A stretch of 64,000 bases of DNA from positions 1-64,000 of the forward strand of contig NZ_PIPT01000010.1 of NCBI RefSeq assembly GCF_003987395.1. Reading direction: 5' to 3'. Source of the stretch: Pseudidiomarina aquimaris (GTDB lineage Bacteria; Pseudomonadota; Gammaproteobacteria; Enterobacterales; Alteromonadaceae). The notes beneath the pieces are model-generated. The model saw nothing but the letters and a program-made list of their open reading frames with translations. It was not told the DNA's origin and searched no databases. This document shows positions 1-64,000 of the stretch, in pieces (position 1 is the first letter of the stretch; every line of letters starts with the position of its first letter). The translations under genes and the position numbers were made by a program.

Positions 1-1618
<1,618 letters not shown>

Positions 1619-1631
1619 CGTGTATTGCCTC

Positions 1632-1982
1632 CTAGTAAAAGAAAGGAACAACATAGGGGTAAGCCAATGCTGTTAAAGTAAGCACCGCAACGAGCCAAAA
1701 CATCACTTTGTAGCTCTTACGAGCATTTGGCGTTGCGCAGGTGTTATCAGGGTTGCAGTCATCAGCACGCCGGTATATTCGACGCCAGGCAAAGAATATG
1801 GCAATCAATGCAATGGCAATAAAAATGGGTCGATAAGGCTCAAGTGCTGTGAGGCTCCCAATCCAGGCCCCGGATACACCGAGTGCAAGTAATATGAGGG
1901 GACCCAGACAACACGCAGATGCCAGAGTCGCTGCGATCCCTCCCGCGAGAAGAGAGCCCCGACCAGATTTTGAATTTGACAT
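1632..1982 (-). CDS. merT: Mercuric transport protein MerT
   Basis: MerT is the inner-membrane protein that imports Hg(II) for reduction. The 116-residue product has three predicted membrane segments. The first holds the vicinal cysteine pair in SACCLGP that takes mercury from MerP. A cytoplasmic loop carries a second cysteine pair (DDCNPDNTC). The C-terminus PYVVPFFY is typical of the family. The start at 1982 (MSNSKSGRG) matches the usual MerT N-terminus and has GAGTTA and AAGGAG just upstream. The longer frame from 2003 would run into the promoter. It is the first gene of the mer operon, directly downstream of the MerR operator. Confidence 0.95.
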   Translation of the reverse strand: MSNSKSGRGSLLAGGIAATLASACCLGPLILLALGVSGAWIGSLTALEPYRPIFIAIALIAIFFAWRRIYRRADDCNPDNTCATPNARKSYKVMFWLVAVLTLTALAYPYVVPFFY

Positions 1983-2020
1983 AAGAGTAACTCCTTCGGG
2001 CATTTTGCTTTAATGTGTTA

Positions 2021-2051
2021 ATCTTAGACCCGTACCTCACTACGGAAGCAA
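2021..2051 (-). promoter_or_regulatory. MerR-type operator/promoter of merTPA
   Basis: On the minus strand a -35 box TTGCTT (2051-2046) and a -10 box TAAGAT (2026-2021) are separated by 19 bases, the over-long spacer that MerR activators correct by twisting the DNA. The spacer holds the dyad CCGTA-N6-TACGG (2030-2045), a close match to known mer operators. It lies between merT and the divergent merR, so it should control both. Confidence 0.9.
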
Positions 2052-2056
2052 TAGCT

Positions 2057-2500
2057 ATGTTAAAAAAACGCAACGTAATGACAATTGGCACGCTGGCCAA
2101 AACAGCCGGCGTGGGCGTGGAAACGGTGCGCTATTATCAGCGCCGAGGGCTAATGAGCGAGCCGGAGAAGCCGTATGGGGGGATCCGACATTACGACGAA
2201 CAAGCGCTTGCTCGGCTTCATTTTATTCGCGCGTCTCAATGGCTCGGATTTAGTCTGGATGAAATTGGTGAGCTATTAACTCTGCAAGATGGCGCTCATT
2301 GCGATGAAGCACGGGAGCTTGGAGAGCAAAAGCTCACCAGTGTTCGTCGAAAGATATCGCGCTTACAGCAAATTGAACGAGCGTTGAATGAGCTGGTGCA
2401 AAAATGCAGCTCCGGACACGGAGATGTCTATTGTCCACTGATGGCGTCGCTTAATGACGGGGTTGAGGACGCTACCACGGACAAACATAAGGTGCGTTAG
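2057..2500 (+). CDS. merR: Mercury-responsive transcriptional regulator MerR
   Basis: MerR represses the mer operon without mercury and activates it when Hg(II) binds. An N-terminal winged helix-turn-helix (MTIGTLAKTAGVGVETVRYY) is followed by a dimerisation coiled coil. The three Hg-binding cysteines are visible: one in AHCDE, and two in KCSSGHGDVYCP with the nine-residue spacing of Tn501-type MerR. The start at 2057 (MLKKRNVMTIG) is preferred over the in-frame ATG at 2015, which lies inside the promoter. The gene is divergent from merTPA across the shared operator. Confidence 0.95.
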   Translation: MLKKRNVMTIGTLAKTAGVGVETVRYYQRRGLMSEPEKPYGGIRHYDEQALARLHFIRASQWLGFSLDEIGELLTLQDGAHCDEARELGEQKLTSVRRKISRLQQIERALNELVQKCSSGHGDVYCPLMASLNDGVEDATTDKHKVR

Positions 2501-2551
2501 TCTGTGTAGTAAAACTTTTGAGCGTAGTTCTTTAACTGAATTGCTTTATAG

Positions 2552-2887
2552 CTAACGCCAGCCATACACAAGAATCCCCATACCGGTTAGCACAAACGCC
2601 GCCCCAATCAAGTCGAAGCTGGATAAAGGCGATTTATCGACAATTCGCAGCCAGACTATGGCAGTTAACACGTAAATACCGCCGTAGGCTGCGTAAACGC
2701 GCCCGCTTTCCGCCGGATGAAGTGTTAATAAGTAAGCAAATAAGGCTAAGCTTATTGCTGCCGGAATGAGCAACCAAACGGAATGACCCTCTTTGAGCCA
2801 TAGGTAGGGTAAATAGCAACCGACAATTTCTGCAATTGCGGTTGCGATAAATAACCCGAGTGTCTTTATTAAAAATATTGAGCTCAT
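2552..2887 (-). CDS. ynfA: YnfA/UPF0060 family small membrane protein
   Basis: This is a 111-residue integral membrane protein with four predicted transmembrane helices. It carries the UPF0060 signature: [14 protein letters not shown] near the N-terminus and [10 protein letters not shown] in the middle. The family belongs to the small multidrug resistance-like/DMT superfold and some members are linked to drug efflux, but the substrate here is unknown. It lies 15 bases downstream of the short CDF gene on the same strand, so the two are probably co-transcribed. In metal-resistance islands YnfA-like genes often sit near mer and czc genes, which suggests but does not prove a link to metals. Confidence 0.88.
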
Positions 2888-2902
2888 TACGAATCCTGGT
2901 GA

Positions 2903-3538
2903 TTACCCGCAACACCCAGAAATATCGTCTTTTTCACCTGTCTTTACAGCTATCGCGTCTTTGATGATGCGAATAGCAGAGTGCAGTACAATGATGGCTA
3001 TGACAGTTGCGATGAGTAAGTCAGGCCATGCCGCATGGAGCTGGGCGACGAGCATCGCAGAGACAATAACACCGACATTCATGATCATGTCATTGCGTGA
3101 ACAAATCCAGCTGGCGCGAATGTTAATATCGCCGTTTCGGGAGCGATATAGAAGGGCAAAGCAAACGATGTTTACCAGTAATGCAAGCCCCGCTATTGAG
3201 AGCATGACAAAGGTTTCGGGCTGACTACCAAATGCCAGTTTAAGGATGACATCCAATAACACCGCCAGAGCTAATAATGTTTGCAGTATGCCGTTTAAAA
3301 TAGCGGCATTGACTTTATATTTAATGGCTTTGCCAACAGCGTATAAGCTCACAGCATAAACCAAAGTATCGGCAAGCATATCCAGCGAATCAGCAATAAG
3401 ACCACTGGATTCAGCCATCCAACCCGCAATGAACTCAACAAAGAACATGACGCCATTAAGGACTAGAACCGTCCATAACAACCTGCGTTGAGAGTTATCC
3501 ATTTCGGCTTGCGCTGAACTTCCGCAACATGATGACAT
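2903..3538 (-). CDS. Short CDF-type cation transporter with CCG termini
   Basis: The product is a 211-residue polytopic membrane protein of the cation diffusion facilitator superfamily, with about six predicted helices. Metal-site positions are seen as DSLDMLAD in the second helix region and SRNDMIMN in the fifth. The usual HxxxD pattern of zinc transporters such as CzcD is therefore changed to DxxxxxD and ND. The C-terminal cytoplasmic dimerisation domain of typical CDF proteins (about 300 residues) is missing. Both ends carry cysteines: MSSCCGS at the N-terminus and SGCCG at the very C-terminus, which suggests thiophilic metal binding. It is followed closely by ynfA. Substrate is unknown; Hg, Cd or Zn are possible given the neighbours. 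Confidence 0.8.
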   Translation of the reverse strand: MSSCCGSSAQAEMDNSQRRLLWTVLVLNGVMFFVEFIAGWMAESSGLIADSLDMLADTLVYAVSLYAVGKAIKYKVNAAILNGILQTLLALAVLLDVILKLAFGSQPETFVMLSIAGLALLVNIVCFALLYRSRNGDINIRASWICSRNDMIMNVGVIVSAMLVAQLHAAWPDLLIATVIAIIVLHSAIRIIKDAIAVKTGEKDDISGCCG

Positions 3539-3630
3539 TGGAACAACCTAAAACGATTTCGATATACCTACAGTTTATCACACGTTAACACGAGTTTCAG
3601 CGCTGGTTTTATGGTGGATTATTAGATAAA

Positions 3631-3816
3631 GTGGCCGTTACGAAAATATATTGGTTGCTCATATTGGTCTTATTAACACACAGCTTTTTTACCTCTGCAT
3701 CTGCTTCTTTCCATATTTAAGACTCGGGTCACCAAAGTGTCGATGTTGTGTTTGGAGAATATGATATCGAGCATCAATTTCATGCGCACATCTGGTGTAT
3801 TACTGGCTCGTCTTGA
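3631..3816 (+). pseudogene. Decayed small secreted-protein gene with an internal stop (CzcI-like?)
   Basis: The roughly 300-base gap between the two CDF genes holds a 62-codon frame from a GTG at 3631 to a TGA at 3814-3816. It is interrupted by one TAA at 3718-3720. The first 29 residues look like a signal peptide (KIYWLLILVLLTHSFF, then TSASASFHI). The part after the stop is acidic and His-rich (GHQSVDVV, EYDIEHQFHAH). This layout resembles the small His-rich secreted protein at 10,467-10,811 that heads the czc operon. I read it as a mutated, probably non-functional relative. It could also be chance, because it is short and has no clear ribosome binding site. Confidence 0.35.
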
Positions 3817-3837
3817 ACAAAAATAATGCACTCATTA

Positions 3838-4725
3838 TCAGTTGTCCCGGCACGCTTCATCAGGATCTTCGAGTTCTACCGTTGTATGGCTTAGAGCATA
3901 GGGCGCAAGGACGTTATCGATGTGCTGTTTTAAGTCGCTACGGGCCTCGATATCAAGATTTTCAGTTAACACCAAATGAACGGTTAATACATGCTCCTCG
4001 CCGTCTAGTGACCAAAAATGCAAATGGTGTAGGTCAGCAACATGAGGTAGCTCCAGTAAAGCGTCAGCGACTTGTCTGTAGGTTTTTTTGTCCGGAGTTG
4101 CTTGTATGAAGAGTTTCAGCGTTGCCCACAGGTTGCGCAGCACATTCACTAAAATAAATAGAGTAAAGCCAATCGACAATATAGGGTCGAGAATTGGCCA
4201 GTCTACGAACAACAAAACAATACCAACGATAAGTACAGCAACCCAGCCGAGAACATCCTCCAGCAAGTGCCAGTTAATAACGCGTTCGTTTAACGTTTTG
4301 CCCTCTGACAATTTGTAAGCGGCAAATCCATTAACTGTAATGCCAACGACGGCTAAAGCGATCATGCCATCAGCGATGGGCATTTGAGGGTTCCAGAGTC
4401 TGGGAATCGCTTCCACAAGTACCCAGGCAGAGCCTGCGATTAAAACAACGGCATTAATAAATGCACCGGCAAGATTGAGTCGCTTATAACCGTAGGTAAA
4501 GTGTTGGTTAGCCTGTTTTTTGCCCAGCTTATTAAGTACCCACGCCAGGCCAAGCGACAAGCTATCGCCAAGATCATGAACGGCATCAGCTAAAATGGCG
4601 GTACTGTTGGTAAGAAAGCCACCAATAAACTCGATAATGGTGAAAACAAAGTTAAGAACAAATGCCCACCCTAATCGGTTGGACGGCATGTCCTTTGAGT
4701 GATCATGGTTATGGTGATGCCCCAT
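3838..4725 (-). CDS. czcD: Cation diffusion facilitator CzcD
   Basis: CzcD exports Zn(II), Cd(II) or Co(II) from the cytoplasm in exchange for protons. The 295-residue product starts with a His-rich segment (MGHHHNHDHSKD), has six predicted membrane helices and the two HxxxD zinc sites, AVHDLGD in helix 2 and HLLEDVL in helix 5. Its C-terminal cytoplasmic domain (about residues 205-295) carries the metal-sensing HLHFWSL motif. Length is normal for the family. It lies 59 bases downstream of czcA on the same strand and probably forms the tail of the czcCBAD operon, fine-tuning cytoplasmic metal that the RND pump then removes. Confidence 0.92.
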   Translation of the reverse strand: MGHHHNHDHSKDMPSNRLGWAFVLNFVFTIIEFIGGFLTNSTAILADAVHDLGDSLSLGLAWVLNKLGKKQANQHFTYGYKRLNLAGAFINAVVLIAGSAWVLVEAIPRLWNPQMPIADGMIALAVVGITVNGFAAYKLSEGKTLNERVINWHLLEDVLGWVAVLIVGIVLLFVDWPILDPILSIGFTLFILVNVLRNLWATLKLFIQATPDKKTYRQVADALLELPHVADLHHLHFWSLDGEEHVLTVHLVLTENLDIEARSDLKQHIDNVLAPYALSHTTVELEDPDEACRDN

Positions 4726-4784
4726 AATACGTTCCTCTTTGTAGTAGAAGGGGCGGCAATAACCGCCCCCTTAAGTGCTGAACC

Positions 4785-7700
4785 CTAACGGCTCAGATCC
4801 TTAATTTTTTGTTTCGAAAACCAAGGATAGAGCACGGGTAAGATAACCAGTGTTAGCAATGTCGCAGACACCAAACCGCCAACAATGACGGTGGCCAATG
4901 GACGCTGAATTTCAGCGCCTGCGCCGGTTGCAAACAGCATGGGAATGAGTCCTAACGCTGAGGTTATTGCCGTCATTAATACCGGGCGTAGTCGAGACCA
5001 TGCGCCATCAAACACGGCATCATTAACTGCATGCCCATCGGTTATTCTCTGGTTTATACTTTCGACCAGAACCACACCGTTTAGTACCGCCACACCAAAC
5101 AGTGTGATGAAACCCACGGCGCTGGGCACCGATAAGTACTGTCCTGACACATAGAGTGCCACAATACCACCGATGACTGCCAACGGTACATTCACCAAAA
5201 TCAACATGGCTTGACCCATGGTGCCGAAAGCAAAATAAAGCAGCAGGGCGATGAGTGCCAGCGATATGGGAACGACAATGGACAAGCGCTCCTGTGCTCG
5301 TTGTTGACTTTCGAACTGGCCACCAATGTCGACTGAGTAACCGGTTGGTAAATCCACCTTCTCGTCAATCGCCTTCCTAATATCGGCAACCACGCTGCCC
5401 ATGTCACGACCCTGAACGTTCGATTGAATTACAACGCGACGCTGTACATCATCACGACGGATTTGCGGTGGTCCTGATTCAATTGCAACGTTGGCGACTT
5501 CGCCTAAGGTTACCCAGGCCCCCGAGGGAGTTAACAAGCGTAACGAGCGAATAGACTCCGGCGTATCGCGGAATTGCTTGGCCAACCGCACGTAAATATC
5601 ATAGCGCTCATTACCGCGAATGATCTGGCCTGCCGAAGCGCCACCCAAGCCATTGTCGACAACGCTAAGTACATCGGAGACATTTAAGCCGTAGCGTGAG
5701 AGTTGTTGGCGTTTCGGCGAAACCACCAGTTGTGCTTCACCTTTTATTTGCTCCATCGCTACTGCAACGGCCCCGTCAACCTGCTTGACGGCACTTTCTA
5801 TTTCCTGGCCTTTACGGGCCAACACGTCAAGCTCGGGTCCAAATAGTTTGATGGCTAGCTGCGATTTTACACCTGAGAGCAGTTCATCAACCCGTGTTGC
5901 AATAGGTTGTGAAAAATTAAACAACAAGCCTGGGTGATCATCTAGTTTTGCCTCCATTTTTTCTTGTAAGGCGTAGCGATCCGATGCTGTTGTCCATTCA
6001 GACTGCGGCTTAAGACCCACATATATCTCGATGTTGCTGATAGGCTCTGGATCGCCGCCCACTTCGGCTCGTCCAATGCGGCTGAGTGCGTAGGTGGTTT
6101 CCGGGAACGACATCAGAATTTTTTCAAGCTTCGGAGCCACCTCTAAGGCCGTTTCAAGGTTAGAGGAGGGGGCTAATGTCACGCGAATATTAATCGTGCC
6201 TTCTTCCAGTTCGGGCGCAAACTCTGTGCCGAGACGAGGCACTAACACCAAAGCGCCGACAAACAGCACACCGGCCAGGGCAATAACAGCCTTTTTACTG
6301 CGTAACGCCACCGATAATAGTCTTTTATAACCATTATCTAGTGGTTTAAGCAGCTTATTTTCACGAGGCTTAATACCCCGACTGAAAAAGTAACTGGCTA
6401 ATGCCGGTACAACCATGATGGCCACAAAAACCGCGGAGATAATGGCCAGCATAATACTGATAGCCATGGGCTCAAATAATTTAGCTTCAACACCCTGAAA
6501 ACTAAACAGTGGCATAAAGACCACCAAGATAATCATGGCGGCAAAGAATACCGGTCGTGCCACTTCGTTAGCCGCTTCCTTAACTCGCAGCTTGATACCA
6601 TGACTATCGAGTTTGGCTGCCTGAGGATCCGGGTCGCGGTGCTCTGTGCGTTGCTCGGCGTCGTCTTGGTGTTCACTATCCGGACGACTTAAGTGCTTAA
6701 AGATATTTTCAACCATCACCACGGAGCCGTCGACCAGCATACCAATGGCAACAGCAATCCCGCCCAGCGACATCAGGTTAGCCGACATGCCCATCGCGGA
6801 CATTACCATCAGGGCAATGGCGATAGAAACGGGAATGGACAGTAACACTAAAAAAGTAGCGCGTATGTTGAGCAAAAACAGTGCTAATACTGCGATAATA
6901 AACACAAAGGCAATGAGCAGTGAATACGCGACCGTAGATACGGCTTTTTGTATTAAATCGGCCTGATCATAATACGGCTCAAAGGTAACACCCTCGGGTA
7001 ATGCTTGCTGAATAAGCGGAATGCGCTTTTTAATACCGTCGATGGTGGCTTTGGTATTCGAGCCCATGCGTTTGAGCACAATACCCGACACCACTTCGCC
7101 CAACTGGTTGACCTCGCCGTCGACTTTACGCGACATTGAGACCGCCCCCTGGCGAATTTCACTGCCGATTTCGACGTCGGCAACCTGTCCCAGTGTTACG
7201 GAAACGCCGTCAACGGTTTTGAGCGGTATTTGTCGTATTTGTTGCAGGCCTTTTTTACCGCTATCCAACCAGCCGGTGCCGCGAATAACCAACTGCTCCT
7301 GACCGCGGGGCATATACCAACCACCAACGTTACCGTTATTCTTGTTGACCGCGCCCATGACGTCTTGCTGGGTAAGGTCGTAAGACAGCAGCTTGGCGGG
7401 ATTGAGGTTAACCTGATATTGCTTAACTTCACCGCCAAAGGACAAGACTTCGGTAATTCCCTCAACGGGCATCAGTAGCAGTTTAACCACATAGTCGTTA
7501 AGACTGCGTAGCTCCATGCTACTGACACCAGAGCCCGGCTCGGCAAGTAGCAGATACTGATAAACCTGGCCGAGACCGGAAGAGTTAGGGCCCATTTCGG
7601 GCGTGCCGACTCCCTCTGGAATCAACTCCTTTGCCGCTTGCAGCCGCTCGAATACCAGTTGCCGGGCAAAGTAGATATCGACACTCTCGTCAAATACCAC

Positions 7701-7982
7701 GGTAATGCCCGATAAACCTGTTTTTGAGATTGACCGAACTTCTTTGACGTCGGGCAGGGCATACATCACCGACTCTATCGGATAGGTAATAAGCTGCTCG
7801 ACTTCGGTCGCTGCTAATCCTGGTGCTTCCGTATTTACCGTTACCTGAACGTTGGTAACATCGGGAAAGGCATCCAGATTAAGTTTGGGAATAATAAAAA
7901 ATGACGCAATGCTGATGCTGAATAAAGCCAATACCAATAACAGGCGATTGGCGGCAGCAAACTGAATAATGCGCTGAAACAT
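4785..7982 (-). CDS. czcA: Heavy-metal efflux RND pump, CzcA/CusA family
   Basis: This is the inner-membrane, proton-driven pump of a tripartite heavy-metal exporter. The 1065-residue product has the RND plan: one N-terminal helix, a large periplasmic loop, six helices, a second loop and five helices. The proton-relay helix reads AIGMLVDGSVVMVEN. It lacks the first aspartate of the CzcA DFG motif but keeps the later D and E, so the metal range may differ from classic CzcA. A long hydrophilic loop after it (about residues 426-460) is rich in H, D and E. It follows czcB by 11 bases in a czcCBA operon. Zn/Cd/Co export is most likely from the neighbouring czcD; other divalent metals cannot be excluded. 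Confidence 0.92.
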   Translation of the reverse strand: MFQRIIQFAAANRLLLVLALFSISIASFFIIPKLNLDAFPDVTNVQVTVNTEAPGLAATEVEQLITYPIESVMYALPDVKEVRSISKTGLSGITVVFDESVDIYFARQLVFERLQAAKELIPEGVGTPEMGPNSSGLGQVYQYLLLAEPGSGVSSMELRSLNDYVVKLLLMPVEGITEVLSFGGEVKQYQVNLNPAKLLSYDLTQQDVMGAVNKNNGNVGGWYMPRGQEQLVIRGTGWLDSGKKGLQQIRQIPLKTVDGVSVTLGQVADVEIGSEIRQGAVSMSRKVDGEVNQLGEVVSGIVLKRMGSNTKATIDGIKKRIPLIQQALPEGVTFEPYYDQADLIQKAVSTVAYSLLIAFVFIIAVLALFLLNIRATFLVLLSIPVSIAIALMVMSAMGMSANLMSLGGIAVAIGMLVDGSVVMVENIFKHLSRPDSEHQDDAEQRTEHRDPDPQAAKLDSHGIKLRVKEAANEVARPVFFAAMIILVVFMPLFSFQGVEAKLFEPMAISIMLAIISAVFVAIMVVPALASYFFSRGIKPRENKLLKPLDNGYKRLLSVALRSKKAVIALAGVLFVGALVLVPRLGTEFAPELEEGTINIRVTLAPSSNLETALEVAPKLEKILMSFPETTYALSRIGRAEVGGDPEPISNIEIYVGLKPQSEWTTASDRYALQEKMEAKLDDHPGLLFNFSQPIATRVDELLSGVKSQLAIKLFGPELDVLARKGQEIESAVKQVDGAVAVAMEQIKGEAQLVVSPKRQQLSRYGLNVSDVLSVVDNGLGGASAGQIIRGNERYDIYVRLAKQFRDTPESIRSLRLLTPSGAWVTLGEVANVAIESGPPQIRRDDVQRRVVIQSNVQGRDMGSVVADIRKAIDEKVDLPTGYSVDIGGQFESQQRAQERLSIVVPISLALIALLLYFAFGTMGQAMLILVNVPLAVIGGIVALYVSGQYLSVPSAVGFITLFGVAVLNGVVLVESINQRITDGHAVNDAVFDGAWSRLRPVLMTAITSALGLIPMLFATGAGAEIQRPLATVIVGGLVSATLLTLVILPVLYPWFSKQKIKDLSR

Positions 7983-7993
7983 ACAACCTCCTG

Positions 7994-9139
7994 TTAGTGG
8001 TTATGTGGGTCAAAACCGCCTTTAGCGATTTGTGAGCGAACGAAAAACGCGCCGTTGTCTACGTATTTTGTGCCTTCGTTAACGCCTCGAATAACTTTCC
8101 ACGGACCCTTTTCATCAACCAATTCGACTTTCTTCGGTTCAAACTTTCCGGGTTCGTGCTCAATGAATATCTGCCAGTCACCATCAGGGGCCCGCATTAA
8201 GGCTGAGTCCTTAACTGCAAGCACCGGTCCATCCGACTTGACTGAGAAATAAACATCCGCAAATAAACCAGGGTGTAATTGGTCCTTTTCGTTATTTACC
8301 GCAAGTCGTACCGTTCGGGTGCGGGTTTTATGGTCTATTGTGTGGCCTTCCTGAATGACTTTTGCCGCAAAGCGCTGATTGTCGACACTCACTGTAACAG
8401 GATCACCAAACTGCACACTAAGGTCAGCTGAGCCTGGTAGACGAGCATTAACCCACAAGGTTTCTTCTTGCAGCACTTCAACCAAGTGATTACCGGCATT
8501 AACTTGCTGGCCTTGCTTGAAGTTATCGCTAACCACAATCCCGCCAATTTCTGAGGTCAGTTGGTATTCGCCGATAGGGTAGTTAGCTTTACTTAAACGC
8601 TTAATGTCGCTGGCTGACATACCAAATGCTTTGAGTTGCGCTTGCGCTGAGGTAAAGGCGTTTTTCGCTTCGACAAAGCGTTTTTCACCCACCGTTGACT
8701 CACCGAGTGACTGCACGCGTTGCCATTCGTTAAGTGTGACCAAATACTGACTTTGCGCCTCCGCCATGGTGGCGCTGAAGAGGGTTGCCAGTGGCTCACC
8801 TTTTTCGACGTGATCGCCAATACTGACAAAACGTTTGAGAACGGTCGAATCGATGCGCGGACTCACGATATAGCTATTAAAGTCGTTAGCAACCACCTCG
8901 CCCGGGGCATAAACCGGATATTCAATGACTTGAGTTTGCAAGGTTCGCGTGGTGATATCTGCCATGGATAGCTGCTTGCTGGATAGCTCCACGCCTGAGC
9001 TTTCCTTATGTTCACCTTGCTCGTGTTTGCCTTCTTCCTTGTGGGTATCTTCTTTTTCGTCGTGTCCGTGTTCATCCTGCGCCATAACCGAAAAGCTCAG
9101 CGCAAGTGCTATTGCTGCGTATAAAGGTTTTACTGACAT
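7994..9139 (-). CDS. czcB: Heavy-metal efflux periplasmic adaptor CzcB
   Basis: The 381-residue product is the membrane-fusion protein linking CzcA to the outer-membrane channel. It has a signal peptide (residues 1 to about 20, SFSVMAQ). Next is a strongly His/Glu/Lys-rich stretch (about residues 22-50, with DEHGHDEKED and HEQGEHKE) likely to bind metal. A lipoyl/barrel-sandwich domain, an alpha-hairpin (about 125-185) and beta-barrel domains follow. The His-rich N-terminus is typical of zinc-type CzcB and argues against a copper-only system. The gene sits 11 bases before czcA and 3 bases after czcC. Start and RBS look normal. Confidence 0.92.
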   Translation of the reverse strand: MSVKPLYAAIALALSFSVMAQDEHGHDEKEDTHKEEGKHEQGEHKESSGVELSSKQLSMADITTRTLQTQVIEYPVYAPGEVVANDFNSYIVSPRIDSTVLKRFVSIGDHVEKGEPLATLFSATMAEAQSQYLVTLNEWQRVQSLGESTVGEKRFVEAKNAFTSAQAQLKAFGMSASDIKRLSKANYPIGEYQLTSEIGGIVVSDNFKQGQQVNAGNHLVEVLQEETLWVNARLPGSADLSVQFGDPVTVSVDNQRFAAKVIQEGHTIDHKTRTRTVRLAVNNEKDQLHPGLFADVYFSVKSDGPVLAVKDSALMRAPDGDWQIFIEHEPGKFEPKKVELVDEKGPWKVIRGVNEGTKYVDNGAFFVRSQIAKGGFDPHNH

Positions 9140-9142
9140 CGT

Positions 9143-10393
9143 TTACTCTCCAATCTCTGCGTTTGTTGGCTGGCTTAACGGCGATAACGTCAGTGCTTTA
9201 CTGAGTTCGCCCGAACGGTACAACCATTCAATGGCGGCCAACCGATATTGTGTTTGCAGCGCTATCCCTGCAAATTGGCTATCGAGCTGCTGTTGCACAG
9301 CGGTGAGGTAGTCTGTGGTGGATAGGTCACCGGCGAGCCAGGACTGCTCAATCACCTGCATCGACTCATCCTGCCGAGATTGAAAGTCTCTTTGCCAGCT
9401 TTGCCACTGTTTTTTCACAAAACGATAATTGTTAAGAGACGATTTCAGTGCTGCTTGCCATTGTTGCCTTAGTGCAATCAAACGTTTTTCTTCAGCAACA
9501 GCTTCGCTATTGGCTGCGCGCACCGCATCGCTGTAGTTATTGCGAACCTGTAGTGGAATGCTGAATGATAAGCCAATTACTGTTTCGTTATCGCTCTCGC
9601 CCGCTTCGACGCCTACGGTTGGGTTGGCGGTGGTTAACGAGCGTTTCCAGTCGACATCGGCGCGCTTTAATTGCCATTGCAGGTAAGCGGCTTTTAACGC
9701 TGGATGTTGTTGCCAACGAGCCGTTAACGCAGGTTCAACGTTAAATAGCTCCTCATTAATGGAGAGTTGACCGACATCAGACGTTGTTAGCAGAGCGTTT
9801 AACTCTGCTTCAGCGGATTGCAGTTGTTGATAAGCCGCTGCCGTTTGTTGCAGTTGCCGACTTAGCGCGAGTACCGTCAGTTGTTCGTCGACGGCACCTA
9901 AGTCACCGGCTTTACGTCGTTCGGCAACCAGGCTTATCGCCTGTTTAACGATTTTCTCTTGCTGCTCAGCCAGTGCGTAACGCTGTTTTGCGTCCAGCCA
10001 TTGCACATAGGCATTCAACAAAGTTTTAGCATGCGATGTCGCCGACTGGCGATAAATACTCACTGCCATAGCCGTCATGGCGTCACTCTGACTGGCCCTT
10101 GCTTCATTGCGAGTGCTCCAGTCCAGCGTCTGGCTTAGACCAACAGCGTAATTATTGATGTCACCCTCGCGCTCTAAGCGTGACGATAAGCTAGGGTTGT
10201 ACAAAGGCTGATTTAATTGTTTGCCCTGTTGGATCAGCGCTTCAGCCTGCTGTTGAGCGGCTTCAACACTGGGGTGTTGCTGCACAGTTTTTTGCCATTG
10301 CTCGGGCAACTGTTGTGCATTGGCGTAGCTTGAACTTATTGCCAGACTTACGGCAACAAACAAGCGTTTGCTATGTGTCGAAAACGGACCCAT
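9143..10393 (-). CDS. czcC: Outer-membrane channel of the Czc efflux system (TolC family)
   Basis: CzcC forms the outer-membrane exit duct of the tripartite pump. The 416-residue product has a signal peptide (residues 1 to about 26, SYANAQQ) and the glutamine- and alanine-rich alpha-helical repeats of the outer-membrane efflux protein family. A conserved GLSFSIPLQVRN region lies near residue 275. No lipobox cysteine is seen. It is the first of the three pump genes and lies 3 bases upstream of czcB, so the genes are translationally close. A small His/Cys-rich secreted-protein gene precedes it by 73 bases. Confidence 0.9.
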   Translation of the reverse strand: MGPFSTHSKRLFVAVSLAISSSYANAQQLPEQWQKTVQQHPSVEAAQQQAEALIQQGKQLNQPLYNPSLSSRLEREGDINNYAVGLSQTLDWSTRNEARASQSDAMTAMAVSIYRQSATSHAKTLLNAYVQWLDAKQRYALAEQQEKIVKQAISLVAERRKAGDLGAVDEQLTVLALSRQLQQTAAAYQQLQSAEAELNALLTTSDVGQLSINEELFNVEPALTARWQQHPALKAAYLQWQLKRADVDWKRSLTTANPTVGVEAGESDNETVIGLSFSIPLQVRNNYSDAVRAANSEAVAEEKRLIALRQQWQAALKSSLNNYRFVKKQWQSWQRDFQSRQDESMQVIEQSWLAGDLSTTDYLTAVQQQLDSQFAGIALQTQYRLAAIEWLYRSGELSKALTLSPLSQPTNAEIGE

Positions 10394-10466
10394 AGATAGA
10401 CTCCTCAGTCATATTACTGCGTAAAATAATGATTTTTTTGCGCTGCTATAGCAGCTTATTAGGCAG

Positions 10467-10811
10467 TTATGAGGAGATGGGAGGCCGGAACAGCGGAGAT
10501 GATAGAGGGTTAGTGTAAAACTCAGTATACCCAGGACGTATTGTGCCCATTCGTGGTAACGCGAGAGTTTTTTCAGTCTTCATGGCATATAAATGAAATG
10601 AGCCATGGCAGTGACAGCAGTGATGGCAGTCAAAGCTGATTTCTCCACTTTTAGGGAGATTGCGCTTATCGATGTGGGATTCGTCATGCTCAAAATTGAG
10701 GTGTTGCTCAGAAGAGGACTGGTGAGATTGATGCACATCAGCAACCGCCTGACTGATTTGAGTCAGAACAGCAACAAGCACCAGTATTAAAAATCCTAGT
10801 CTAAGCATCAT
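10467..10811 (-). CDS. Small secreted His/Cys-rich protein heading the czc operon (CzcI-like)
   Basis: The 114-residue product has a signal peptide (residues 1 to about 25, ending QAVADV). A histidine-rich mature region (HQSHQSSSEQH, then HDESH) is followed by a Cys/His cluster CHHCCHCHGSFH at about residues 61-73. It ends in a proline-rich tail (SPLFRPPISS). Its position just upstream of czcC, its size and its metal-ligand content resemble CzcI-type proteins found at the head of czc operons, thought to modulate metal response in the periplasm. That role is an inference from context. It may bind Zn or Cu before export. The decayed ORF at 3631-3816 may be a relative. Confidence 0.7.
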   Translation of the reverse strand: MMLRLGFLILVLVAVLTQISQAVADVHQSHQSSSEQHLNFEHDESHIDKRNLPKSGEISFDCHHCCHCHGSFHLYAMKTEKTLALPRMGTIRPGYTEFYTNPLSSPLFRPPISS

Positions 10812-10870
10812 TACCTACAGTTCTAAATAAGCAGCTTAATGGTACATTAATTAAAAATAGTTCTCAACTA

Positions 10871-11833
10871 GTGGCGATTCACACAAATACTTCTGCTGTA
10901 TACCTATGCACGAATCAAGAGCTTCAGGTAGAAGCGCGAGAAGAAGGTTTTGATTTTATATTTGGTACCGATGTGGCAAATAATGAATTGAGTTTTTTAT
11001 TCGAGTCAAAATTCGAGCCTTACCAAGAATATTCAAGGACAGACATTAAAGGAATTGATCTCGTACTAAAACTCGGTGACTCATTTATTCGAGCCTTGGA
11101 AGTTAAGCTTACAGTTATTCCGGACAATACCACTGCAAACGACAGAGAGTCTGACTGGGGTACCGAGTTGGTGATTAGACCTGCAAGTACTTCTTACGCC
11201 GCGCTAGGTATTTTTGATTCGATAAAACCATTTAGAGCGAGACTAAAGGAAATCTTAGAGCCTACCTGTTCGACAATTCAACATTGGGATAATACTGTTG
11301 AAATGTTGAGTAAAAGGGAGGAAATCATTGGGTGTTTAAATAAAATATTTACAGAGTTTAAAGACTACCAAAAACCTTTTTTATTACATCCAATATGGAA
11401 GACATTGGGTAAGTCACCGATTATTGATAAGGGTAATGCATATGATATTTTTGTTTGGAGCGACTTTGCTATTTGCCGTACCTTTATTGATTGCGCATCA
11501 AGAGAGCGAGATGTGGGGAAAGTTACAAGGCTTTATAGATCAACGCTAAGGCTTGCAAGGATTCTTTACGAACTAACACAAACAGATAAGGTAAATATTC
11601 ATAATATTTATACTCAAATGGCTTTCAACCTGCAGACTGACAAAGAATTTGCTCTGAATGGTAAAATGACTCGTAGATTTATGAATCATCCTCGACGTTA
11701 TAATCCAATTATGAAATTATCTAGCATCACAAATGTGATTATGAATGGCGGGCACAAAGAGTTAAGTCCAGAACGTCGTTTTGATCAAAGCTTGTATTAT
11801 ACAGCACAGGAATTATTTAAAGACGATGCTTAA
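10871..11833 (+). CDS. HindVP-family type II restriction endonuclease, N-terminally shortened
   Basis: The 320-residue product resembles HindVP-type restriction enzymes. The block LSFLFESKFEPYQEY, then GIDLVL, then ALEVKLTVIPDNTT and ELVIRP follows the family pattern, with a PD-(D/E)xK nuclease site formed by the D of GIDLV and the E and K of EVK. Family members normally carry several dozen more N-terminal residues. Here the frame opens only at a GTG (10871), and upstream codons back to a stop at 10802 offer no ATG. The gene is visibly more AT-rich than its neighbours, which points to recent transfer. No methyltransferase gene lies beside it, so an active enzyme would be dangerous; inactivity is likely. 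Family assignment is from memory of the motifs, not a search. Confidence 0.7.
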   Translation: MAIHTNTSAVYLCTNQELQVEAREEGFDFIFGTDVANNELSFLFESKFEPYQEYSRTDIKGIDLVLKLGDSFIRALEVKLTVIPDNTTANDRESDWGTELVIRPASTSYAALGIFDSIKPFRARLKEILEPTCSTIQHWDNTVEMLSKREEIIGCLNKIFTEFKDYQKPFLLHPIWKTLGKSPIIDKGNAYDIFVWSDFAICRTFIDCASRERDVGKVTRLYRSTLRLARILYELTQTDKVNIHNIYTQMAFNLQTDKEFALNGKMTRRFMNHPRRYNPIMKLSSITNVIMNGGHKELSPERRFDQSLYYTAQELFKDDA

Positions 11834-12017
11834 AATTGAATATTGTTGTTTATGCTTAAGAGAAAACGACAGAATTTGCTTCCTAAATCGATTAAGAGCA
11901 AGAATGTTGTGCGAAGGTCATGAAACTTGGAGGCAAAACCTTAACAAGTCACAATTTTGGCACAGAATCGGCACAAAAGCCTCAAAGTTAGTACTTGCTA
12001 TCAATGTCAGGCTATAG
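11826..12017 (+). CDS. Small ORF overlapping the restriction gene, unknown
   Basis: A 63-codon frame starts with an ATG that overlaps the stop of the restriction gene (ATGCTTAA), a layout often seen in translationally coupled genes. The product has clustered cysteines (YCCLCLREND, then ICFLNRL and MLCEGHE), which could be a small zinc-ribbon or a cut-down partner protein. The C-terminal half has no recognisable features and runs up to the tRNA fragment. I do not recognise it, and it may simply be non-coding sequence at the island edge. Within it the hexamer GGCACA is repeated at 11959-11964 and 11970-11975, an 11-base spacing of the kind seen in integrase arm sites. Confidence 0.3.
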   Translation: MLKIEYCCLCLRENDRICFLNRLRARMLCEGHETWRQNLNKSQFWHRIGTKASKLVLAINVRL

Positions 12018-12022
12018 AATTA

Positions 12023-12099
<77 letters not shown>

Positions 12100-12125
12100 A
12101 ATTTGTCACGTAAGTTTAGTGTCGC

Positions 12126-12791
12126 TTACCACGGCAACTCTTCGCCATTACTGTGGCGGAAGCAACCGGTAGTCGCGAGCGTGAGCTCGTCGATACGCTT
12201 GACCAAGCGCGAGGCGGCTTCTTCGGCGCTGATGTCGCCACGGTTGTTGACCATGTCGGTTTGAACGTAGCCTGGGTGTAGCATCGCGACGGCGATTCCG
12301 GCGTCTTTGAGGTCATTGGCCAGTGAAACGCCTGCGGCATTGAGTGCGGCTTTGCTCATGCGGTAGCCATATTGACCACCAGAGCCATTGTCGGCCATCG
12401 AGCCCATGCGCGAAGTGATCAGAATCAACTTGCTTTCTTTCTTCAATAATGGCCGCAGCGTGCGGCTCAGCTCAAGTGGTGCTACTGCATTCACAGTCAA
12501 CTGGCGTTGAATGCTGTCGGTGGCAAAGCTGTCGAAGTTGTCGCCTTCGAGAATGCCGGCGTTGTTGATCAGAATATCAATAGGATCGTCAGCAAGGCGC
12601 TCGGCTAATAACTCACGCGCCTTTGCGTCGGTTACATCAATGCCATCAATGATAGCGACGCCGAGCTTCTCTAGTTCGGCTGATGGCTTGCGGCAGACAG
12701 CGGTGACGTTTGCCCCGCGTTGTTTAAATTGCGTCGCTAGAGCTAAGCCAATTCCGCGGTTCGCTCCTGTAATCACAACATGTTCGCTCAT
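12126..12791 (-). CDS. Short-chain dehydrogenase/reductase family oxidoreductase
   Basis: The 221-residue product has the classical SDR layout: NAD(P)-binding TGANRGIG at residues 8-15, the structural NNAG motif, a catalytic serine (ITSRMGS) and the YRMSK form of the YxxxK active site. The substrate is not evident. The closest functional grouping by eye is the small SDRs annotated as sniffer/CsgA-like or generic carbonyl reductases. It lies 24 bases downstream of fumC on the same strand and is likely co-transcribed. It is the first gene with core-like base composition to the right of the tRNA-Arg fragment. Confidence 0.85.
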   Translation of the reverse strand: MSEHVVITGANRGIGLALATQFKQRGANVTAVCRKPSAELEKLGVAIIDGIDVTDAKARELLAERLADDPIDILINNAGILEGDNFDSFATDSIQRQLTVNAVAPLELSRTLRPLLKKESKLILITSRMGSMADNGSGGQYGYRMSKAALNAAGVSLANDLKDAGIAVAMLHPGYVQTDMVNNRGDISAEEAASRLVKRIDELTLATTGCFRHSNGEELPW

Positions 12792-12815
12792 AATTACTCC
12801 TTCGATGAGATTAAA

Positions 12816-14207
12816 TTAGTAGCCCCCAGGAATGCCTCCGTGGGTCAATTTCTTAGGATCCAGTAAGGTCTCAAGTTCTGCTCGTGAGAGGTCGGTCATT
12901 TCTTCGGCGACGTCGATGACGGGGCGCTGCTCTTGATACGCTCGCTTGGCGATTTTCGCTGCTTCGTTGTAGCCAATCACGGAATTCAACGCGGTCACCA
13001 GTATTGGGTTGCGCGCGAGTGCTTCCTCGAGGCGATCATGTTTGACGTTGAAGTCGGCAATCGCGTCATCGGCGAGGCTGCGCATGGCATTAGCGCTGAT
13101 TTCAATACTTTCAATCAGGTGATACGCAATCAGCGGCAACATCACGTTGAGTTGAAAGTTACCTTGTTGGGCAGCGGTTGCGACGGTCTGATAACTGCCG
13201 GCAAGGTGCGCGGCAACCATGGCCACGGCCTCTGGGATCACCGGGTTGACCTTACCCGGCATGATGCTGCTGCCGGGCTGCAACGCTTTTAGTTCAATCT
13301 CGCCAAGACCAGCAAGGGGGCCGCTGTTCATCCAGCGTAGGTCGTTACTGATTTTCATCAGAACTGCCCCACATGAATTCAGTGCACCAGCTAGTTGTAA
13401 GCTTAATTCTTGCCCGGAGATACCGGCAAAGGCATTGGTCGCCGGATGAAAGTACTGCTCGGTTCGCTCACTTAGATGTTGGCAGAATTGCTGTCGAAAG
13501 GCTTGTGGGGCATTAATGCCGCTGCCGACAGCGGTGCCGCCTTGGGGCAGGGCGCGCAGGCGTTCGCAGACTTCATTGATGTTGAGCTGGCAGTGATGCA
13601 GTTGGGTGCTCCAAGCGCGCAGCTCCTGCGCCATGGTAATGGGCATAGCGTCCATTAAATGCGTGCGTCCCGTTTTGACGACATCCTCTAAACTTTGCGC
13701 TTTTTCTTCGATGGTACGCTGCAAATGCACTATTGCAGGCAGCCATTCGTCGTGCAAAGCTAATACGCAGCTTACTTGAATACTGGTAGGAATGACGTCG
13801 TTACTACTTTGACTGCAGTTGACGTGGTCGTTCGGATGTACGGTCGGCCCCTTGGCGCGGTGAACCATTTCTGCCAAAACCTCGTTCATATTCATATTGG
13901 TACTGGTGCCAGAACCAGTCTGAAAGATATCAAGAGGGAATTGGTCTAGATTTGGGGCATGCGCGATGCTATCCGCTGCTTTTATTATAGCGGAGGCTTG
14001 CTCTTCAGTGAGTAAATCTAAGTCAGCATTCGCCTGTGCCGCAGCGGCTTTGATGTGCGCCAACGCGCTAACGGTTCGCGCGGGAAAACGTAAGTTACTG
14101 ATGTGAAAGTTTTGTCGTGCACGTTCGGTCTGCGCTCGCCACAACGCTTCTGCTGGTACCTCAATTTCTCCCATGCTATCTTTTTCGATACGAGCTTTCT
14201 TCGACAT
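12816..14207 (-). CDS. fumC: Class II fumarate hydratase FumC
   Basis: FumC interconverts fumarate and L-malate in the TCA cycle and is the oxygen-stable, iron-free fumarase. The 463-residue product has the superfamily signature GSSIMPGKVNP, the substrate-binding SGTSTNMNMNEV segment and the conserved TGRTHLMDAMP block. The start at 14207 (MSKKARIEKDSMG) is preferred: it has a strong GAGGAAAC site and matches the family N-terminus. An upstream ATG at 14261 would overlap the divergent promoter region. The operon continues into the SDR gene. The divergent cupredoxin operon starts 54 bases away, so their promoters overlap. Confidence 0.95.
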   Translation of the reverse strand: MSKKARIEKDSMGEIEVPAEALWRAQTERARQNFHISNLRFPARTVSALAHIKAAAAQANADLDLLTEEQASAIIKAADSIAHAPNLDQFPLDIFQTGSGTSTNMNMNEVLAEMVHRAKGPTVHPNDHVNCSQSSNDVIPTSIQVSCVLALHDEWLPAIVHLQRTIEEKAQSLEDVVKTGRTHLMDAMPITMAQELRAWSTQLHHCQLNINEVCERLRALPQGGTAVGSGINAPQAFRQQFCQHLSERTEQYFHPATNAFAGISGQELSLQLAGALNSCGAVLMKISNDLRWMNSGPLAGLGEIELKALQPGSSIMPGKVNPVIPEAVAMVAAHLAGSYQTVATAAQQGNFQLNVMLPLIAYHLIESIEISANAMRSLADDAIADFNVKHDRLEEALARNPILVTALNSVIGYNEAAKIAKRAYQEQRPVIDVAEEMTDLSRAELETLLDPKKLTHGGIPGGY

Positions 14208-14261
14208 ACCTGTTTCCTCTTGGTCAGGATTTACATTGGTTCTCATAAGCATGGGGTGCAA

Positions 14262-14939
14262 ATGCTAAACTTTCAAATCGCCCAGCGGCTTTTTCTTCGC
14301 AGTCTTCTGGTCGTTGTGGGTCTCACCACAATGGTAGGCCAGGCACGAGAAGTAGAAGTCGTTGTGACCGACGCCAACGGAAAAGGACTGCCGCAAGCTG
14401 TTGTCTCAATCGACTTTCCTGCGCGTCAAGCCGTGGCAAATCAAACAGTCATTGACCAAGTTGATCGCCTGTTCACCCCATTCATTTCGACTGTTCGGCC
14501 AGGAGCAACGGTGAACTTCCCGAATAGCGATAATATTCGTCATCAAGTGTATTCATTTTCTCCGGCCAAAACTTTTGAACTGCCTCTTTATAGTAATCGC
14601 GAAGCACCAGCGATCACTTTTCCTGAAGCAGGTATCGTGGTGCTGGGCTGCAATATTCATGACCATATGCGTGCCTACCTCTACGTGAGTCCGCATGCGC
14701 AGTCACGATTGACGGATGGCGAGGGTAGCGTTGTGCTAGAAGCTCCCAGTGAAGCAAGCACAGTGCATGTTTGGTATCCAGGTCTCGGAGATGAGGCCAC
14801 TGCTGAGCGTCAGTTCGCTATTGACGCTTCTCAGCAACAATTAAGCGTGTCGTTGCCGGTGACGCCGCAGCAGCAAACACCGCCGCCACCATCGCCGCTA
14901 CAACAACGTTTTAATAAGTTAAAAAATGATTCGAATTAG
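14262..14939 (+). CDS. Secreted cupredoxin-like protein (methylamine-utilisation type)
   Basis: The 225-residue product has a signal peptide (residues 1-28, ending VGQA) and a cupredoxin-like domain. Likely type-1 copper ligands are H94 (NIRHQV), C130 and H133 (GCNIHDHM) and M136. This family is often labelled methylamine utilisation protein from distant similarity, but no methylamine dehydrogenase genes are here. The C-terminus is a glutamine/proline-rich tail. The start at 14262 gives the signal peptide; the longer frame lies inside fumC. The gene overlaps the next one by 14 bases, so production of this putative copper protein and the GGDEF/EAL protein is coupled. Periplasmic redox or metal sensing is inferred. 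Confidence 0.8.
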   Translation: MLNFQIAQRLFLRSLLVVVGLTTMVGQAREVEVVVTDANGKGLPQAVVSIDFPARQAVANQTVIDQVDRLFTPFISTVRPGATVNFPNSDNIRHQVYSFSPAKTFELPLYSNREAPAITFPEAGIVVLGCNIHDHMRAYLYVSPHAQSRLTDGEGSVVLEAPSEASTVHVWYPGLGDEATAERQFAIDASQQQLSVSLPVTPQQQTPPPPSPLQQRFNKLKNDSN

Positions 14940-17205
14940 TTTTCGCGCACGCTTATTGCTCCTGTTTATCGGTTTGGCCGGAGGTGTGCTCTTGGTCACT
15001 TTGGTCGCGGTGACCTTTGCCACTGATAAACAAGCTGAACTCACTGTTGAGCGTGAATTGGCGGTGAGTGAGCGTGTTTTAGGCGAGCTACTTAAGCGTC
15101 GCGGCGAGCAGTTAGAGCAAGCGGCGCAAGTGTTAGCCGATGACTTTGGCTTTCGTGAGGCCGTGGCAAGCGGTGACCAAGCGACTCTCGTATCGGCGAT
15201 GGTAAATCATGGCGACCGCATCGGTACGCAGCTAATGGCGCTTTATAGTGTGAATGGCGAAGAGCTGGCAAGTACCCATCAACTGTCACCGGGCACGGAC
15301 TTTAGTTTGTTACGGGGTGTGCGTTTAATTGATGGCGAATTATTCCAATTGGTCACGGTTCCGGTGCGCGCTCCTGACGTTATCGCTTACGCGACGCTTG
15401 GCTTTGTTATTGACGATCAGTTGGCCGACGGTCTCAAGCAACTTACCAATACTGATTTGACATTTTTTGACAGTCAGGGCCAGCGCGCGCTTGCCTCTAG
15501 CTTAGCCGGGCCCATGCAACGTGAACTTCTCGAGGCGGTCTCGCAGGAACAGGTGAATCAGTGGTTAACTGAAAACGAGTTGGCGGGGCATTTATCGCGG
15601 TTTAATACGGTTGAGTTGTTGGTGAGTACGTCACGCAGTGATGCAACGCAAGCGTTTCAGACGCTGCGCACCCAATACTTGGGATTTGGCTTGGCAACGT
15701 TACTGGTAGCGTTAATGTTGGCTATCGCAACTGCGCGTTACTTTAGTCAGCCCCTCGCGCGGCTGACGCAAGCAGCGGACGCGTTGCGCCGCGGACGTTA
15801 TGACGCGCCGCTGAATTTGCAACGAAAAGATGAATTCGGGCAGTTGGGTGCCACTTTTGACACCATGCGCGAGGCGATTTCCGAGCGCGAACAGCGAATT
15901 GTCTATCAGCTCGAGCATGATTTACTCACAGGATTACCGAATCGCGAATCATTCTATAAACAACTTAATGAGCGCTTAGCTCAAAAGCAAAGTGGCGTCG
16001 TGGTCGTGCTAAATATTATGCGGTTTCGCTCATTGAATGACCGCCTCGGACAAAGTTTCGGTGATCAAGTATTGCAGCAGGTGGCACAGCGCTTGCGCGA
16101 CAGTTTTGCCGAAGGCTGCTTTATCGCCCGTCTTGCGAGCGATGAATTCGTGGTGCTTTGTGATAGTGATCAAGCAGAAGACATTAAGTCGTCACTCAAA
16201 GCATTACAACGAACCCAATGGCGCATTGGTGAAGCCAGCTATCGGATTGAGTTTCGTAGCGGCGCCGTACGCTTTCCTGAGTTTGGTGCTGAGGTTGATG
16301 TGCTCTTGCGTCGTGGGCAGCTTGCAGCGCAGCTTGCGCGCTCTGAGAAGCAACTCCTAGCTGATTATCAACAGGGCAGTGACGAGAGTTACCTGCGGCG
16401 TCTGCAGATCTTGCAAGCATTGCCTGATGCGATCGTCAATCGTAAGTTACAGCTTCATTATCAGCCGAAAATGGATTGTGGGACTGGGCAAGTGAATGGT
16501 GCCGAGGCTCTGATACGTTGGCAACATGAGCAGTTGGGCGTAATCCGTCCCGATGAGTTTATCCCACTTGCCGAACAATCGGGCGATATTTTGCGGGTAA
16601 CGCGCTGGGTGTGCCAAGCTGCGCTCGATCAGCAGCAATATTGGCTAGAGCAAGGCATCGACATACAAATGGCGGTGAATCTCTCAGCACTTGATTTGCA
16701 AGCAGACGATTTTGCGGAGTTCATCGCCACCGAATTGCGCGCACGCCATTTGTCACCTACAAAATTGACACTCGAGGTAACCGAGAGCGCGGTTATGGCG
16801 GATCTTGAGAAAGCGCAGAAGCGACTCAAAGAGTTACGTGAACTCGGTTGCAAGATAGCGCTTGATGACTATGGCACGGGCTATGCGTCTTTGGCACAAC
16901 TTAAGCATTTGCCACTCGATAAACTGAAACTCGACCAGAGCTTCATTCGCGGACTTGATAGCGATGCAAATGATCGAATTATCGTGCAGTCAACGTTATC
17001 ACTTGCCCATGAGCTGAAACTGCAAACAGTTGCCGAGGGCGTCGAAGAGCAAGCTGCATGGCGGCTTTTACGGCAAATGGGCTGCGATACGCTGCAAGGC
17101 TATTACTTTAGTCGACCTTTGGCAGCGGTTGAGTTTGAACAGTGGCTCAAAAATGAGGCTCCGCGTTTTACGAACCAGAATAAGAAGGCAATAACGAATG
17201 AGTAA
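14926..17205 (+). CDS. Membrane GGDEF/EAL protein with degenerate GGDEF, probable c-di-GMP phosphodiesterase
   Basis: The 759-residue product has a transmembrane helix at about 8-32, a periplasmic sensor domain (about 33-250), a second helix (about 252-271), HAMP (about 272-325), GGDEF (about 328-480) and EAL (about 495-745). The cyclase motif reads ASDEF at residues 404-408, with both glycines lost, so cyclase activity is unlikely. The EAL domain keeps EALIRW (527-532), the DDYGTGYASL loop (647-656) and AEGVEE, as in active phosphodiesterases. A role in degrading c-di-GMP in response to a periplasmic signal is inferred. It overlaps the cupredoxin gene upstream and the DUF3034 gene downstream, so the three are tightly coupled. 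Confidence 0.9.
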   Translation: MIRISFRARLLLLFIGLAGGVLLVTLVAVTFATDKQAELTVERELAVSERVLGELLKRRGEQLEQAAQVLADDFGFREAVASGDQATLVSAMVNHGDRIGTQLMALYSVNGEELASTHQLSPGTDFSLLRGVRLIDGELFQLVTVPVRAPDVIAYATLGFVIDDQLADGLKQLTNTDLTFFDSQGQRALASSLAGPMQRELLEAVSQEQVNQWLTENELAGHLSRFNTVELLVSTSRSDATQAFQTLRTQYLGFGLATLLVALMLAIATARYFSQPLARLTQAADALRRGRYDAPLNLQRKDEFGQLGATFDTMREAISEREQRIVYQLEHDLLTGLPNRESFYKQLNERLAQKQSGVVVVLNIMRFRSLNDRLGQSFGDQVLQQVAQRLRDSFAEGCFIARLASDEFVVLCDSDQAEDIKSSLKALQRTQWRIGEASYRIEFRSGAVRFPEFGAEVDVLLRRGQLAAQLARSEKQLLADYQQGSDESYLRRLQILQALPDAIVNRKLQLHYQPKMDCGTGQVNGAEALIRWQHEQLGVIRPDEFIPLAEQSGDILRVTRWVCQAALDQQQYWLEQGIDIQMAVNLSALDLQADDFAEFIATELRARHLSPTKLTLEVTESAVMADLEKAQKRLKELRELGCKIALDDYGTGYASLAQLKHLPLDKLKLDQSFIRGLDSDANDRIIVQSTLSLAHELKLQTVAEGVEEQAAWRLLRQMGCDTLQGYYFSRPLAAVEFEQWLKNEAPRFTNQNKKAITNE

Positions 17206-18052
17206 GAGACTCCTACAAAGCATGAGTTTTATCCTGCTGGCTGGCGTTGGGCTGGCAAGTCCAACGGTATTTGCCGACGGTGGTAAATTGCTCGCAACTG
17301 GCGCCGCGACTTCAATTGAAGGAAGCGGCGGAGGCGGCATTGTGCCGTGGGCAACCACCGCGAGTTACGCTGAAGAAGGTGAGTGGGGCGTGACAGTGAA
17401 TGCAAATTTCGCTGATGTGGAAGATTTTCAGCTAGGTGTGCAGAGCCTTAACTTCACCTACGATAATCGTGTTGAAGTGAGTTTTGCCCAGCAACGCTTG
17501 GGCTTGAACACTATTGGCGGAGATCTAAAACAAGATATCTTCGGCGTTAAGGTGCGACTCGCGGGCGATTTAGTCTATGGCGATATGCCGCAGCTAAGCG
17601 TGGGATTACAACACAAACGCAATCAAACTTACGACTTGCCCGCTGCGGTTGGTGCGCAAGACGACAGCGGTACGGATTTTTACTTTAGTGCCGCGAAAGC
17701 CTGGCTTGCAGGCCCTTTGGATAGAATCTGGGTGGCCAACTACACGTTACGCGCAACCAAAGCGAATCAACTAGGTTTGTTAGGTTTTGGCGGCGATAAG
17801 AATGACAGTTATGACTACGTGAGCGAAGCCAGTCTGGGCATGTTCGTCAATCGCCATTGGTTGGTCGGTGTTGAATACCGCCAGAAGCCCGATAATTTAG
17901 GTTTCGCCAAAGAGTACGATTGGCGTGATGTGTTTGTTGGCTGGTTCCCGACAAAGTCTGTTGCCTTGGTGGTTGCTTATGTTGATCTCAAATCGATTGC
18001 CGGCTTACCTGATCAAACCGGTGCCTATGCGTCATTACAGGTGAGCTTTTAA
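17198..18052 (+). CDS. DUF3034 family outer-membrane-type protein
   Basis: The 284-residue product has a signal peptide (residues 1-26, ending TVFADGG) and the DUF3034 opening motif GGKLLATGAATSIEG, followed by GGGGIVPWA. The rest is rich in alternating hydrophobic and polar residues and ends in VSF, the terminal phenylalanine typical of outer-membrane beta-barrels. No function is established for DUF3034. It overlaps the GGDEF/EAL gene by 8 bases and is followed 12 bases later by the haemoglobin gene, so a shared function at the envelope is likely. A porin-like role is one possibility. Confidence 0.85.
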   Translation: MSKRLLQSMSFILLAGVGLASPTVFADGGKLLATGAATSIEGSGGGGIVPWATTASYAEEGEWGVTVNANFADVEDFQLGVQSLNFTYDNRVEVSFAQQRLGLNTIGGDLKQDIFGVKVRLAGDLVYGDMPQLSVGLQHKRNQTYDLPAAVGAQDDSGTDFYFSAAKAWLAGPLDRIWVANYTLRATKANQLGLLGFGGDKNDSYDYVSEASLGMFVNRHWLVGVEYRQKPDNLGFAKEYDWRDVFVGWFPTKSVALVVAYVDLKSIAGLPDQTGAYASLQVSF

Positions 18053-18064
18053 GGAGTAGCGGCG

Positions 18065-18484
18065 ATGAAATTACTACAAATCACTTTGATGAGCTTCGTT
18101 CTACTGCTTGCCAGTGAGAGCGCTCATGCGAGTTCTCTTTACCAAGAACTTGGTGAGAAAGAAGGCATTGATGACCTCATGGCGGCCTTTGTACTGGAAA
18201 TTGCGAAAGACGAGCGGGTGATTGAGCATTTTGAAAATGCCGATATTGATCGCTTCCACCGCATGATTAGCCTGCATGTTTGCGAGTTGGTCGGCGGACC
18301 TTGTACATATGACGGCGCGAATATGATCGAAGTACATACGGGCATGGGCATCACACGCACTGAATTTAATGCGATTGTTGAAAACTTAATTAGTGCCATG
18401 GAACAACAGGAGGTTCCTGTTTCTGCGCAAAACCAATTGCTTGATATCCTGGCCGACTTCCATGGCGAAATTGTAGGTCGCTAG
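18065..18484 (+). CDS. Group 1 truncated haemoglobin with a signal peptide
   Basis: The 139-residue product has an export signal (residues 1-22, ending SAHAS) before a truncated globin domain. The globin signature LVGGPCTYDG is followed by the proximal histidine H91 in EVHTGMGIT. Most group 1 truncated haemoglobins are cytoplasmic, so export to the periplasm is notable and suggests binding of NO or oxygen outside the inner membrane. Placed with a putative copper protein, a DUF3034 barrel and a c-di-GMP phosphodiesterase, it may supply or detoxify the signal for that enzyme; this is inference. The stop codon overlaps the next gene's start. Confidence 0.88.
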   Translation: MKLLQITLMSFVLLLASESAHASSLYQELGEKEGIDDLMAAFVLEIAKDERVIEHFENADIDRFHRMISLHVCELVGGPCTYDGANMIEVHTGMGITRTEFNAIVENLISAMEQQEVPVSAQNQLLDILADFHGEIVGR

Positions 18485-19320
18485 TGATGACGCTGGTTTC
18501 AACCGAATGGCTCGCGGCACATCTAGGTGATCCAAAGGTCAAAGTTTTTGACGCTAGCATGAAGAAGATCGTGGGTCGCACGCCGATTGAATACGATCAT
18601 TTGCAAGTGATTCCTGGCGCGCGCGATCTTGCGTTGGAGCAGGAGTTGACGGATACAACTGCGTCGCTACCTAATGCGTTTCCTTCGCCTGAGCAGGTCA
18701 CACAATGGTTGCGTCAAAATGACGTCCATCCAGACGACACCCTCGTTTTGTACGACAATCAAGGCATTTACTCCGCGCCTCGAGCATGGGTGGTATTGCA
18801 GGCCATGGGGCTGTCGAACGCTGTTATTTTGGACGGCGGTTTGCCAAAGTGGTTGGCGGAGCAGCGGCCCGTTGCCAATGACTACCAAGCAGCAATGGAC
18901 ACCGGAACGGTCACTGCGCAATTACAGCGACAGTGGCTTGCCGACTGCGATGAAGTGCTGCAGGCCTCAACAAGCGGTGAGGCTGTCATTGTGGATGCGC
19001 GCTCAGCAGATCGGTTTGCGGGCAGGAAAGAAGAGCCGCGAGCGGGAATGCGTGCGGGGCACATGCCGAATGCAAAAAATTTGCCCTTTGCTGAGGTGCT
19101 GCAGGGAAACGTATATGCCGATGTTCAACAACTTCAGCGGACCTTCGCCGAGCTCAGCGACCAACAGCCTTTGATTACCACCTGTGGCTCCGGTATCACC
19201 GCTTGCATTTTGCTGGTGGCGGCACGACTCGCTGGCTATCAGCAGGTGAAGCTCTATGATGGCTCATGGTCGGAGTGGGGAAGTCGCGACGATCTACCTA
19301 TCGAGACAGGCGAGCACTAA
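18484..19320 (+). CDS. sseA: 3-mercaptopyruvate-type sulfurtransferase (two rhodanese domains)
   Basis: The 278-residue product has two rhodanese domains. The C-terminal active-site loop reads CGSGITA (C234), the form typical of 3-mercaptopyruvate sulfurtransferases and unlike the CRKGVT loop of thiosulfate sulfurtransferases. A cytoplasmic role in sulfane-sulfur transfer is expected; no signal peptide is seen. The start is either GTG 18484 or the adjacent ATG 18487; both touch the stop of the globin gene. It is the last gene of the operon that begins at 14262 and is followed by a clear terminator. Confidence 0.88.
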   Translation: MMTLVSTEWLAAHLGDPKVKVFDASMKKIVGRTPIEYDHLQVIPGARDLALEQELTDTTASLPNAFPSPEQVTQWLRQNDVHPDDTLVLYDNQGIYSAPRAWVVLQAMGLSNAVILDGGLPKWLAEQRPVANDYQAAMDTGTVTAQLQRQWLADCDEVLQASTSGEAVIVDARSADRFAGRKEEPRAGMRAGHMPNAKNLPFAEVLQGNVYADVQQLQRTFAELSDQQPLITTCGSGITACILLVAARLAGYQQVKLYDGSWSEWGSRDDLPIETGEH

Positions 19321-19322
19321 AA

Positions 19323-19344
19323 AGCCCACCGAAGTGGGCTTTTC
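19323..19344. terminator. Bidirectional rho-independent terminator between sseA and ychF
   Basis: A 7-bp stem AGCCCAC/GTGGGCT with a CGAA tetraloop is followed by TTTT on the plus strand and preceded by AAAAA, which gives a T run on the minus strand. It sits between convergent genes and can serve both. Confidence 0.85.
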
Positions 19345-19367
19345 TGAGGAGTCTTTGCGTTCGGCGC

Positions 19368-20459
19368 TTAGACGTTAAAGCGGAACAAAATCACATCGCC
19401 GTCTTTAACAATGTAATCCTTACCTTCTTCACGACGTTTACCTGCTTCTTTCGCGCCTTGCTCACCCTTGTAGGTGATGTAATCGTCATAGGCGACCACA
19501 ACAGCACGGATGAAGCCTTTCTCAAAGTCGGTGTGGATTTTACCTGCGGCCTGCGGAGCCGTTGCGCCGACAGGAATCGTCCAGGCACGTACTTCTTTAG
19601 GACCCGCAGTGAAGTAGGTTTGCAGGTTCAGAAGTTCGTAACCACCACGGATAACACGATTCAAACCAGGCTCCTCGATACCTAAATCAGCCATGAACTC
19701 AGCTTTCTCGTCGTCATCAAGCTCGGCGATTTCGCTCTCAATTTCCGCGCAAACAGGAACCACGATAGCGTCTTCTTTCGAGGCGATTTCGCGCACTTTG
19801 TCCAGATACGGGTTGTTTTCAAAGCCATCATCGTTGACGTTAGCAATGTACATGGTTGGCTTTAAGGTCAACAGGTTGTACGAACGAATGGTTGCCCGTT
19901 CGTCTTTGCTGAGCTCAACTGAGCGTGCCATGTCGCCGTTTTCTAGCGCTGGCAATAACTTCTCAAGCACGGCGATTTCAGCAACAGCTTGTTTGTCGCC
20001 ACCTTTGGCCTTTTTGCCTAAACGATGAATCGCTTTTTCTACGCTATCAAGATCGGCAAGTGCCAGTTCAGTGTTAATGACTTCGATATCTTCTTGAGGA
20101 TTAACCTGACCGGCAACGTGCACGATGTTGTCGTTTTCGAAGCAACGCACAACGTGACCAATGGCATCGGTTTCACGGATGTTCGCCAAGAACTGGTTTC
20201 CTAGGCCTTCGCCTTTTGAGGCACCTTTAACAAGGCCAGCGATATCAACGAATTCCATTGTCGTCGGTAACGTGCGTTGTGGATTGACGATTTCTGCGAG
20301 CTTATCTAAACGCGGATCTGGTACTGCGACCACGCCAGTATTCGGCTCAATGGTACAGAAAGGGAAGTTGGCAGCTTCAATGCCAGCTTTGGTTAAGGCG
20401 TTAAACAAGGTAGATTTACCAACGTTAGGTAAACCAACGATACCGCATTTGAATCCCAT
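19368..20459 (-). CDS. ychF: Redox-regulated ATPase YchF
   Basis: YchF is an Obg-family P-loop protein that prefers ATP, binds ribosomes and is linked to oxidative-stress control. The 363-residue product has the P-loop GLPNVGKST at residues 8-16, an antiparallel coiled-coil insert and a C-terminal TGS domain (from about residue 280). The start at 20459 (MGFKCGIVG) is the family start; a longer frame would overlap pth. It follows pth by one base on the same strand. The pth-ychF order is widely conserved in gammaproteobacteria. Confidence 0.97.
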
Positions 20460-20460
20460 A

Positions 20461-21054
20461 TTAACTCTCGCTCTGTGCTTTAAAACTATGCAGCTGTTGT
20501 TGTGCAGCACGCATATCTTGATCGAGCAACAATTCAATACTGTTGCAGGCGTGCGCAATGGTATCGTCCATCAAGTGTTGGTCTTGTGCAGGCGCTTTGC
20601 CGAGCACGTAGCCGGTCACTTTACTTTTGTGGCCGGGATGACCGATACCAATACGTAAGCGATGAAAATCAGGGCTACCAAGGGCTGCTATCATGTCCTT
20701 GATGCCATTATGACCGCCACTACCGCCGCCAGTTTTAAACTTGGCAACACCAGGAGGCAGATCTAATTCGTCATACGCCACCAGAATTTCTTCTGGTTTG
20801 ATTTTGAAGAAATTCGCCAAAGCGCCAACCGCTTTACCACTCTTGTTCATAAACGTCATCGGTTCGAGCAGACGTAAGTCCCATGCACCTTTTTGTAAGC
20901 GCGCGGTATGTCCAAAGAATTTTGTTTCGGGTTGCATGCTCAGGTTATAGCGGCGGGCGAACTCTTCGACCAACCAGAAGCCTGCATTGTGGCGGGTTTG
21001 GGAATATTCGGGGCCTGGATTTCCCAGGCCCACGAGTAGACGAATTGTCGACAT
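20461..21054 (-). CDS. pth: Peptidyl-tRNA hydrolase
   Basis: Pth releases peptides from prematurely dropped peptidyl-tRNA so that the tRNA can be reused. The 197-residue protein has the family N-terminus [17 protein letters not shown] with catalytic H22, and the conserved [12 protein letters not shown] segment near residue 110. Length is normal. It lies 6 bases downstream of the rplY stop and directly before ychF, in the conserved prs-rplY-pth-ychF operon order. Confidence 0.97.
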
Positions 21055-21060
21055 AATGCC

Positions 21061-21738
21061 TTATTCTTCGTCTTTTTTGTCTTCTTCTTCACTTTCTTTA
21101 GCAGTTGGTACTTCTGGAGAAACTTCTTCAGTCTCTTCAGTTTCTTCTTTCTCTACACGTGGTGCAGTGATAGAAACAACCGCTTGGTCATGGTCTTCAC
21201 CTTTAGTTAACTCGACCAATTCAACGCCGTTTGGCAAGGCAAGGTCAGTTAAGTGTAAGGTGTCGCCAATCGCCATGCCTGCTACGTCAACTTCCAAGTA
21301 CTCTGGTAAGTCTTTCGGCAAACAAGTGATTTCAACGTCATTCACGTGGTGTACAACTACACCGCCTTCGTCTTTCACGCCTTTCGCAGTCTTCTCGTTC
21401 AAGAAGTGCAATGGAACGTGGGTGTGTAGCTTCTGACCTTTTTCTACGCGTTGGAAGTCAAGGTGAGTTAACTTAGGCTTGTAAGGGTGACGTTGTACGT
21501 CTTTCAAGATAGCCTGATGCTTCTTGCCATCGATGACCAAAGTCAGGATGTGCGAATAGAAAGCTTCGTAGTCAGCCATGTTGTTCACTTTGTTGTGATC
21601 AAGGGTGATTGACACAGCTTCTTTGTTCGCACCGTACAAGATTGCAGGCACTTTGTCTGCGCGACGCAGGCGGCGGCTCGCACCTTTCCCTGTATCAGTA
21701 CGCAGTTCTGCTTGAATAGTAAAATCGATATCCGACAT
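21061..21738 (-). CDS. rplY: 50S ribosomal protein L25/Ctc
   Basis: L25 binds 5S rRNA. This is the long Ctc/TL5 form (225 residues): an N-terminal 5S-binding L25 domain (about 1-95) and a C-terminal TL5 beta domain (about 100-190), then an acidic Glu-rich tail. The E. coli protein has only the N-terminal domain. The start at 21738 ([11 protein letters not shown]) has a GGAG site nearby (GGAGACACTCCAC context on the minus strand); a longer frame from 21846 runs into the intergenic region. It sits between prs and pth. Confidence 0.95.
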
Positions 21739-21853
21739 GTGGAGTGTCTCCGTTAAATAAAAATAAGTCGGTGATTCGCGACCAAATCCCGACACTTTTC
21801 CTCGCTCATTTTCGAGGGCGCGGAATAGTACCACCCGCGCCCACAAAATTCAA

Positions 21854-22801
21854 TCAATACTCGAACATTGCCGAGATAGATTCTTCGTTGCTCACACGAC
21901 GCAGCGCTTCTGACAACATGCCGCTCAGCGTTAGCTGGTGAACCTTGTCTAGTGCTTTCATGTCGGGGCTCAACGGAATGCTATCGGTTACGACCACTTG
22001 GTCGATGTTCGATTCGCGGATGTTGGCAACCGCGTTACCTGAGAAGACCGGATGCGTCGCATAAGCAAACACGCGTTTTGCGCCATTTTGCTTCAATGCA
22101 TCAGCGGCTTTACAGAGTGTGCCGCCGGTGTCGATCATGTCATCAACAATGATGCAGTCACGATCTTGCACGTCACCGATAATATGCATGACTTGTGATT
22201 CGTTGGCGCGTGGACGACGCTTGTCGATGATGGCCAAGTCGATGTCATTAAGTAACTTCGCAACGGCGCGTGCACGTACGACACCACCAATGTCAGGTGA
22301 AACCACAACAGGGTTGTTGAAGTCTTGCTTACGCAGATGTTCAAGCAATACTGGGCTACCAAATACGTTGTCGACCGGCACGTCGAAGAAGCCTTGGATT
22401 TGTTCTGCGTGCAAGTCGACCGTGAGCACGCGATCCACACCCACGCTTGATAAGAAGTCGGCCACTACTTTAGAGGTAATAGGTACCCGCGCAGAACGTA
22501 CGCGACGGTCTTGGCGAGCGTAGCCGAAGTAAGGCATTACGGCGGTAATACGGCCCGCTGAAGCGCGACGTAACGCGTCAACCATAACAATCAATTCCAT
22601 TAGGTTGTCATTGGTCGGTGCACAGGTCGATTGAATGATAAAAACGTCAGAACCACGGACATTTTCGTTGATTTTAACGCTGATTTCACCGTCGCTAAAA
22701 CGGCCAACTTCGGCATCGCCGAGTTTGATATAGAGTCGGTCAGCAATCTTTTGGGCGAGTTCTGGCGTGGCGTTGCCAGCAAAGAGCTTCATGTCAGGCA
22801 C
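21854..22801 (-). CDS. prs: Ribose-phosphate pyrophosphokinase
   Basis: Prs makes PRPP from ribose-5-phosphate and ATP, feeding purine, pyrimidine, histidine and NAD synthesis. The 315-residue product has two phosphoribosyltransferase-type domains, with ATP-contacting FGYARQDRR and the PRPP-binding loop [12 protein letters not shown] chose the GTG at 22801 ([12 protein letters not shown]): it gives the same 315-residue length as E. coli Prs and leaves 8 bases after ispE. The frame start at 22813 would overlap the ispE stop. The ispE-prs-rplY-pth-ychF order is conserved. Confidence 0.95.
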
Positions 22802-22809
22802 ACTAAACC

Positions 22810-23679
22810 TCAATCTTGGTTGGTCAGGTTGTCAGTTGAAGCCTGCCGCAGTTGCTGGCAGACCGGAGATTCATTTAAACCGCGTGCGACAAAGCCATTC
22901 CATTGAGCGGGCATCCGTGCGAGCGCTGCACGCGCTAATTCTTGGCTCTCGAAAGCGCCAAAAAGGCAGGCGCCAGTACCGGTAAGCCGAGTTGGCGCGT
23001 ATTCTACCAACCAGTCGAGGGCCTTGGCAACTTCGGGATACAGTTGGCGGACCAGTGGCTCGAACACGTTTTGCGTTGTTTGCTGTTGCCAGGTTTCGCG
23101 CGCAAGAGGCACGCAGTCGCGTTTTAATTCCGAGTGTTGAAAGAGCTCCGCGGTACTTATGTGTACGCGTGGATCAATGACCAAATACCATGGACTGGTT
23201 GGCTGCACAGGATATAGCCGTTCGCCAACGCCCTCGGCAAAGGCCGCATGACCGCGCACAAAGACTGGTACATCGGCACCGAGTTGCAGGCCTAGCTCGG
23301 CCAGTTGGTCGGTCGTTAGATTGAGCTCCCACAGCTGGTTCAGGGCGAGGAGGGTGGTGGCTGCATCCGATGAGCCACCGCCGAGTCCACCGCCGTAGGG
23401 TAAGCGTTTGTCCAAAATAATGCGTACGCCTTGTGCAACACGCTGGTAACTTTGTAGTAACTGTGCCGCGCGCACAACGAGATTGTCTGGCGTATCTAGT
23501 TGCGCATCCGAACACTGGAATTCAATGTCGATAGAGCTGATGCGGGTAAAGCTCAATACGTCATGCAAGTCGAGAAATTGAAAGACGCTTTGTAACTCAT
23601 GGTAGCCGTCCGCGCGCCGTCCGGTAATATGCAAAAACAGGTTGAGTTTTGCCGGCGCCGGTAAAACTAAAGTTTCCAT
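22810..23679 (-). CDS. ispE: 4-diphosphocytidyl-2-C-methyl-D-erythritol kinase
   Basis: IspE phosphorylates CDP-methylerythritol in the MEP pathway of isoprenoid synthesis. It is a GHMP kinase: the N-terminal [20 protein letters not shown] block contains the catalytic lysine region, and the ATP-binding loop is [14 protein letters not shown]. The start at 23679 ([11 protein letters not shown]) has GGGTGAGAG just upstream and is the usual family start; the next in-frame ATG at 23706 would extend the overlap with lolB. The chosen start overlaps lolB by 13 bases. Confidence 0.95.
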
Positions 23680-24299
23680 TCTCTCACCCGTAATTTGATC
23701 CGCCAATCGTTACTGCGTAGTTCAACATTATGAGGTAGGAAAACCGTCCCCTGACTTTGCTCGTAGTCGTGGAGTTGCACCTGCCATTGTTGTTCGTTGC
23801 GCGAGACCTGATAACTGAGTAACGGCGCCAGTGGAAGTTCGGGCTGTTCAAGTAGTTGGTAGCGTTGCTGCTGTGCGCCTTGCGGTAATTTGCCCGTGAC
23901 CACTTGCTGCAACAAGTTAATCGGTAGCTCAAAATTGAATAAGCGAGCCACCAGTGACTCGGCGTCATAACCATAAAAGGCTTGCTCGTCCTCGTCGTAG
24001 TAAGTTGCGCCTTGCGCGTCTTGCTCTAAGCGGGCAAGGGTGCCTTTTAACGGATGATAAAAGCGCAATTGCAACGTGTTCGGGCTCTGACGCCATTCAA
24101 GGTAAACCGAGTCACGTTCATCGGCATTGAGATTAAAGAGGGCGAGTTGGCCACGTAGCTGCCATTGCTCAAGGGCACCCACTTGTTGTTGGTGCCGTGC
24201 AACCGCATTACTATCGATTGCACTCATCGGAATTTCTTTGGGGGGTGTTGCGCAGCCCACTAAAATAAGGGAAAACAACAGCAATAAGCTAAGTTTCAT
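23667..24299 (-). CDS. lolB: Outer-membrane lipoprotein receptor LolB
   Basis: LolB receives lipoproteins from the periplasmic carrier LolA and inserts them into the outer membrane. The 210-residue product is itself a lipoprotein, with the lipobox LVGC at about residues 12-15 followed by ATPPKE. The mature part is an open beta-barrel (TLQLRFYHPLKGTL and YGYDAESLVARLF regions). The ATG at 24299 gives a compact lipoprotein signal; a TTG at 24311 is an alternative. It is the first gene of the lolB-ispE-prs-rplY-pth-ychF run and is divergent from hemA across about 94 bases. Confidence 0.93.
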   Translation of the reverse strand: MKLSLLLLFSLILVGCATPPKEIPMSAIDSNAVARHQQQVGALEQWQLRGQLALFNLNADERDSVYLEWRQSPNTLQLRFYHPLKGTLARLEQDAQGATYYDEDEQAFYGYDAESLVARLFNFELPINLLQQVVTGKLPQGAQQQRYQLLEQPELPLAPLLSYQVSRNEQQWQVQLHDYEQSQGTVFLPHNVELRSNDWRIKLRVREWKL

Positions 24300-24323
24300 G
24301 GACTTGTCCAAGGTCTGGTGTGC

Positions 24324-24352
24324 TTTTCATCATGCGGCCTTTAACGTACAAT
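24324..24352 (+). promoter_or_regulatory. Candidate sigma-70 promoter of hemA
   Basis: TTTTCA (24324-24329) and TACAAT (24347-24352) are separated by 17 bases, about 40 bases upstream of the hemA ATG. The -10 is a five-of-six match and the -35 is weak. Pattern match only. Confidence 0.4.
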
Positions 24353-24393
24353 TAGCGGCGTTTTGCTGTGCCAGAGGCTCGCTTTTTTCCATT

Positions 24394-25656
24394 ATGACTA
24401 TTTTTGCACTCGGTGTTAACCATAAAACCGCTTCCGTTGACTTGCGCGAGCAGATCGCTTTCTCGCCTGAGCAACTCCATAGTGCGTTGCCTGCGCTCCG
24501 CGAGCAGACGGGTGTGCGCGAAGCTGTGATAGTTTCGACTTGTAATCGCACCGAGATATATTGTCATGCCGACGGTGTTAGCGGTCCCTCCAGCGATCTC
24601 TTATTAGGCTGGCTGGCGGGCTATCATGGCATTCCAGCAACCACCTTACAAAGTCACAGCTACTGCCATACCGATGCTGCAGCGATTGACCATTTGATGC
24701 GCGTGGCTAGCGGCCTCGACTCACTCATTTTGGGCGAGCCACAGATTCTTGGGCAAGTGAAACAGGCTTATCAGTTTGCTAAAAACCAAGCGAGCGTAGG
24801 CGGTATTTTAGAGCGTCTGTTTCAGCAAACCTTTCATATTGCGAAACGCGTGCGTAGTGAAACGGCAGTCGGCGAGAATGCCGTCTCGGTGGCTTTCGCT
24901 GCAGTGAATTTGGCGCGGCATATTTTTGCTGACTTAGAGCAGGCCTCAGTGCTGTTGGTAGGCGCTGGTGATACAGCAGAGTTAGTTGCCCAGCACTTAA
25001 CAGAAATTGGTGTGCAAAAGTTGATGGTCGCGAATCGCACCTTGATGCGTGCGGAGACGGTCGCCAGCAAGTTTGAGGGGCAAGCACACACCCTTGGCGA
25101 ATTGCCTGAATTGCTGCCCCAAGCTGATATTGTCATTTCTTCGACGGCAAGTACCTTACCTATTATTGGTAAGGGTTTAATTGAAAGCGCGTTAAAGCAG
25201 CGCAAACGTAAGCCGATGCTGCTGATTGATTTGGCGGTGCCACGTGACATCGAGGCGCAAGTTGACGAGCTTAGCGACGCCTACCTCTACAGCGTAGATG
25301 ACTTGCAGGGCATTATTCAGGAGAATATGCGTAACCGCGAAGAAGCAGCGGCGCAAGCGCAAGCAATGATCTTGGAGCAAACCGAGCAATTCATGACCTG
25401 GTTGCGTGGTCTCGATCACGTCGATGTCTTACGCGATTACCGTCAGCACACTGAGCAACTTGCGCAGGAACAACTCCAACGTGCGCGCAACCAACTCGCG
25501 GCGGGGAAGCCTGCCGATGAAGTCATGGCGGAACTTACCCAACGTTTGACCAAGCAATTTTTGCATGCCCCAACAAGAACATTGCGTGAAGCCGGTGCCA
25601 AGGGTGATTACCAGACCCTCGCGGTATTTCAGCAACTCTATAACGATAACGATTAA
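24394..25656 (+). CDS. hemA: Glutamyl-tRNA reductase
   Basis: HemA makes glutamate-1-semialdehyde from glutamyl-tRNA, the first committed step of tetrapyrrole synthesis by the C5 route. The 420-residue protein has catalytic C50 in VSTCNRTEIY, an NADPH-binding domain with VGAGDTAELVA, and the C-terminal dimerisation helix. The ATG at 24394 (MTIFALGVNH) matches the family start; the frame opens 89 codons earlier inside lolB. It begins the hemA-prfA-prmC operon, with prfA 16 bases downstream. Confidence 0.96.
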   Translation: MTIFALGVNHKTASVDLREQIAFSPEQLHSALPALREQTGVREAVIVSTCNRTEIYCHADGVSGPSSDLLLGWLAGYHGIPATTLQSHSYCHTDAAAIDHLMRVASGLDSLILGEPQILGQVKQAYQFAKNQASVGGILERLFQQTFHIAKRVRSETAVGENAVSVAFAAVNLARHIFADLEQASVLLVGAGDTAELVAQHLTEIGVQKLMVANRTLMRAETVASKFEGQAHTLGELPELLPQADIVISSTASTLPIIGKGLIESALKQRKRKPMLLIDLAVPRDIEAQVDELSDAYLYSVDDLQGIIQENMRNREEAAAQAQAMILEQTEQFMTWLRGLDHVDVLRDYRQHTEQLAQEQLQRARNQLAAGKPADEVMAELTQRLTKQFLHAPTRTLREAGAKGDYQTLAVFQQLYNDND

Positions 25657-25672
25657 GGTTTCTTAAGCTATG

Positions 25673-26764
25673 ATGAATCCTTCGATTACCCGCAAACTCG
25701 AAGCTTTGCTCGAGCGCTACGAAGAAGTGCAGCACCTGCTCAGCGATGCCGGCATTATTGCGGACCAAGAGCGCTTCCGTGCGTTGTCGCGTGAGTACGC
25801 CCAGTTGGAAGAATTGGTGAAATGTTTCCGTGAATATCAGCAAGCGCAAGAAGACGCTGCTGCTGCGGAAGAAATGATCGCTGAAGATGACGCCGAAATG
25901 CGCGAAATGGGTCAGCTGGAATTAGAAACCGCACAAGAGAAACAAGAAACGCTTGCGCAAGAACTGCAAATCCTATTGTTACCGCGTGACCCGAACGACG
26001 ATCGTCCTTGCTATCTGGAGATCCGTGCGGGCGCAGGTGGTGATGAAGCTGCGATTTTTGCCGGTGACTTATTCCGTATGTATAGCAAATATGCTGAGCA
26101 ACATGGCTGGCGCGTGAGCATTGTCAACGCCAACGAAGGTGAACATGGCGGCTATAAAGAAGTTATCGCGCATGTTTCGGGCGATGGTGCCTACGGTCGC
26201 ATGAAATTTGAATCGGGCGGGCACCGCGTGCAGCGCGTACCGGAAACCGAATCGCAAGGTCGTGTGCATACCTCTGCCTGTACGGTGGCGGTGTTGCCGG
26301 AAGTGCCGGAAGCCGAAGCCATCGAAATTAATCCAGCGGATTTGCGTGTCGATACGTTCCGTGCTTCAGGCGCGGGTGGTCAGCACGTTAACCGGACGGA
26401 TTCTGCTATTCGTATTACGCACTTGCCATCGGGAATTGTGGTGGAATGTCAGGACGAACGTTCGCAGCATAAAAACCGCGCTAAGGCGATGTCAGTGTTG
26501 CAGGCGCGCTTACAGCAGGCTGCTGATGACAAGCGCTTAGCGGAAGAGCAAGCGACGCGGCGTAGTTTGGTCGCGAGTGGCGATCGCTCTGAGCGCATTC
26601 GTACCTATAACTACCCGCAAGGGCGCGTCAGCGACCACCGTATTAACCTTACACTTTACCGTTTAGATGAAGTGTTGAATGGTGCCCTTGATTTGATTCT
26701 CGATGCAATCGTGCAAGAGCACCAAGCTGATCAGCTTGCCGCCTTGGCCGAGCAGCAGGGTTAA
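25673..26764 (+). CDS. prfA: Peptide chain release factor 1
   Basis: RF1 ends translation at UAA and UAG. The protein has the GGQ motif (about residues 235-237, in [11 protein letters not shown]) that triggers peptide release. An upstream segment ([15 protein letters not shown]) holds the codon-reading P-x-T region. Two adjacent ATGs are possible (25670 and 25673); the second gives [12 protein letters not shown], which matches the usual start. The neighbouring prmC gene, 2 bases downstream, encodes the enzyme that methylates the GGQ glutamine. Confidence 0.96.
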
Positions 26765-26766
26765 AC

Positions 26767-27630
26767 GTGCAACTACAGGTGTGGTTACGCGCTGCGCGTG
26801 AACGCTTGCAGGCGAGTGAAACGCCGCAGTTAGATGCCGAAGTACTTTTGGCGCACGTACTTGCCTGTTCTCGCACCTATTTGCATACCTGGCCCGATAA
26901 AGAGCTAACGCCCGAACAACTAAGCGCTGCCGAGCAATTTCTTGAGCAGCGCGAACGAGGTGTGCCAGTAGCGCATTTGCTGGGCGAACGTGAGTTTTGG
27001 TCATTACCGCTACAAGTGAATGCCAGTACGCTTATTCCACGCCCTGATACCGAGTGCCTCGTCGAGCAAGCGCTGAGTTTACCGCTACCGCCGCAGGCGC
27101 GAGTTCTTGATCTCGGCACTGGTACCGGCGCCATTGCGTTGGCGCTGCAGAGTGAGCGTCCGCAGTGGCAAGTTGTTGCGGTAGATCGCGCTGCCGATGC
27201 GGTTGCGCTAGCCAAGCGGAACGCTAGCAACTTGAACTTGTCGATTGACGTAAAGCAAAGCGATTGGTTTCAGGCAGTTAGCGGAGAGCGTTTTGATTTA
27301 ATCGTCAGCAATCCACCCTATATCGCCGCCGACGATCCGCATTTACAGCAAGGTGATGTGCGTTTTGAGCCGCACACAGCATTGGTGGCCAGCGCGGAGG
27401 GGTTTGCTGATCTCGGCCACATTATTGCAACCGCACCCGCTTATTTGCAGCCTAATGGGTGGTTGCTGCTAGAACATGGCTGGGAGCAGGGCGCACAGTG
27501 CCGCCAGGCGCTTGAAGCAGAGGGTTATGTACAGGTTCAAAGCCTGCCTGATTATGCTAATCTGGAGCGCATGACGATTGGCCAGTGGAACCCTGCAAGC
27601 GAGAAAAGGAGCGAGAAGGATGTCGAATGA
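26767..27630 (+). CDS. prmC: Release factor glutamine N5-methyltransferase PrmC
   Basis: PrmC methylates the GGQ glutamine of RF1 and RF2, using S-adenosylmethionine. The 287-residue protein has an N-terminal helical domain that recognises release factors, the SAM-binding DLGTGTG (115-121) and the catalytic NPPY (182-185). It starts with GTG two bases after prfA. The 3' end overlaps the next gene, a receiver-domain protein, by 11 bases. A charged C-terminal tail (SEKRSEKDVE) lies in that overlap. Confidence 0.96.
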   Translation: MQLQVWLRAARERLQASETPQLDAEVLLAHVLACSRTYLHTWPDKELTPEQLSAAEQFLEQRERGVPVAHLLGEREFWSLPLQVNASTLIPRPDTECLVEQALSLPLPPQARVLDLGTGTGAIALALQSERPQWQVVAVDRAADAVALAKRNASNLNLSIDVKQSDWFQAVSGERFDLIVSNPPYIAADDPHLQQGDVRFEPHTALVASAEGFADLGHIIATAPAYLQPNGWLLLEHGWEQGAQCRQALEAEGYVQVQSLPDYANLERMTIGQWNPASEKRSEKDVE

Positions 27631-28222
27631 GTTTCTATTTGCCCATGAAAAGCCGCAAGAGAAAAGCTCTGCAACGAGTGAGCAGCGTCCGAAATGGAAG
27701 ATTTTGATCGTTGATGACGAGAAGGAAGTACACGCTGTTACGCGACTGGCGCTCATGGATGTTACCTTTGAAGGTGCAGGGCTTGAATTTCTGAGTGCGC
27801 ATTCGGTTGCAGAAGCAAAATCGCAGATTGATAGCCATGGCGACTTGGCTTTAGTTCTGCTTGATGTGGTGATGGAAACGGATGACGCGGGTTTACAGGT
27901 TGCCAATTATATTCGTCAGCAAAAAGGTAACCAGCAGGTACGAATTATCCTTCGTACCGGGCAGCCAGGACAGGCTCCCGAGCGTGCTGTTGTACTGAAT
28001 TACGATATTAATGACTATAAAGCCAAAACCGAGCTGACCTCGCAAAAACTTTTCACTAGTGTAATGTCAGCACTGCGTTCGTATCGCGATATTATGCAGG
28101 TTGAACAGCAGCGACAACGACTCGAAGCGCGTTTAGAAAAAGTGCTAGCATTGCTGGAAAGTGACTTTCCAGCGGCCGCGACAGCGGTACAACAACAATT
28201 AGAACAAGAGGACTCAAAGTGA
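27620..28222 (+). CDS. Stand-alone receiver-domain protein of the DUF3369 response-regulator type
   Basis: The 200-residue product has a receiver domain (about residues 25-160) with acidic pocket ILIVDDEKEV, phospho-acceptor aspartate in VLLDVVMETDDAG, and RIILRTGQPGQAPE. This sequence is typical of the N-terminal part of large DUF3369 response regulators, but here it stands alone and ends in a short glutamine/glutamate-rich coiled coil (about 160-200). The start at 27620 (MSNEFLFAHEKP) has GAAGGA just upstream and lies inside prmC. It may act as a phosphate sink or partner-binding switch; no kinase is nearby. It overlaps the sirB2 gene by 4 bases. Confidence 0.82.
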   Translation: MSNEFLFAHEKPQEKSSATSEQRPKWKILIVDDEKEVHAVTRLALMDVTFEGAGLEFLSAHSVAEAKSQIDSHGDLALVLLDVVMETDDAGLQVANYIRQQKGNQQVRIILRTGQPGQAPERAVVLNYDINDYKAKTELTSQKLFTSVMSALRSYRDIMQVEQQRQRLEARLEKVLALLESDFPAAATAVQQQLEQEDSK

Positions 28223-28596
28223 TCCCATACATTGCCTTAAAACATCTGCATGTCACGTTCGTAGCTATAAGTGTGTTATTATTTGTGCTTCGTTTTTTTT
28301 GGCGCAGTATCGATGCCAAAGTAGCGCAACAGAAGTGGGTGAAGATCGTCCCCCATGTGATAGATACGTTTTTGCTGCTGACCATTGTCGGCTTATTGCT
28401 GCACTGGGGACAATGGCCATGGGAAACGCCTTGGCTGCTGAATAAACTCCTTGGCTTGGTCGGTTATATCGCCTTTGGCCTCGTTGCCATGAAAGCACAA
28501 ACGGCGGCCTTCCGTTTCGGTGGCTTTATTATCGCCTTGGGCTGGATAGGTTTCTTGTTCCATGTAGCGTTTAGTAAACAAGCGCTTATTGGCTAA
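28219..28596 (+). CDS. SirB2 family membrane protein
   Basis: The 125-residue product has four predicted transmembrane helices and the SirB2-family N-terminus YIALKHLHVTFVAISVLLF. Its function is unknown; SirB was named for a Salmonella invasion-regulation locus. A GTG start at 28219 overlaps the receiver gene by 4 bases. It sits between the receiver gene and sirB1, in the conserved hemA-prfA-prmC-sirB2-sirB1-kdsA arrangement. Confidence 0.88.
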   Translation: MIPYIALKHLHVTFVAISVLLFVLRFFWRSIDAKVAQQKWVKIVPHVIDTFLLLTIVGLLLHWGQWPWETPWLLNKLLGLVGYIAFGLVAMKAQTAAFRFGGFIIALGWIGFLFHVAFSKQALIG

Positions 28597-28615
28597 TTAT
28601 TTTTTAAAGGATGCT

Positions 28616-29437
28616 ATGCAAAGTACTATGCAGTTTTCGTACTTAGAACATGTTGATCATGAACTTTTGCCGACCATTGAAATTTTGTGGGAGGTGAGTC
28701 GTGTGTTTCATGCCGATAGCGACCATTATGTCAGCTCTTTTTACCAGCAATTGGGTGGTTTGAAAGAGCACTCAGAGCTGAGTGAGCTTGAGGGTGTCGA
28801 GCGCTTACGCGAGCTCTGCCGCGTGTTTTATTGGCAGCTCGGTTTTAGTAAAGCACCCGAACAATTGCTAACCAACAAGCGCGTGTTAGTTGATCGTGCC
28901 ATTCGACTACGTACCGGCGAACCGTTCACGCTGGCTCTGTTGCTGCAAGAGGCAGCAAGTTACTTTAGCCTGGAACTCGAGCTGATCGATTTCCCAGATT
29001 ACCCGTTGCTGCGTTTTGATCATGACCAGCATAGTTACTTTGTGGACCCGAGCAGCGGTGATTTGTTGCTCGGTGAGCAAGTGCAAGAGCGCTTCGAAGA
29101 TGCCACTGAGGGCAGCGAAGATTTCAGTTGGGACAAACTTGAGGCTGCGGAACAAAAACATATTCTGGTACGCTACTTGAGTGAATTGAAGCACGCATTT
29201 ATCAGTGATCGGCGTTTTGCCGACGCACTGACCACGGTGCATATGCTGTTAGCGATTTTGCCTGACGACCCTTATGAAATCCGCGATCGTGGCTACATTT
29301 TAGAAGAGCTTGATTGCAATCACGTGGCGGTTGACGATTATCAATACTTTGTCGAACAATGCCCCGATGACCCAAGCGCTCAGCTATTGCGCTTGCAATT
29401 AGAGAATTGGACAACCCCGCAAACCGTTTTGCATTAA
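28616..29437 (+). CDS. SirB1 family protein (transglutaminase-like/TPR)
   Basis: The 273-residue product has an N-terminal transglutaminase-like SirB1 domain (about 25-180; compare RLRTGEPFTLALLLQEAASY) and a C-terminal helical region like tetratricopeptide repeats (about 185-265; RFADALTTVHMLLAILPDDP and YEIRDRGYILEELD). No clear catalytic Cys-His-Asp triad is seen. The start at 28616 follows AAAGGA; an upstream TTG at 28589 would overlap sirB2. Function is unknown. Confidence 0.85.
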   Translation: MQSTMQFSYLEHVDHELLPTIEILWEVSRVFHADSDHYVSSFYQQLGGLKEHSELSELEGVERLRELCRVFYWQLGFSKAPEQLLTNKRVLVDRAIRLRTGEPFTLALLLQEAASYFSLELELIDFPDYPLLRFDHDQHSYFVDPSSGDLLLGEQVQERFEDATEGSEDFSWDKLEAAEQKHILVRYLSELKHAFISDRRFADALTTVHMLLAILPDDPYEIRDRGYILEELDCNHVAVDDYQYFVEQCPDDPSAQLLRLQLENWTTPQTVLH

Positions 29438-29461
29438 TTATAATAACGATAAGAGGTGAAC

Positions 29462-30712
29462 GTGGAAGCTGCTCCCTTGATTACCAATGATGGCATCATT
29501 TTCGGTCTGCTGGCCGTTATTCTAGGTGCCATTTTTTATACCCAACAAAGCACGAATTCGTTTTGGCAAAAGTTTTATCAGTGGGTACCAGCCCTGTTGC
29601 TATGTTACTTCGTGCCTTCGCTGCTAAATACTTTCGGTGTCGTCAACGGTAGTGAGACTGCTATCTATCCACTCGTGATGGATTATCTATTGCCGACCTG
29701 TTTGGTTCTGCTCACTTTGAGCCTCGATTTGAAAGCTATTTTCCGCCTAGGTCCTAAGCTGCTAATTCTCTTCCTTACGGGTACCTTAGGTATTGTCATT
29801 GGCGGTCCAATCGCGTTGCTGATTGTCTCTGCGATCTTCCCTGAAATGCTCGGTGGTGCTGGTCCTGATGCTGTATGGCGCGGGATGACCACGATTGCCG
29901 GTAGCTGGATCGGCGGTGGTGCAAACCAGGCGGCGATGAAAGAAGTTTATGAAGTCGGTGGTGAGATCTTCTCTGCCATGGTTACCGTCGATATCATTGT
30001 CGCTAACCTTTGGATGGCAGTGTTGCTCTACATGGCGGCCAATAGCAAAAAGATCGATGCGCGTATTGGCGCTGACACCAGCGGTATCGAGGCGATTAAA
30101 GAGCGCGTTGAAAAATACGAAGCCGAACATCGCCGTGAAGCGAAGTTACCTGATTTGGTGTTCATTCTTGCGGTCGGTTTTGGTGTTGCGGGGCTTGGCC
30201 ATTTAGGCGCTGACCTTATTGCACCTTACATCAGCGAGAATATGCCCGTACTAAAAGATTTCAGTCTCGACAAGAAATTCTTCTGGCTCATTGTTATTGC
30301 GACCACGCTTGGGGTGGCCTTGTCGTTCACTAAAGCGCGTAAACTTGAAGGCGTTGGTGCTTCGAAAATCGGCTCGCTGTTTGTCTACATTTTGGTTGCG
30401 ACCATCGGTTTACATATGGATGTAAGTGCCATTATGGAGGTGCCTAAGTACTTCTTGATTGGCGGTATTTGGATGCTTATTCACGCCGGACTGATGTTGT
30501 TGGTTGCGCGTCTATTGAAAGCGCCGGTGTTCTACATGGCCGTGGGTAGCCAAGCCAATGTCGGTGGTGCCGCATCGGCGCCGGTGGTGGCGTCGGCGTT
30601 CCATCCGTCGCTTGCGCCGGTAGGTGTGTTACTGGCCGTGCTCGGTTATGCACTTGGTACCTATATGGCCTATATTTGTGGACAAATTCTACGCGTTATC
30701 GCAACCGGATAA
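29462..30712 (+). CDS. DUF819 family membrane protein
   Basis: The 416-residue product is a polytopic membrane protein with about eleven predicted helices and glycine-rich loops such as GSWIGGGANQAAMKE and SQANVGGAASAPVVASA, both hallmarks of DUF819 (YjcL-like) proteins. The fold is thought to be transporter-like, but substrate is unknown. I prefer the GTG at 29462 because AAGAGG lies at the right distance; a GTG at 29456 overlaps that site. It is inserted between sirB1 and kdsA, which are often adjacent in other gammaproteobacteria. Confidence 0.85.
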   Translation: MEAAPLITNDGIIFGLLAVILGAIFYTQQSTNSFWQKFYQWVPALLLCYFVPSLLNTFGVVNGSETAIYPLVMDYLLPTCLVLLTLSLDLKAIFRLGPKLLILFLTGTLGIVIGGPIALLIVSAIFPEMLGGAGPDAVWRGMTTIAGSWIGGGANQAAMKEVYEVGGEIFSAMVTVDIIVANLWMAVLLYMAANSKKIDARIGADTSGIEAIKERVEKYEAEHRREAKLPDLVFILAVGFGVAGLGHLGADLIAPYISENMPVLKDFSLDKKFFWLIVIATTLGVALSFTKARKLEGVGASKIGSLFVYILVATIGLHMDVSAIMEVPKYFLIGGIWMLIHAGLMLLVARLLKAPVFYMAVGSQANVGGAASAPVVASAFHPSLAPVGVLLAVLGYALGTYMAYICGQILRVIATG

Positions 30713-31573
<861 letters not shown>

Positions 31574-31624
31574 GGTAAAAGCTGCTAGCATCACCTTGCA
31601 CCCATTGCCAACATGCTTTAAATT

Positions 31625-31638
31625 AAAACGCATGTTTA
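31625..31638. promoter_or_regulatory. Candidate PsrA operator upstream of psrA
   Basis: The palindrome AAAC-GCAT-GTTT (31626-31637), flanked by A/T, matches the PsrA box form (A)AAAC-N4-GTTT reported in Pseudomonas. It lies 28 bases upstream of the psrA start, where it could mediate autorepression of psrA and control of the downstream fadE. Confidence 0.5.
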
Positions 31639-31665
31639 AAATGGATGTTCCAAACGGTGGTGAAG

Positions 31666-32313
31666 ATGGCTAAGCGCATCACAACCCAAGAAAAAATTCT
31701 TAATGCTGCCGAAGCCTTGTTCGCTGAGCAGGGCTTCGAGCAGACCTCCCTACGCCAAATTACCACTGAAGCCGATGTCAATTTAGCTTCGGTGAATTAT
31801 CATTTCGGCTCAAAGAAAGCACTGATCCAAGCGGTCATGGCGCGTTACCTTGAAGTCTTTATGCCCAAGCTTGCAGAGCAGCTCGTGCAGCTAGCCGAAC
31901 GGGGCAATTTCACGACACGAGACGTTTTTGACTGCTTCCGCGAGCCGTTATCTGAGCTTCGGCAGGTGCGTAAACATGGGCCAACTTTATTTCTCAGTTT
32001 GCTCGGTTTCGCCTATGCTGAAATACAAGGGCATTTACGCCGCTACACGATGGACCACTTCGGTGATGTCATGGCGTTATTGCTGGATACCTTGCATCAA
32101 GCGAATCCGCAATTAAGCCCTGTCGATATGTTCTGGCGCTTGCACTTTGTCTTAGGTGCAACCGTTTTTGCGCAGGTATCTGGACCGGCGCTACGAGAAA
32201 TTGCCGCAGCAGATTTTGGTGAAGCCGTCGCTGCCGATCAAGTGATAGATCGACTCATTCCATTTCTTGCTGGCGGTGTCGACGCTGCAAGTCATTCGTC
32301 AACTGTGGAGTAA
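31666..32313 (+). CDS. psrA: PsrA-type TetR family regulator of fatty-acid oxidation
   Basis: The 215-residue protein has a TetR helix-turn-helix (ILNAAEALFAEQGFEQTSLR, then ASVNYHFGSKKALIQAV) and a C-terminal domain like that of PsrA (SLLGFAYAEIQGHLRRY and FWRLHFVLGA). PsrA represses beta-oxidation genes and is released by long-chain fatty acyl ligands such as oleate. The start at 31666 (MAKRITTQEKIL) is the natural one; ATG 31645 would add seven residues. The gene lies 8 bases before fadE, and a PsrA-like palindrome lies upstream of it, which supports local control of fatty-acid oxidation. Confidence 0.85.
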   Translation: MAKRITTQEKILNAAEALFAEQGFEQTSLRQITTEADVNLASVNYHFGSKKALIQAVMARYLEVFMPKLAEQLVQLAERGNFTTRDVFDCFREPLSELRQVRKHGPTLFLSLLGFAYAEIQGHLRRYTMDHFGDVMALLLDTLHQANPQLSPVDMFWRLHFVLGATVFAQVSGPALREIAAADFGEAVAADQVIDRLIPFLAGGVDAASHSSTVE

Positions 32314-32321
32314 ACAAAGCT

Positions 32322-34628
32322 ATGGAAATCCTTATTCTTCTGATTGTCGCCGTGGTGTTGTTGTTTGCGGTGAAAGAGATCCGTCGTAGCCTGATAAGCC
32401 GGCCGATGTTTAGCTTTTTTAAGCGGGTATTACCGCCGTTGTCGAATACCGAACGTGAAGCGATGACCGCTGGTGATGTTTGGTGGGACGCCGAGTTATT
32501 CAGTGGACGTCCGGACTGGCACAACTTTCATAAAACCAAGCCGCCGCAGTTTAGCGAAGATGAACAGGCGTTTATCGACAACCAGCTCGAGCAGCTGTTG
32601 GCAATGTTGGATGACTTTAAAATTGTGCAACAAGACCGCGACCTGCCGAAAAAGGTGTGGGACTTTATTCGTAAAGAGAAGTTCTTTGCCATGATTATTG
32701 GTAAAGAGTTCGGTGGTTTGGATTTCTCGCCAGCCGCTAACTCCTATATTGTTTCGCGCATCGCTACGCGCTCTATCAGCGCAGCGGTGACGGTAATGGT
32801 ACCGAACTCGCTCGGTCCTGGTGAACTCTTAACGCATTATGGTACCGACGAACAGAAAAACTATTGGTTACCCCGTTTAGCTGACGGCACCGATATTCCT
32901 TGTTTTGCACTCACCGCACCGGAAGCTGGTTCTGACGCAGGTGCGATTCCTGATACCGGTATTGTTTGTAAGGGCGAGCACGATGGCAAGGAAGTTGTCG
33001 GTATCCGTTTGAATTGGGACAAACGCTATATCACCTTGGCACCGGTTGCGACCGTGCTGGGCTTAGCGTTTAAGCTTTATGACCCAGAAGGATTGATGGG
33101 TGACAAAGAAGACCTCGGCATTACCTGTGCGTTGATCCCTACGGATCATCCGGGCGTGGAAACCGGTGAACGTCATTTCCCGTTGAACCAAGCCTTTATG
33201 AACGGTACCACCTACGGTAAAGATGTTTTCATTCCGCTCGACTGGATTATTGGTGGTAAGGACTACGCGGGCAAAGGCTGGCGTATGCTCATGGAATGCT
33301 TGTCAGCTGGGCGCGGTATTTCCTTGCCGGCATTGGCTACAGCGACCGGGCATGTCGCACAGCGTATGACGGGTGCCTACGCTTATGTACGTCAGCAGTT
33401 CGGCTTGCCAATCGGTAAGTTTGAAGGCGTGCAAGAGGCGATGGGACGCATCGGTGGTTATAACTACAGCATTGAGTCGATGCGGCGTTTAACCGTAGCA
33501 GCTTTGTGTGAGGGCAAGAGCCCATCGGTGATCACTGCGATGACCAAATACCACATGACGGAAATGGGCCGCCAAGTAATTGAAGACGCGATGGACATTC
33601 ATGCCGGTAAAGGAATTCAGTTGGGTCCGAAGAACTATTTAGGCCACGGCTACATGGCGACACCGGTATCGATTACCGTCGAAGGAGCCAATATCCTCAC
33701 TCGTAACCTGATGATCTTTGGACAAGGTGCGACCCGCTGTCACCCTTATGTTCTGAAGGAAATGGACGCGGCAGCGAACTCAGACGAAGAACAAGGTTTG
33801 CGTGACTTCGATGAACTGTTGATTAAGCACATTGGTTTCGCCGCAAGTAACTTCTTCGGTAGTTTATGGATGGGCTTAACCGGCGCGCGTTTCAACGCCA
33901 GTCCGATAAGCGGTCCTACCGCACGTTACTATCAGCATTTGACGCGTATGAGTCGGGCCCTAGCGCTTACCGCAGACGTTGCCATGCTGATCCTTGGCGG
34001 TGATTTGAAACGCAAAGAGATGCTTTCGGCGCGTTTAGGTGACGTTCTAAGTCACTTATATATGGCCTCGGCGGTATTAAAGCGCTATGAGGACGATGGC
34101 CGCCAAAATGGTGATATGGCTTACGTCGACTATGCGGTGCAACGTCATCTATTTGAAATTGGTGAAGCCTTCCGTGGTTTCTTTGCCAACTTCCCGAATC
34201 GCTTTATTGCGTGGACGTTACGTTTGGCAATTTTCCCATTGGGCATTCATTACGAAGCGCCTAACGATGAGCTGCTGCAAGATATCGCGGACGATATGAT
34301 GGTGCCAGGCGTGACCCGCGATCGCCATACTTTCTTGTGCTATTGGAAAGATGATCCGAAAGACATGACAGGGCACATGGAGCTTGCGTTTGTTGGTATG
34401 AAGCAGCATGAAGACGTTTATAAGCGACTGCAAAAAGCCGAAAAACGTGGCGAAATTCCGCCTGATCTCGCTGGCGATGCGTTAATTAAAGCGGCGCGTA
34501 AGGCTGACGTGATTACGGCAGATGAAGCGAAAAGCTTGAAGAAAGTGGAGCAATTACGTTTAACTGCAATCGCGGTGGATCAATTTGCCCCTGGTAGTCT
34601 AGAAAAGAAAAAGTTCGCCTCCTCGTAA
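32322..34628 (+). CDS. fadE: Acyl-CoA dehydrogenase FadE
   Basis: FadE makes the first double bond of fatty-acid beta-oxidation in gammaproteobacteria. The 768-residue product has an N-terminal membrane helix (residues 2-18), the acyl-CoA dehydrogenase core (CFALTAPEAGSDAG, TVEGANILTRNLMIFGQG) and the extra C-terminal domain special to FadE. It is 40-50 residues shorter than E. coli FadE (814) but typical of marine relatives. It follows psrA by 8 bases, so the two form an operon. Confidence 0.95.
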   Translation: MEILILLIVAVVLLFAVKEIRRSLISRPMFSFFKRVLPPLSNTEREAMTAGDVWWDAELFSGRPDWHNFHKTKPPQFSEDEQAFIDNQLEQLLAMLDDFKIVQQDRDLPKKVWDFIRKEKFFAMIIGKEFGGLDFSPAANSYIVSRIATRSISAAVTVMVPNSLGPGELLTHYGTDEQKNYWLPRLADGTDIPCFALTAPEAGSDAGAIPDTGIVCKGEHDGKEVVGIRLNWDKRYITLAPVATVLGLAFKLYDPEGLMGDKEDLGITCALIPTDHPGVETGERHFPLNQAFMNGTTYGKDVFIPLDWIIGGKDYAGKGWRMLMECLSAGRGISLPALATATGHVAQRMTGAYAYVRQQFGLPIGKFEGVQEAMGRIGGYNYSIESMRRLTVAALCEGKSPSVITAMTKYHMTEMGRQVIEDAMDIHAGKGIQLGPKNYLGHGYMATPVSITVEGANILTRNLMIFGQGATRCHPYVLKEMDAAANSDEEQGLRDFDELLIKHIGFAASNFFGSLWMGLTGARFNASPISGPTARYYQHLTRMSRALALTADVAMLILGGDLKRKEMLSARLGDVLSHLYMASAVLKRYEDDGRQNGDMAYVDYAVQRHLFEIGEAFRGFFANFPNRFIAWTLRLAIFPLGIHYEAPNDELLQDIADDMMVPGVTRDRHTFLCYWKDDPKDMTGHMELAFVGMKQHEDVYKRLQKAEKRGEIPPDLAGDALIKAARKADVITADEAKSLKKVEQLRLTAIAVDQFAPGSLEKKKFASS

Positions 34629-34642
34629 GAGCAGGCGAACTT
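34611..34642. terminator. Terminator hairpin between fadE and ettA
   Basis: A perfect 10-bp stem AAGTTCGCCT/AGGCGAACTT surrounds a 12-base loop and includes the fadE stop codon. On the minus strand it is followed by a T-rich run (TTTTTCTTTTC), so it fits ettA well; the plus-strand T run is only three bases. Confidence 0.7.
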
Positions 34643-34663
34643 TGCGTTCACTTCAGTAAGCTT

Positions 34664-36328
34664 TTAACCAATCGGCTTATAACGCATGCGGTGGGGTTCC
34701 ATCGCTTGCTCGCCGTGGGTTTGCTTCATGTAAGCTTCATAGTCGGTGTAGTTACCTTCGTAGAAGTTCACTTGGCCTTCGTCACGGTAGTCAAGAATGT
34801 GCGTTGCAACGCGGTCTAAGAACCAACGGTCGTGCGAGATCACCATGGCTGAGCCTGGGAACTCGAGCAACGCTTCTTCTAGTGCTCGTAAGGTTTCAAC
34901 GTCAAGGTCGTTGGTTGGCTCATCGAGCAGCAACAGGTTACCACCCGCTTTGAGAAGCTTGGCCAAATGAACACGGTTGCGCTCACCACCTGATAACTCA
35001 CCAATGCGTTTTTGCTGGTCGTTACCACGGAAATTAAAGCGGCCCACATAAGCGCGGCTGTTAATTTCAAAAGTGCCAATCCGCAGTACGTCTTGACCAT
35101 CCGAAATCTCTTGCCATACGGTGTTGCTGTCGTCCATGTCATCACGGAACTGGTCAACGCTCGCCAGCTGCACGGTCTCGCCAAGCTCAATTGTACCGGC
35201 GTCTGGTTGTTCTTTACCTGTCAGCATGCGGAAGAGGGTAGATTTACCTGCGCCGTTGGGACCGATGATACCGACAATCGCACCTTTTGGAATGCTGAAG
35301 CTTAAGTCGTCAATCAAAAGACGATCATCGTAAGACTTTTTCAAGCCATTCACTTCAACTACTTTGTCACCAAGGCGAGGACCTGGCGGAATGAAAAGCT
35401 CATTGGTTTCATTACGCTTCTGATAATCACCGCTTTGCAACTCTTCAAAACGTGACATACGCGCCTTGCTTTTTGCTTGGCGGCCTTTAGGGTTTTGGCG
35501 TACCCATTCAAGCTCTTGCTTAATGCTTTTCTGACGTGCTTTCTCAGATTTCTCTTCTTGTTCAAGGCGCTTTTCTTTCTGCTCGAGCCAAGATGAGTAG
35601 TTGCCTTCCCATGGAATACCGTAACCACGGTCGAGTTCAAGAATCCAACCGGCAACATTATCGAGGAAGTAGCGGTCGTGGGTAATGGCAACCACGGTAC
35701 CGTCATAGTCATGCAAGAAGCGCTCTAGCCAAGCAACGGACTCGGCATCCAAGTGGTTAGTCGGCTCATCGAGAAGCAGCATGTCAGGTTTGCTAAGTAA
35801 CAGGCGGCAAATGGCAACACGACGACGCTCACCACCGGAAAGTACACCAATTTTGGCATCCCACGGTGGCAGACGTAGTGAGTCCGCGGCACGCTCGAGA
35901 ATATTTTCGAGATTATGGCCATCTTTCGCTTGGATGATAGCTTCGAGTTCACCTTGGCGTTTAGCTAAGGCGTCAAAGTCAGCGTTTTCATCCGCATAAG
36001 CGGCATAGACTTGGTCGATTTCGGCCAAAGCATCTTTCACTTCGGCAACGGCTTCTTCAACGGTTTCACGAACCGTCTTTTCTTCATCGAGCTGTGGCTC
36101 TTGCGGCAAATAACCAATTTCAATCCCTGCTAACGGACGGGCTTCACCATCGATCTCTTTGTCGATGCCCGCCATGATGCGTAACAGAGTCGACTTACCT
36201 GCACCGTTTAAGCCCAAGACGCCAATTTTTGCGCCGGGGAAAAAGGACAGTGAGATGTCTTTTAGAATAGTCTTTTTCGGCGGGACCACTTTACTAACCC
36301 GCGACATGGAATAGATATATTGTGCCAT
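34664..36328 (-). CDS. ettA: Energy-dependent translational throttle protein EttA
   Basis: EttA is a cytoplasmic ABC-F ATPase that gates entry into elongation according to the ATP/ADP ratio by binding the ribosomal E site. The 554-residue protein has two ABC cassettes (Walker A GLNGAGKST and GPNGAGKST, signatures LSGGERRR and LSGGERNR). Between them lies a charged linker (about residues 240-320), with WLEQKEKRLEQEEKSEKA, that acts as the P-site interaction region. It has no membrane domain. Length matches E. coli EttA (555). Confidence 0.96.
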   Translation of the reverse strand: MAQYIYSMSRVSKVVPPKKTILKDISLSFFPGAKIGVLGLNGAGKSTLLRIMAGIDKEIDGEARPLAGIEIGYLPQEPQLDEEKTVRETVEEAVAEVKDALAEIDQVYAAYADENADFDALAKRQGELEAIIQAKDGHNLENILERAADSLRLPPWDAKIGVLSGGERRRVAICRLLLSKPDMLLLDEPTNHLDAESVAWLERFLHDYDGTVVAITHDRYFLDNVAGWILELDRGYGIPWEGNYSSWLEQKEKRLEQEEKSEKARQKSIKQELEWVRQNPKGRQAKSKARMSRFEELQSGDYQKRNETNELFIPPGPRLGDKVVEVNGLKKSYDDRLLIDDLSFSIPKGAIVGIIGPNGAGKSTLFRMLTGKEQPDAGTIELGETVQLASVDQFRDDMDDSNTVWQEISDGQDVLRIGTFEINSRAYVGRFNFRGNDQQKRIGELSGGERNRVHLAKLLKAGGNLLLLDEPTNDLDVETLRALEEALLEFPGSAMVISHDRWFLDRVATHILDYRDEGQVNFYEGNYTDYEAYMKQTHGEQAMEPHRMRYKPIG

Positions 36329-36454
36329 AACAGCAACGGTTCCTTTTTAAGGGTAAGACAATGGTCGCTATTTTAACCCTTAAGTTGGCGTGAACCCAAG
36401 TATATTGGTAAACTACCGCCACAATTGTTGTCCCGTTAGAAGTCAGGAGCCCCG

Positions 36455-37711
36455 ATGTTAAAAAACAGCATGAATATTGCCGATTATGATGCAGATCTTT
36501 GGCAAGCGATGACCGGTGAAGTTGAACGCCAAGAGCAGCACATTGAACTTATCGCTTCAGAAAACTACACCAGTCCACGGGTGTTGCAAGCTCAGGGCTC
36601 GCAGCTGACAAATAAATATGCCGAAGGCTACCCACATAAGCGCTACTACGGTGGTTGTGAATACGTGGATGTAGTGGAAGATTTAGCTATCGAGCGTGCT
36701 AAGCAACTGTTCGGCGCGAAGTACGCAAACGTGCAGCCGCATGCTGGTTCACAGGCGAACTCGGCGGTTTTCTTGGCCTTGCTAGAAGCGGGTGACACAG
36801 TATTAGGAATGAGCCTCGCGCATGGTGGTCACTTGACCCATGGTTCGGGGGTTAACTTCTCAGGTAAATTGTACAACGCGGTACAGTACGGTCTTGATGA
36901 AAGCACTGGCGAAATTAACTACGCCGAAGTACGTGAGCTGGCACATGAGCACAAGCCTAAATTGATCGTTGCCGGTTTCTCGGCCTATTCAGGTATCGTC
37001 GACTGGGCTAAGTTCCGTGAAATCGCTGATGAAGTAGGTGCATACTTGTTGGTTGATATGGCCCACGTTGCTGGCTTGGTTGCCGCTGGCCTGTATCCAA
37101 GTCCTATCCCACATGCTGACGTGGTTACGACAACAACGCACAAGACCCTTGCGGGCCCACGCAGCGGCTTGATTTTGTCAGGTAAAGACGACGAAGCGCT
37201 GCACAAGAAGCTCAACAGCGGCGTCTTCCCTGGTAGCCAAGGCGGTCCTCTGTGCCATGTTGTTGCAGCGAAAGCGGTAGCCTTCAAAGAAGCCATGGAG
37301 CCTGAATTTAAAGCCTATCAGCAACAAGTGCTGGATAACGCCAACGCAATGGTCAAAGTGATGCAAGAGCGTGGTTACAAAATCGTCTCTGGCGGTACGC
37401 AGAACCATTTGTTCTTAGTCGACTTAATCGACAAAGATATCACTGGTAAAGACGCTGATGCAGCACTAGGTCGCGCCTTCATCACAGTTAACAAAAACTC
37501 TGTGCCGAATGACCCACGCTCACCGTTTGTAACCTCAGGTTTACGCTTAGGCACGCCAGCTATCACGCGTCGCGGTTTCAAGGTGGCAGAGGCTGAGCAA
37601 GTTGCCAACTGGATGTGTGATGTGTTGGATGACATTAATAACGAAGACACTATTGCCCGTGTCCGTGACGAAGTGAAAGCGCTGTGCAAGCGTTTCCCTG
37701 TCTACGGCTAA
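36455..37711 (+). CDS. glyA: Serine hydroxymethyltransferase
   Basis: GlyA converts serine and tetrahydrofolate to glycine and methylene-tetrahydrofolate, the main one-carbon source. The 418-residue PLP enzyme has its Schiff-base lysine K230 in [16 protein letters not shown]. The N-terminus [19 protein letters not shown] matches E. coli closely. A ribosome binding site (CAGGAG) precedes the ATG. nrdR and ribD follow on the same strand, the common glyA-nrdR-ribD order. Confidence 0.97.
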
Positions 37712-37742
37712 GGCACGCACCTAAATAGCCAAAGGAAATTTT

Positions 37743-38192
37743 ATGCATTGTCCGTTTTGCGGTACTCAAGATACGAAAGTAATCGATTCGCGATTAGTGG
37801 CCGATGGCGCGTCAGTGCGTCGCCGTCGTGAATGTACTGACTGCAAAGAGCGCTTTACGACCTTTGAGACCGCAGAACTGATCATGCCGCGGGTGATTAA
37901 ATCCGATGGCTCACGTGAACCTTTTAATGAAGACAAGCTGCGTGCAGGTTTACTGCGCGCACTTGAAAAGCGCCCGGTGAGCCTCGAGGCCATGGAACAA
38001 GCGATTCAGAACGTGAAGTCGGCACTGCGTGCCACTGGTGAACGAGAAATTACCAGTCAAGTCATTGGTGGCTTGGTCATGGATAATTTAAAAGCGCTGG
38101 ATAAGGTTGCCTATATTCGTTTTGCATCGGTCTATCGAGCGTTTGATGATATTCGCGAATTCGGTGAAGAAATCGCCCGTCTTAATGACTAA
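37743..38192 (+). CDS. nrdR: Transcriptional repressor NrdR
   Basis: NrdR represses ribonucleotide reductase genes when dATP and ATP occupy its ATP-cone. The 149-residue protein has a zinc ribbon (C3, C6, C31, C34; CPFCG and CTDCKERF) with a basic RRRRE segment, and an ATP-cone domain from about residue 49. It lies 31 bases after glyA and 14 bases before ribD. No ribonucleotide reductase gene is in the window, so its targets lie elsewhere. Confidence 0.96.
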
Positions 38193-38206
38193 GCGAGGAG
38201 CCACTC

Positions 38207-39355
38207 ATGGCCCAGCTTAACAAGCCAACGAAACAACAAGATGAACACTTCATGCAGCAGGCGATTGAGCTTGCTGCGCGCGGTGCGTTTGGCACTACGC
38301 CCAATCCGCAAGTAGGTTGTGTGATCGTGGCCGCAAGCGGCGAAATTGTTGGGCAGGGCTGGCACGAACGCCCAGGCGAGCCGCATGCCGAAGTCTATGC
38401 CTTGCGTGAAGCTGGCGCCGCCGCGGCTGGTGCGACTGCCTATGTGACGCTTGAACCCTGTAGCCACCATGGCCGCACGCCGCCCTGTGCCGACGCGCTA
38501 GTAAAGGCCAAGGTTGCACGTGTGGTGGTTGCCATGCAAGATCCCAATCCGTTGGTCGCCGGCGAGGGTATCGCACGTTTGCGTGAAGCTGGAATGCAAG
38601 TCGATGTGGGTGTCATGGAAATCCAAGCGCGCGCGCTGAATCGCGGTTTTATCTCACGGATGGAACGCCAACGACCTTGGTTACGTTTAAAAATGGCCAT
38701 GACGCTTGATGGACGTACGGCTTTAGCGAACGGCCAAAGCCAATGGATTACTGGGAGCGAAGCTCGTCAGGATGTGCACCGTTATCGTGCGCAAAGTGGG
38801 GCGATCTTAACCAGTGCACGGACCGTAATCATGGACCAAGCGCAAATGACGGCAAGGCACCCCAATACCGAAAAGCAGCCGCTGCGAGTAGTGTTAGATA
38901 GAAACGCACAACTGCAGCCGAGCGCCAATTTCTTTGCGTTGGAAAGCCCCGTGTTGCGAGTCATCGATGCGGCTTATCAGGTACCTGATGAAGCCCAGCA
39001 ATGGCCGGCACACGTTACGACATTAGCATTACCAGTAAGTAATGAACGTTTGCCGTTACGTAGCTTGTTCGACAAGCTCGGTGAATTGGAGATTAACGAA
39101 GTTTGGACAGAATGCGGTGCTGAATTAGCAGGCGCTTTAGTTGCCGCCGATTTAGTCGATGAGTACGTAATTTATATGGCGCCCAAATTGTTTGGTGCGA
39201 GTGGTCGCGGCTTATTGCAGTTGCCAATTTTTGAACGGATAGCGCAGGCACCTGAACTGGTTTTCGAGAGTGTCACGATGCTTGACACTGATCTACGAAT
39301 TATTGCTCGTCCGCAACACAGCGGCGGAGCAAGCAGAGGAGAATTAACGTCGTGA
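38207..39355 (+). CDS. ribD: Bifunctional riboflavin deaminase/reductase RibD
   Basis: RibD carries out the second and third steps of riboflavin synthesis. The N-terminal deaminase (about 12-150) has zinc-site HAEVYAL and [11 protein letters not shown], and the C-terminal NADPH-dependent reductase (about 155-370) begins at [16 protein letters not shown]. The 382-residue length is normal. It overlaps the downstream ribB gene by 4 bases (GTG inside its stop region). In most relatives ribE comes next, but here it does not. Confidence 0.95.
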
Positions 39356-40470
39356 GTCAACTACATAGTGCGGCTGAAATTATTGAAGATATTCGCCAAG
39401 GCAAAATGGTCATCCTGATGGATGACGAAGACCGCGAGAATGAGGGCGACCTGATTATTGCGGCCGATTGCATCACGCCTGAAGCGATTAACTTTATGGC
39501 CCGTTATGGTCGCGGCTTGATTTGTTTAACCTTGACCGAAGAACGCTGCGCGCAACTCCGCTTACCATTAATGGTAAATCAAAATAATGCGCCTTATGCC
39601 ACCAACTTCACTGTTTCGATTGAAGCGGCCGAAGGTGTGACCACCGGTATCTCTGCGGCGGATCGCGCGCGTACCGTGCAAGCTGCCGTTGCCAAAGACG
39701 CAAAACCTGATGACTTAGTGATGCCAGGCCATATCTTCCCGTTGAAAGCGAAAGAGGGCGGTGTTCTTAACCGTGCAGGCCATACCGAAGCAGGTTGTGA
39801 CTTGGCCCGCCTAGCGGGCTTTGAACCGGCGGCGGTGATTGTCGAAGTGTTGAATGAAGATGGTACGATGGCCCGTCGCCCGGATTTAGAAAAATTCGCT
39901 GCGGAGCACGATTTAAAAATCGGTACGATTGCCGACCTCATTGAATATCGCTCGATGACTGAAAAAACCGTCGAACGTAAAGCACAGTGCAGTTTGCCGA
40001 CGCGTTATGGTGAATTCGAACTGATCACCTTCCAAGATACCATTGATAAGCAGGTTCACTACGCACTTATTAACGGCGAAATTAAAGAAGATGAAGCAGT
40101 GAACGTACGCGTGCACTTGCAGGATACTTTCAATGATTTGTTCTCCACGGACCGAGCAAGCCAACGCAGTTGGCCTTTGGGTCATGCCATGGAATACATT
40201 GGGAGTCATGGTGGTGTGTTGGTCGTGATTGGACGCACGCAAACCACGGCCGATATTCTTGAGCAAGTGCAAAGCTTCGCTGCCGAAGATCGCGGTGAGA
40301 AAAAGCCAAGTGCCGCAGCATCAAACGCATCACGCAATGTGGGCATTGGCTCGCAAATTTTGGCAGATCTAGGTGTGCATAAGATGCACTTGATGAGTTC
40401 ACCGAAACGTTATTCGGCGTTATCGGGCTTCGGTTTGGAAGTTATCGACTTTATCGAAGACAACGACTGA
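39352..40470 (+). CDS. ribB: 3,4-dihydroxy-2-butanone-4-phosphate synthase with a degenerate GTP-cyclohydrolase II domain (RibBX type)
   Basis: The N-terminal domain (about 1-205) is a complete DHBP synthase: [36 protein letters not shown]. It makes the four-carbon precursor of riboflavin. The C-terminal domain (about 210-372) is built like GTP cyclohydrolase II, but the zinc-binding CxxxxxxxxxxCxC segment is replaced by [20 protein letters not shown], with no cysteine. It therefore cannot be a normal cyclohydrolase and resembles the RibBX class. A separate ribA must exist elsewhere. The start is GTG 39352, overlapping ribD. Its 3' end overlaps the convergent panE by 61 bases. Confidence 0.9.
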
Positions 40471-41315
40471 ACCTGTTCGCACAAGCGCTCGTTAGCGGGC
40501 GCTGACCATCCTGCTGCGGTGCTCGCCGCAGCGACAAAACCATTTAGATAATCAATTTCTAATGGCCGCTGGTGCAGATAATCCTGCAGCATGGACGAGC
40601 GGTTGAGAGCGGTCTGCTTGACGACCTGCTGTGCTTGCTGAAGTAAATCATCAGGGTTTAATTCGACGCCGTGATGCGCCGCAAGTCGCGTGATTTCTTG
40701 CGCAACATCTTGCCACTCTTGTTGTGTTACGAGATGTGCGAGTTCGCCATTACAACATTCATGAATCACAGTGTAGGGATTGATCAGGCAATTAATTGCG
40801 AGTTTTTGCCAGCGGCGCTGGCGGATATCGGCCTGCCAATGGAGTGGCGGAAGGGCTTGCTCCAAGTCAGCAAAAAAATCGGGCTTCGCCGTTTGTCCGT
40901 GCAGACTGCCTAGCCAGCTTTGCCCTTGGCCACCATGAATGACTTCGTTTCCCTCGCGGTAGGCACCGTGAGTGGTCACCCAGTGCCAATCGTTGGGCCG
41001 CAGTAACTCCGCTTCGTTAGTGAGTATGCCGTTGTAGCTCAATATCAGCGTTGATTTGTGGAATACCGCTTGCGCCTGAAACTCAGCAAGGAGTGGAGCG
41101 ACCTGGTAGGCCTTAACAGCCGCAAAAATAATGCTTGGCTGCTGAATTTCTTGGACGGCGTCAAATGACCACGTATGGTCAGCAAAGCGAATGTCGCAGG
41201 AGCCGGCGTGGCGCAGCTTTAGGGTGACGCGCTGCTGTTGTTTGGCAAGGTGCACAGCCATAAGACTACCGAGCGCACCTTGCCCAACCACGCACCACTG
41301 CCGCTTAGTTGTCAC
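40410..41315 (-). CDS. panE: 2-dehydropantoate 2-reductase family protein
   Basis: PanE reduces ketopantoate to pantoate with NADPH in pantothenate/CoA synthesis. The 301-residue protein has the N-terminal Rossmann motif GQGALGS (about 12-18), the conserved lysine in AAVKAYQV and the C-terminal helical domain with [12 protein letters not shown]. The last 20 or so residues lie in the overlap with the convergent ribB gene and look like a low-complexity extension ([14 protein letters not shown]). The N-terminus overlaps ampG by 11 bases. Some family members have other ketoacid substrates. Confidence 0.85.
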
Positions 41316-42654
41316 GTGCCATCTCCGTGTCGGCTGCAGGTGCCTGAATACGGTGCAAGGCCTTACGCAACACGACCAGCAGCAACAAGCCTGGGGTGAC
41401 CATGACGGCAGTCAGGATAAAGAACAGTGACCAATCGCCATTCAGCCAATCGACGACAAAGCCACTGTAGGACGACAGCAACGTCCGCCCGAGATTGCCA
41501 AGCGACGCCAACAAGGCATACTGGGTTGCGGTAAAAGCACGGTTGCAAAGCAGGCTAATAAACGCCACAAAGGCAACTGTTGACCAAGCACCGGTGAAGC
41601 CATCAATGATCACTGCAGCTAGAAGCAAGTTGGTGTCCGGGCCAACCACCGCAATCCATGCAAACATTAGGTTACTCGCGGCCATTGCGATACCACCAAT
41701 AAACAGACCGCGCATGGTCCCGAGGCGCACATTGACCATACTACCGATGATGGCGAAGACAATGGTGACCCACCAGGTGACCATTTTCGAATACACGGCA
41801 ATGTCGTCGTTAGTAAAGCCTACTTCTTTGTAGAAAACGATACTCATGCGACCCAAAAACGCTTCGCCAATCTTGAATAAGAAAATGAAACTCAAGATGG
41901 CCACAGCTAAGCGCCACCCGGCGCGTTTAAAAAACTCTGCTATCGGATCGACGAGGGTGGTGCGGAACCAATCTTGCCAACGCGTGAAGGGCTTGAGTTG
42001 GGCACGGTACCGCTTCGATTCGCGTACCGCTAAAACAATGATAAGTTGCACCGCAAGCACACCCGCCATGACTTTATAGGCGGCCTGCCAATCCCAGGTT
42101 GCGCCATCCACTAAGAAAAATGGCAATGCCCCTAAACCGCTGTAGCCCGTCCACCAGCCGGCAGTTGCCATGGCGGCACCGGCGGATTGTAAATGGCTCT
42201 CATCTTGGCTAAAGGTTTCGATACGGAAAGCGTCGATGGCGATGTCTTGGGTTGCCGAAGCGATGGCGATGACGAGCGCGCCGAGTGCGACCCAAAAGGC
42301 ATGCTCGGCAAGGTTGATACCGCTTAAGCCAAGAGTGCCAGCCATCAGCACTACCAAGCATAACGCCAGCCAGCTTCGCCGTTGACCAAGCCAGGTTTGC
42401 AGTAACGGCAATTTGACGCGGTCCACCAGCGGTGACCAAAGGGCGTTGACCGAGTAGGCGACGAATACCATGCCAAACAGACCAATTTCGCTGCGTGACA
42501 CTCCAGCTTCTTGCAACCAGGCTGATAACATTGAACCGATGAGTACCCACGGAAAGCCACTCATGATGCCAAACAGGAAAATTACCCAAATGCGTGGCTC
42601 TAGGTAGACGCGGAAGTCCTTGTACCAAGATTGTTGTGCGTTATCAGCACTCAT
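41305..42654 (-). CDS. ampG: AmpG-type muropeptide permease (MFS)
   Basis: AmpG imports anhydro-muropeptides released during cell-wall turnover and so feeds cell-wall recycling and, where present, AmpC induction. The 449-residue product has about 12 predicted helices. The AmpG N-terminus is seen in FLFGIMSGFPWVLIGSMLSAWL and VDRVKLPLL, with TQDIAIDAFRIE in helix 4-5. It is about 40 residues shorter than E. coli AmpG. It overlaps panE downstream and the cyclophilin gene upstream by a few bases, so the three are co-transcribed. Confidence 0.9.
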   Translation of the reverse strand: MSADNAQQSWYKDFRVYLEPRIWVIFLFGIMSGFPWVLIGSMLSAWLQEAGVSRSEIGLFGMVFVAYSVNALWSPLVDRVKLPLLQTWLGQRRSWLALCLVVLMAGTLGLSGINLAEHAFWVALGALVIAIASATQDIAIDAFRIETFSQDESHLQSAGAAMATAGWWTGYSGLGALPFFLVDGATWDWQAAYKVMAGVLAVQLIIVLAVRESKRYRAQLKPFTRWQDWFRTTLVDPIAEFFKRAGWRLAVAILSFIFLFKIGEAFLGRMSIVFYKEVGFTNDDIAVYSKMVTWWVTIVFAIIGSMVNVRLGTMRGLFIGGIAMAASNLMFAWIAVVGPDTNLLLAAVIIDGFTGAWSTVAFVAFISLLCNRAFTATQYALLASLGNLGRTLLSSYSGFVVDWLNGDWSLFFILTAVMVTPGLLLLVVLRKALHRIQAPAADTEMARDN

Positions 42655-43244
42655 TGTTGTGGTAATACTTCAGCGCGGATAAGCATCGGTGGCTCTTCAG
42701 GGAAGTCACGCCAGCCGGTTTCGGCATGAAATGGCATGGACTTCACTTCTGCCAGTTTATCGAGTACCTCATAGCCCTCAGCAATGGTACCGAATACCGC
42801 GTAGCCCCAACCATCCTCAGGGTCGAGTGAGGGATTGTCGGCAACATTGAAAAAGAATTGACGTGTTGCCGTGTGTGGATCATTTTCGCGGGCCATGGCA
42901 ATGCTAGCGTATTTGTTCTTTAAGCCGTTGCCTGATTCGTTGGGAATGGGCGCGCCGGCTTTTTTCGCCACGAGCTCTTCGTCATAGCCGCCGCCTTGCA
43001 CCACAAAACCCGGCACGATGCGATGGAAAATAGTGCCGTTGTAGCTGCCGATATCGACATACTTTAGGAAATTCTCAACGGTTAAAGGGGCGCGGTGACG
43101 ATTAAGCTCAACAATAATGTCGCCATGACTGGTTACCAGTTTAACGCGTGGAAATGGGTTGTCGGGCTGCACATCGGCGTGTGCGCTAGTGCTGAATGTG
43201 AAACTCGCCAACACCAGCAGCAAAGAGCTGAACAACGCTTTCAT
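42651..43244 (-). CDS. Secreted cyclophilin-type peptidyl-prolyl isomerase
   Basis: The 197-residue product has a signal peptide (residues 1-23, ending TSAHAD) and a cyclophilin domain: FHRIVPGFVVQGGGY, ATRQFFFNVADN and GYAVFGTIAEGYEVLD. The catalytic arginine lies in FHRI. It speeds prolyl bond isomerisation in the periplasm, like PpiA. It lies directly upstream of ampG with a 4-base overlap, which is unusual but is probably only operon packing. Confidence 0.9.
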   Translation of the reverse strand: MKALFSSLLLVLASFTFSTSAHADVQPDNPFPRVKLVTSHGDIIVELNRHRAPLTVENFLKYVDIGSYNGTIFHRIVPGFVVQGGGYDEELVAKKAGAPIPNESGNGLKNKYASIAMARENDPHTATRQFFFNVADNPSLDPEDGWGYAVFGTIAEGYEVLDKLAEVKSMPFHAETGWRDFPEEPPMLIRAEVLPQQ

Positions 43245-43266
43245 AATTCACCTTACTGTTTTTGAG

Positions 43267-44421
43267 TTAGTTCAAGCAGCTGTAGACCACGAATTTAGCG
43301 TTACTGGCTACTTGATTGACTTGTTTAAAGAGGCGTTTTAAAGGGTGATAATACGGTAGATGGCGGTTCGCTACCAGTCGCATTTCGCCGCCTTTACGCA
43401 ATACCCGTTTGGCATCACGAAACATCTGCCGAGCGATATGTTCGGTAATGGCGTGTTCTTGGTGAAACGGTGGATTACACAGGACGAGGTCAACGCTAGC
43501 ACTGGCAAACTGGCTTAAGCAATCATCCACACGCGTTTGGTATTGCTCTTTAACGCCAAGATTTAGTTCGATGTTCGAGGCGCATGAAGCGACCGCTAAA
43601 TGGGACTCATCAACCCAAGTGATAGCGCTCGATGGCGACCGCTTGGCATAGACCAGCCCAAGTACGCCATTGCCACAGCCAAGATCGATAACTTCTTGCG
43701 CGCCCGCTGCGGGCAAATGTTCTAGGAGTAAACGTGCGCCAATATCAAGTTGATTACGTGCGAATACTCCGACGTGGTGTTGCAGGGTAAGCCCATGTTC
43801 GGCAAGTTGCCATTCGCTCATATATTTCTCAGGCACGAACGGTACATGGCGAATACGAGCCTTCAGTACTCGACACTTGCGTTGAATTAACGAAATGTCG
43901 ACGTCTTCGCAATAGCGGGAAAAGAGTTCACGAACCGCAGGGGTAAAAAGCTTGCTCTTGGCCGCCGCAACGATAGGAGTTCCGGGGTTAAGCTCACCGC
44001 TTAACTTGGCTAGTTGATACTCCAATAAACTTTGACTCTTGGGCAGCTTGAGCCACACACTGTCAATGTTTGCTGAAAGTGGCGCAAGCGGACTTATTTG
44101 CTTTAATGCAGAGTCCAATTGATTTAACTTTAGATTGGCAAGTTGGCCTTGTTGGCTCACAAACGAATCGTTCATGGTGGTGACCTGGCAGTGCGCAAAG
44201 GGCATTAACAACGCGCCCCATTGATCATTGAGCACTAATGGCTGATAGGAACTCGCAACCGCAGCTGCCTGTTCGGCGATAGCAATGTGCAGGAGCTCAT
44301 CGGCGGCATCCCACGCTTGCAGTGGATCGTTGGTACGTTGAGGAAAACGCCGTAACTGCCAGCGCCCAGCTGGGCTCATAAGTAACGTCGGGGCACTGGT
44401 AGGGGTTGTTGAATTAGCCAT
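43267..44421 (-). CDS. rlmG: 23S rRNA (guanine-N2)-methyltransferase RlmG
   Basis: RlmG methylates G1835 of 23S rRNA. The 384-residue protein has a duplicated methyltransferase plan: a degenerate N-terminal half and a C-terminal catalytic half with SAM-binding IDLGCGNGVLGL and the NPPFHQEHAITEHIA motif. The N-terminal VPEKYMSEWQLAEHGL segment helps separate RlmG from RsmC. Length is close to E. coli RlmG (378). It is divergent from the FabH-like gene across 73 bases. Confidence 0.88.
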   Translation of the reverse strand: MANSTTPTSAPTLLMSPAGRWQLRRFPQRTNDPLQAWDAADELLHIAIAEQAAAVASSYQPLVLNDQWGALLMPFAHCQVTTMNDSFVSQQGQLANLKLNQLDSALKQISPLAPLSANIDSVWLKLPKSQSLLEYQLAKLSGELNPGTPIVAAAKSKLFTPAVRELFSRYCEDVDISLIQRKCRVLKARIRHVPFVPEKYMSEWQLAEHGLTLQHHVGVFARNQLDIGARLLLEHLPAAGAQEVIDLGCGNGVLGLVYAKRSPSSAITWVDESHLAVASCASNIELNLGVKEQYQTRVDDCLSQFASASVDLVLCNPPFHQEHAITEHIARQMFRDAKRVLRKGGEMRLVANRHLPYYHPLKRLFKQVNQVASNAKFVVYSCLN

Positions 44422-44494
44422 TGGTCGGACATTTCTCTTGTTAACATTCGTGCTATGATAGCGAAAAACGTGCAGTGACTATAGGTTTTAAACA

Positions 44495-45586
44495 GTGAAA
44501 AAATACGCAGAAATTACAGGTTGGGGTAAATGTTTGCCGCCTGCCGTTATGACCAACGAAGACTTGGCAACCTTTTTAGACACCTCGGATGAATGGATTC
44601 GTACCCGCACGGGTATCGAAGAACGCCGTGTGAGTGCGGTCGGTACGTCAAAGCTCGCAACTGTAGCTGGCCGCAACGCCTTGGCGGCAGCTGGACTCGA
44701 TGCCAATGATCTTGATCTAATTTTGGTTGGCACCTGCACACCTGACGAAATTATTCCCAATGTCGCGTCGGCAGTACAACGGGACCTTGGCGCCAAGTAT
44801 GCTGCTGCTTTTGACTTAAACGCAGCCTGTAGCAGCTTTCTTTACGGTATGCACTACGCGACTCAAGCAATCAAAACCGGTGTGCACAAAAAGGTGCTGA
44901 TTATTGGCGCCGAACGCTTAACGCGAATTCTCGATTGGACCAAACGCGAAAGTGCCGTACTGTTTGGTGACGGCGCGGGGGCGATGGTACTGGAAGCGTC
45001 GGACGAAGAGTGTGGTTTGCTTGCTTCGCATGTGACCTGTGACGCGGATGCTCGCGACGTTCTCGCACTTGAATTTGGTATGAGTTTCGACCGTTTTGGC
45101 TTTGACGGCATTATGCCGTTCAATTTCGTTGGCCAAGAAATTTTTAAACGCGCCGTGAAAGGCATGAACTTGGCTGTCGAGAAAGTGTTTGCGGAAACAG
45201 GCCTCACTACTGCCGATATCGACTCGTTGATTCCGCACCAAGCTAATAAGCGTCTGATCGACTATCTAGCGAAGATGTGTAAAGTGCCGGAAGAAAAGAC
45301 CGTAATCAATATTCAGAAGTATGGCAACACCTCTTCGGCAACGTTGCCCATTGCGTTCTGTGAAGCAGTGGAGCAGGGGATTGTTAAGCCCGGTGATACC
45401 ATAGTTTCAGCAGTTTTCGGTGGCGGACTCACCTGTGGTGCCGGAATTATTAAATGGGGCCAGCGCGTGACGCCATTGCAACCGAATGACGAGCAACTCC
45501 CAAGTGATGGTCAGACTGCACTTGATCTGATTTTACCTATGCACCAGAAAACCAAAGCAGCCTGGGAGCGCCGCGAACATGAGTGA
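44495..45586 (+). CDS. Beta-ketoacyl-ACP synthase III-like protein
   Basis: The 363-residue thiolase-fold enzyme has the FabH-type triad: C112 (NAACSSF), H248 (PHQANKR) and N278 (YGNTSSA). It joins an acyl-CoA starter to malonyl-ACP or a similar extender. It is about 45 residues longer than FabH, with a polar C-terminal tail (PLQPNDEQLPSDG and TKAAWERREHE). It lies outside the fab cluster and overlaps an enoyl-CoA hydratase gene by 8 bases, suggesting a specialised acyl pathway rather than the main one. It starts at GTG 44495. Confidence 0.82.
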   Translation: MKKYAEITGWGKCLPPAVMTNEDLATFLDTSDEWIRTRTGIEERRVSAVGTSKLATVAGRNALAAAGLDANDLDLILVGTCTPDEIIPNVASAVQRDLGAKYAAAFDLNAACSSFLYGMHYATQAIKTGVHKKVLIIGAERLTRILDWTKRESAVLFGDGAGAMVLEASDEECGLLASHVTCDADARDVLALEFGMSFDRFGFDGIMPFNFVGQEIFKRAVKGMNLAVEKVFAETGLTTADIDSLIPHQANKRLIDYLAKMCKVPEEKTVINIQKYGNTSSATLPIAFCEAVEQGIVKPGDTIVSAVFGGGLTCGAGIIKWGQRVTPLQPNDEQLPSDGQTALDLILPMHQKTKAAWERREHE

Positions 45587-46325
45587 GCACATTTTAGTTG
45601 AACAGCGTGATGGTATCGTTTGGATCACTTTGAACCGACCTGAGAAAAAGAATGCGCTTACGCAACAGATGTACCTCGACTTGAGTGCTGCACTCGAACG
45701 TGCCGAGCGTGATAGCAGTGTCGCTGCAGTTGTGTTTCAAGGGGCTGGTGGCAATTTTTCTGCGGGTAATGACTTGCATGACTTTTTAGCTGCGGACGAG
45801 CTTGATGAAAACTCACCGCCGTTTGAGTTCCTGTTTACCCTGAGCCGCCTGAGTGTTCCAGTCATCGCCAGCGTTGAGGGTGTAGCCATCGGCATCGGCA
45901 CTACCATCCTACTGCATTGTGATTTAGTACTCGCCAGTGACAACGCACAATTTGCACTGCCGTTTATTCATTTGGGCCTCGTCCCTGAAGCCGCTTCAAG
46001 TCAGTTATTGCCGCTACTTTGTGGTCACTTACGGGCCGCAGAGTTGCTACTTTTAGGCGATACTATTGATGCGACCACAGCGCTTACCTATGGCTTGCTC
46101 AATAAAGTCGTTGCTCAAGATCAGTTGGCCGCAACAACCTCGGCGCTAGCGGATCAGTTCGCACAAAAACCGGTAAGCGGGCTACGGGCAACCAAAAACC
46201 TGTTAAAGCAACCCACGGAAGCCGTTGCCGACCGGATCTCGCGTGAAGCCAAGGTATTTATCAAGGCGTTGCACTCTGATGCAGCACGTGAAGCTATTGC
46301 GCAACGTTTGCACAAAAAGAAATAA
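45579..46325 (+). CDS. Enoyl-CoA hydratase/isomerase family protein
   Basis: The 248-residue crotonase-fold protein has NRPEKKNAL near the N-terminus, the oxyanion-hole GGNFSAGNDLHDF and the active-site GLVPEAASS. The single glutamate in VPEAASS is typical of the isomerase-like (PaaG/ECI) branch, so it may shift double bonds rather than hydrate. It overlaps the ketoacyl synthase gene upstream by 8 bases; the two probably act in one acyl-CoA pathway. Confidence 0.85.
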   Translation: MSEHILVEQRDGIVWITLNRPEKKNALTQQMYLDLSAALERAERDSSVAAVVFQGAGGNFSAGNDLHDFLAADELDENSPPFEFLFTLSRLSVPVIASVEGVAIGIGTTILLHCDLVLASDNAQFALPFIHLGLVPEAASSQLLPLLCGHLRAAELLLLGDTIDATTALTYGLLNKVVAQDQLAATTSALADQFAQKPVSGLRATKNLLKQPTEAVADRISREAKVFIKALHSDAAREAIAQRLHKKK

Positions 46326-46369
46326 TTTCCGCAAAACGGTTGTTTTCTAAGCAAGCGCACCCACTTTAC

Positions 46370-46398
46370 TTGCGAGGCGCATGAGGATAGTGGATAAT
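46370..46398 (+). promoter_or_regulatory. Candidate promoter of the SRP RNA gene
   Basis: TTGCGA (46370-46375) and GATAAT (46393-46398) are separated by 17 bases. The -10 is followed by the GC-rich GCGCGCC, a discriminator of the kind seen in stringently controlled stable-RNA promoters. The expected start is near 46405, a few bases before the mature RNA. Confidence 0.6.
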
Positions 46399-46410
46399 GC
46401 GCGCCGTTAT

Positions 46411-46524
46411 GGTGGCCCTGTTGGTCCCCCCGCAACACGAACTGGCGAACCCGGTCAGGCCCGGAAGGGAGCAGCCGTAGTCAGGGATGTGGGTGCCGGG
46501 GTGTGGCTGGCAGGGCCGCCACCC
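46411..46524 (+). ncRNA. ffs: 4.5S (signal recognition particle) RNA
   Basis: This is the small bacterial SRP RNA, which pairs with Ffh to target membrane proteins. The two ends GGTGGCCCTG and CAGGGCCGCCACC close one long hairpin. The conserved apical core reads GGTCAGGCCCGGAAGGGAGCAGCC, with the GGAA tetraloop and the Ffh-binding asymmetric loop. Size (about 114 nt) and sequence closely match E. coli ffs. Ends are set by the stem; RNase P processing is expected at the 5' end. Confidence 0.95.
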
Positions 46525-46542
46525 TTCCTAAAAGCGAAGAGC

Positions 46543-46630
46543 GATGTTTGCTATTTGCTATTCGATGTTTGTTGAAAGCTTAAAAGCAAATGCGTTGTTT
46601 GCTATTTGCTGTTCGTTGTTTGTTGAAAGC
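46543..46630 (+). repeat. Two 37-base direct repeats of TTTGCTATTTGCT type
   Basis: Two copies (46543-46579 and 46594-46630) differ at only four positions and share GTTTGCTATTTGCT, GTTTGTTGAAAGC. They lie between ffs and kynA. Inside each copy short GTTTGCT/ATTTGCT/TTCG units repeat, so the array seems to grow by slippage. Confidence 0.85.
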
Positions 46631-46658
46631 CAAGACTAGATCGTTTTTAATCACCATC

Positions 46659-46686
46659 GAACAGCGAACAGCGAACAGCGAACAGC
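46659..46686 (+). repeat. Four tandem GAACAGC heptamers
   Basis: Four perfect copies of GAACAGC run up to the kynA ribosome binding site (GAAGGGAACC). They are the inverse complement of the GCTGTTC units in the 46543-46630 repeats, so the transcript could fold into a hairpin just before the kynA start. Confidence 0.9.
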
Positions 46687-46696
46687 GAAGGGAACC

Positions 46697-47812
46697 ATGC
46701 CTAAGAATAAAGATGCTGTGTATTACAGCGACTATCTCAAACTCGATACCTTACTTGCCGCACAACAGCCGCACAGCCCAAAATACGGCGCCGAAGCACA
46801 CGATGAAATGCTTTTTATCATTGTGCATCAAGTTTATGAATTGTGGTTCAAGCAAGTACTGCACGAGCTGCGTGCGATTCATGCCGATTTCAGCAAACCG
46901 CAGCTAGACGATAAAGCACTCTATCTGGTTGCGCATCGTTTGCGCCGAGTCCTTACCATTCAGGATTTGATGAATGATCAAGTGGCCGTTATTGAGACCA
47001 TGACGCCGCAGGAGTTTCTCGAGTTTCGTGACTACTTGGTGCCAGCATCGGGATTCCAAAGTATTCAATTTAAAGAGCTTGAAATTCGCTTAGGCCTTAC
47101 GCGAAAAACGCGTATTGCTTTTGATCAGCAGTCGTTTTACAACCGCCTCAATGACCACGATCGCAGCTATCTAGAAGAGCTTGAGCAACAACCAACCTTG
47201 TTTGATTGCGTGGATGCTTGGTTGGCACGTATGCCATTTCTTGAATTCAAAGATTTTAAGTTTTGGGATATGTATCAGAAGGCGGTGAATGAGGCACTGG
47301 ACCATGATGAAGCGATCATTCGTGAGAATGCGGTCGATGACGATCAACTTGCTACCGAGCTCAAAGGTATTCAAGCAAACCGTGATAATTTTGCGGCCTT
47401 ATTTGATAACGATCGTTATAAAGTGTTGCAAGAAAACGATGCAGTCCGTTTGTCGCAGCGTGCCATGTTGAGTGCATTATTCATTACACAGTACCGCGAA
47501 GAACCAGCGTTTAATCTAGCGTGGCAGGTGATTACGTCACTCGCTGAAGTCGATGAGAAATTGACGATTTGGCGTTATAAACACGCAATGATGGTGCAGC
47601 GTATGCTAGGTACGAAGATTGGTACCGGGGGGAGTTCCGGGCACGATTATTTGCGTCGTACAACCGAGCAAAATAGGGTATTTAAAGACTTCTTTGCGAT
47701 GTCGACCTATCTGTTACCGAAAAGTGCATTGCCGATACTTCCAGAGCGGGTAAGGGAGGCTTTAGGCTTTTCGTCTTTATCGGCGCTGGAAAAAGGTCAC
47801 GGCGCGACTTAG
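46697..47812 (+). CDS. kynA: Tryptophan 2,3-dioxygenase
   Basis: This haem enzyme opens the indole ring of tryptophan to N-formylkynurenine, the first step of the kynurenine pathway. The 371-residue protein has the family blocks HDEMLFIIVHQVYELWFKQ, FRDYLVPASGFQS and GTGGSSGHDYL, with the haem-ligating histidine in RYKHAMMVQRM. No kynurenine formamidase or kynureninase gene is nearby. Its 3' end overlaps the convergent PriC-like gene by 36 bases. The leader consists of the heptamer repeats described separately. Confidence 0.95.
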   Translation: MPKNKDAVYYSDYLKLDTLLAAQQPHSPKYGAEAHDEMLFIIVHQVYELWFKQVLHELRAIHADFSKPQLDDKALYLVAHRLRRVLTIQDLMNDQVAVIETMTPQEFLEFRDYLVPASGFQSIQFKELEIRLGLTRKTRIAFDQQSFYNRLNDHDRSYLEELEQQPTLFDCVDAWLARMPFLEFKDFKFWDMYQKAVNEALDHDEAIIRENAVDDDQLATELKGIQANRDNFAALFDNDRYKVLQENDAVRLSQRAMLSALFITQYREEPAFNLAWQVITSLAEVDEKLTIWRYKHAMMVQRMLGTKIGTGGSSGHDYLRRTTEQNRVFKDFFAMSTYLLPKSALPILPERVREALGFSSLSALEKGHGAT

Positions 47813-48064
47813 TGCCAGCATTTGTTGCTCGATACGTAACGCCAGCCACTCTTGCTGTGCGTTACCTTGTCCTCGTTCAAGCTGGCGTAGATTGTATGCC
47901 AGCTCATCACAATACTGCTCTGGCGCGCTGTGGGTTGTCTTAAACAGCTGCCCATCGAACCAGTCCTGAAACTGTTCCTCGCTCACGTTTAATCTTTCTA
48001 TTTGTTGCCGAAGTTGCTCGATTTGCTGTTCAAGCTTTTGGAATACAGTCGGTTCTTTTGCCAT
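47777..48064 (-). CDS. Short PriC-like primosomal replication protein
   Basis: The 95-residue product is an acidic, helical protein with coiled-coil N-terminus (KLEQQIEQLRQQIERL) and a C-terminal half with FDGQLFKTTHSAPEQY and LRIEQQMLALSRAVTF. This pattern resembles the PriC family, which helps load DnaB at stalled forks, but E. coli PriC has about 175 residues, so much of the N-terminal domain is missing or shorter. Assignment is tentative. The 3' end overlaps kynA by 36 bases. Confidence 0.55.
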   Translation of the reverse strand: MAKEPTVFQKLEQQIEQLRQQIERLNVSEEQFQDWFDGQLFKTTHSAPEQYCDELAYNLRQLERGQGNAQQEWLALRIEQQMLALSRAVTFFQRR

Positions 48065-48447
48065 GTGACACCTTGGTAACTTTGCGCGCTAAGCGTAGCC
48101 CAGAGCGTAGTCTAGAACAACAGAAAGAATGCAAATTGACCGCACTGAACTTTTTTTAGTCAATTTCGTCAAAGTTGTAGGATTAAAGCTCAAGGATTTC
48201 GGAAATAAAATGAAGCTTTGTTAATAACCTGTAATTGCATGTTTATGCAGCTTTAGGCTAGGAATAATCTCATTTCACAGGTTGACAGGCTTTGCCAGAT
48301 CGTGGGAGTATTGAGCAGATTATTGCTCTCAATATCGTGAGCAATAGCTGCAAGTGTTGATTAAACTCTTTTCGTCACTCAAATAACTGGGAAGTTGACG
48401 GCCTTAGTTGTTGTCAGCAGAAAGTTAAATCAAATTGGTTGGGAACT
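48065..48447. other. 383-base leader region upstream of the TonB2-type operon
   Basis: No gene is seen here. It holds an 8-bp inverted repeat AAATTGAC/GTCAATTT (48133-48140 and 48159-48166) around a T run. A perfect 8-bp inverted repeat TATTGCTC/GAGCAATA (48321-48328 and 48339-48346) overlaps an alternative stem GAGCA/TGCTC (48313-48317 and 48324-48328). I found no convincing Fur box or consensus promoter by eye, although one or more promoters are expected here. Confidence 0.5.
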
Positions 48448-49230
48448 ATGACCAAAGTAATCAATAAAAGCAAAGTTGCAGCGGCCCTCGTTGGTGCGCT
48501 CGCAATGGCAGGCGGCTCTATCGCTGCTGCACAATCTGTATCTACGCTGCAAAGCGAAGAAGCGAAAACGCATCAAGCTGATGTACGTTCACAAGAAAAA
48601 ATCAACTCGTTGTTCGAGCAATCAAACGAATTGCTTTACGAATACCGTGGGATTGTAGATCAGTACGAACAACTGAAAGTCTACAACGATCACGTACAAC
48701 GTTTGGTTGATGGTCAGAACGAGCAACTGGCTTCTCTACAGCGCCAGATCGATGGCATCGAAGACACCAAGCAAGGTGTTGTTCCTTTGATGTACAAAAT
48801 GATCGACGCTTTGGAGCAGTTTGTTAAGTTGGATATTCCAATTCATCGTGACCGTCGTCTTGAGCGCGTTCAACGTCTTCGTGATGTAATGGAAAACCCG
48901 AACGTAACGACCTCTGAGCAGTTCCGTCAAATTACCGAAGCTTATCAAGCTGAAATGGACTACGGTTCAGGCTTGATCGCTTATGAAGGTAAGCTGAACT
49001 TCGAAGGTGAAGAAATCTCTGTTGACTTCTTCCACCTTGGTCGTGCTGCGCTGATGGCGCAATCGCTGGATCTGAAAAACGGCTGGATTTACAACCAAGA
49101 CGCAGGTCAGTGGGAAGTCCTTGACGACGCCTACCTTGCGCCTTTAACGAAAGCCATCCGTATGGCGCGTAAGCAAAGCGCACCAGATCTTCTTCAATTG
49201 CCAATCTATGCAGCGGAGCGTGCAGAATGA
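48448..49230 (+). CDS. DUF3450 family periplasmic protein of the TonB2 operon
   Basis: The 260-residue product has a signal peptide (residues 1 to about 28, ending SIAAAQS) and a long coiled coil (about 35-120, with DQYEQLKVYNDHVQRLVDGQ). A conserved DUF3450 C-terminal half follows (HLGRAALMAQSLDLKNGW). These proteins are regularly encoded just before ttpC-exbB-exbD-tonB operons. Its role is unknown; a periplasmic helper for the motor is likely. The start is ATG 48448; a TTG 9 bases earlier is possible. It overlaps ttpC by 4 bases. Confidence 0.85.
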   Translation: MTKVINKSKVAAALVGALAMAGGSIAAAQSVSTLQSEEAKTHQADVRSQEKINSLFEQSNELLYEYRGIVDQYEQLKVYNDHVQRLVDGQNEQLASLQRQIDGIEDTKQGVVPLMYKMIDALEQFVKLDIPIHRDRRLERVQRLRDVMENPNVTTSEQFRQITEAYQAEMDYGSGLIAYEGKLNFEGEEISVDFFHLGRAALMAQSLDLKNGWIYNQDAGQWEVLDDAYLAPLTKAIRMARKQSAPDLLQLPIYAAERAE

Positions 49231-50597
49231 ACAAACTAGTGAAATCTTTGCTGGTAGCTACAGCATTCTCTCTAACGGTAGGCGCGAGCTCTGCATATGC
49301 GCAAGAGCAAGAAGTCTCCGAAGCAAAATCACTTGAGCAATTGCTTGAGTTGGTAAAAGAAAACCGTGCAGCTTCTCAGCGTATCAATGCTGAGCGTGAA
49401 GCTGAGTTCACTTCTGAGCGTGCCGACAAACAAGCTTTGTTGAATCGTGCAAAGAAACAACTTGCCGATGAGCGTGCACGCGGTGAGCGTTTGCAAACAC
49501 AATTCTCTGAAAACGAAATTGCACTTGCAAACAAAGAAACCGAATTGCAAAACCAACTAGGTACTCTTGGTGAGATCGTTGGTGTTGCACGTGGTGCAGC
49601 GAGTGACACAATCGGTCGTATCGCTACTTCAATCGTGAGCTCGCAGTATCCAGGTCGTGAAGACGTACTGGAAAGCATTGCGGAAGCGCGTGAAGTACCT
49701 ACTATCAAAGAACTTGAAGAACTTTGGTTAGCTTGGTTAACCGAAATGAAAGAGTCGGGCAAAGTTGTTACTTTCCCAACTGAAGTTACTTTGTTAGACG
49801 GTTCTACTGAACAGCGTGACGTAACGCGTATCGGCGTATTCAACCTGTTGTCTGACGGCGAATACTTCGTATACAACGACCAAGCTGAAGAAATTCAACC
49901 GTTGGGTAAACAGCCTGAAGGTTACATTCTTTCTGCTGCTGAATCGTTCTTAAGCAACGAATCAGGCTACGAAGGTGTGTACATTGACCCTGCACGTGGC
50001 CAAATCTTGAACCTTGCTACTCAGAAAGCAACGCTTGAAGAGCAGTATCACCAAGGTGGCACCGTAGGTTACGTTATCACTGTCGTTCTTATCCTCGGTA
50101 TCCTGATTGCTATCTGGAAAATCGTTACCTTGGGTTCAGAAGGCGCGAAAATCCGTGCTCAGTTGAAGAACACTGGTAACCCTTCAGAGAAGAACTCTCT
50201 GGGTCGTATCTTGAAAGTCTACCATGACAACAAGAATGACGACGTTGAGAACCTAGAGTTGAAACTTGATGAAGCCATCATGCGTGAAACACCACGTATC
50301 GATTCTGGTGTAAACATCATCAAGATCTTCGCGGCCATCGCACCACTACTCGGTCTATTGGGTACGGTAATCGGTATGATCGGTACCTTCCAATCAATTA
50401 CCTTGTACGGTACGGGTGACCCGAAAATCATGGCAGGCGACATCTCAATGGCGTTGGTAACAACGGCTATGGGTCTTATCGCTGCATTGCCATTAATTCT
50501 GATCCACGCAGTTGTTGCGGGTCGTGCTAAGAAGATCGTTCACACGTTGGACGAACAAGCTGCCGGTATTGTAGCCGCGCACGCGGAGAAGGAGTAA
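49227..50597 (+). CDS. ttpC: TtpC-type ExbB/MotA/TolQ proton-channel protein with a large periplasmic part
   Basis: The 456-residue product has a signal peptide (1-25, ending SAYAQ) and a periplasmic region (about 26-270) that begins with a coiled coil (SLEQLLELVKENRAASQRIN). A MotA/TolQ/ExbB module (about 275-450) follows, with GTVGYVITVVLILGIL, IFAAIAPLLGLLGTVIGM and MALVTTAMGLIAALP. Vibrio TtpC, which is needed by TonB2 systems, has the same layout. It probably stiffens or spans the periplasm so that TonB2 can reach receptors. It lies between the DUF3450 gene and exbB. Confidence 0.87.
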   Translation: MNKLVKSLLVATAFSLTVGASSAYAQEQEVSEAKSLEQLLELVKENRAASQRINAEREAEFTSERADKQALLNRAKKQLADERARGERLQTQFSENEIALANKETELQNQLGTLGEIVGVARGAASDTIGRIATSIVSSQYPGREDVLESIAEAREVPTIKELEELWLAWLTEMKESGKVVTFPTEVTLLDGSTEQRDVTRIGVFNLLSDGEYFVYNDQAEEIQPLGKQPEGYILSAAESFLSNESGYEGVYIDPARGQILNLATQKATLEEQYHQGGTVGYVITVVLILGILIAIWKIVTLGSEGAKIRAQLKNTGNPSEKNSLGRILKVYHDNKNDDVENLELKLDEAIMRETPRIDSGVNIIKIFAAIAPLLGLLGTVIGMIGTFQSITLYGTGDPKIMAGDISMALVTTAMGLIAALPLILIHAVVAGRAKKIVHTLDEQAAGIVAAHAEKE

Positions 50598-50601
50598 TCC
50601 T

Positions 50602-51126
50602 ATGCTTTACCTGATGGGCCTTTGGGAAACTATCAGGGATTTTCTGAGCACCGGTGGCGACGTTTTATATTTCGTCATGGGAGCGCTCTTTCTCATGTGG
50701 GTACTCATGATTGAGCGCTTCTGGTTCCTTACCGCTGTGTTCCCGAAGATGAAGAAAGACATCATCGCTAAATGGGACGCGCGGAAGGACACCACCTCTT
50801 GGTACGCTCACAGGATCCGTGAAGCATGGATTTCCGAAGCAGCTGATAAACTGAATGCACGTATGTTGTTGATCAAAACAACCATTGCCATGTGTCCTCT
50901 TATCGGACTATTGGGTACGGTAACCGGTATGATTACCGTATTCGAAACTATGGCAACGCAGGGTACTGGTAACCCGCGTTTGATGGCCGACGGTATCTCG
51001 ATGGCGACGATCCCGACAATGGCTGGAATGGTTGCAGCACTGTCCGGCATGTTCTTTGCGACTCGTTTAGAGTCAAAAGTGAAACGTGCTCGTGATAAGT
51101 TGGTCGACAGTTTGCCACATCATTAA
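50602..51126 (+). CDS. exbB: ExbB2-type biopolymer transport protein
   Basis: The 174-residue product is a short ExbB with three membrane helices (VMGALFLMWVLMIERFWFL; TTIAMCPLIGLLGTVTGM; ATIPTMAGMVAALSGMF). With ExbD it forms the proton channel that energises TonB. It is shorter than ExbB of the E. coli TonB1 system (244), typical of TonB2 systems. The start lies 4 bases after ttpC. Confidence 0.92.
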   Translation: MLYLMGLWETIRDFLSTGGDVLYFVMGALFLMWVLMIERFWFLTAVFPKMKKDIIAKWDARKDTTSWYAHRIREAWISEAADKLNARMLLIKTTIAMCPLIGLLGTVTGMITVFETMATQGTGNPRLMADGISMATIPTMAGMVAALSGMFFATRLESKVKRARDKLVDSLPHH

Positions 51127-51138
51127 GAGAGAAGAATT

Positions 51139-51540
51139 ATGGCACGTAAACGTATTCGTGAAGAGGAAGATGCAGCGATCGACATGACGCCGATGCTTGA
51201 CATCGTATTCATCATGTTGATCTTCTTCATCGTAACCACCTCTTTCGTTAAAGAAGCTGGTATTGACGTGAACAAGCCAGAAGCTAATCAGGCGCAGAAG
51301 AAGCCTTCTGCCAACATCTTCATCGCTATTCGCGCGAATGGCGAAGTATGGATGGATAAGCGGATGGTTGATGTTGAGCGTGTAGGCGCGAACATCGAAC
51401 GTCTATTGGCAGAACAGCCAACTGATATCGTAGTGATTCAGGCGGACAAAGAAGCCAAACATGGTGTTGTCGTTGAAGTCATGGATCAAATCAAGGAAGC
51501 GGGTATTGACAAGATATCCATAGCCGCAGAGGACGATTAA
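51139..51540 (+). CDS. exbD: ExbD2-type biopolymer transport protein
   Basis: The 133-residue product has one membrane helix (LDIVFIMLIFFIVTTSF) that holds the channel aspartate in IDMTPMLDIVF, and a periplasmic domain ending in DKISIAAEDD. ExbD pairs with ExbB to carry protons for TonB. It lies between exbB and tonB with spacings of 12 and 1 bases. Confidence 0.93.
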   Translation: MARKRIREEEDAAIDMTPMLDIVFIMLIFFIVTTSFVKEAGIDVNKPEANQAQKKPSANIFIAIRANGEVWMDKRMVDVERVGANIERLLAEQPTDIVVIQADKEAKHGVVVEVMDQIKEAGIDKISIAAEDD

Positions 51541-51541
51541 T

Positions 51542-52153
51542 ATGGTGCGCTTTATAGTATCAATACTATTAGGTGCTGCAGCTACGTTCCTTCTGTTCGC
51601 GTTCATGGCGTTCTTGATCAGCGGGGGCGAAGGGCGAAATGCACCGCCTCCACCGTCATCAGTCATTGAGATTGTGACTCAGCCGCCGGATTCGGAAGTG
51701 GATCAGCGTCGTCGTACGCCGCCACCACCTCCGCCGCCGCCGGCACAGCCGCCAGAAACGCCGCCAAACGAGCCTGATACATCAGATGCTGATGGTATGA
51801 ATCTCGACCTTGGCTTCGATGTGGATGTAGGTGGTACCGACACAGGCTTCGATGCCAGCGGTGCAATGATGCGAGACGGTGAAGCCGTACCTGTGGTACG
51901 TATTAACCCGCGCTATCCGCCTGCTGCAGCTCGAGATGGCGTTGAAGGTTGGGTAATGTTGCGCTTTACCATCGATAAGACCGGTGGTGTGACTGACGTC
52001 GAAGTTATCGACTCAAACCCTCGTCGGGTATTCGACCAAGAAGCACGTCGTGCACTCTTGCGTTGGAAGTACAATCCGAAGATGGTTGATGGCAAGCCTG
52101 TAGAGCAGCCTGGCCAGACAGTCCAGCTCGACTTCAGCCTGGATCAGGAGTAA
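51542..52153 (+). CDS. tonB: TonB2-type energy transducer
   Basis: The 203-residue product has an N-terminal membrane anchor (about residues 5-27), a proline-rich periplasmic linker (RRTPPPPPPPPAQPPETPP), an acidic stretch and a C-terminal TonB domain. That domain (about 110-203) includes RINPRYPPAAARDGVEGWV and ALLRWKYNPK. It transfers proton-motive energy to outer-membrane receptors. The short linker fits a TonB2 system helped by TtpC. Its stop overlaps the start of the next gene by one base. Confidence 0.93.
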   Translation: MVRFIVSILLGAAATFLLFAFMAFLISGGEGRNAPPPPSSVIEIVTQPPDSEVDQRRRTPPPPPPPPAQPPETPPNEPDTSDADGMNLDLGFDVDVGGTDTGFDASGAMMRDGEAVPVVRINPRYPPAAARDGVEGWVMLRFTIDKTGGVTDVEVIDSNPRRVFDQEARRALLRWKYNPKMVDGKPVEQPGQTVQLDFSLDQE

Positions 52154-53457
52154 TGATTATGATGCACAAAAAACTCTCTATGCTGCTTAGCGCGAGTGTA
52201 TTGTGTGGTGCTTTAGCGGCGGGCGTGCCTGTCGCTAATGCGCAAGACATCAATTACAACTTGCCATCGGCAGAAGAAATCCAACAGCGTAAAGATAATC
52301 GTCGTAACTTAACGGTATCTGAGCGTGTTGGGCGTCGTATCATGAGTGCTTTTGAACTCTACAGCGAGCAGGAAGACATTAAAGGCGCTATCGCAGAACT
52401 CGAAGATACCGAGCCACGCGAAGCATTTGACCAAGCTTACGTTGATCGTTTTCTTGGCAACCTTTATGCAGCTGACGACCGCATTGATGACGCTTACATG
52501 CGTGTAACGCGTGCAGCAGATGCAGACGTACTCGGTTGGTCAGATCAAGCGTCGGCGCTGAAACTAGCGGCGGACTTGAGCCTGCAGGTCGAGGACTACG
52601 AAGCAGCACTGAAGTACTACGGTAAGTGGTTGCAGTTCACTGGCGAATATAATGCTGACGTATTTTTGCGAATCGCGAACTCATACTACGAGTTGAAGCA
52701 ATTCGACAAAGTCATTCGCCCAGCGGATATGGCGATTCAATACTACGAAGAGCCAAACAAGAACCCTTACGTCTTGAAAGTTGCTTCGTACTACGAACGC
52801 AAAATGTATAGTGATGCGATCGATGTACTTGAAGCTGGCTTAGAAGTCATTCCAGGTGAGAAAAACTGGTGGAACCAACTGGGTATGATTTACATGTTAG
52901 AAGAGAAGCTTGATAAAGCACTTCAAACATTGGAAATCGCATACTTAGCTGGATACTTCGATAAAGAAAGCCAGTTCAAAGCACTTGTACAGTTGTATTC
53001 AAATAACGGTATTCCTTATGATTCAGCACGCTTGATGGTGAAACATTTGAATGCTGGTGACATCGAGAAGACGTCGCGTAACTACCAAAACGCGGCAAAC
53101 AACTTCGAGATGGCACGTGAATACAGTCGTGCAGCGGAAGTCTATGCATTAGCTGCAGAGCTTGCTGAAGAGCGAGAAGACCGCGCTGACCTTTATCGTA
53201 AAAAAGGTACTGCCCACTTGCGTGCGGAAGAATACCCGCAAGCAGCTCAGGCATACTTGAATGCGATTGAGCAGGGTTATGACGAACCAGGTCCGGTGTA
53301 TATGTCACTCACTGAAGCGTATTTCTATCAGAACAAATTCAGCGAAGCGCTGAGATATGTTAAAGAAGCGCAGAAGTTTGAAAGCCAACGCCGTAACGCG
53401 CGTAGCTGGGAATCTTACATTCGCAGCAAAGCGAGCAACTTAGGCGTGTCGCTTTAA
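52153..53457 (+). CDS. Tetratricopeptide-repeat periplasmic protein of the TonB2 operon
   Basis: The 434-residue product has a signal peptide (about residues 1-30, ending PVANAQ) and a series of TPR-like helical repeats through most of its length (for example EAALKYYGKWLQFTGEYN and PQAAQAYLNAIEQGYDEPGP). Such a gene commonly closes ttpC-exbBD-tonB operons. It probably scaffolds protein contacts in the periplasm; function is not proven. A strong terminator follows 34 bases later. Confidence 0.87.
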   Translation: MIMMHKKLSMLLSASVLCGALAAGVPVANAQDINYNLPSAEEIQQRKDNRRNLTVSERVGRRIMSAFELYSEQEDIKGAIAELEDTEPREAFDQAYVDRFLGNLYAADDRIDDAYMRVTRAADADVLGWSDQASALKLAADLSLQVEDYEAALKYYGKWLQFTGEYNADVFLRIANSYYELKQFDKVIRPADMAIQYYEEPNKNPYVLKVASYYERKMYSDAIDVLEAGLEVIPGEKNWWNQLGMIYMLEEKLDKALQTLEIAYLAGYFDKESQFKALVQLYSNNGIPYDSARLMVKHLNAGDIEKTSRNYQNAANNFEMAREYSRAAEVYALAAELAEEREDRADLYRKKGTAHLRAEEYPQAAQAYLNAIEQGYDEPGPVYMSLTEAYFYQNKFSEALRYVKEAQKFESQRRNARSWESYIRSKASNLGVSL

Positions 53458-53491
53458 GCACTTCATAGCTAACTACGCAAAAAAGTTGTAA

Positions 53492-53521
53492 AGCCCCGCT
53501 AGCCAAGCGGGGCTTTTTTTT
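53492..53521 (+). terminator. Rho-independent terminator of the TonB2 operon
   Basis: A perfect 9-bp stem AGCCCCGCT/AGCGGGGCT with a 5-base loop is followed by eight Ts. It cleanly separates the TonB2 operon from the hvfABC genes. Confidence 0.95.
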
Positions 53522-53531
53522 GTAAAACAGC

Positions 53532-53537
53532 TATAAT
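53532..53537 (+). promoter_or_regulatory. Candidate -10 box of the hvfABC operon
   Basis: A perfect TATAAT lies 42 bases upstream of the hvfA start, after the terminator. No good -35 is found at the right distance, because that position falls on the terminator stem. The promoter may need an activator. No ECF-type promoter was recognised. Confidence 0.35.
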
Positions 53538-53579
53538 TAAACTATGTCGTAAGGCATAAAACAAACAGAGGACTACATT

Positions 53580-53951
53580 ATGAGCAACATGAAGAAATCA
53601 ATGGCGGTCACCGTAGGTGCATTATTAGCAGGTGGTCTTTCTATGCAAGCTACAGCTAATCCTTTTAGCTACTCAGACATGCCTTCAGGCTATCAGCAAG
53701 AACAAAGCAAAGAGCGTGAAGCGAAATGCGGCGAAGGTAAGTGTGGTGAGAAGCACAAGGAAGAAATGAAAGAGCACAAAGAAGAAATGAAAGAAAAAGC
53801 CAAAGAAGGCAAATGTGGTGAAGGGAAGTGCGGTGAAGGGAAATGCGGCGAAGACCACAAAGCCAAAATGAAAGAAAAAGCCAAGGAAAAAGCCAAAGAA
53901 GGTAAGTGTGGCGAAGGAAAATGCGGCGAAGGTAAGTGCGGTGGTGCATAA
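53580..53951 (+). CDS. hvfA: HvfA-type RiPP metallophore precursor
   Basis: The 123-residue product has a signal peptide (residues 1-26, ending MQATAN) and a mature part of Lys, Glu, Gly and Cys. Eight cysteines (50, 55, 79, 84, 89, 110, 115, 120) lie in KCG motifs: one EAKCG and seven EGKCG. They form groups of 2, 3 and 3, separated by charged linkers with Met and His. In the HvfA family EGKCG cysteines are turned into oxazolone/thioamide groups by the MNIO enzyme HvfB with HvfC, giving copper-binding peptides. Here hvfB and hvfC follow directly. The signal peptide implies export to the periplasm after modification. The RBS is GAGGA. Confidence 0.9.
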   Translation: MSNMKKSMAVTVGALLAGGLSMQATANPFSYSDMPSGYQQEQSKEREAKCGEGKCGEKHKEEMKEHKEEMKEKAKEGKCGEGKCGEGKCGEDHKAKMKEKAKEKAKEGKCGEGKCGEGKCGGA

Positions 53952-53954
53952 GTA

Positions 53955-54797
53955 ATGCAGAACACCGTAGGACTCGGATTACGTCGTGAGTTTCTGGACG
54001 AGGTCCTAACGCAGGCTCCCAATGTTGGTTTTTGGGAGCTTGCGCCAGAAAACTGGTTCCCGCGGGGAAATGAAGCTTACCGAACGCTTGATCGCATTCG
54101 CGAGCAAGCACCATTAACAAGCCATGGGCTGTCGTTGTCAATTGGTAGCCCAGATGCGCTTGATATTGAGTTCATAAAAAAGGTTAAAACCTTTCTCGAT
54201 CGCTTCGATATTGCCATTTACAGTGAACATTTGAGCTATTGCTCGGCTGGTGGGCACCTTTACGATTTGTTACCGATACCTTTTACCGATGAGGCAGTCG
54301 CACACGTGGTAGAGCGTATTCGCCAAGTGCAGGACATTATTGAGCGACCTTTGGTACTCGAAAATGTTTCGTATTATGCGAGCTTTGCTAATGAGTTGAG
54401 TGAGCTCGACTTTATTAATGCGGTGCTCGCGCAAGCGGACTGCAAGTTACTACTCGACGTCAATAACGTTTTCGTTAACAGCGTCAATCACCGTTATGAT
54501 CCATACGACTTTATTGCGGGTTTACCAAGTAAGCGGATCATCTATGGCCATATAGCGGGGCATACCGAAGAGTATGATGACCTGTTCGTCGATACCCACG
54601 GTGCAGATGTAAAACAAGAAGTGTGGGACTTACTCGATTTTGCGTATCAACAGCACGGTTTATTTCCTACAGTACTTGAACGCGATTTTAATATTCCACC
54701 GCTACCGACCTTGCTTGCTGAGATGAATAAGATTACCACCCATCAACAACGAGTCGTAGGCGCACGTGAACAAAGATTTCAAAAGCATTCAGCATGA
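53955..54797 (+). CDS. hvfB: HvfB-type MNIO (DUF692) RiPP maturase
   Basis: HvfB is a multinuclear non-haem iron oxygenase of the DUF692/MbnB family that modifies HvfA cysteines. The 280-residue TIM-barrel protein has the expected iron-site residues: H57 (TSHGLS), H92 (SEHLSY), E136 (LENVSY), D169 (LLLDVNN), H199 and H203 (HIAGH), D213 and H215 (VDTHG) and E242 (LERDFN). The GLGLRREF N-terminus is typical. It starts 3 bases after hvfA and overlaps hvfC by 32 bases. It acts in the cytoplasm, before export of HvfA. Confidence 0.92.
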   Translation: MQNTVGLGLRREFLDEVLTQAPNVGFWELAPENWFPRGNEAYRTLDRIREQAPLTSHGLSLSIGSPDALDIEFIKKVKTFLDRFDIAIYSEHLSYCSAGGHLYDLLPIPFTDEAVAHVVERIRQVQDIIERPLVLENVSYYASFANELSELDFINAVLAQADCKLLLDVNNVFVNSVNHRYDPYDFIAGLPSKRIIYGHIAGHTEEYDDLFVDTHGADVKQEVWDLLDFAYQQHGLFPTVLERDFNIPPLPTLLAEMNKITTHQQRVVGAREQRFQKHSA

Positions 54798-55527
54798 ATT
54801 GGGCGCTTGGCTGCGCGGCCAAGACAGCTCACGTCATCCATTCGATAACGTCGAACCTCGCCGCTTAGCTATCTATAAACGTCTCATTCATAACAATATT
54901 CAGCAGTTCTTACGGGCAGGGTTCCCGGTTTTACAAACTGTCCTGAGCGATACGCAATGGCAGCTATTGTGTGCTAAGTTCATCGCTCAACATCAAGCAC
55001 ACTCTCCACTTTTTTCAGATATTGGTGCAGAATTTGTTGATTTTCTCGCCACTCTAGATGAGCCGCAACGGCTTCAAAACGAATTACCGCCTTGGTTATT
55101 TGAGCTTGCGCACTATGAGCGCGTTGAGGTTGACGTGTTGCATGCTCACTTCGATGACAGCCTGCAAGAAGTTGAGACGATTACGGAAACAACCGTCCTT
55201 TATCTTAATAGCACTGCACAAGTAGCCATTTATAATTATCCGGTTGCTAGCATTAGTCGCACACAACTGCCAGATGAGGTGCTCGCTGAGCCTTATTGCG
55301 TTTTGGTTTATCGTGAACCGGGCGCAGAGCAGGTAAGGTTTATGCAATTAAATCATATGACTGCTGGTGTACTCGCTGAATTACAGACTAATCCGCTTAC
55401 TTTTTCGCAACTCTTTGAAGATCTATTGGTCCAATACCCAGAGCAAGAACCACAAGCCTTGGCGTCGGGGCTCTTGCAGCTCGTGCAGGATTTTTGTGAG
55501 CGCTTTGTGTTGTTCACGCGACCGTAA
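54766..55527 (+). CDS. hvfC: HvfC-type (DUF2063) RiPP recognition/maturation partner
   Basis: The 253-residue product has an N-terminal DUF2063 domain (about 1-100: RRLAIYKRLIHNNIQQFL and AHSPLFSDIGAEFVDFL) and a C-terminal domain (about 105-253). In related systems it binds the precursor and forms a complex with the DUF692 enzyme. The GTG start lies inside hvfB (32-base overlap), so the two proteins are made together. No DoxX-like hvfD follows. Confidence 0.9.
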   Translation: MNKDFKSIQHELGAWLRGQDSSRHPFDNVEPRRLAIYKRLIHNNIQQFLRAGFPVLQTVLSDTQWQLLCAKFIAQHQAHSPLFSDIGAEFVDFLATLDEPQRLQNELPPWLFELAHYERVEVDVLHAHFDDSLQEVETITETTVLYLNSTAQVAIYNYPVASISRTQLPDEVLAEPYCVLVYREPGAEQVRFMQLNHMTAGVLAELQTNPLTFSQLFEDLLVQYPEQEPQALASGLLQLVQDFCERFVLFTRP

Positions 55528-55579
55528 TCGAGTATGATCCGCCCCGCTAAAATTAGCTGCAGTTATGAGGAATTCCCAT

Positions 55580-55708
55580 ATGGCTAACAATGAAAGATTC
55601 CACGATCCATCATGTAAACCGTGGATTGGCTGGTTGGCGGTCCTAGTTGTTGTAGGTGTACCGTGTTTACCAGCAGTTTTGCAGTGGTTTAAACACCTGT
55701 CTGCTTAA
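55580..55708 (+). CDS. 42-residue single-pass membrane protein, unknown
   Basis: A small frame begins MANNERFHDPSCKPWIGW and has one hydrophobic segment (WLAVLVVVGVPCLPAVL) with two cysteines in the whole product. A ribosome binding site (GAGGA) precedes the ATG at good distance. It sits between hvfC and the receiver-domain gene. Function is unknown. It could be a small membrane partner of either neighbour. Confidence 0.55.
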   Translation: MANNERFHDPSCKPWIGWLAVLVVVGVPCLPAVLQWFKHLSA

Positions 55709-55732
55709 ACATTCATCTCAATAAGGCAACTT

Positions 55733-56143
55733 ATGTCTCGCAAACTTTTGTTGGTCGAAGACAAACCAGCGACTCGCGCACAGCTTCTAGATATATTAGC
55801 GGAAACCCCGTTTGTGGTGACCTGCGCTGAAGACGGTTTAGATGGACTTAACCGCGCTAAAGCAGACACTTTTGACGTCGTCTTAGCAGATCACAAAATG
55901 CCGTTATTAGACGGGATGAATCTGTTGCGCAACTTGCGTAGTTTAGATGCTTACAAGCAAACACCATTGCTGTTAATGTCGACTCAAGATGTAAAAAACA
56001 TTGAGGACAGTGCGCGCCGCAGTGGTGCTGACTTGTGTCTGCCAAAGCCCATTGAAAGACAGCGCTTGTTAGAGCTGCTCGCTGATTTGTGGCAAACCAT
56101 GCATCCACAGACGCATCCAGATCAACGTTCAGCGGCCTCATGA
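55733..56143 (+). CDS. Stand-alone response regulator receiver domain
   Basis: The 136-residue product is a CheY-like receiver. The acidic pocket is LLLVEDKP, the phosphorylation aspartate lies in [12 protein letters not shown], the switch threonine in LLMSTQD and the lysine in CLPKPIE. All key residues are present, so it should accept phosphate. It ends with a short Ser/His-rich tail and no output domain. The stop overlaps the apt start (ATGA). No histidine kinase is in the window, so the signal is unknown. Confidence 0.88.
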
Positions 56144-56664
56144 GTGATTTAATTAAGAACTCAATTAGGGCGATTCACGACTACCCTAAAGCGGGTATTG
56201 TTTTTCGGGATATAACGCCGCTGCTCGCCGACGGTGCTGCCTTCAAGGCAACAATCGATGCTTTCGTGCAGCGCTACAGCGACAAAAACCTAACCAAAAT
56301 TGTCGGGATGGAAGCCCGTGGCTTTATTTTTGGTACCGCACTGGCTTACGCCCTCGGTATTGGTTTTGTGCCTCTGCGCAAGCCCGGAAAACTCCCGTCC
56401 AAGACGCTTTCACAAAGCTACGCACTTGAGTACGGTGAAGACGCTTTAGAAATGCATGTCGATGCCTTAAGTGCTGATGATCATGTGCTGGTCATTGATG
56501 ATTTGCTGGCGACGGGAGGGACCGTGTTGGCAGCAATCAAACTCATTAAACAGACCGACGCAAGCGTTGAAGAATGCGCGTTTGTGATCACTTTGAAGGA
56601 CTTGCCAGGTGCGCAACGCCTGCAAGAAGCATCGATTCCGTACTATACCCTGTGTGAATTTTGA
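56140..56664 (+). CDS. apt: Adenine phosphoribosyltransferase
   Basis: Apt salvages adenine by joining it to PRPP to form AMP. The 174-residue protein has the PRPP-binding loop [13 protein letters not shown] and EARGFIFG. The start at 56140 is translationally coupled to the receiver gene (ATGA); an earlier in-frame ATG at 56089 would add residues not usual in Apt. It precedes dnaX by 58 bases, an order common in gammaproteobacteria (apt-dnaX-ybaB-recR-htpG-adk). Confidence 0.95.
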
Positions 56665-56722
56665 GGTAACGTAAGGGCATCTTAATGTCACCGATTACCC
56701 GAGTTCGACAAGGAATCTAAGC

Positions 56723-58744
56723 ATGAGTTATCAGGTGCTCGCCCGTAAGTGGCGCCCGCATACTTTTAAAGAAGTGGTTGGCCAACAGCACGTTCTAAAA
56801 CCCGTTATGAACGCGCTCACCTCAGGTCGACTGCACCATGCTTGGCTGCTTACCGGAACGCGTGGCGTCGGTAAGACAACCATTGCCCGAATTCTCGCCA
56901 AAAGTCTTAACTGTGAACAGGGCATCACTGCCGAACCTTGTGGTCAATGTGGTGCTTGTAAGGCAATTGACGAGGGGCGTTTTGTCGATTTGTTGGAAAT
57001 CGATGCGGCGTCTCGTACTAAAGTCGAAGATACCCGTGAACTGCTGGATAACGTGCAATACAAGCCGACTCACGGGCGCTACAAAGTTTACCTCATTGAC
57101 GAAGTTCACATGCTGTCACGGCATAGTTTTAATGCGCTGCTCAAAACGCTAGAAGAGCCGCCGGAACATGTGAAATTTTTGCTGGCGACGACCGATCCGC
57201 AAAAACTGCCCATTACGGTGTTATCGCGCTGCTTGCAGTTCAATTTGAAGGCCTTGGATCGCCAAGAGATTGCCAATCATCTCGGCTACGTGTTGCAACA
57301 AGAAGCGATCCCTTTCGATGAAGCAGCGTTGGTTGCAATTGCTCGTGCCGCGCGTGGCAGTATGCGTGATGCCTTGAGTCTTACCGACCAAGCGATTGCG
57401 CAGGGCGAACAACAGGTCACCATGGCCGGCGTGCAGCAAATGTTGGGTGCCGTACCTAGCTTTGAACTAGCGACCTTACTCGAGCAAATAGTCGCGGGAC
57501 AGGGCGCTGATTTATTGACGACGTTAGCGCGGATAGCCGGACAGGTTCCTGATCTGAGTAACTTGTTGGGTGAAATGCAGAACTATGTGCATCAACTAGC
57601 CCTATATCAAGCGGTGCCAGAAGTGGCGGAAACCCTTGGATTGTCGGTTGAAGACCAACATTTGGCGCAACAGTTGCCGGCCGAGTTACTGCAAGTTTAT
57701 TACGATATCCTCATTCAAGGTCGACGTGACCTCGACTACGCTGCTGAGGTTCGAAGCGGCGTTGAGATGACTTTGTTGCGCATGATGGCGTTTCGTCCCG
57801 AGCGTATTGAGCTTATGGAGCGCACGCCCGTAGATACGACAACGGTAACGACGACTAAGGCCGCACCTGCGAGTGCAGCTAAAGCCGCTCCCGAATCGGC
57901 ACAGGGAACAGAACCTGCGCCCGCAACAGAGCCTGAGGTACCGCAGGAACAATTGTCCGAACCGGATCTGCCGCCTGAACCTGAATTTACAGCAGAGCCA
58001 GAGCTGCACGCGGAGCCACAAGTTGACCATGCTCCAGAGCCGCAGCCACAGCAACCGTCTGAGCCAGCTGCAACCACTGAAAACTCGCAGGATAGCTTGG
58101 CCTCGTTGTTGGAGACGCGGGCGATGCTGCAGCAAAAAAAAAATTCTGAGAAGCTGAAGGGCAACGAGGCTGCTGCGTCGGTTGTTAAGCCAACGCCCGT
58201 AGCTGCGCAGCCAGAACCCGAACCAGAACCAGAACCAGAGGTGTCGCCGAAGCCAGAAGCGCCAGAAGCACCAGCTCACGCGAGTGCAAAGCCAACACAA
58301 ATGCAGGCGCCTCAGGCTGAAGCAGCATCACTGGAATCCCTAGCCATACCTGATGACACGCGCAGTGCAGCAGAAATCGACCGTTGGTCGGCTCTCATTG
58401 ATAATCTTGAATTGACTGGCTTAGCACGGCAGTTGGCGCGCAATAGCGTACTAGAGAAACAAAACGAAAGTTACGTGCTGTGGGTGCGCGAGGAATGGCA
58501 GCACTTACTCAATGAATCGGTTGCGCAAGCAATTACGCAAGCATTGCAGGAAAATTTAGACCTGAAGTTAGCTGAAATTGCCTTGAAAAATACACCGCAG
58601 CCCACACCTTTTGAAATTCAGCAAGCCATTGACGCCAAGCGACTCACTGACGCCAAACAAAAATTGGCTGCAGATCCGCTAGCCCAAGCGCTACAACAGA
58701 ACTTTGGTGCTGAGCTGTTAGACGACTCAGTACAACCGCTTTAA
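56723..58744 (+). CDS. dnaX: DNA polymerase III tau subunit (gamma by frameshift)
   Basis: DnaX forms the clamp-loader motor and holds the polymerase cores together. The 673-residue product has the AAA+ module (P-loop GTRGVGKTT, zinc-site cysteines, [22 protein letters not shown]). Domain III follows (to about 365), then a low-complexity Pro/Glu/Ala linker (about 370-545) and the C-terminal domains that bind DnaB and alpha. A run of ten As at 58134-58143 in the linker codes QQKK. In the -1 frame it reads KF then TGA at 58147, so slippage would give a product of about 475 residues, like the gamma form of E. coli. Confidence 0.96.
58134..58143 (+). promoter_or_regulatory. Poly(A) slippery site in dnaX
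   Basis: Ten consecutive As straddle codons 471-474. The -1 frame reaches TGA at 58147-58149, four bases after the run. The length favours either ribosomal -1 frameshifting (A-AAA-AAA) or transcript slippage. Confidence 0.75.
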
Positions 58745-58763
58745 GAAACCAGACGAGGTAGAT

Positions 58764-59093
58764 ATGTTTAAAGGTGGAATGGGAAATATGATGAAGCAGG
58801 CGCAGCAAATGCAAGAGCGCATGCAAAAGGCCCAAGAAGAAATCGCGAACCTTGAAGTCACCGGCGAAGCGGGGGCTGGTATGGTGAAAGTAACCATGCT
58901 CGGTAACCATAACGTACGTCGTGTGCACATCGATCCAAGCTTGATGGAAGATGAAGACCAAGAAATGCTGGAAGACTTAATCGCGGCAGCGATTAACGAT
59001 GCTGTGCGTCGTGTAGAGCAGACAACCAAAGAACGTATGGCTGAAGTGACTGGCGGTATGAACTTGCCACCAGGTATGAAGTTACCGTTTTAA
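58764..59093 (+). CDS. ybaB: YbaB/EbfC nucleoid-associated protein
   Basis: The 109-residue DNA-binding protein has the family's N-terminal helix rich in M, Q and E ([20 protein letters not shown]) and the [14 protein letters not shown] segment. Dimers bind DNA and are thought to help chromosome organisation. It lies between dnaX and recR, the usual arrangement. Confidence 0.95.
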
Positions 59094-59104
59094 AGGCTCA
59101 AGCA

Positions 59105-59713
59105 ATGCGACTTAGTCCCGCAATCAGTGAACTTATAAGAGCATTGCGCATGCTCCCGGGCGTTGGGCCGAAGTCGGCGCAGCGGATGGCGTTCCAAATA
59201 TTGGAGCGCCAACGTGAGGGTGGTCTACAACTGTCCCAAGCCTTGGCTCAGGCAGTTGAACGCGTAGGCCATTGTGAGGTGTGTCGCACGCTTACCGAAG
59301 CTCAAGTATGTGAGCTATGCAGCGACGACGCGCGGCGCAATAGCGGTCTGCTGTGTATCGTTGAGACGCCTGCCGATGTGTTGGCGATAGAGCAAACCGG
59401 TCAATATGCTGGTTGCTACTTTGTCCTCATGGGGCATCTTTCGCCGCTTGACGGCATTGGGCCGGAAGATATTGGTCTCGATCGTTTAGCAGAACGTCTC
59501 GCCGCCGACACGATTAGTGAGATTATTTTAGCAACCAACCCAACCATTGAGGGTGAGGCAACCGCGCACTACATCGCTGAATTAGCCCGCCAGCACAATG
59601 TTTCCACGTCACGTATCGCTCATGGAGTGCCGGTCGGCGGAGAACTGGAGTATGTCGATCAAGCTACACTAGGACATGCCTTCAGTGGACGTAAACGCGT
59701 CGAATTTGATTAA
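59105..59713 (+). CDS. recR: Recombination protein RecR
   Basis: RecR, with RecO, loads RecA at single-stranded gaps. The 202-residue protein has an N-terminal helix-hairpin-helix ([15 protein letters not shown]), a zinc finger with four cysteines ([16 protein letters not shown]) and a Toprim domain ([17 protein letters not shown]). Spacing to ybaB is 11 bases. Confidence 0.96.
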
Positions 59714-59788
59714 ATTTTTCCTTGAAAACCCGCCAGGTGTCCCCATCTCTGTCTGAGTGTTAGCAACAATAGTGCAGGAGAGATCACT

Positions 59789-61690
59789 ATGGCGGAGACC
59801 CGTCAAGCCGAAACCCATGGCTTTCAGACCGAAGTGAAGCAATTGCTTCATTTGATGATTCATTCGCTTTATTCAAACAAGGAAATCTTCCTACGCGAGT
59901 TGGTATCGAATGCCTCAGATGCCGCTGATAAATTGCGTTTTAAGGCACTGAGCGACAGCAATTTAATAGCTGATGATGCTGAACTGCGTGTCCGCGTGAG
60001 TGCCGATAAAGACGCCGGCACCATTACGATTAGTGACAACGGCATCGGCATGTCACGTGACGATGTTATGAGTAATCTCGGTACCATCGCCAAATCCGGC
60101 ACCGCCGAGTTCTTTAGCCAGCTGTCAGGTGATCAAGCGAAAGATAGTCGTTTGATTGGTCAGTTCGGCGTAGGTTTTTATTCTGCATTTATCGTTGCCG
60201 ATAGCGTGACAGTGCGCACCCGCGTTGCTGGAGCCGCAGCCAACGAAGCTGTGGAATGGCATTCCAAAGGCGAAGGCGAATTTGATATTCGTGTCATCGA
60301 GAAGGCCCAGCGCGGTACCGATATTATTTTGCATGTCCGTGAAGATGCGAACGAATTCCTCGACGAATTCCGTCTGCGCGGTATTATCACCAAGTATTCC
60401 GACCATCTCAGCATTCCAGTGGAAATGCCTGAGCGTGATGACGACGGCAAGCTAACTGAATGGAAAGCCGTGAACTCAGGTCAAGCGCTATGGACGCGGG
60501 AAAAAGCTGAGATTAGCGATGAAGAATACCAAGAGTTCTACAAAACCATTGCGCATGACTTTGAAGATCCACTGCTGTGGAGCCACAATAAAGTTGAGGG
60601 TACGCAGGAATACACCAGCCTACTGTACATTCCGAAGCGTGCGCCGTGGGATTTATGGAATCGCGAACAACAGCACGGCATTAAACTCTATGTGAAGCGC
60701 GTGTTTATCATGGATGATGCACAGCAGCTGATGCCGACTTATTTGCGTTTCGTGCGTGGTTTGATGGACTCGAATGATTTGCCATTGAACGTGTCACGGG
60801 AGATCTTACAAGACAACAAGATCACGCGTGCAATGCGCAGTGGCAGCACCAAGAAAGTCTTGGGTATGCTAAGCAAACTCGCAAAAGACGATCCTGAGCA
60901 GTATCAAGAGTTTTGGAATACCTTCGGTACGGTGTTGAAAGAAGGCCCAGCTGAAGACCACGCAAACCAGGAGAAAATTGCGGCGTTGCTGCGTTTTACC
61001 TCAACACATGAGGACAAAGCGGAAGCGACGGTAAGCTTAGATGCTTACCTAGAGCGCATGGCTGAGAAGCAAGATAAGATCTATTACATCGTTGCTGATA
61101 GCTATGAAGCTGCGCGTGATAATCCTGCACTCGAGATTTTCCGGAAAAAGGGTATCGAAGTCTTGCTGCTGTCAGAACGTATCGACGAGTGGTTGATGAG
61201 CCATCTTAGCGAATACAAAGAGAAGCAGTTCCAAAGCGTTACCCGTGGTGATCTCGACTTGGGCGACCTTGATGATGCAGAGGATAAAAAGCAGCAAGAA
61301 GAGCTGGAAAAATCCTTTGAGGATCAGGTCAAACGTTTTGAAAAAGCGCTTGGTGATAAAGTGAAGTCAGTGCGTGTTACTCACCGTTTGACGCAATCGC
61401 CAGCCTGTATTGTCACGGACGAGAATGACATGAGCACGCAAATGGCTAAGCTGATGGAAGCTGCCGGGCAAAAAGTGCCAGAAACTAAGTACATCTTTGA
61501 ACTGAACCCTGAGCATAGCCTAGTGCAGCAGGTGGCCGCTTTGGATAATGACGAGAAGTTTGCCGAGTGGGCGAATCTCTTGCTTGACCAAGCAACCCTT
61601 GCCGAGCGTGGTAGCTTAAAAGACCCGGCTCAGTTTGTGACGCGTTTGAATCGACTGATGATGGAATTAAGCGCCGGCAAATTAAGCTAA
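59789..61690 (+). CDS. htpG: Chaperone protein HtpG (Hsp90)
   Basis: HtpG is the bacterial Hsp90 chaperone. The 633-residue protein has the N-terminal ATPase ([35 protein letters not shown]), the middle domain (with [13 protein letters not shown]) and the C-terminal dimerisation domain. An RBS (GGAG) precedes the ATG. A long hairpin follows the stop. Confidence 0.96.
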
Positions 61691-61696
61691 AACATG

Positions 61697-61726
61697 GAGC
61701 ATTGTCGACGAAAGTCGGCAATGCTC
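61697..61726 (+). terminator. Long hairpin between htpG and adk
   Basis: A 13-bp stem GAGCATTGTCGAC/GTCGGCAATGCTC (one G-T pair) has a GAAA tetraloop. It lies six bases after the htpG stop, but has no T run. It may end transcription or protect the 3' end of the mRNA. Confidence 0.5.
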
Positions 61727-61808
61727 GGACTTGTATTGCACGCCGCTAGGCGGTAAAGTTCGACCTTAATCCAACGCACACCAACAAAACTAGGAAAGAG
61801 GGTTGTAA

Positions 61809-62453
<645 letters not shown>

Positions 62454-62480
62454 GCAGCGCGTCAGCAAAGAATGTTTCGA

Positions 62481-62504
62481 AGCCCACCTTGTGTGGGCTT
62501 TTTT
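62481..62504 (+). terminator. Rho-independent terminator after adk
   Basis: The stem AGCCCAC/GTGGGCT with a 5-base loop is followed by six Ts. The stem is the same as that of the terminator at 19,323. Confidence 0.92.
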
Positions 62505-62530
62505 GTAGTCGACTTAAAAGGAGAATAACA

Positions 62531-62935
62531 ATGGCTGTCGAATTACAAATTAGTATGATGTATGCAGGTCTTCTGACGCTGCTCTATTTCGCCTTGTCAG
62601 TGGCTGTCATTCGATTACGCTGGCGCGATCGCGTGGGTATCGGTACTGGCGATTCCAAAGACCTTGAAGTTGCCACACGTATTCACGCTAATTTCGCTGA
62701 ATATGTGCCATTGATGCTATTGCTATTGGTGCTCATGGAACTGAGCGGGGCACCGGTGATGTTATTGCACGCAATGGGCGGCTTGTTATTTGTCGCGCGT
62801 ATTTGTCATGCCTTAGGCCTGCGCATGAGCATTGGGCCATCGTGGGCACGCACGGTGGGTGTTCTTGGCACCTTTATTGTCTTGTTATTGCAAGCGGGTT
62901 ACTTGTTGGGCTACGCATTCGGGATGGCAGTATGA
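62531..62935 (+). CDS. MAPEG family membrane protein
   Basis: The 134-residue product has four predicted helices and MAPEG-family motifs (RIHANFAEYVPLMLLLL and ARICHALGL). MAPEG members include membrane glutathione transferases; here function is unknown. The start ATG at 62531 has AGGAG just upstream. It overlaps the next gene start (ATGA). Confidence 0.87.
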   Translation: MAVELQISMMYAGLLTLLYFALSVAVIRLRWRDRVGIGTGDSKDLEVATRIHANFAEYVPLMLLLLVLMELSGAPVMLLHAMGGLLFVARICHALGLRMSIGPSWARTVGVLGTFIVLLLQAGYLLGYAFGMAV

Positions 62936-63753
62936 CCACGGACTCAATGCAGGGGATCCAGCGTTTCGGTAACAGTAACGGCCCCAGCTTGGTGTTGTTG
63001 CATAGCTCGCAAAGCAATACCAGCCAGTGGCGAGCTTTGATCCAGCAGTTGCAAGCCGACTACGACATCATTGGTGTTGATTTAATTGGCTATGGTAAAG
63101 CACCGAAAGCTGAGGTTGAACAAGTTGAAGCGTTTCGCTTTAGCGATGAAGTTCCACGCATTGTGGCGGGTGTTAAAGCTTTGCTTGGCAGCAAACCGGT
63201 GACGCTTATCGGCCATTCCTACGGTGGTGCTCTAGCACTGAAGTTAGCGCTGGAAAACTTGCTAAATGTGCAAGCGGTTGCGGTGTTTGAACCGGTCGCT
63301 TTTCACGTACTCGAAGCAAATGAACCGGCACGACAGGAAATTGAAGCCATTGCGACGCAAATGGACGCGACCGATCCGGTCGGCAGCACTGCAACCTTTG
63401 TTGATTATTGGAACCAACCAGGCTTTTTTGCAGCATTGCCCGCAAAAGTACAACAGTTGATGGCCAGCCAAGCAGAAAAAGTGGCGATGGATTTTGCCGC
63501 GTTAATGGGCGAGCCGCACAAGTTAGTGGATTACAGCAAGTTGGCGCAACCGGTGTTATTGCTAACCGGAAGCAAAACCCAACACAGCGCTCAACGCGTG
63601 GCTGAGCAGTTGCAGCGGGTGTTGCCTGATGTTCGTACTAAACAGCTTGATTGTGGCCACATGGGGCCACTGACGCATCCGCAGCTCGTCAATCCAGAGT
63701 TATGTGGCTTTATTTCCACGTATGCGAGTACGGCGGAGGCGGTCCGTGACTGA
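62932..63753 (+). CDS. Alpha/beta hydrolase
   Basis: The 273-residue product has the alpha/beta-hydrolase fold: nucleophile elbow GHSYGG (about residue 92), an oxyanion-loop region LLHSSQSNTSQW and a catalytic histidine in CGHMGPLTHP. Substrate is unknown. The start ATG overlaps the MAPEG stop, and the 3' end overlaps the next gene by 8 bases. Confidence 0.87.
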   Translation: MTTDSMQGIQRFGNSNGPSLVLLHSSQSNTSQWRALIQQLQADYDIIGVDLIGYGKAPKAEVEQVEAFRFSDEVPRIVAGVKALLGSKPVTLIGHSYGGALALKLALENLLNVQAVAVFEPVAFHVLEANEPARQEIEAIATQMDATDPVGSTATFVDYWNQPGFFAALPAKVQQLMASQAEKVAMDFAALMGEPHKLVDYSKLAQPVLLLTGSKTQHSAQRVAEQLQRVLPDVRTKQLDCGHMGPLTHPQLVNPELCGFISTYASTAEAVRD

Positions 63754-64000
63754 TGCCTACGTTGCCGGCGGCAAAGCCGCACGGGAACAGTTCGCCTTAT
63801 GGCGCTCGCAACCGCAATTCGTCTATTTAGACAGTGCGGCGAGTTGCCAAGTGCCAGAGACGGTGTTGCAGGCTTACCTCGATTATTATCAACACGGCCA
63901 TGCAAATGCGCACCGCGGTAGCTACCCGCTGGCGCAACAGGCGACCGCACAACTCGAGCAAGCGCGTCAAGAGTTAGCAAACTGGATCGGAGCTCAGGCC
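63746..64000 (+). CDS. Cysteine desulfurase/class V aminotransferase family protein, N-terminal part
   Basis: The first 85 residues, from a GTG at 63746, match the start of CsdA/SufS-like PLP enzymes: FVYLDSAASCQVPETVL, then YYQHGHANAHRGSY and ARQELANWIGAQA. The gene runs off the right edge, so the PLP lysine and active-site cysteine cannot be seen. It overlaps the hydrolase gene by 8 bases. CsdA is more likely than SufS because no suf genes precede it. Confidence 0.8.
   Translation, partial: MTDAYVAGGKAAREQFALWRSQPQFVYLDSAASCQVPETVLQAYLDYYQHGHANAHRGSYPLAQQATAQLEQARQELANWIGAQA

Follow-up and report, generated by a model that had tools for sequence, protein, structure and literature searches.

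A minimal hvfABC cluster of Pseudidiomarina aquimaris and KCG-repeat proteins without maturation enzymes in a related clade

Clusters of the Buf_EGKCG/oxazolin kind (PMC12452194), for which the name captophorin has been proposed (PMC13097082), have been described in several bacteria. The hvfABC(X) cluster of H. influenzae, the source of oxazolin, is reported to encode a precursor with a signal peptide, EGKCG motifs and six core cysteines, an MNIO enzyme, a DUF2063/RRE partner and a DoxX protein, HvfX (PMC13419390). The fonABC cluster of Fontimonas thermophila is a minimal ABC unit without DoxX, and its product fontiphorin, with seven sites, was characterised by NMR (PMC13097082). In Microbulbifer, the mmrABC cluster that yields bulbicupramide combines an EGKCG precursor of five to eight cysteines with MNIO and DUF2063 proteins, and its authors leave the physiological function open (PMC12538549). 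The Buf1 and Buf2 bufferins also pair an MNIO and a DUF2063 protein with precursors that have a Sec signal peptide and modified cysteines; sigma/NrsF genes are reported for Buf1 clusters and not for Buf2 (PMC12452194). Copper binding has been reported for Bufferin 1, oxazolin, fontiphorin, gonophorin and bulbicupramide (PMC12452194, PMC13419390, PMC13097082, PMC12538549). The characterised products of the class carry 5-thiooxazole (PMC13097082, PMC13419390), a structure to which Gadgil et al. re-assigned oxazolin (PMC13097082) and in favour of which Manley et al. likewise revised their own earlier assignment (PMC13419390). The oxazolone/thioamide product named in the initial annotation of the locus described below is thereby superseded.

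We analysed the first 64,000 nucleotides of contig NZ_PIPT01000010.1 of Pseudidiomarina aquimaris, hereafter the window, in which a complete and ordered hvfABC-type RiPP metallophore cluster, with a DUF2063 gene overlapping the MNIO gene, had been proposed at positions 53580-55527. The proposal was borne out. Three intact open frames lie there on the + strand in the order A-B-C (Table 1), hvfB runs 32 bases into hvfC, and the naming is correct, both HvfB and HvfC passing the cut-offs of their NCBIfam families. We are confident that this is a minimal Buf_EGKCG/oxazolin (captophorin) cluster that likely makes a Cu(I)-binding peptide; the product is very probably a copper-binding member of this recently described class. 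As a cluster, it is an ordinary further example of that class. It resembles the H. influenzae system in signal peptide, EGKCG motifs, enzyme, partner and gene order, but has eight core cysteines in blocks of 2+3+3, long E/K linkers and no adjoining DoxX gene. The last feature is shared with fonABC, from which it differs in having eight sites instead of seven; FonA67-80 is SGEAKCGEGKCGEK (PMC13097082), and block 1 of HvfA with its flank also reads EAKCGEGKCGEK. The Microbulbifer cluster, likewise marine, belongs to another genus, and the Buf1 and Buf2 precursor families differ from HvfA.

Table 1 Features of the hvfABC locus and its upstream region, in window coordinates
Feature	Positions	Strand	Basis
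Terminator-like hairpin (GCCCCGC/GCGGGGC and T run) separating hvfA from the TonB2/TPR operon	53490..53516	+	scan
GCTATAATTA box, possible -10 region	53530..53539	+	CTAT core common to nearly all 14 alignment rows
AGAGGA, ribosome-binding-site-like	53567..53572	+	sequence
hvfA precursor, 123 aa, 8 KCG motifs	53580..53951	+	NCBIfam NF050137; dN far below dS in pairs
Predicted Sec-type signal peptide, codons 1-26, cut after ATA26	53580..53657	+	read by eye; similar hydrophobic stretch in relatives
MPSGY, LxxGY-type leader element, putative HvfBC recognition site	53679..53693	+	LxxGY occurrence in relatives
Core block 1, EAKCGEGKCG (Cys50, Cys55)	53718..53747	+	sequence
Core block 2, three EGKCG (Cys79, 84, 89)	53805..53849	+	sequence
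Core block 3, three EGKCG (Cys110, 115, 120)	53898..53942	+	sequence
hvfB MNIO (DUF692) enzyme, 280 aa	53955..54797	+	Pfam, NCBIfam, alignment, AlphaFold model against 3BWW
hvfC DUF2063 partner, 253 aa, GTG start at 54766	54766..55527	+	Pfam, NCBIfam, model against 3DEE

The frame translation of hvfA agrees with the initial annotation, which had described a secreted precursor with seven EGKCG motifs and one EAKCG motif, its signal peptide being read by eye. These counts are exact, and all eight cysteines lie within KCG with no further cysteine elsewhere, whereas the KCG count did not exceed 4 in 20,000 shuffles of mature HvfA. The blocks, of two, three and three cysteines, are separated by E/K-rich linkers, and their starts (first Cys 50, 79 and 110) are 29 and 31 residues apart; this spacing differs from the regular 17-residue repeat reported for one type of Buf_EGKCG protein (PMC12452194). 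HvfA scored 44.7 bits with the NF050137 domain model of the HvfA family (KCGExKCG), above the cut-off of 19.5, and 32.3 bits with the NF050188 HvfA equivalog, below its cut-off of 95; a search of PHROGs gave nothing better than E 0.059. The predicted mass of the mature protein is 10599.85 Da, or 10567.60 Da with 32 H lost.

HvfB matches PF05114 with an E-value of 2.4e-103 and scores 411.5 bits in its NCBIfam family (cut-off 360), while its 284.2 bits with the MNIO_BufB equivalog, which stands for the Buf1/Buf2 bufferin type, fall short of the required 310. The expected iron ligands of a DUF692/MNIO enzyme, also claimed earlier, are present: in an alignment of 26 HvfB proteins, H57, H92, E136, D168, N170, N171, H199, H203, D213, H215, E242 and D244 are invariant, as is R10, and R11 and F245 are nearly so. 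HvfB has the determinants of a Lys-Cys-type substrate, namely two arginines (R10, R11) and a phenylalanine after the catalytic aspartate (D244, F245), which correspond to R15/R16 and D249/F250 of FonB by motif, FonB itself lying outside the alignment. D249 is the proposed base of FonB, and its arginines flank the substrate glutamate in an AlphaFold model (PMC13097082). By motif and the 3BWW alignment only, D213 and H215 correspond to D242 and H244 of the H. influenzae enzyme, and N170 or N171 to its N175; replacement of each of these three residues is reported to abolish activity (PMC13419390). The AlphaFold model of HvfB (pLDDT 88.7) has 3BWW as its best match (TM 0.80/0.88), followed by TglH and MbnB among the TglHI and MbnABC chains; the H. 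influenzae study reports 3BWW to be 72% identical to HvfB (PMC13419390). HvfC is a partner of the DUF2063 (PME type 1) kind (DUF2063 E 3e-23) and scores 223.3 bits in the NCBIfam HvfC family (cut-off 142), and its model (pLDDT 91.1) is nearest to 3DEE, a gonococcal partner protein, and then to chain A of TglHI, presumably the TglI partner. The genes, motifs, ligand conservation and predicted folds are established for this cluster.

From the characterised relatives we infer a reaction, an order of modification and export, and copper binding. HvfC would retain the HvfA precursor in the cytoplasm and offer it to HvfB, which would use a mixed-valent di-iron centre and O2. At each of the eight sites, the KCG cysteine and the carbonyl of the preceding lysine would be converted to a 5-thiooxazole with the loss of 4 H. 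Modified HvfA would then be exported by Sec and cleaved after residue 26, and the resulting 97-residue periplasmic polypeptide would bind Cu(I). Copper protection in the cell is the step of lowest certainty in this scheme. A main role other than copper buffering, in redox or in the handling of gold or further metals, to which copper binding would be incidental, is possible though rather unlikely. The Microbulbifer data speak for such a role, the MmrABC proteins being reported as undetected with or without added copper and the protection conferred by mmrABC in E. coli as slight, so that the authors are hesitant about a copper-protective role (PMC12538549), as does a Pseudidiomarina precursor gene located 5 bases upstream of a cation-efflux gene; the products of the class named above are, however, all reported copper binders.

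The surroundings of the cluster bear on two further readings. The TonB2 operon after which the cluster had been said to sit is real and lies upstream, but it is a positional neighbour and not a part of the cluster. Its position immediately upstream of hvfA, retained in two genomes outside the genus (G030 and G136), would suit a secreted copper-acquisition chalkophore that re-enters through a TonB-dependent receptor powered by TonB2. We nevertheless find a chalkophore very improbable, considering (i) the conserved terminator between the TonB2 unit and hvfA, (ii) the persistence of the TonB2 and TPR genes in three genomes of the genus without hvfABC, (iii) the lack of a TonB-dependent receptor by eye among the frames of 45000-64000, (iv) the reported contrast with methanobactin, in that pathways of the class are frequently induced by oxidative stress, gold or a surplus of copper (PMC13097082), and (v) the report of no copper response at all in Microbulbifer (PMC12538549). 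The hairpin upstream of hvfA can be seen by eye in all but one (locus L010) of 14 aligned upstream regions of the genus. A promoter scan returned no consensus sigma-70 promoter for hvfA, and no structured RNA reached the Rfam gathering thresholds at 52000-57000. This missing promoter and the three genomes without the cluster would be in keeping with an unexpressed, decayed relic, a reading that we consider extremely improbable, as all three frames are open, the HvfB ligands are invariant, and HvfA in three pairs with genome G000 has a dN of 0.01-0.06 against a dS of 0.83-1.30.

Three neighbours were rejected as parts of the system, as they remain in genomes G008, G009 and G023, all of which lack hvfABC: the TonB2 operon, a small membrane protein (55580-55708) and a response regulator (55733-56143). 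The small protein, of 42 amino acids with one apparent membrane helix, is conserved across the genus in the interval from hvfC to the response regulator; it has no Pfam, NCBIfam or PHROGs match and was matched in 21/21 loci, four of these with E-values of 0.009 to 0.58, too weak to be counted. Its cysteines are not conserved. The response regulator is a receiver-domain protein without an output domain and occupies the same place with and without hvfABC. Inspection by eye of the frames of 45000-64000 revealed no sigma or anti-sigma gene, in line with the initial annotation, but this does not set the cluster apart, sigma/NrsF genes being reported for Buf1 and not for Buf2 clusters. The absence of a DoxX-like fourth gene likewise holds locally and is not distinctive, the fon cluster also being ABC only. 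The cluster thus falls outside the four-gene hvfABCX definition, which includes that gene; the genome has a single PF07681 match, next to a LigB-type dioxygenase on a different contig. DoxX occurs in 11 of 26 genomes of the genus. Of the 20 good-quality genomes that carry hvfB, 10 have DoxX and the other 10 no match, so a distant DoxX was rejected as an obligatory missing partner.

The closest named relatives are Pseudidiomarina, with HvfB identities of up to 88%. HvfB is present in 23 of 26 genomes of the genus. Of the 23 genomes with a completeness of 90% or more, 20 have HvfB, and the same 20 have a KCG precursor. In the three genomes without hvfABC, the TonB2-TPR genes, the small protein, the response regulator and dnaX are kept around the site. 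The cassette was probably lost twice in the genus, because G008 and G009 form a pair while G023 stands apart in a DnaX tree that holds six of the 26 genomes. In P. planktonica (G014, L018), hvfBC are at the locus and the precursor is far off on the same contig, both being kept; this precursor, with 9 KCG motifs (L187, 4120-4563, − strand), is the one that precedes a cation-efflux gene (3209-4114, − strand) by 5 bases. Two Idiomarina loci (L023, I. abyssalis, and L026, I. rhizosphaerae) have hvfBC after the TPR gene and no KCG frame at the locus. Among the matches listed, the titles and abstract openings of the EGKCG and captophorin-type literature report no Idiomarina cluster.

We surveyed 147 sampled genomes of the family, taking a best match to the HvfB of the window above 300 bits as the HvfB type. 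A match was present in 107 genomes, of the close HvfB type in 70 and of distant MNIO only in 37. KCG-repeat proteins were found in 110 genomes; 68 of these are among the 70 of the HvfB type. The highest motif count among the genes counted, 26 KCG in near-identical repeats, belongs to a precursor of genome G055 (L259, 5944-6810, − strand). In 22 of the 147 genomes, a KCG-repeat protein is encoded (for instance L221 3854-4327, L223, L224, L232 and L236), yet neither an MNIO nor a DUF2063 protein was found: the Pfam profile detected MNIO in 0/22, and DUF2063 proteins were detected in 0/22, while four hvfABC control genomes did match DUF2063. Of these KCG-only genomes, 18 are of good quality and seven are shown as one contig. 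Antoine et al. reported Buf_EGKCG proteins without MNIO in 67 of 2583 precursor-bearing, fully assembled genomes and suggested that these peptides might do without the modification, or might have lost expression or function (PMC12452194).

In regions of about 4-8 kb, the KCG gene of 16 of the 22 KCG-only genomes lies with TonB2/TPR or apt-dnaX, where the window has hvfA; the remaining six have a neighbourhood in common, in which a dihydrouridine synthase and a short-chain dehydrogenase are encoded, as identified by Pfam on one example each. In a DnaX tree rooted on E. coli (built with one of the two dnaX copies of G115 and without G081, in which dnaX had no match), 21 of the 22 fall into one clade of 30 rows with a support of 100/100 and 14 genus codes. 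The same clade holds eight rows with KCG and distant MNIO only, one row with neither, and no genome of the HvfB type. When the KCG-only and HvfABC rows alone are considered, the tree needs one change, which suggests, for this one marker gene, a single ancient loss of hvfBC with hvfA kept as the simplest reading. Such a loss is not reported in titles or abstract openings among the literature matches listed.

The retained KCG protein shows no visible decay in its sequence. Three patterns of broken GKCGE motifs were absent from the 22 KCG-only genes, as against 255 intact KCG, and between 3 and 8 different KCG codon triples are mixed within each gene. Nine pairs of close relatives lacking MNIO, for which a dS estimate was possible, have a dN of 0.04-0.27 against a dS of 0.75-2.26, rough figures given the high dS and possibly mis-paired repeats, and one more pair is saturated. 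We hold it moderately probable that the ancestor of the clade lost hvfB and hvfC and kept hvfA (29 of 30 rows), and that the latter persists as a secreted Cys-repeat protein able to function without the thiooxazole of HvfBC, either with plain cysteines or with modification by a further enzyme. The NF050137 model is above its cut-off in all 22 KCG genomes without MNIO, and the seven KCG-only proteins scanned with NCBIfam are still classed as 'oxazolone/thioamide-modified RiPP metallophore', a label that calls for caution, as the model also fires where MNIO is absent.

KCG proteins with and without the enzymes differ in two features. Beside hvfBC, position 1 of the motif is Glu in 548 of 548 KCG (51 genomes); this count began with 59 loci, of which eight gave no precursor: the distant-MNIO places G154, G026, G032, G038, G097 and G054, the contig end G068, and G060, whose precursor (L243, 3956-4396, − strand) is about 59 kb from hvfB on the same contig. 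Where MNIO is absent, Glu takes position 1 in 121 of 255 KCG and Lys in 110, and Glu follows KCG in 251 of 255, against 364 of 548 beside hvfBC. An LxxGY element, defined as [LIMVAF]xxG[YF], follows the signal peptide in 50/50 genes beside hvfBC in the family (the N-masked gene of G067 was dropped) against 0/22 without MNIO, in all 22 of which NPF is kept. Fisher tests on LxxGY ignore kinship, and as its loss is essentially one event we do not use them as probabilities. Of the 20 genomes with KCG and a distant MNIO only, the four examined resemble the set without MNIO, with Glu at 24 of 46 and LxxGY in 0/4.

Among 80 named loci, 66 had a precursor within reach, and in these, the species of which partly overlap the family set, position 1 is Glu in 430/430. 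LxxGY is present in 54 of the 66, which does not support it as a universal recognition element; the 12 loci with hvfB and no LxxGY comprise ten titled Stenotrophomonas, one [Pseudomonas] hibiscicola and one Moraxellaceae. The loss of Glu1 and LxxGY would fit relaxed selection for recognition by HvfBC, these being correlations within one clade. Both features would be preferences of HvfBC and not strict needs, given that in vitro work on FonBC agrees with them in part. A FonA test peptide with a single Ala at Glu1 or Glu11 continued to be modified twice, and none of the positions ahead of the core proved essential by itself; failure at position 1 was confined to the Arg double variant and Pro, and FonB R15A and R16A still made product (PMC13097082).

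The cluster of P. aquimaris adds one genus to a class already numbered in thousands; the part worth following is the KCG proteins without enzymes in the related clade. A KCG peptide without its maturation enzymes is a natural experiment on the question, raised in PMC12452194, of whether precursors are functional in their own right when unmodified. If hvfBC were indeed lost and hvfA kept, the shed Glu1 and LxxGY could mark what HvfBC favours in a substrate, which makes them concrete candidates for substrate recognition.
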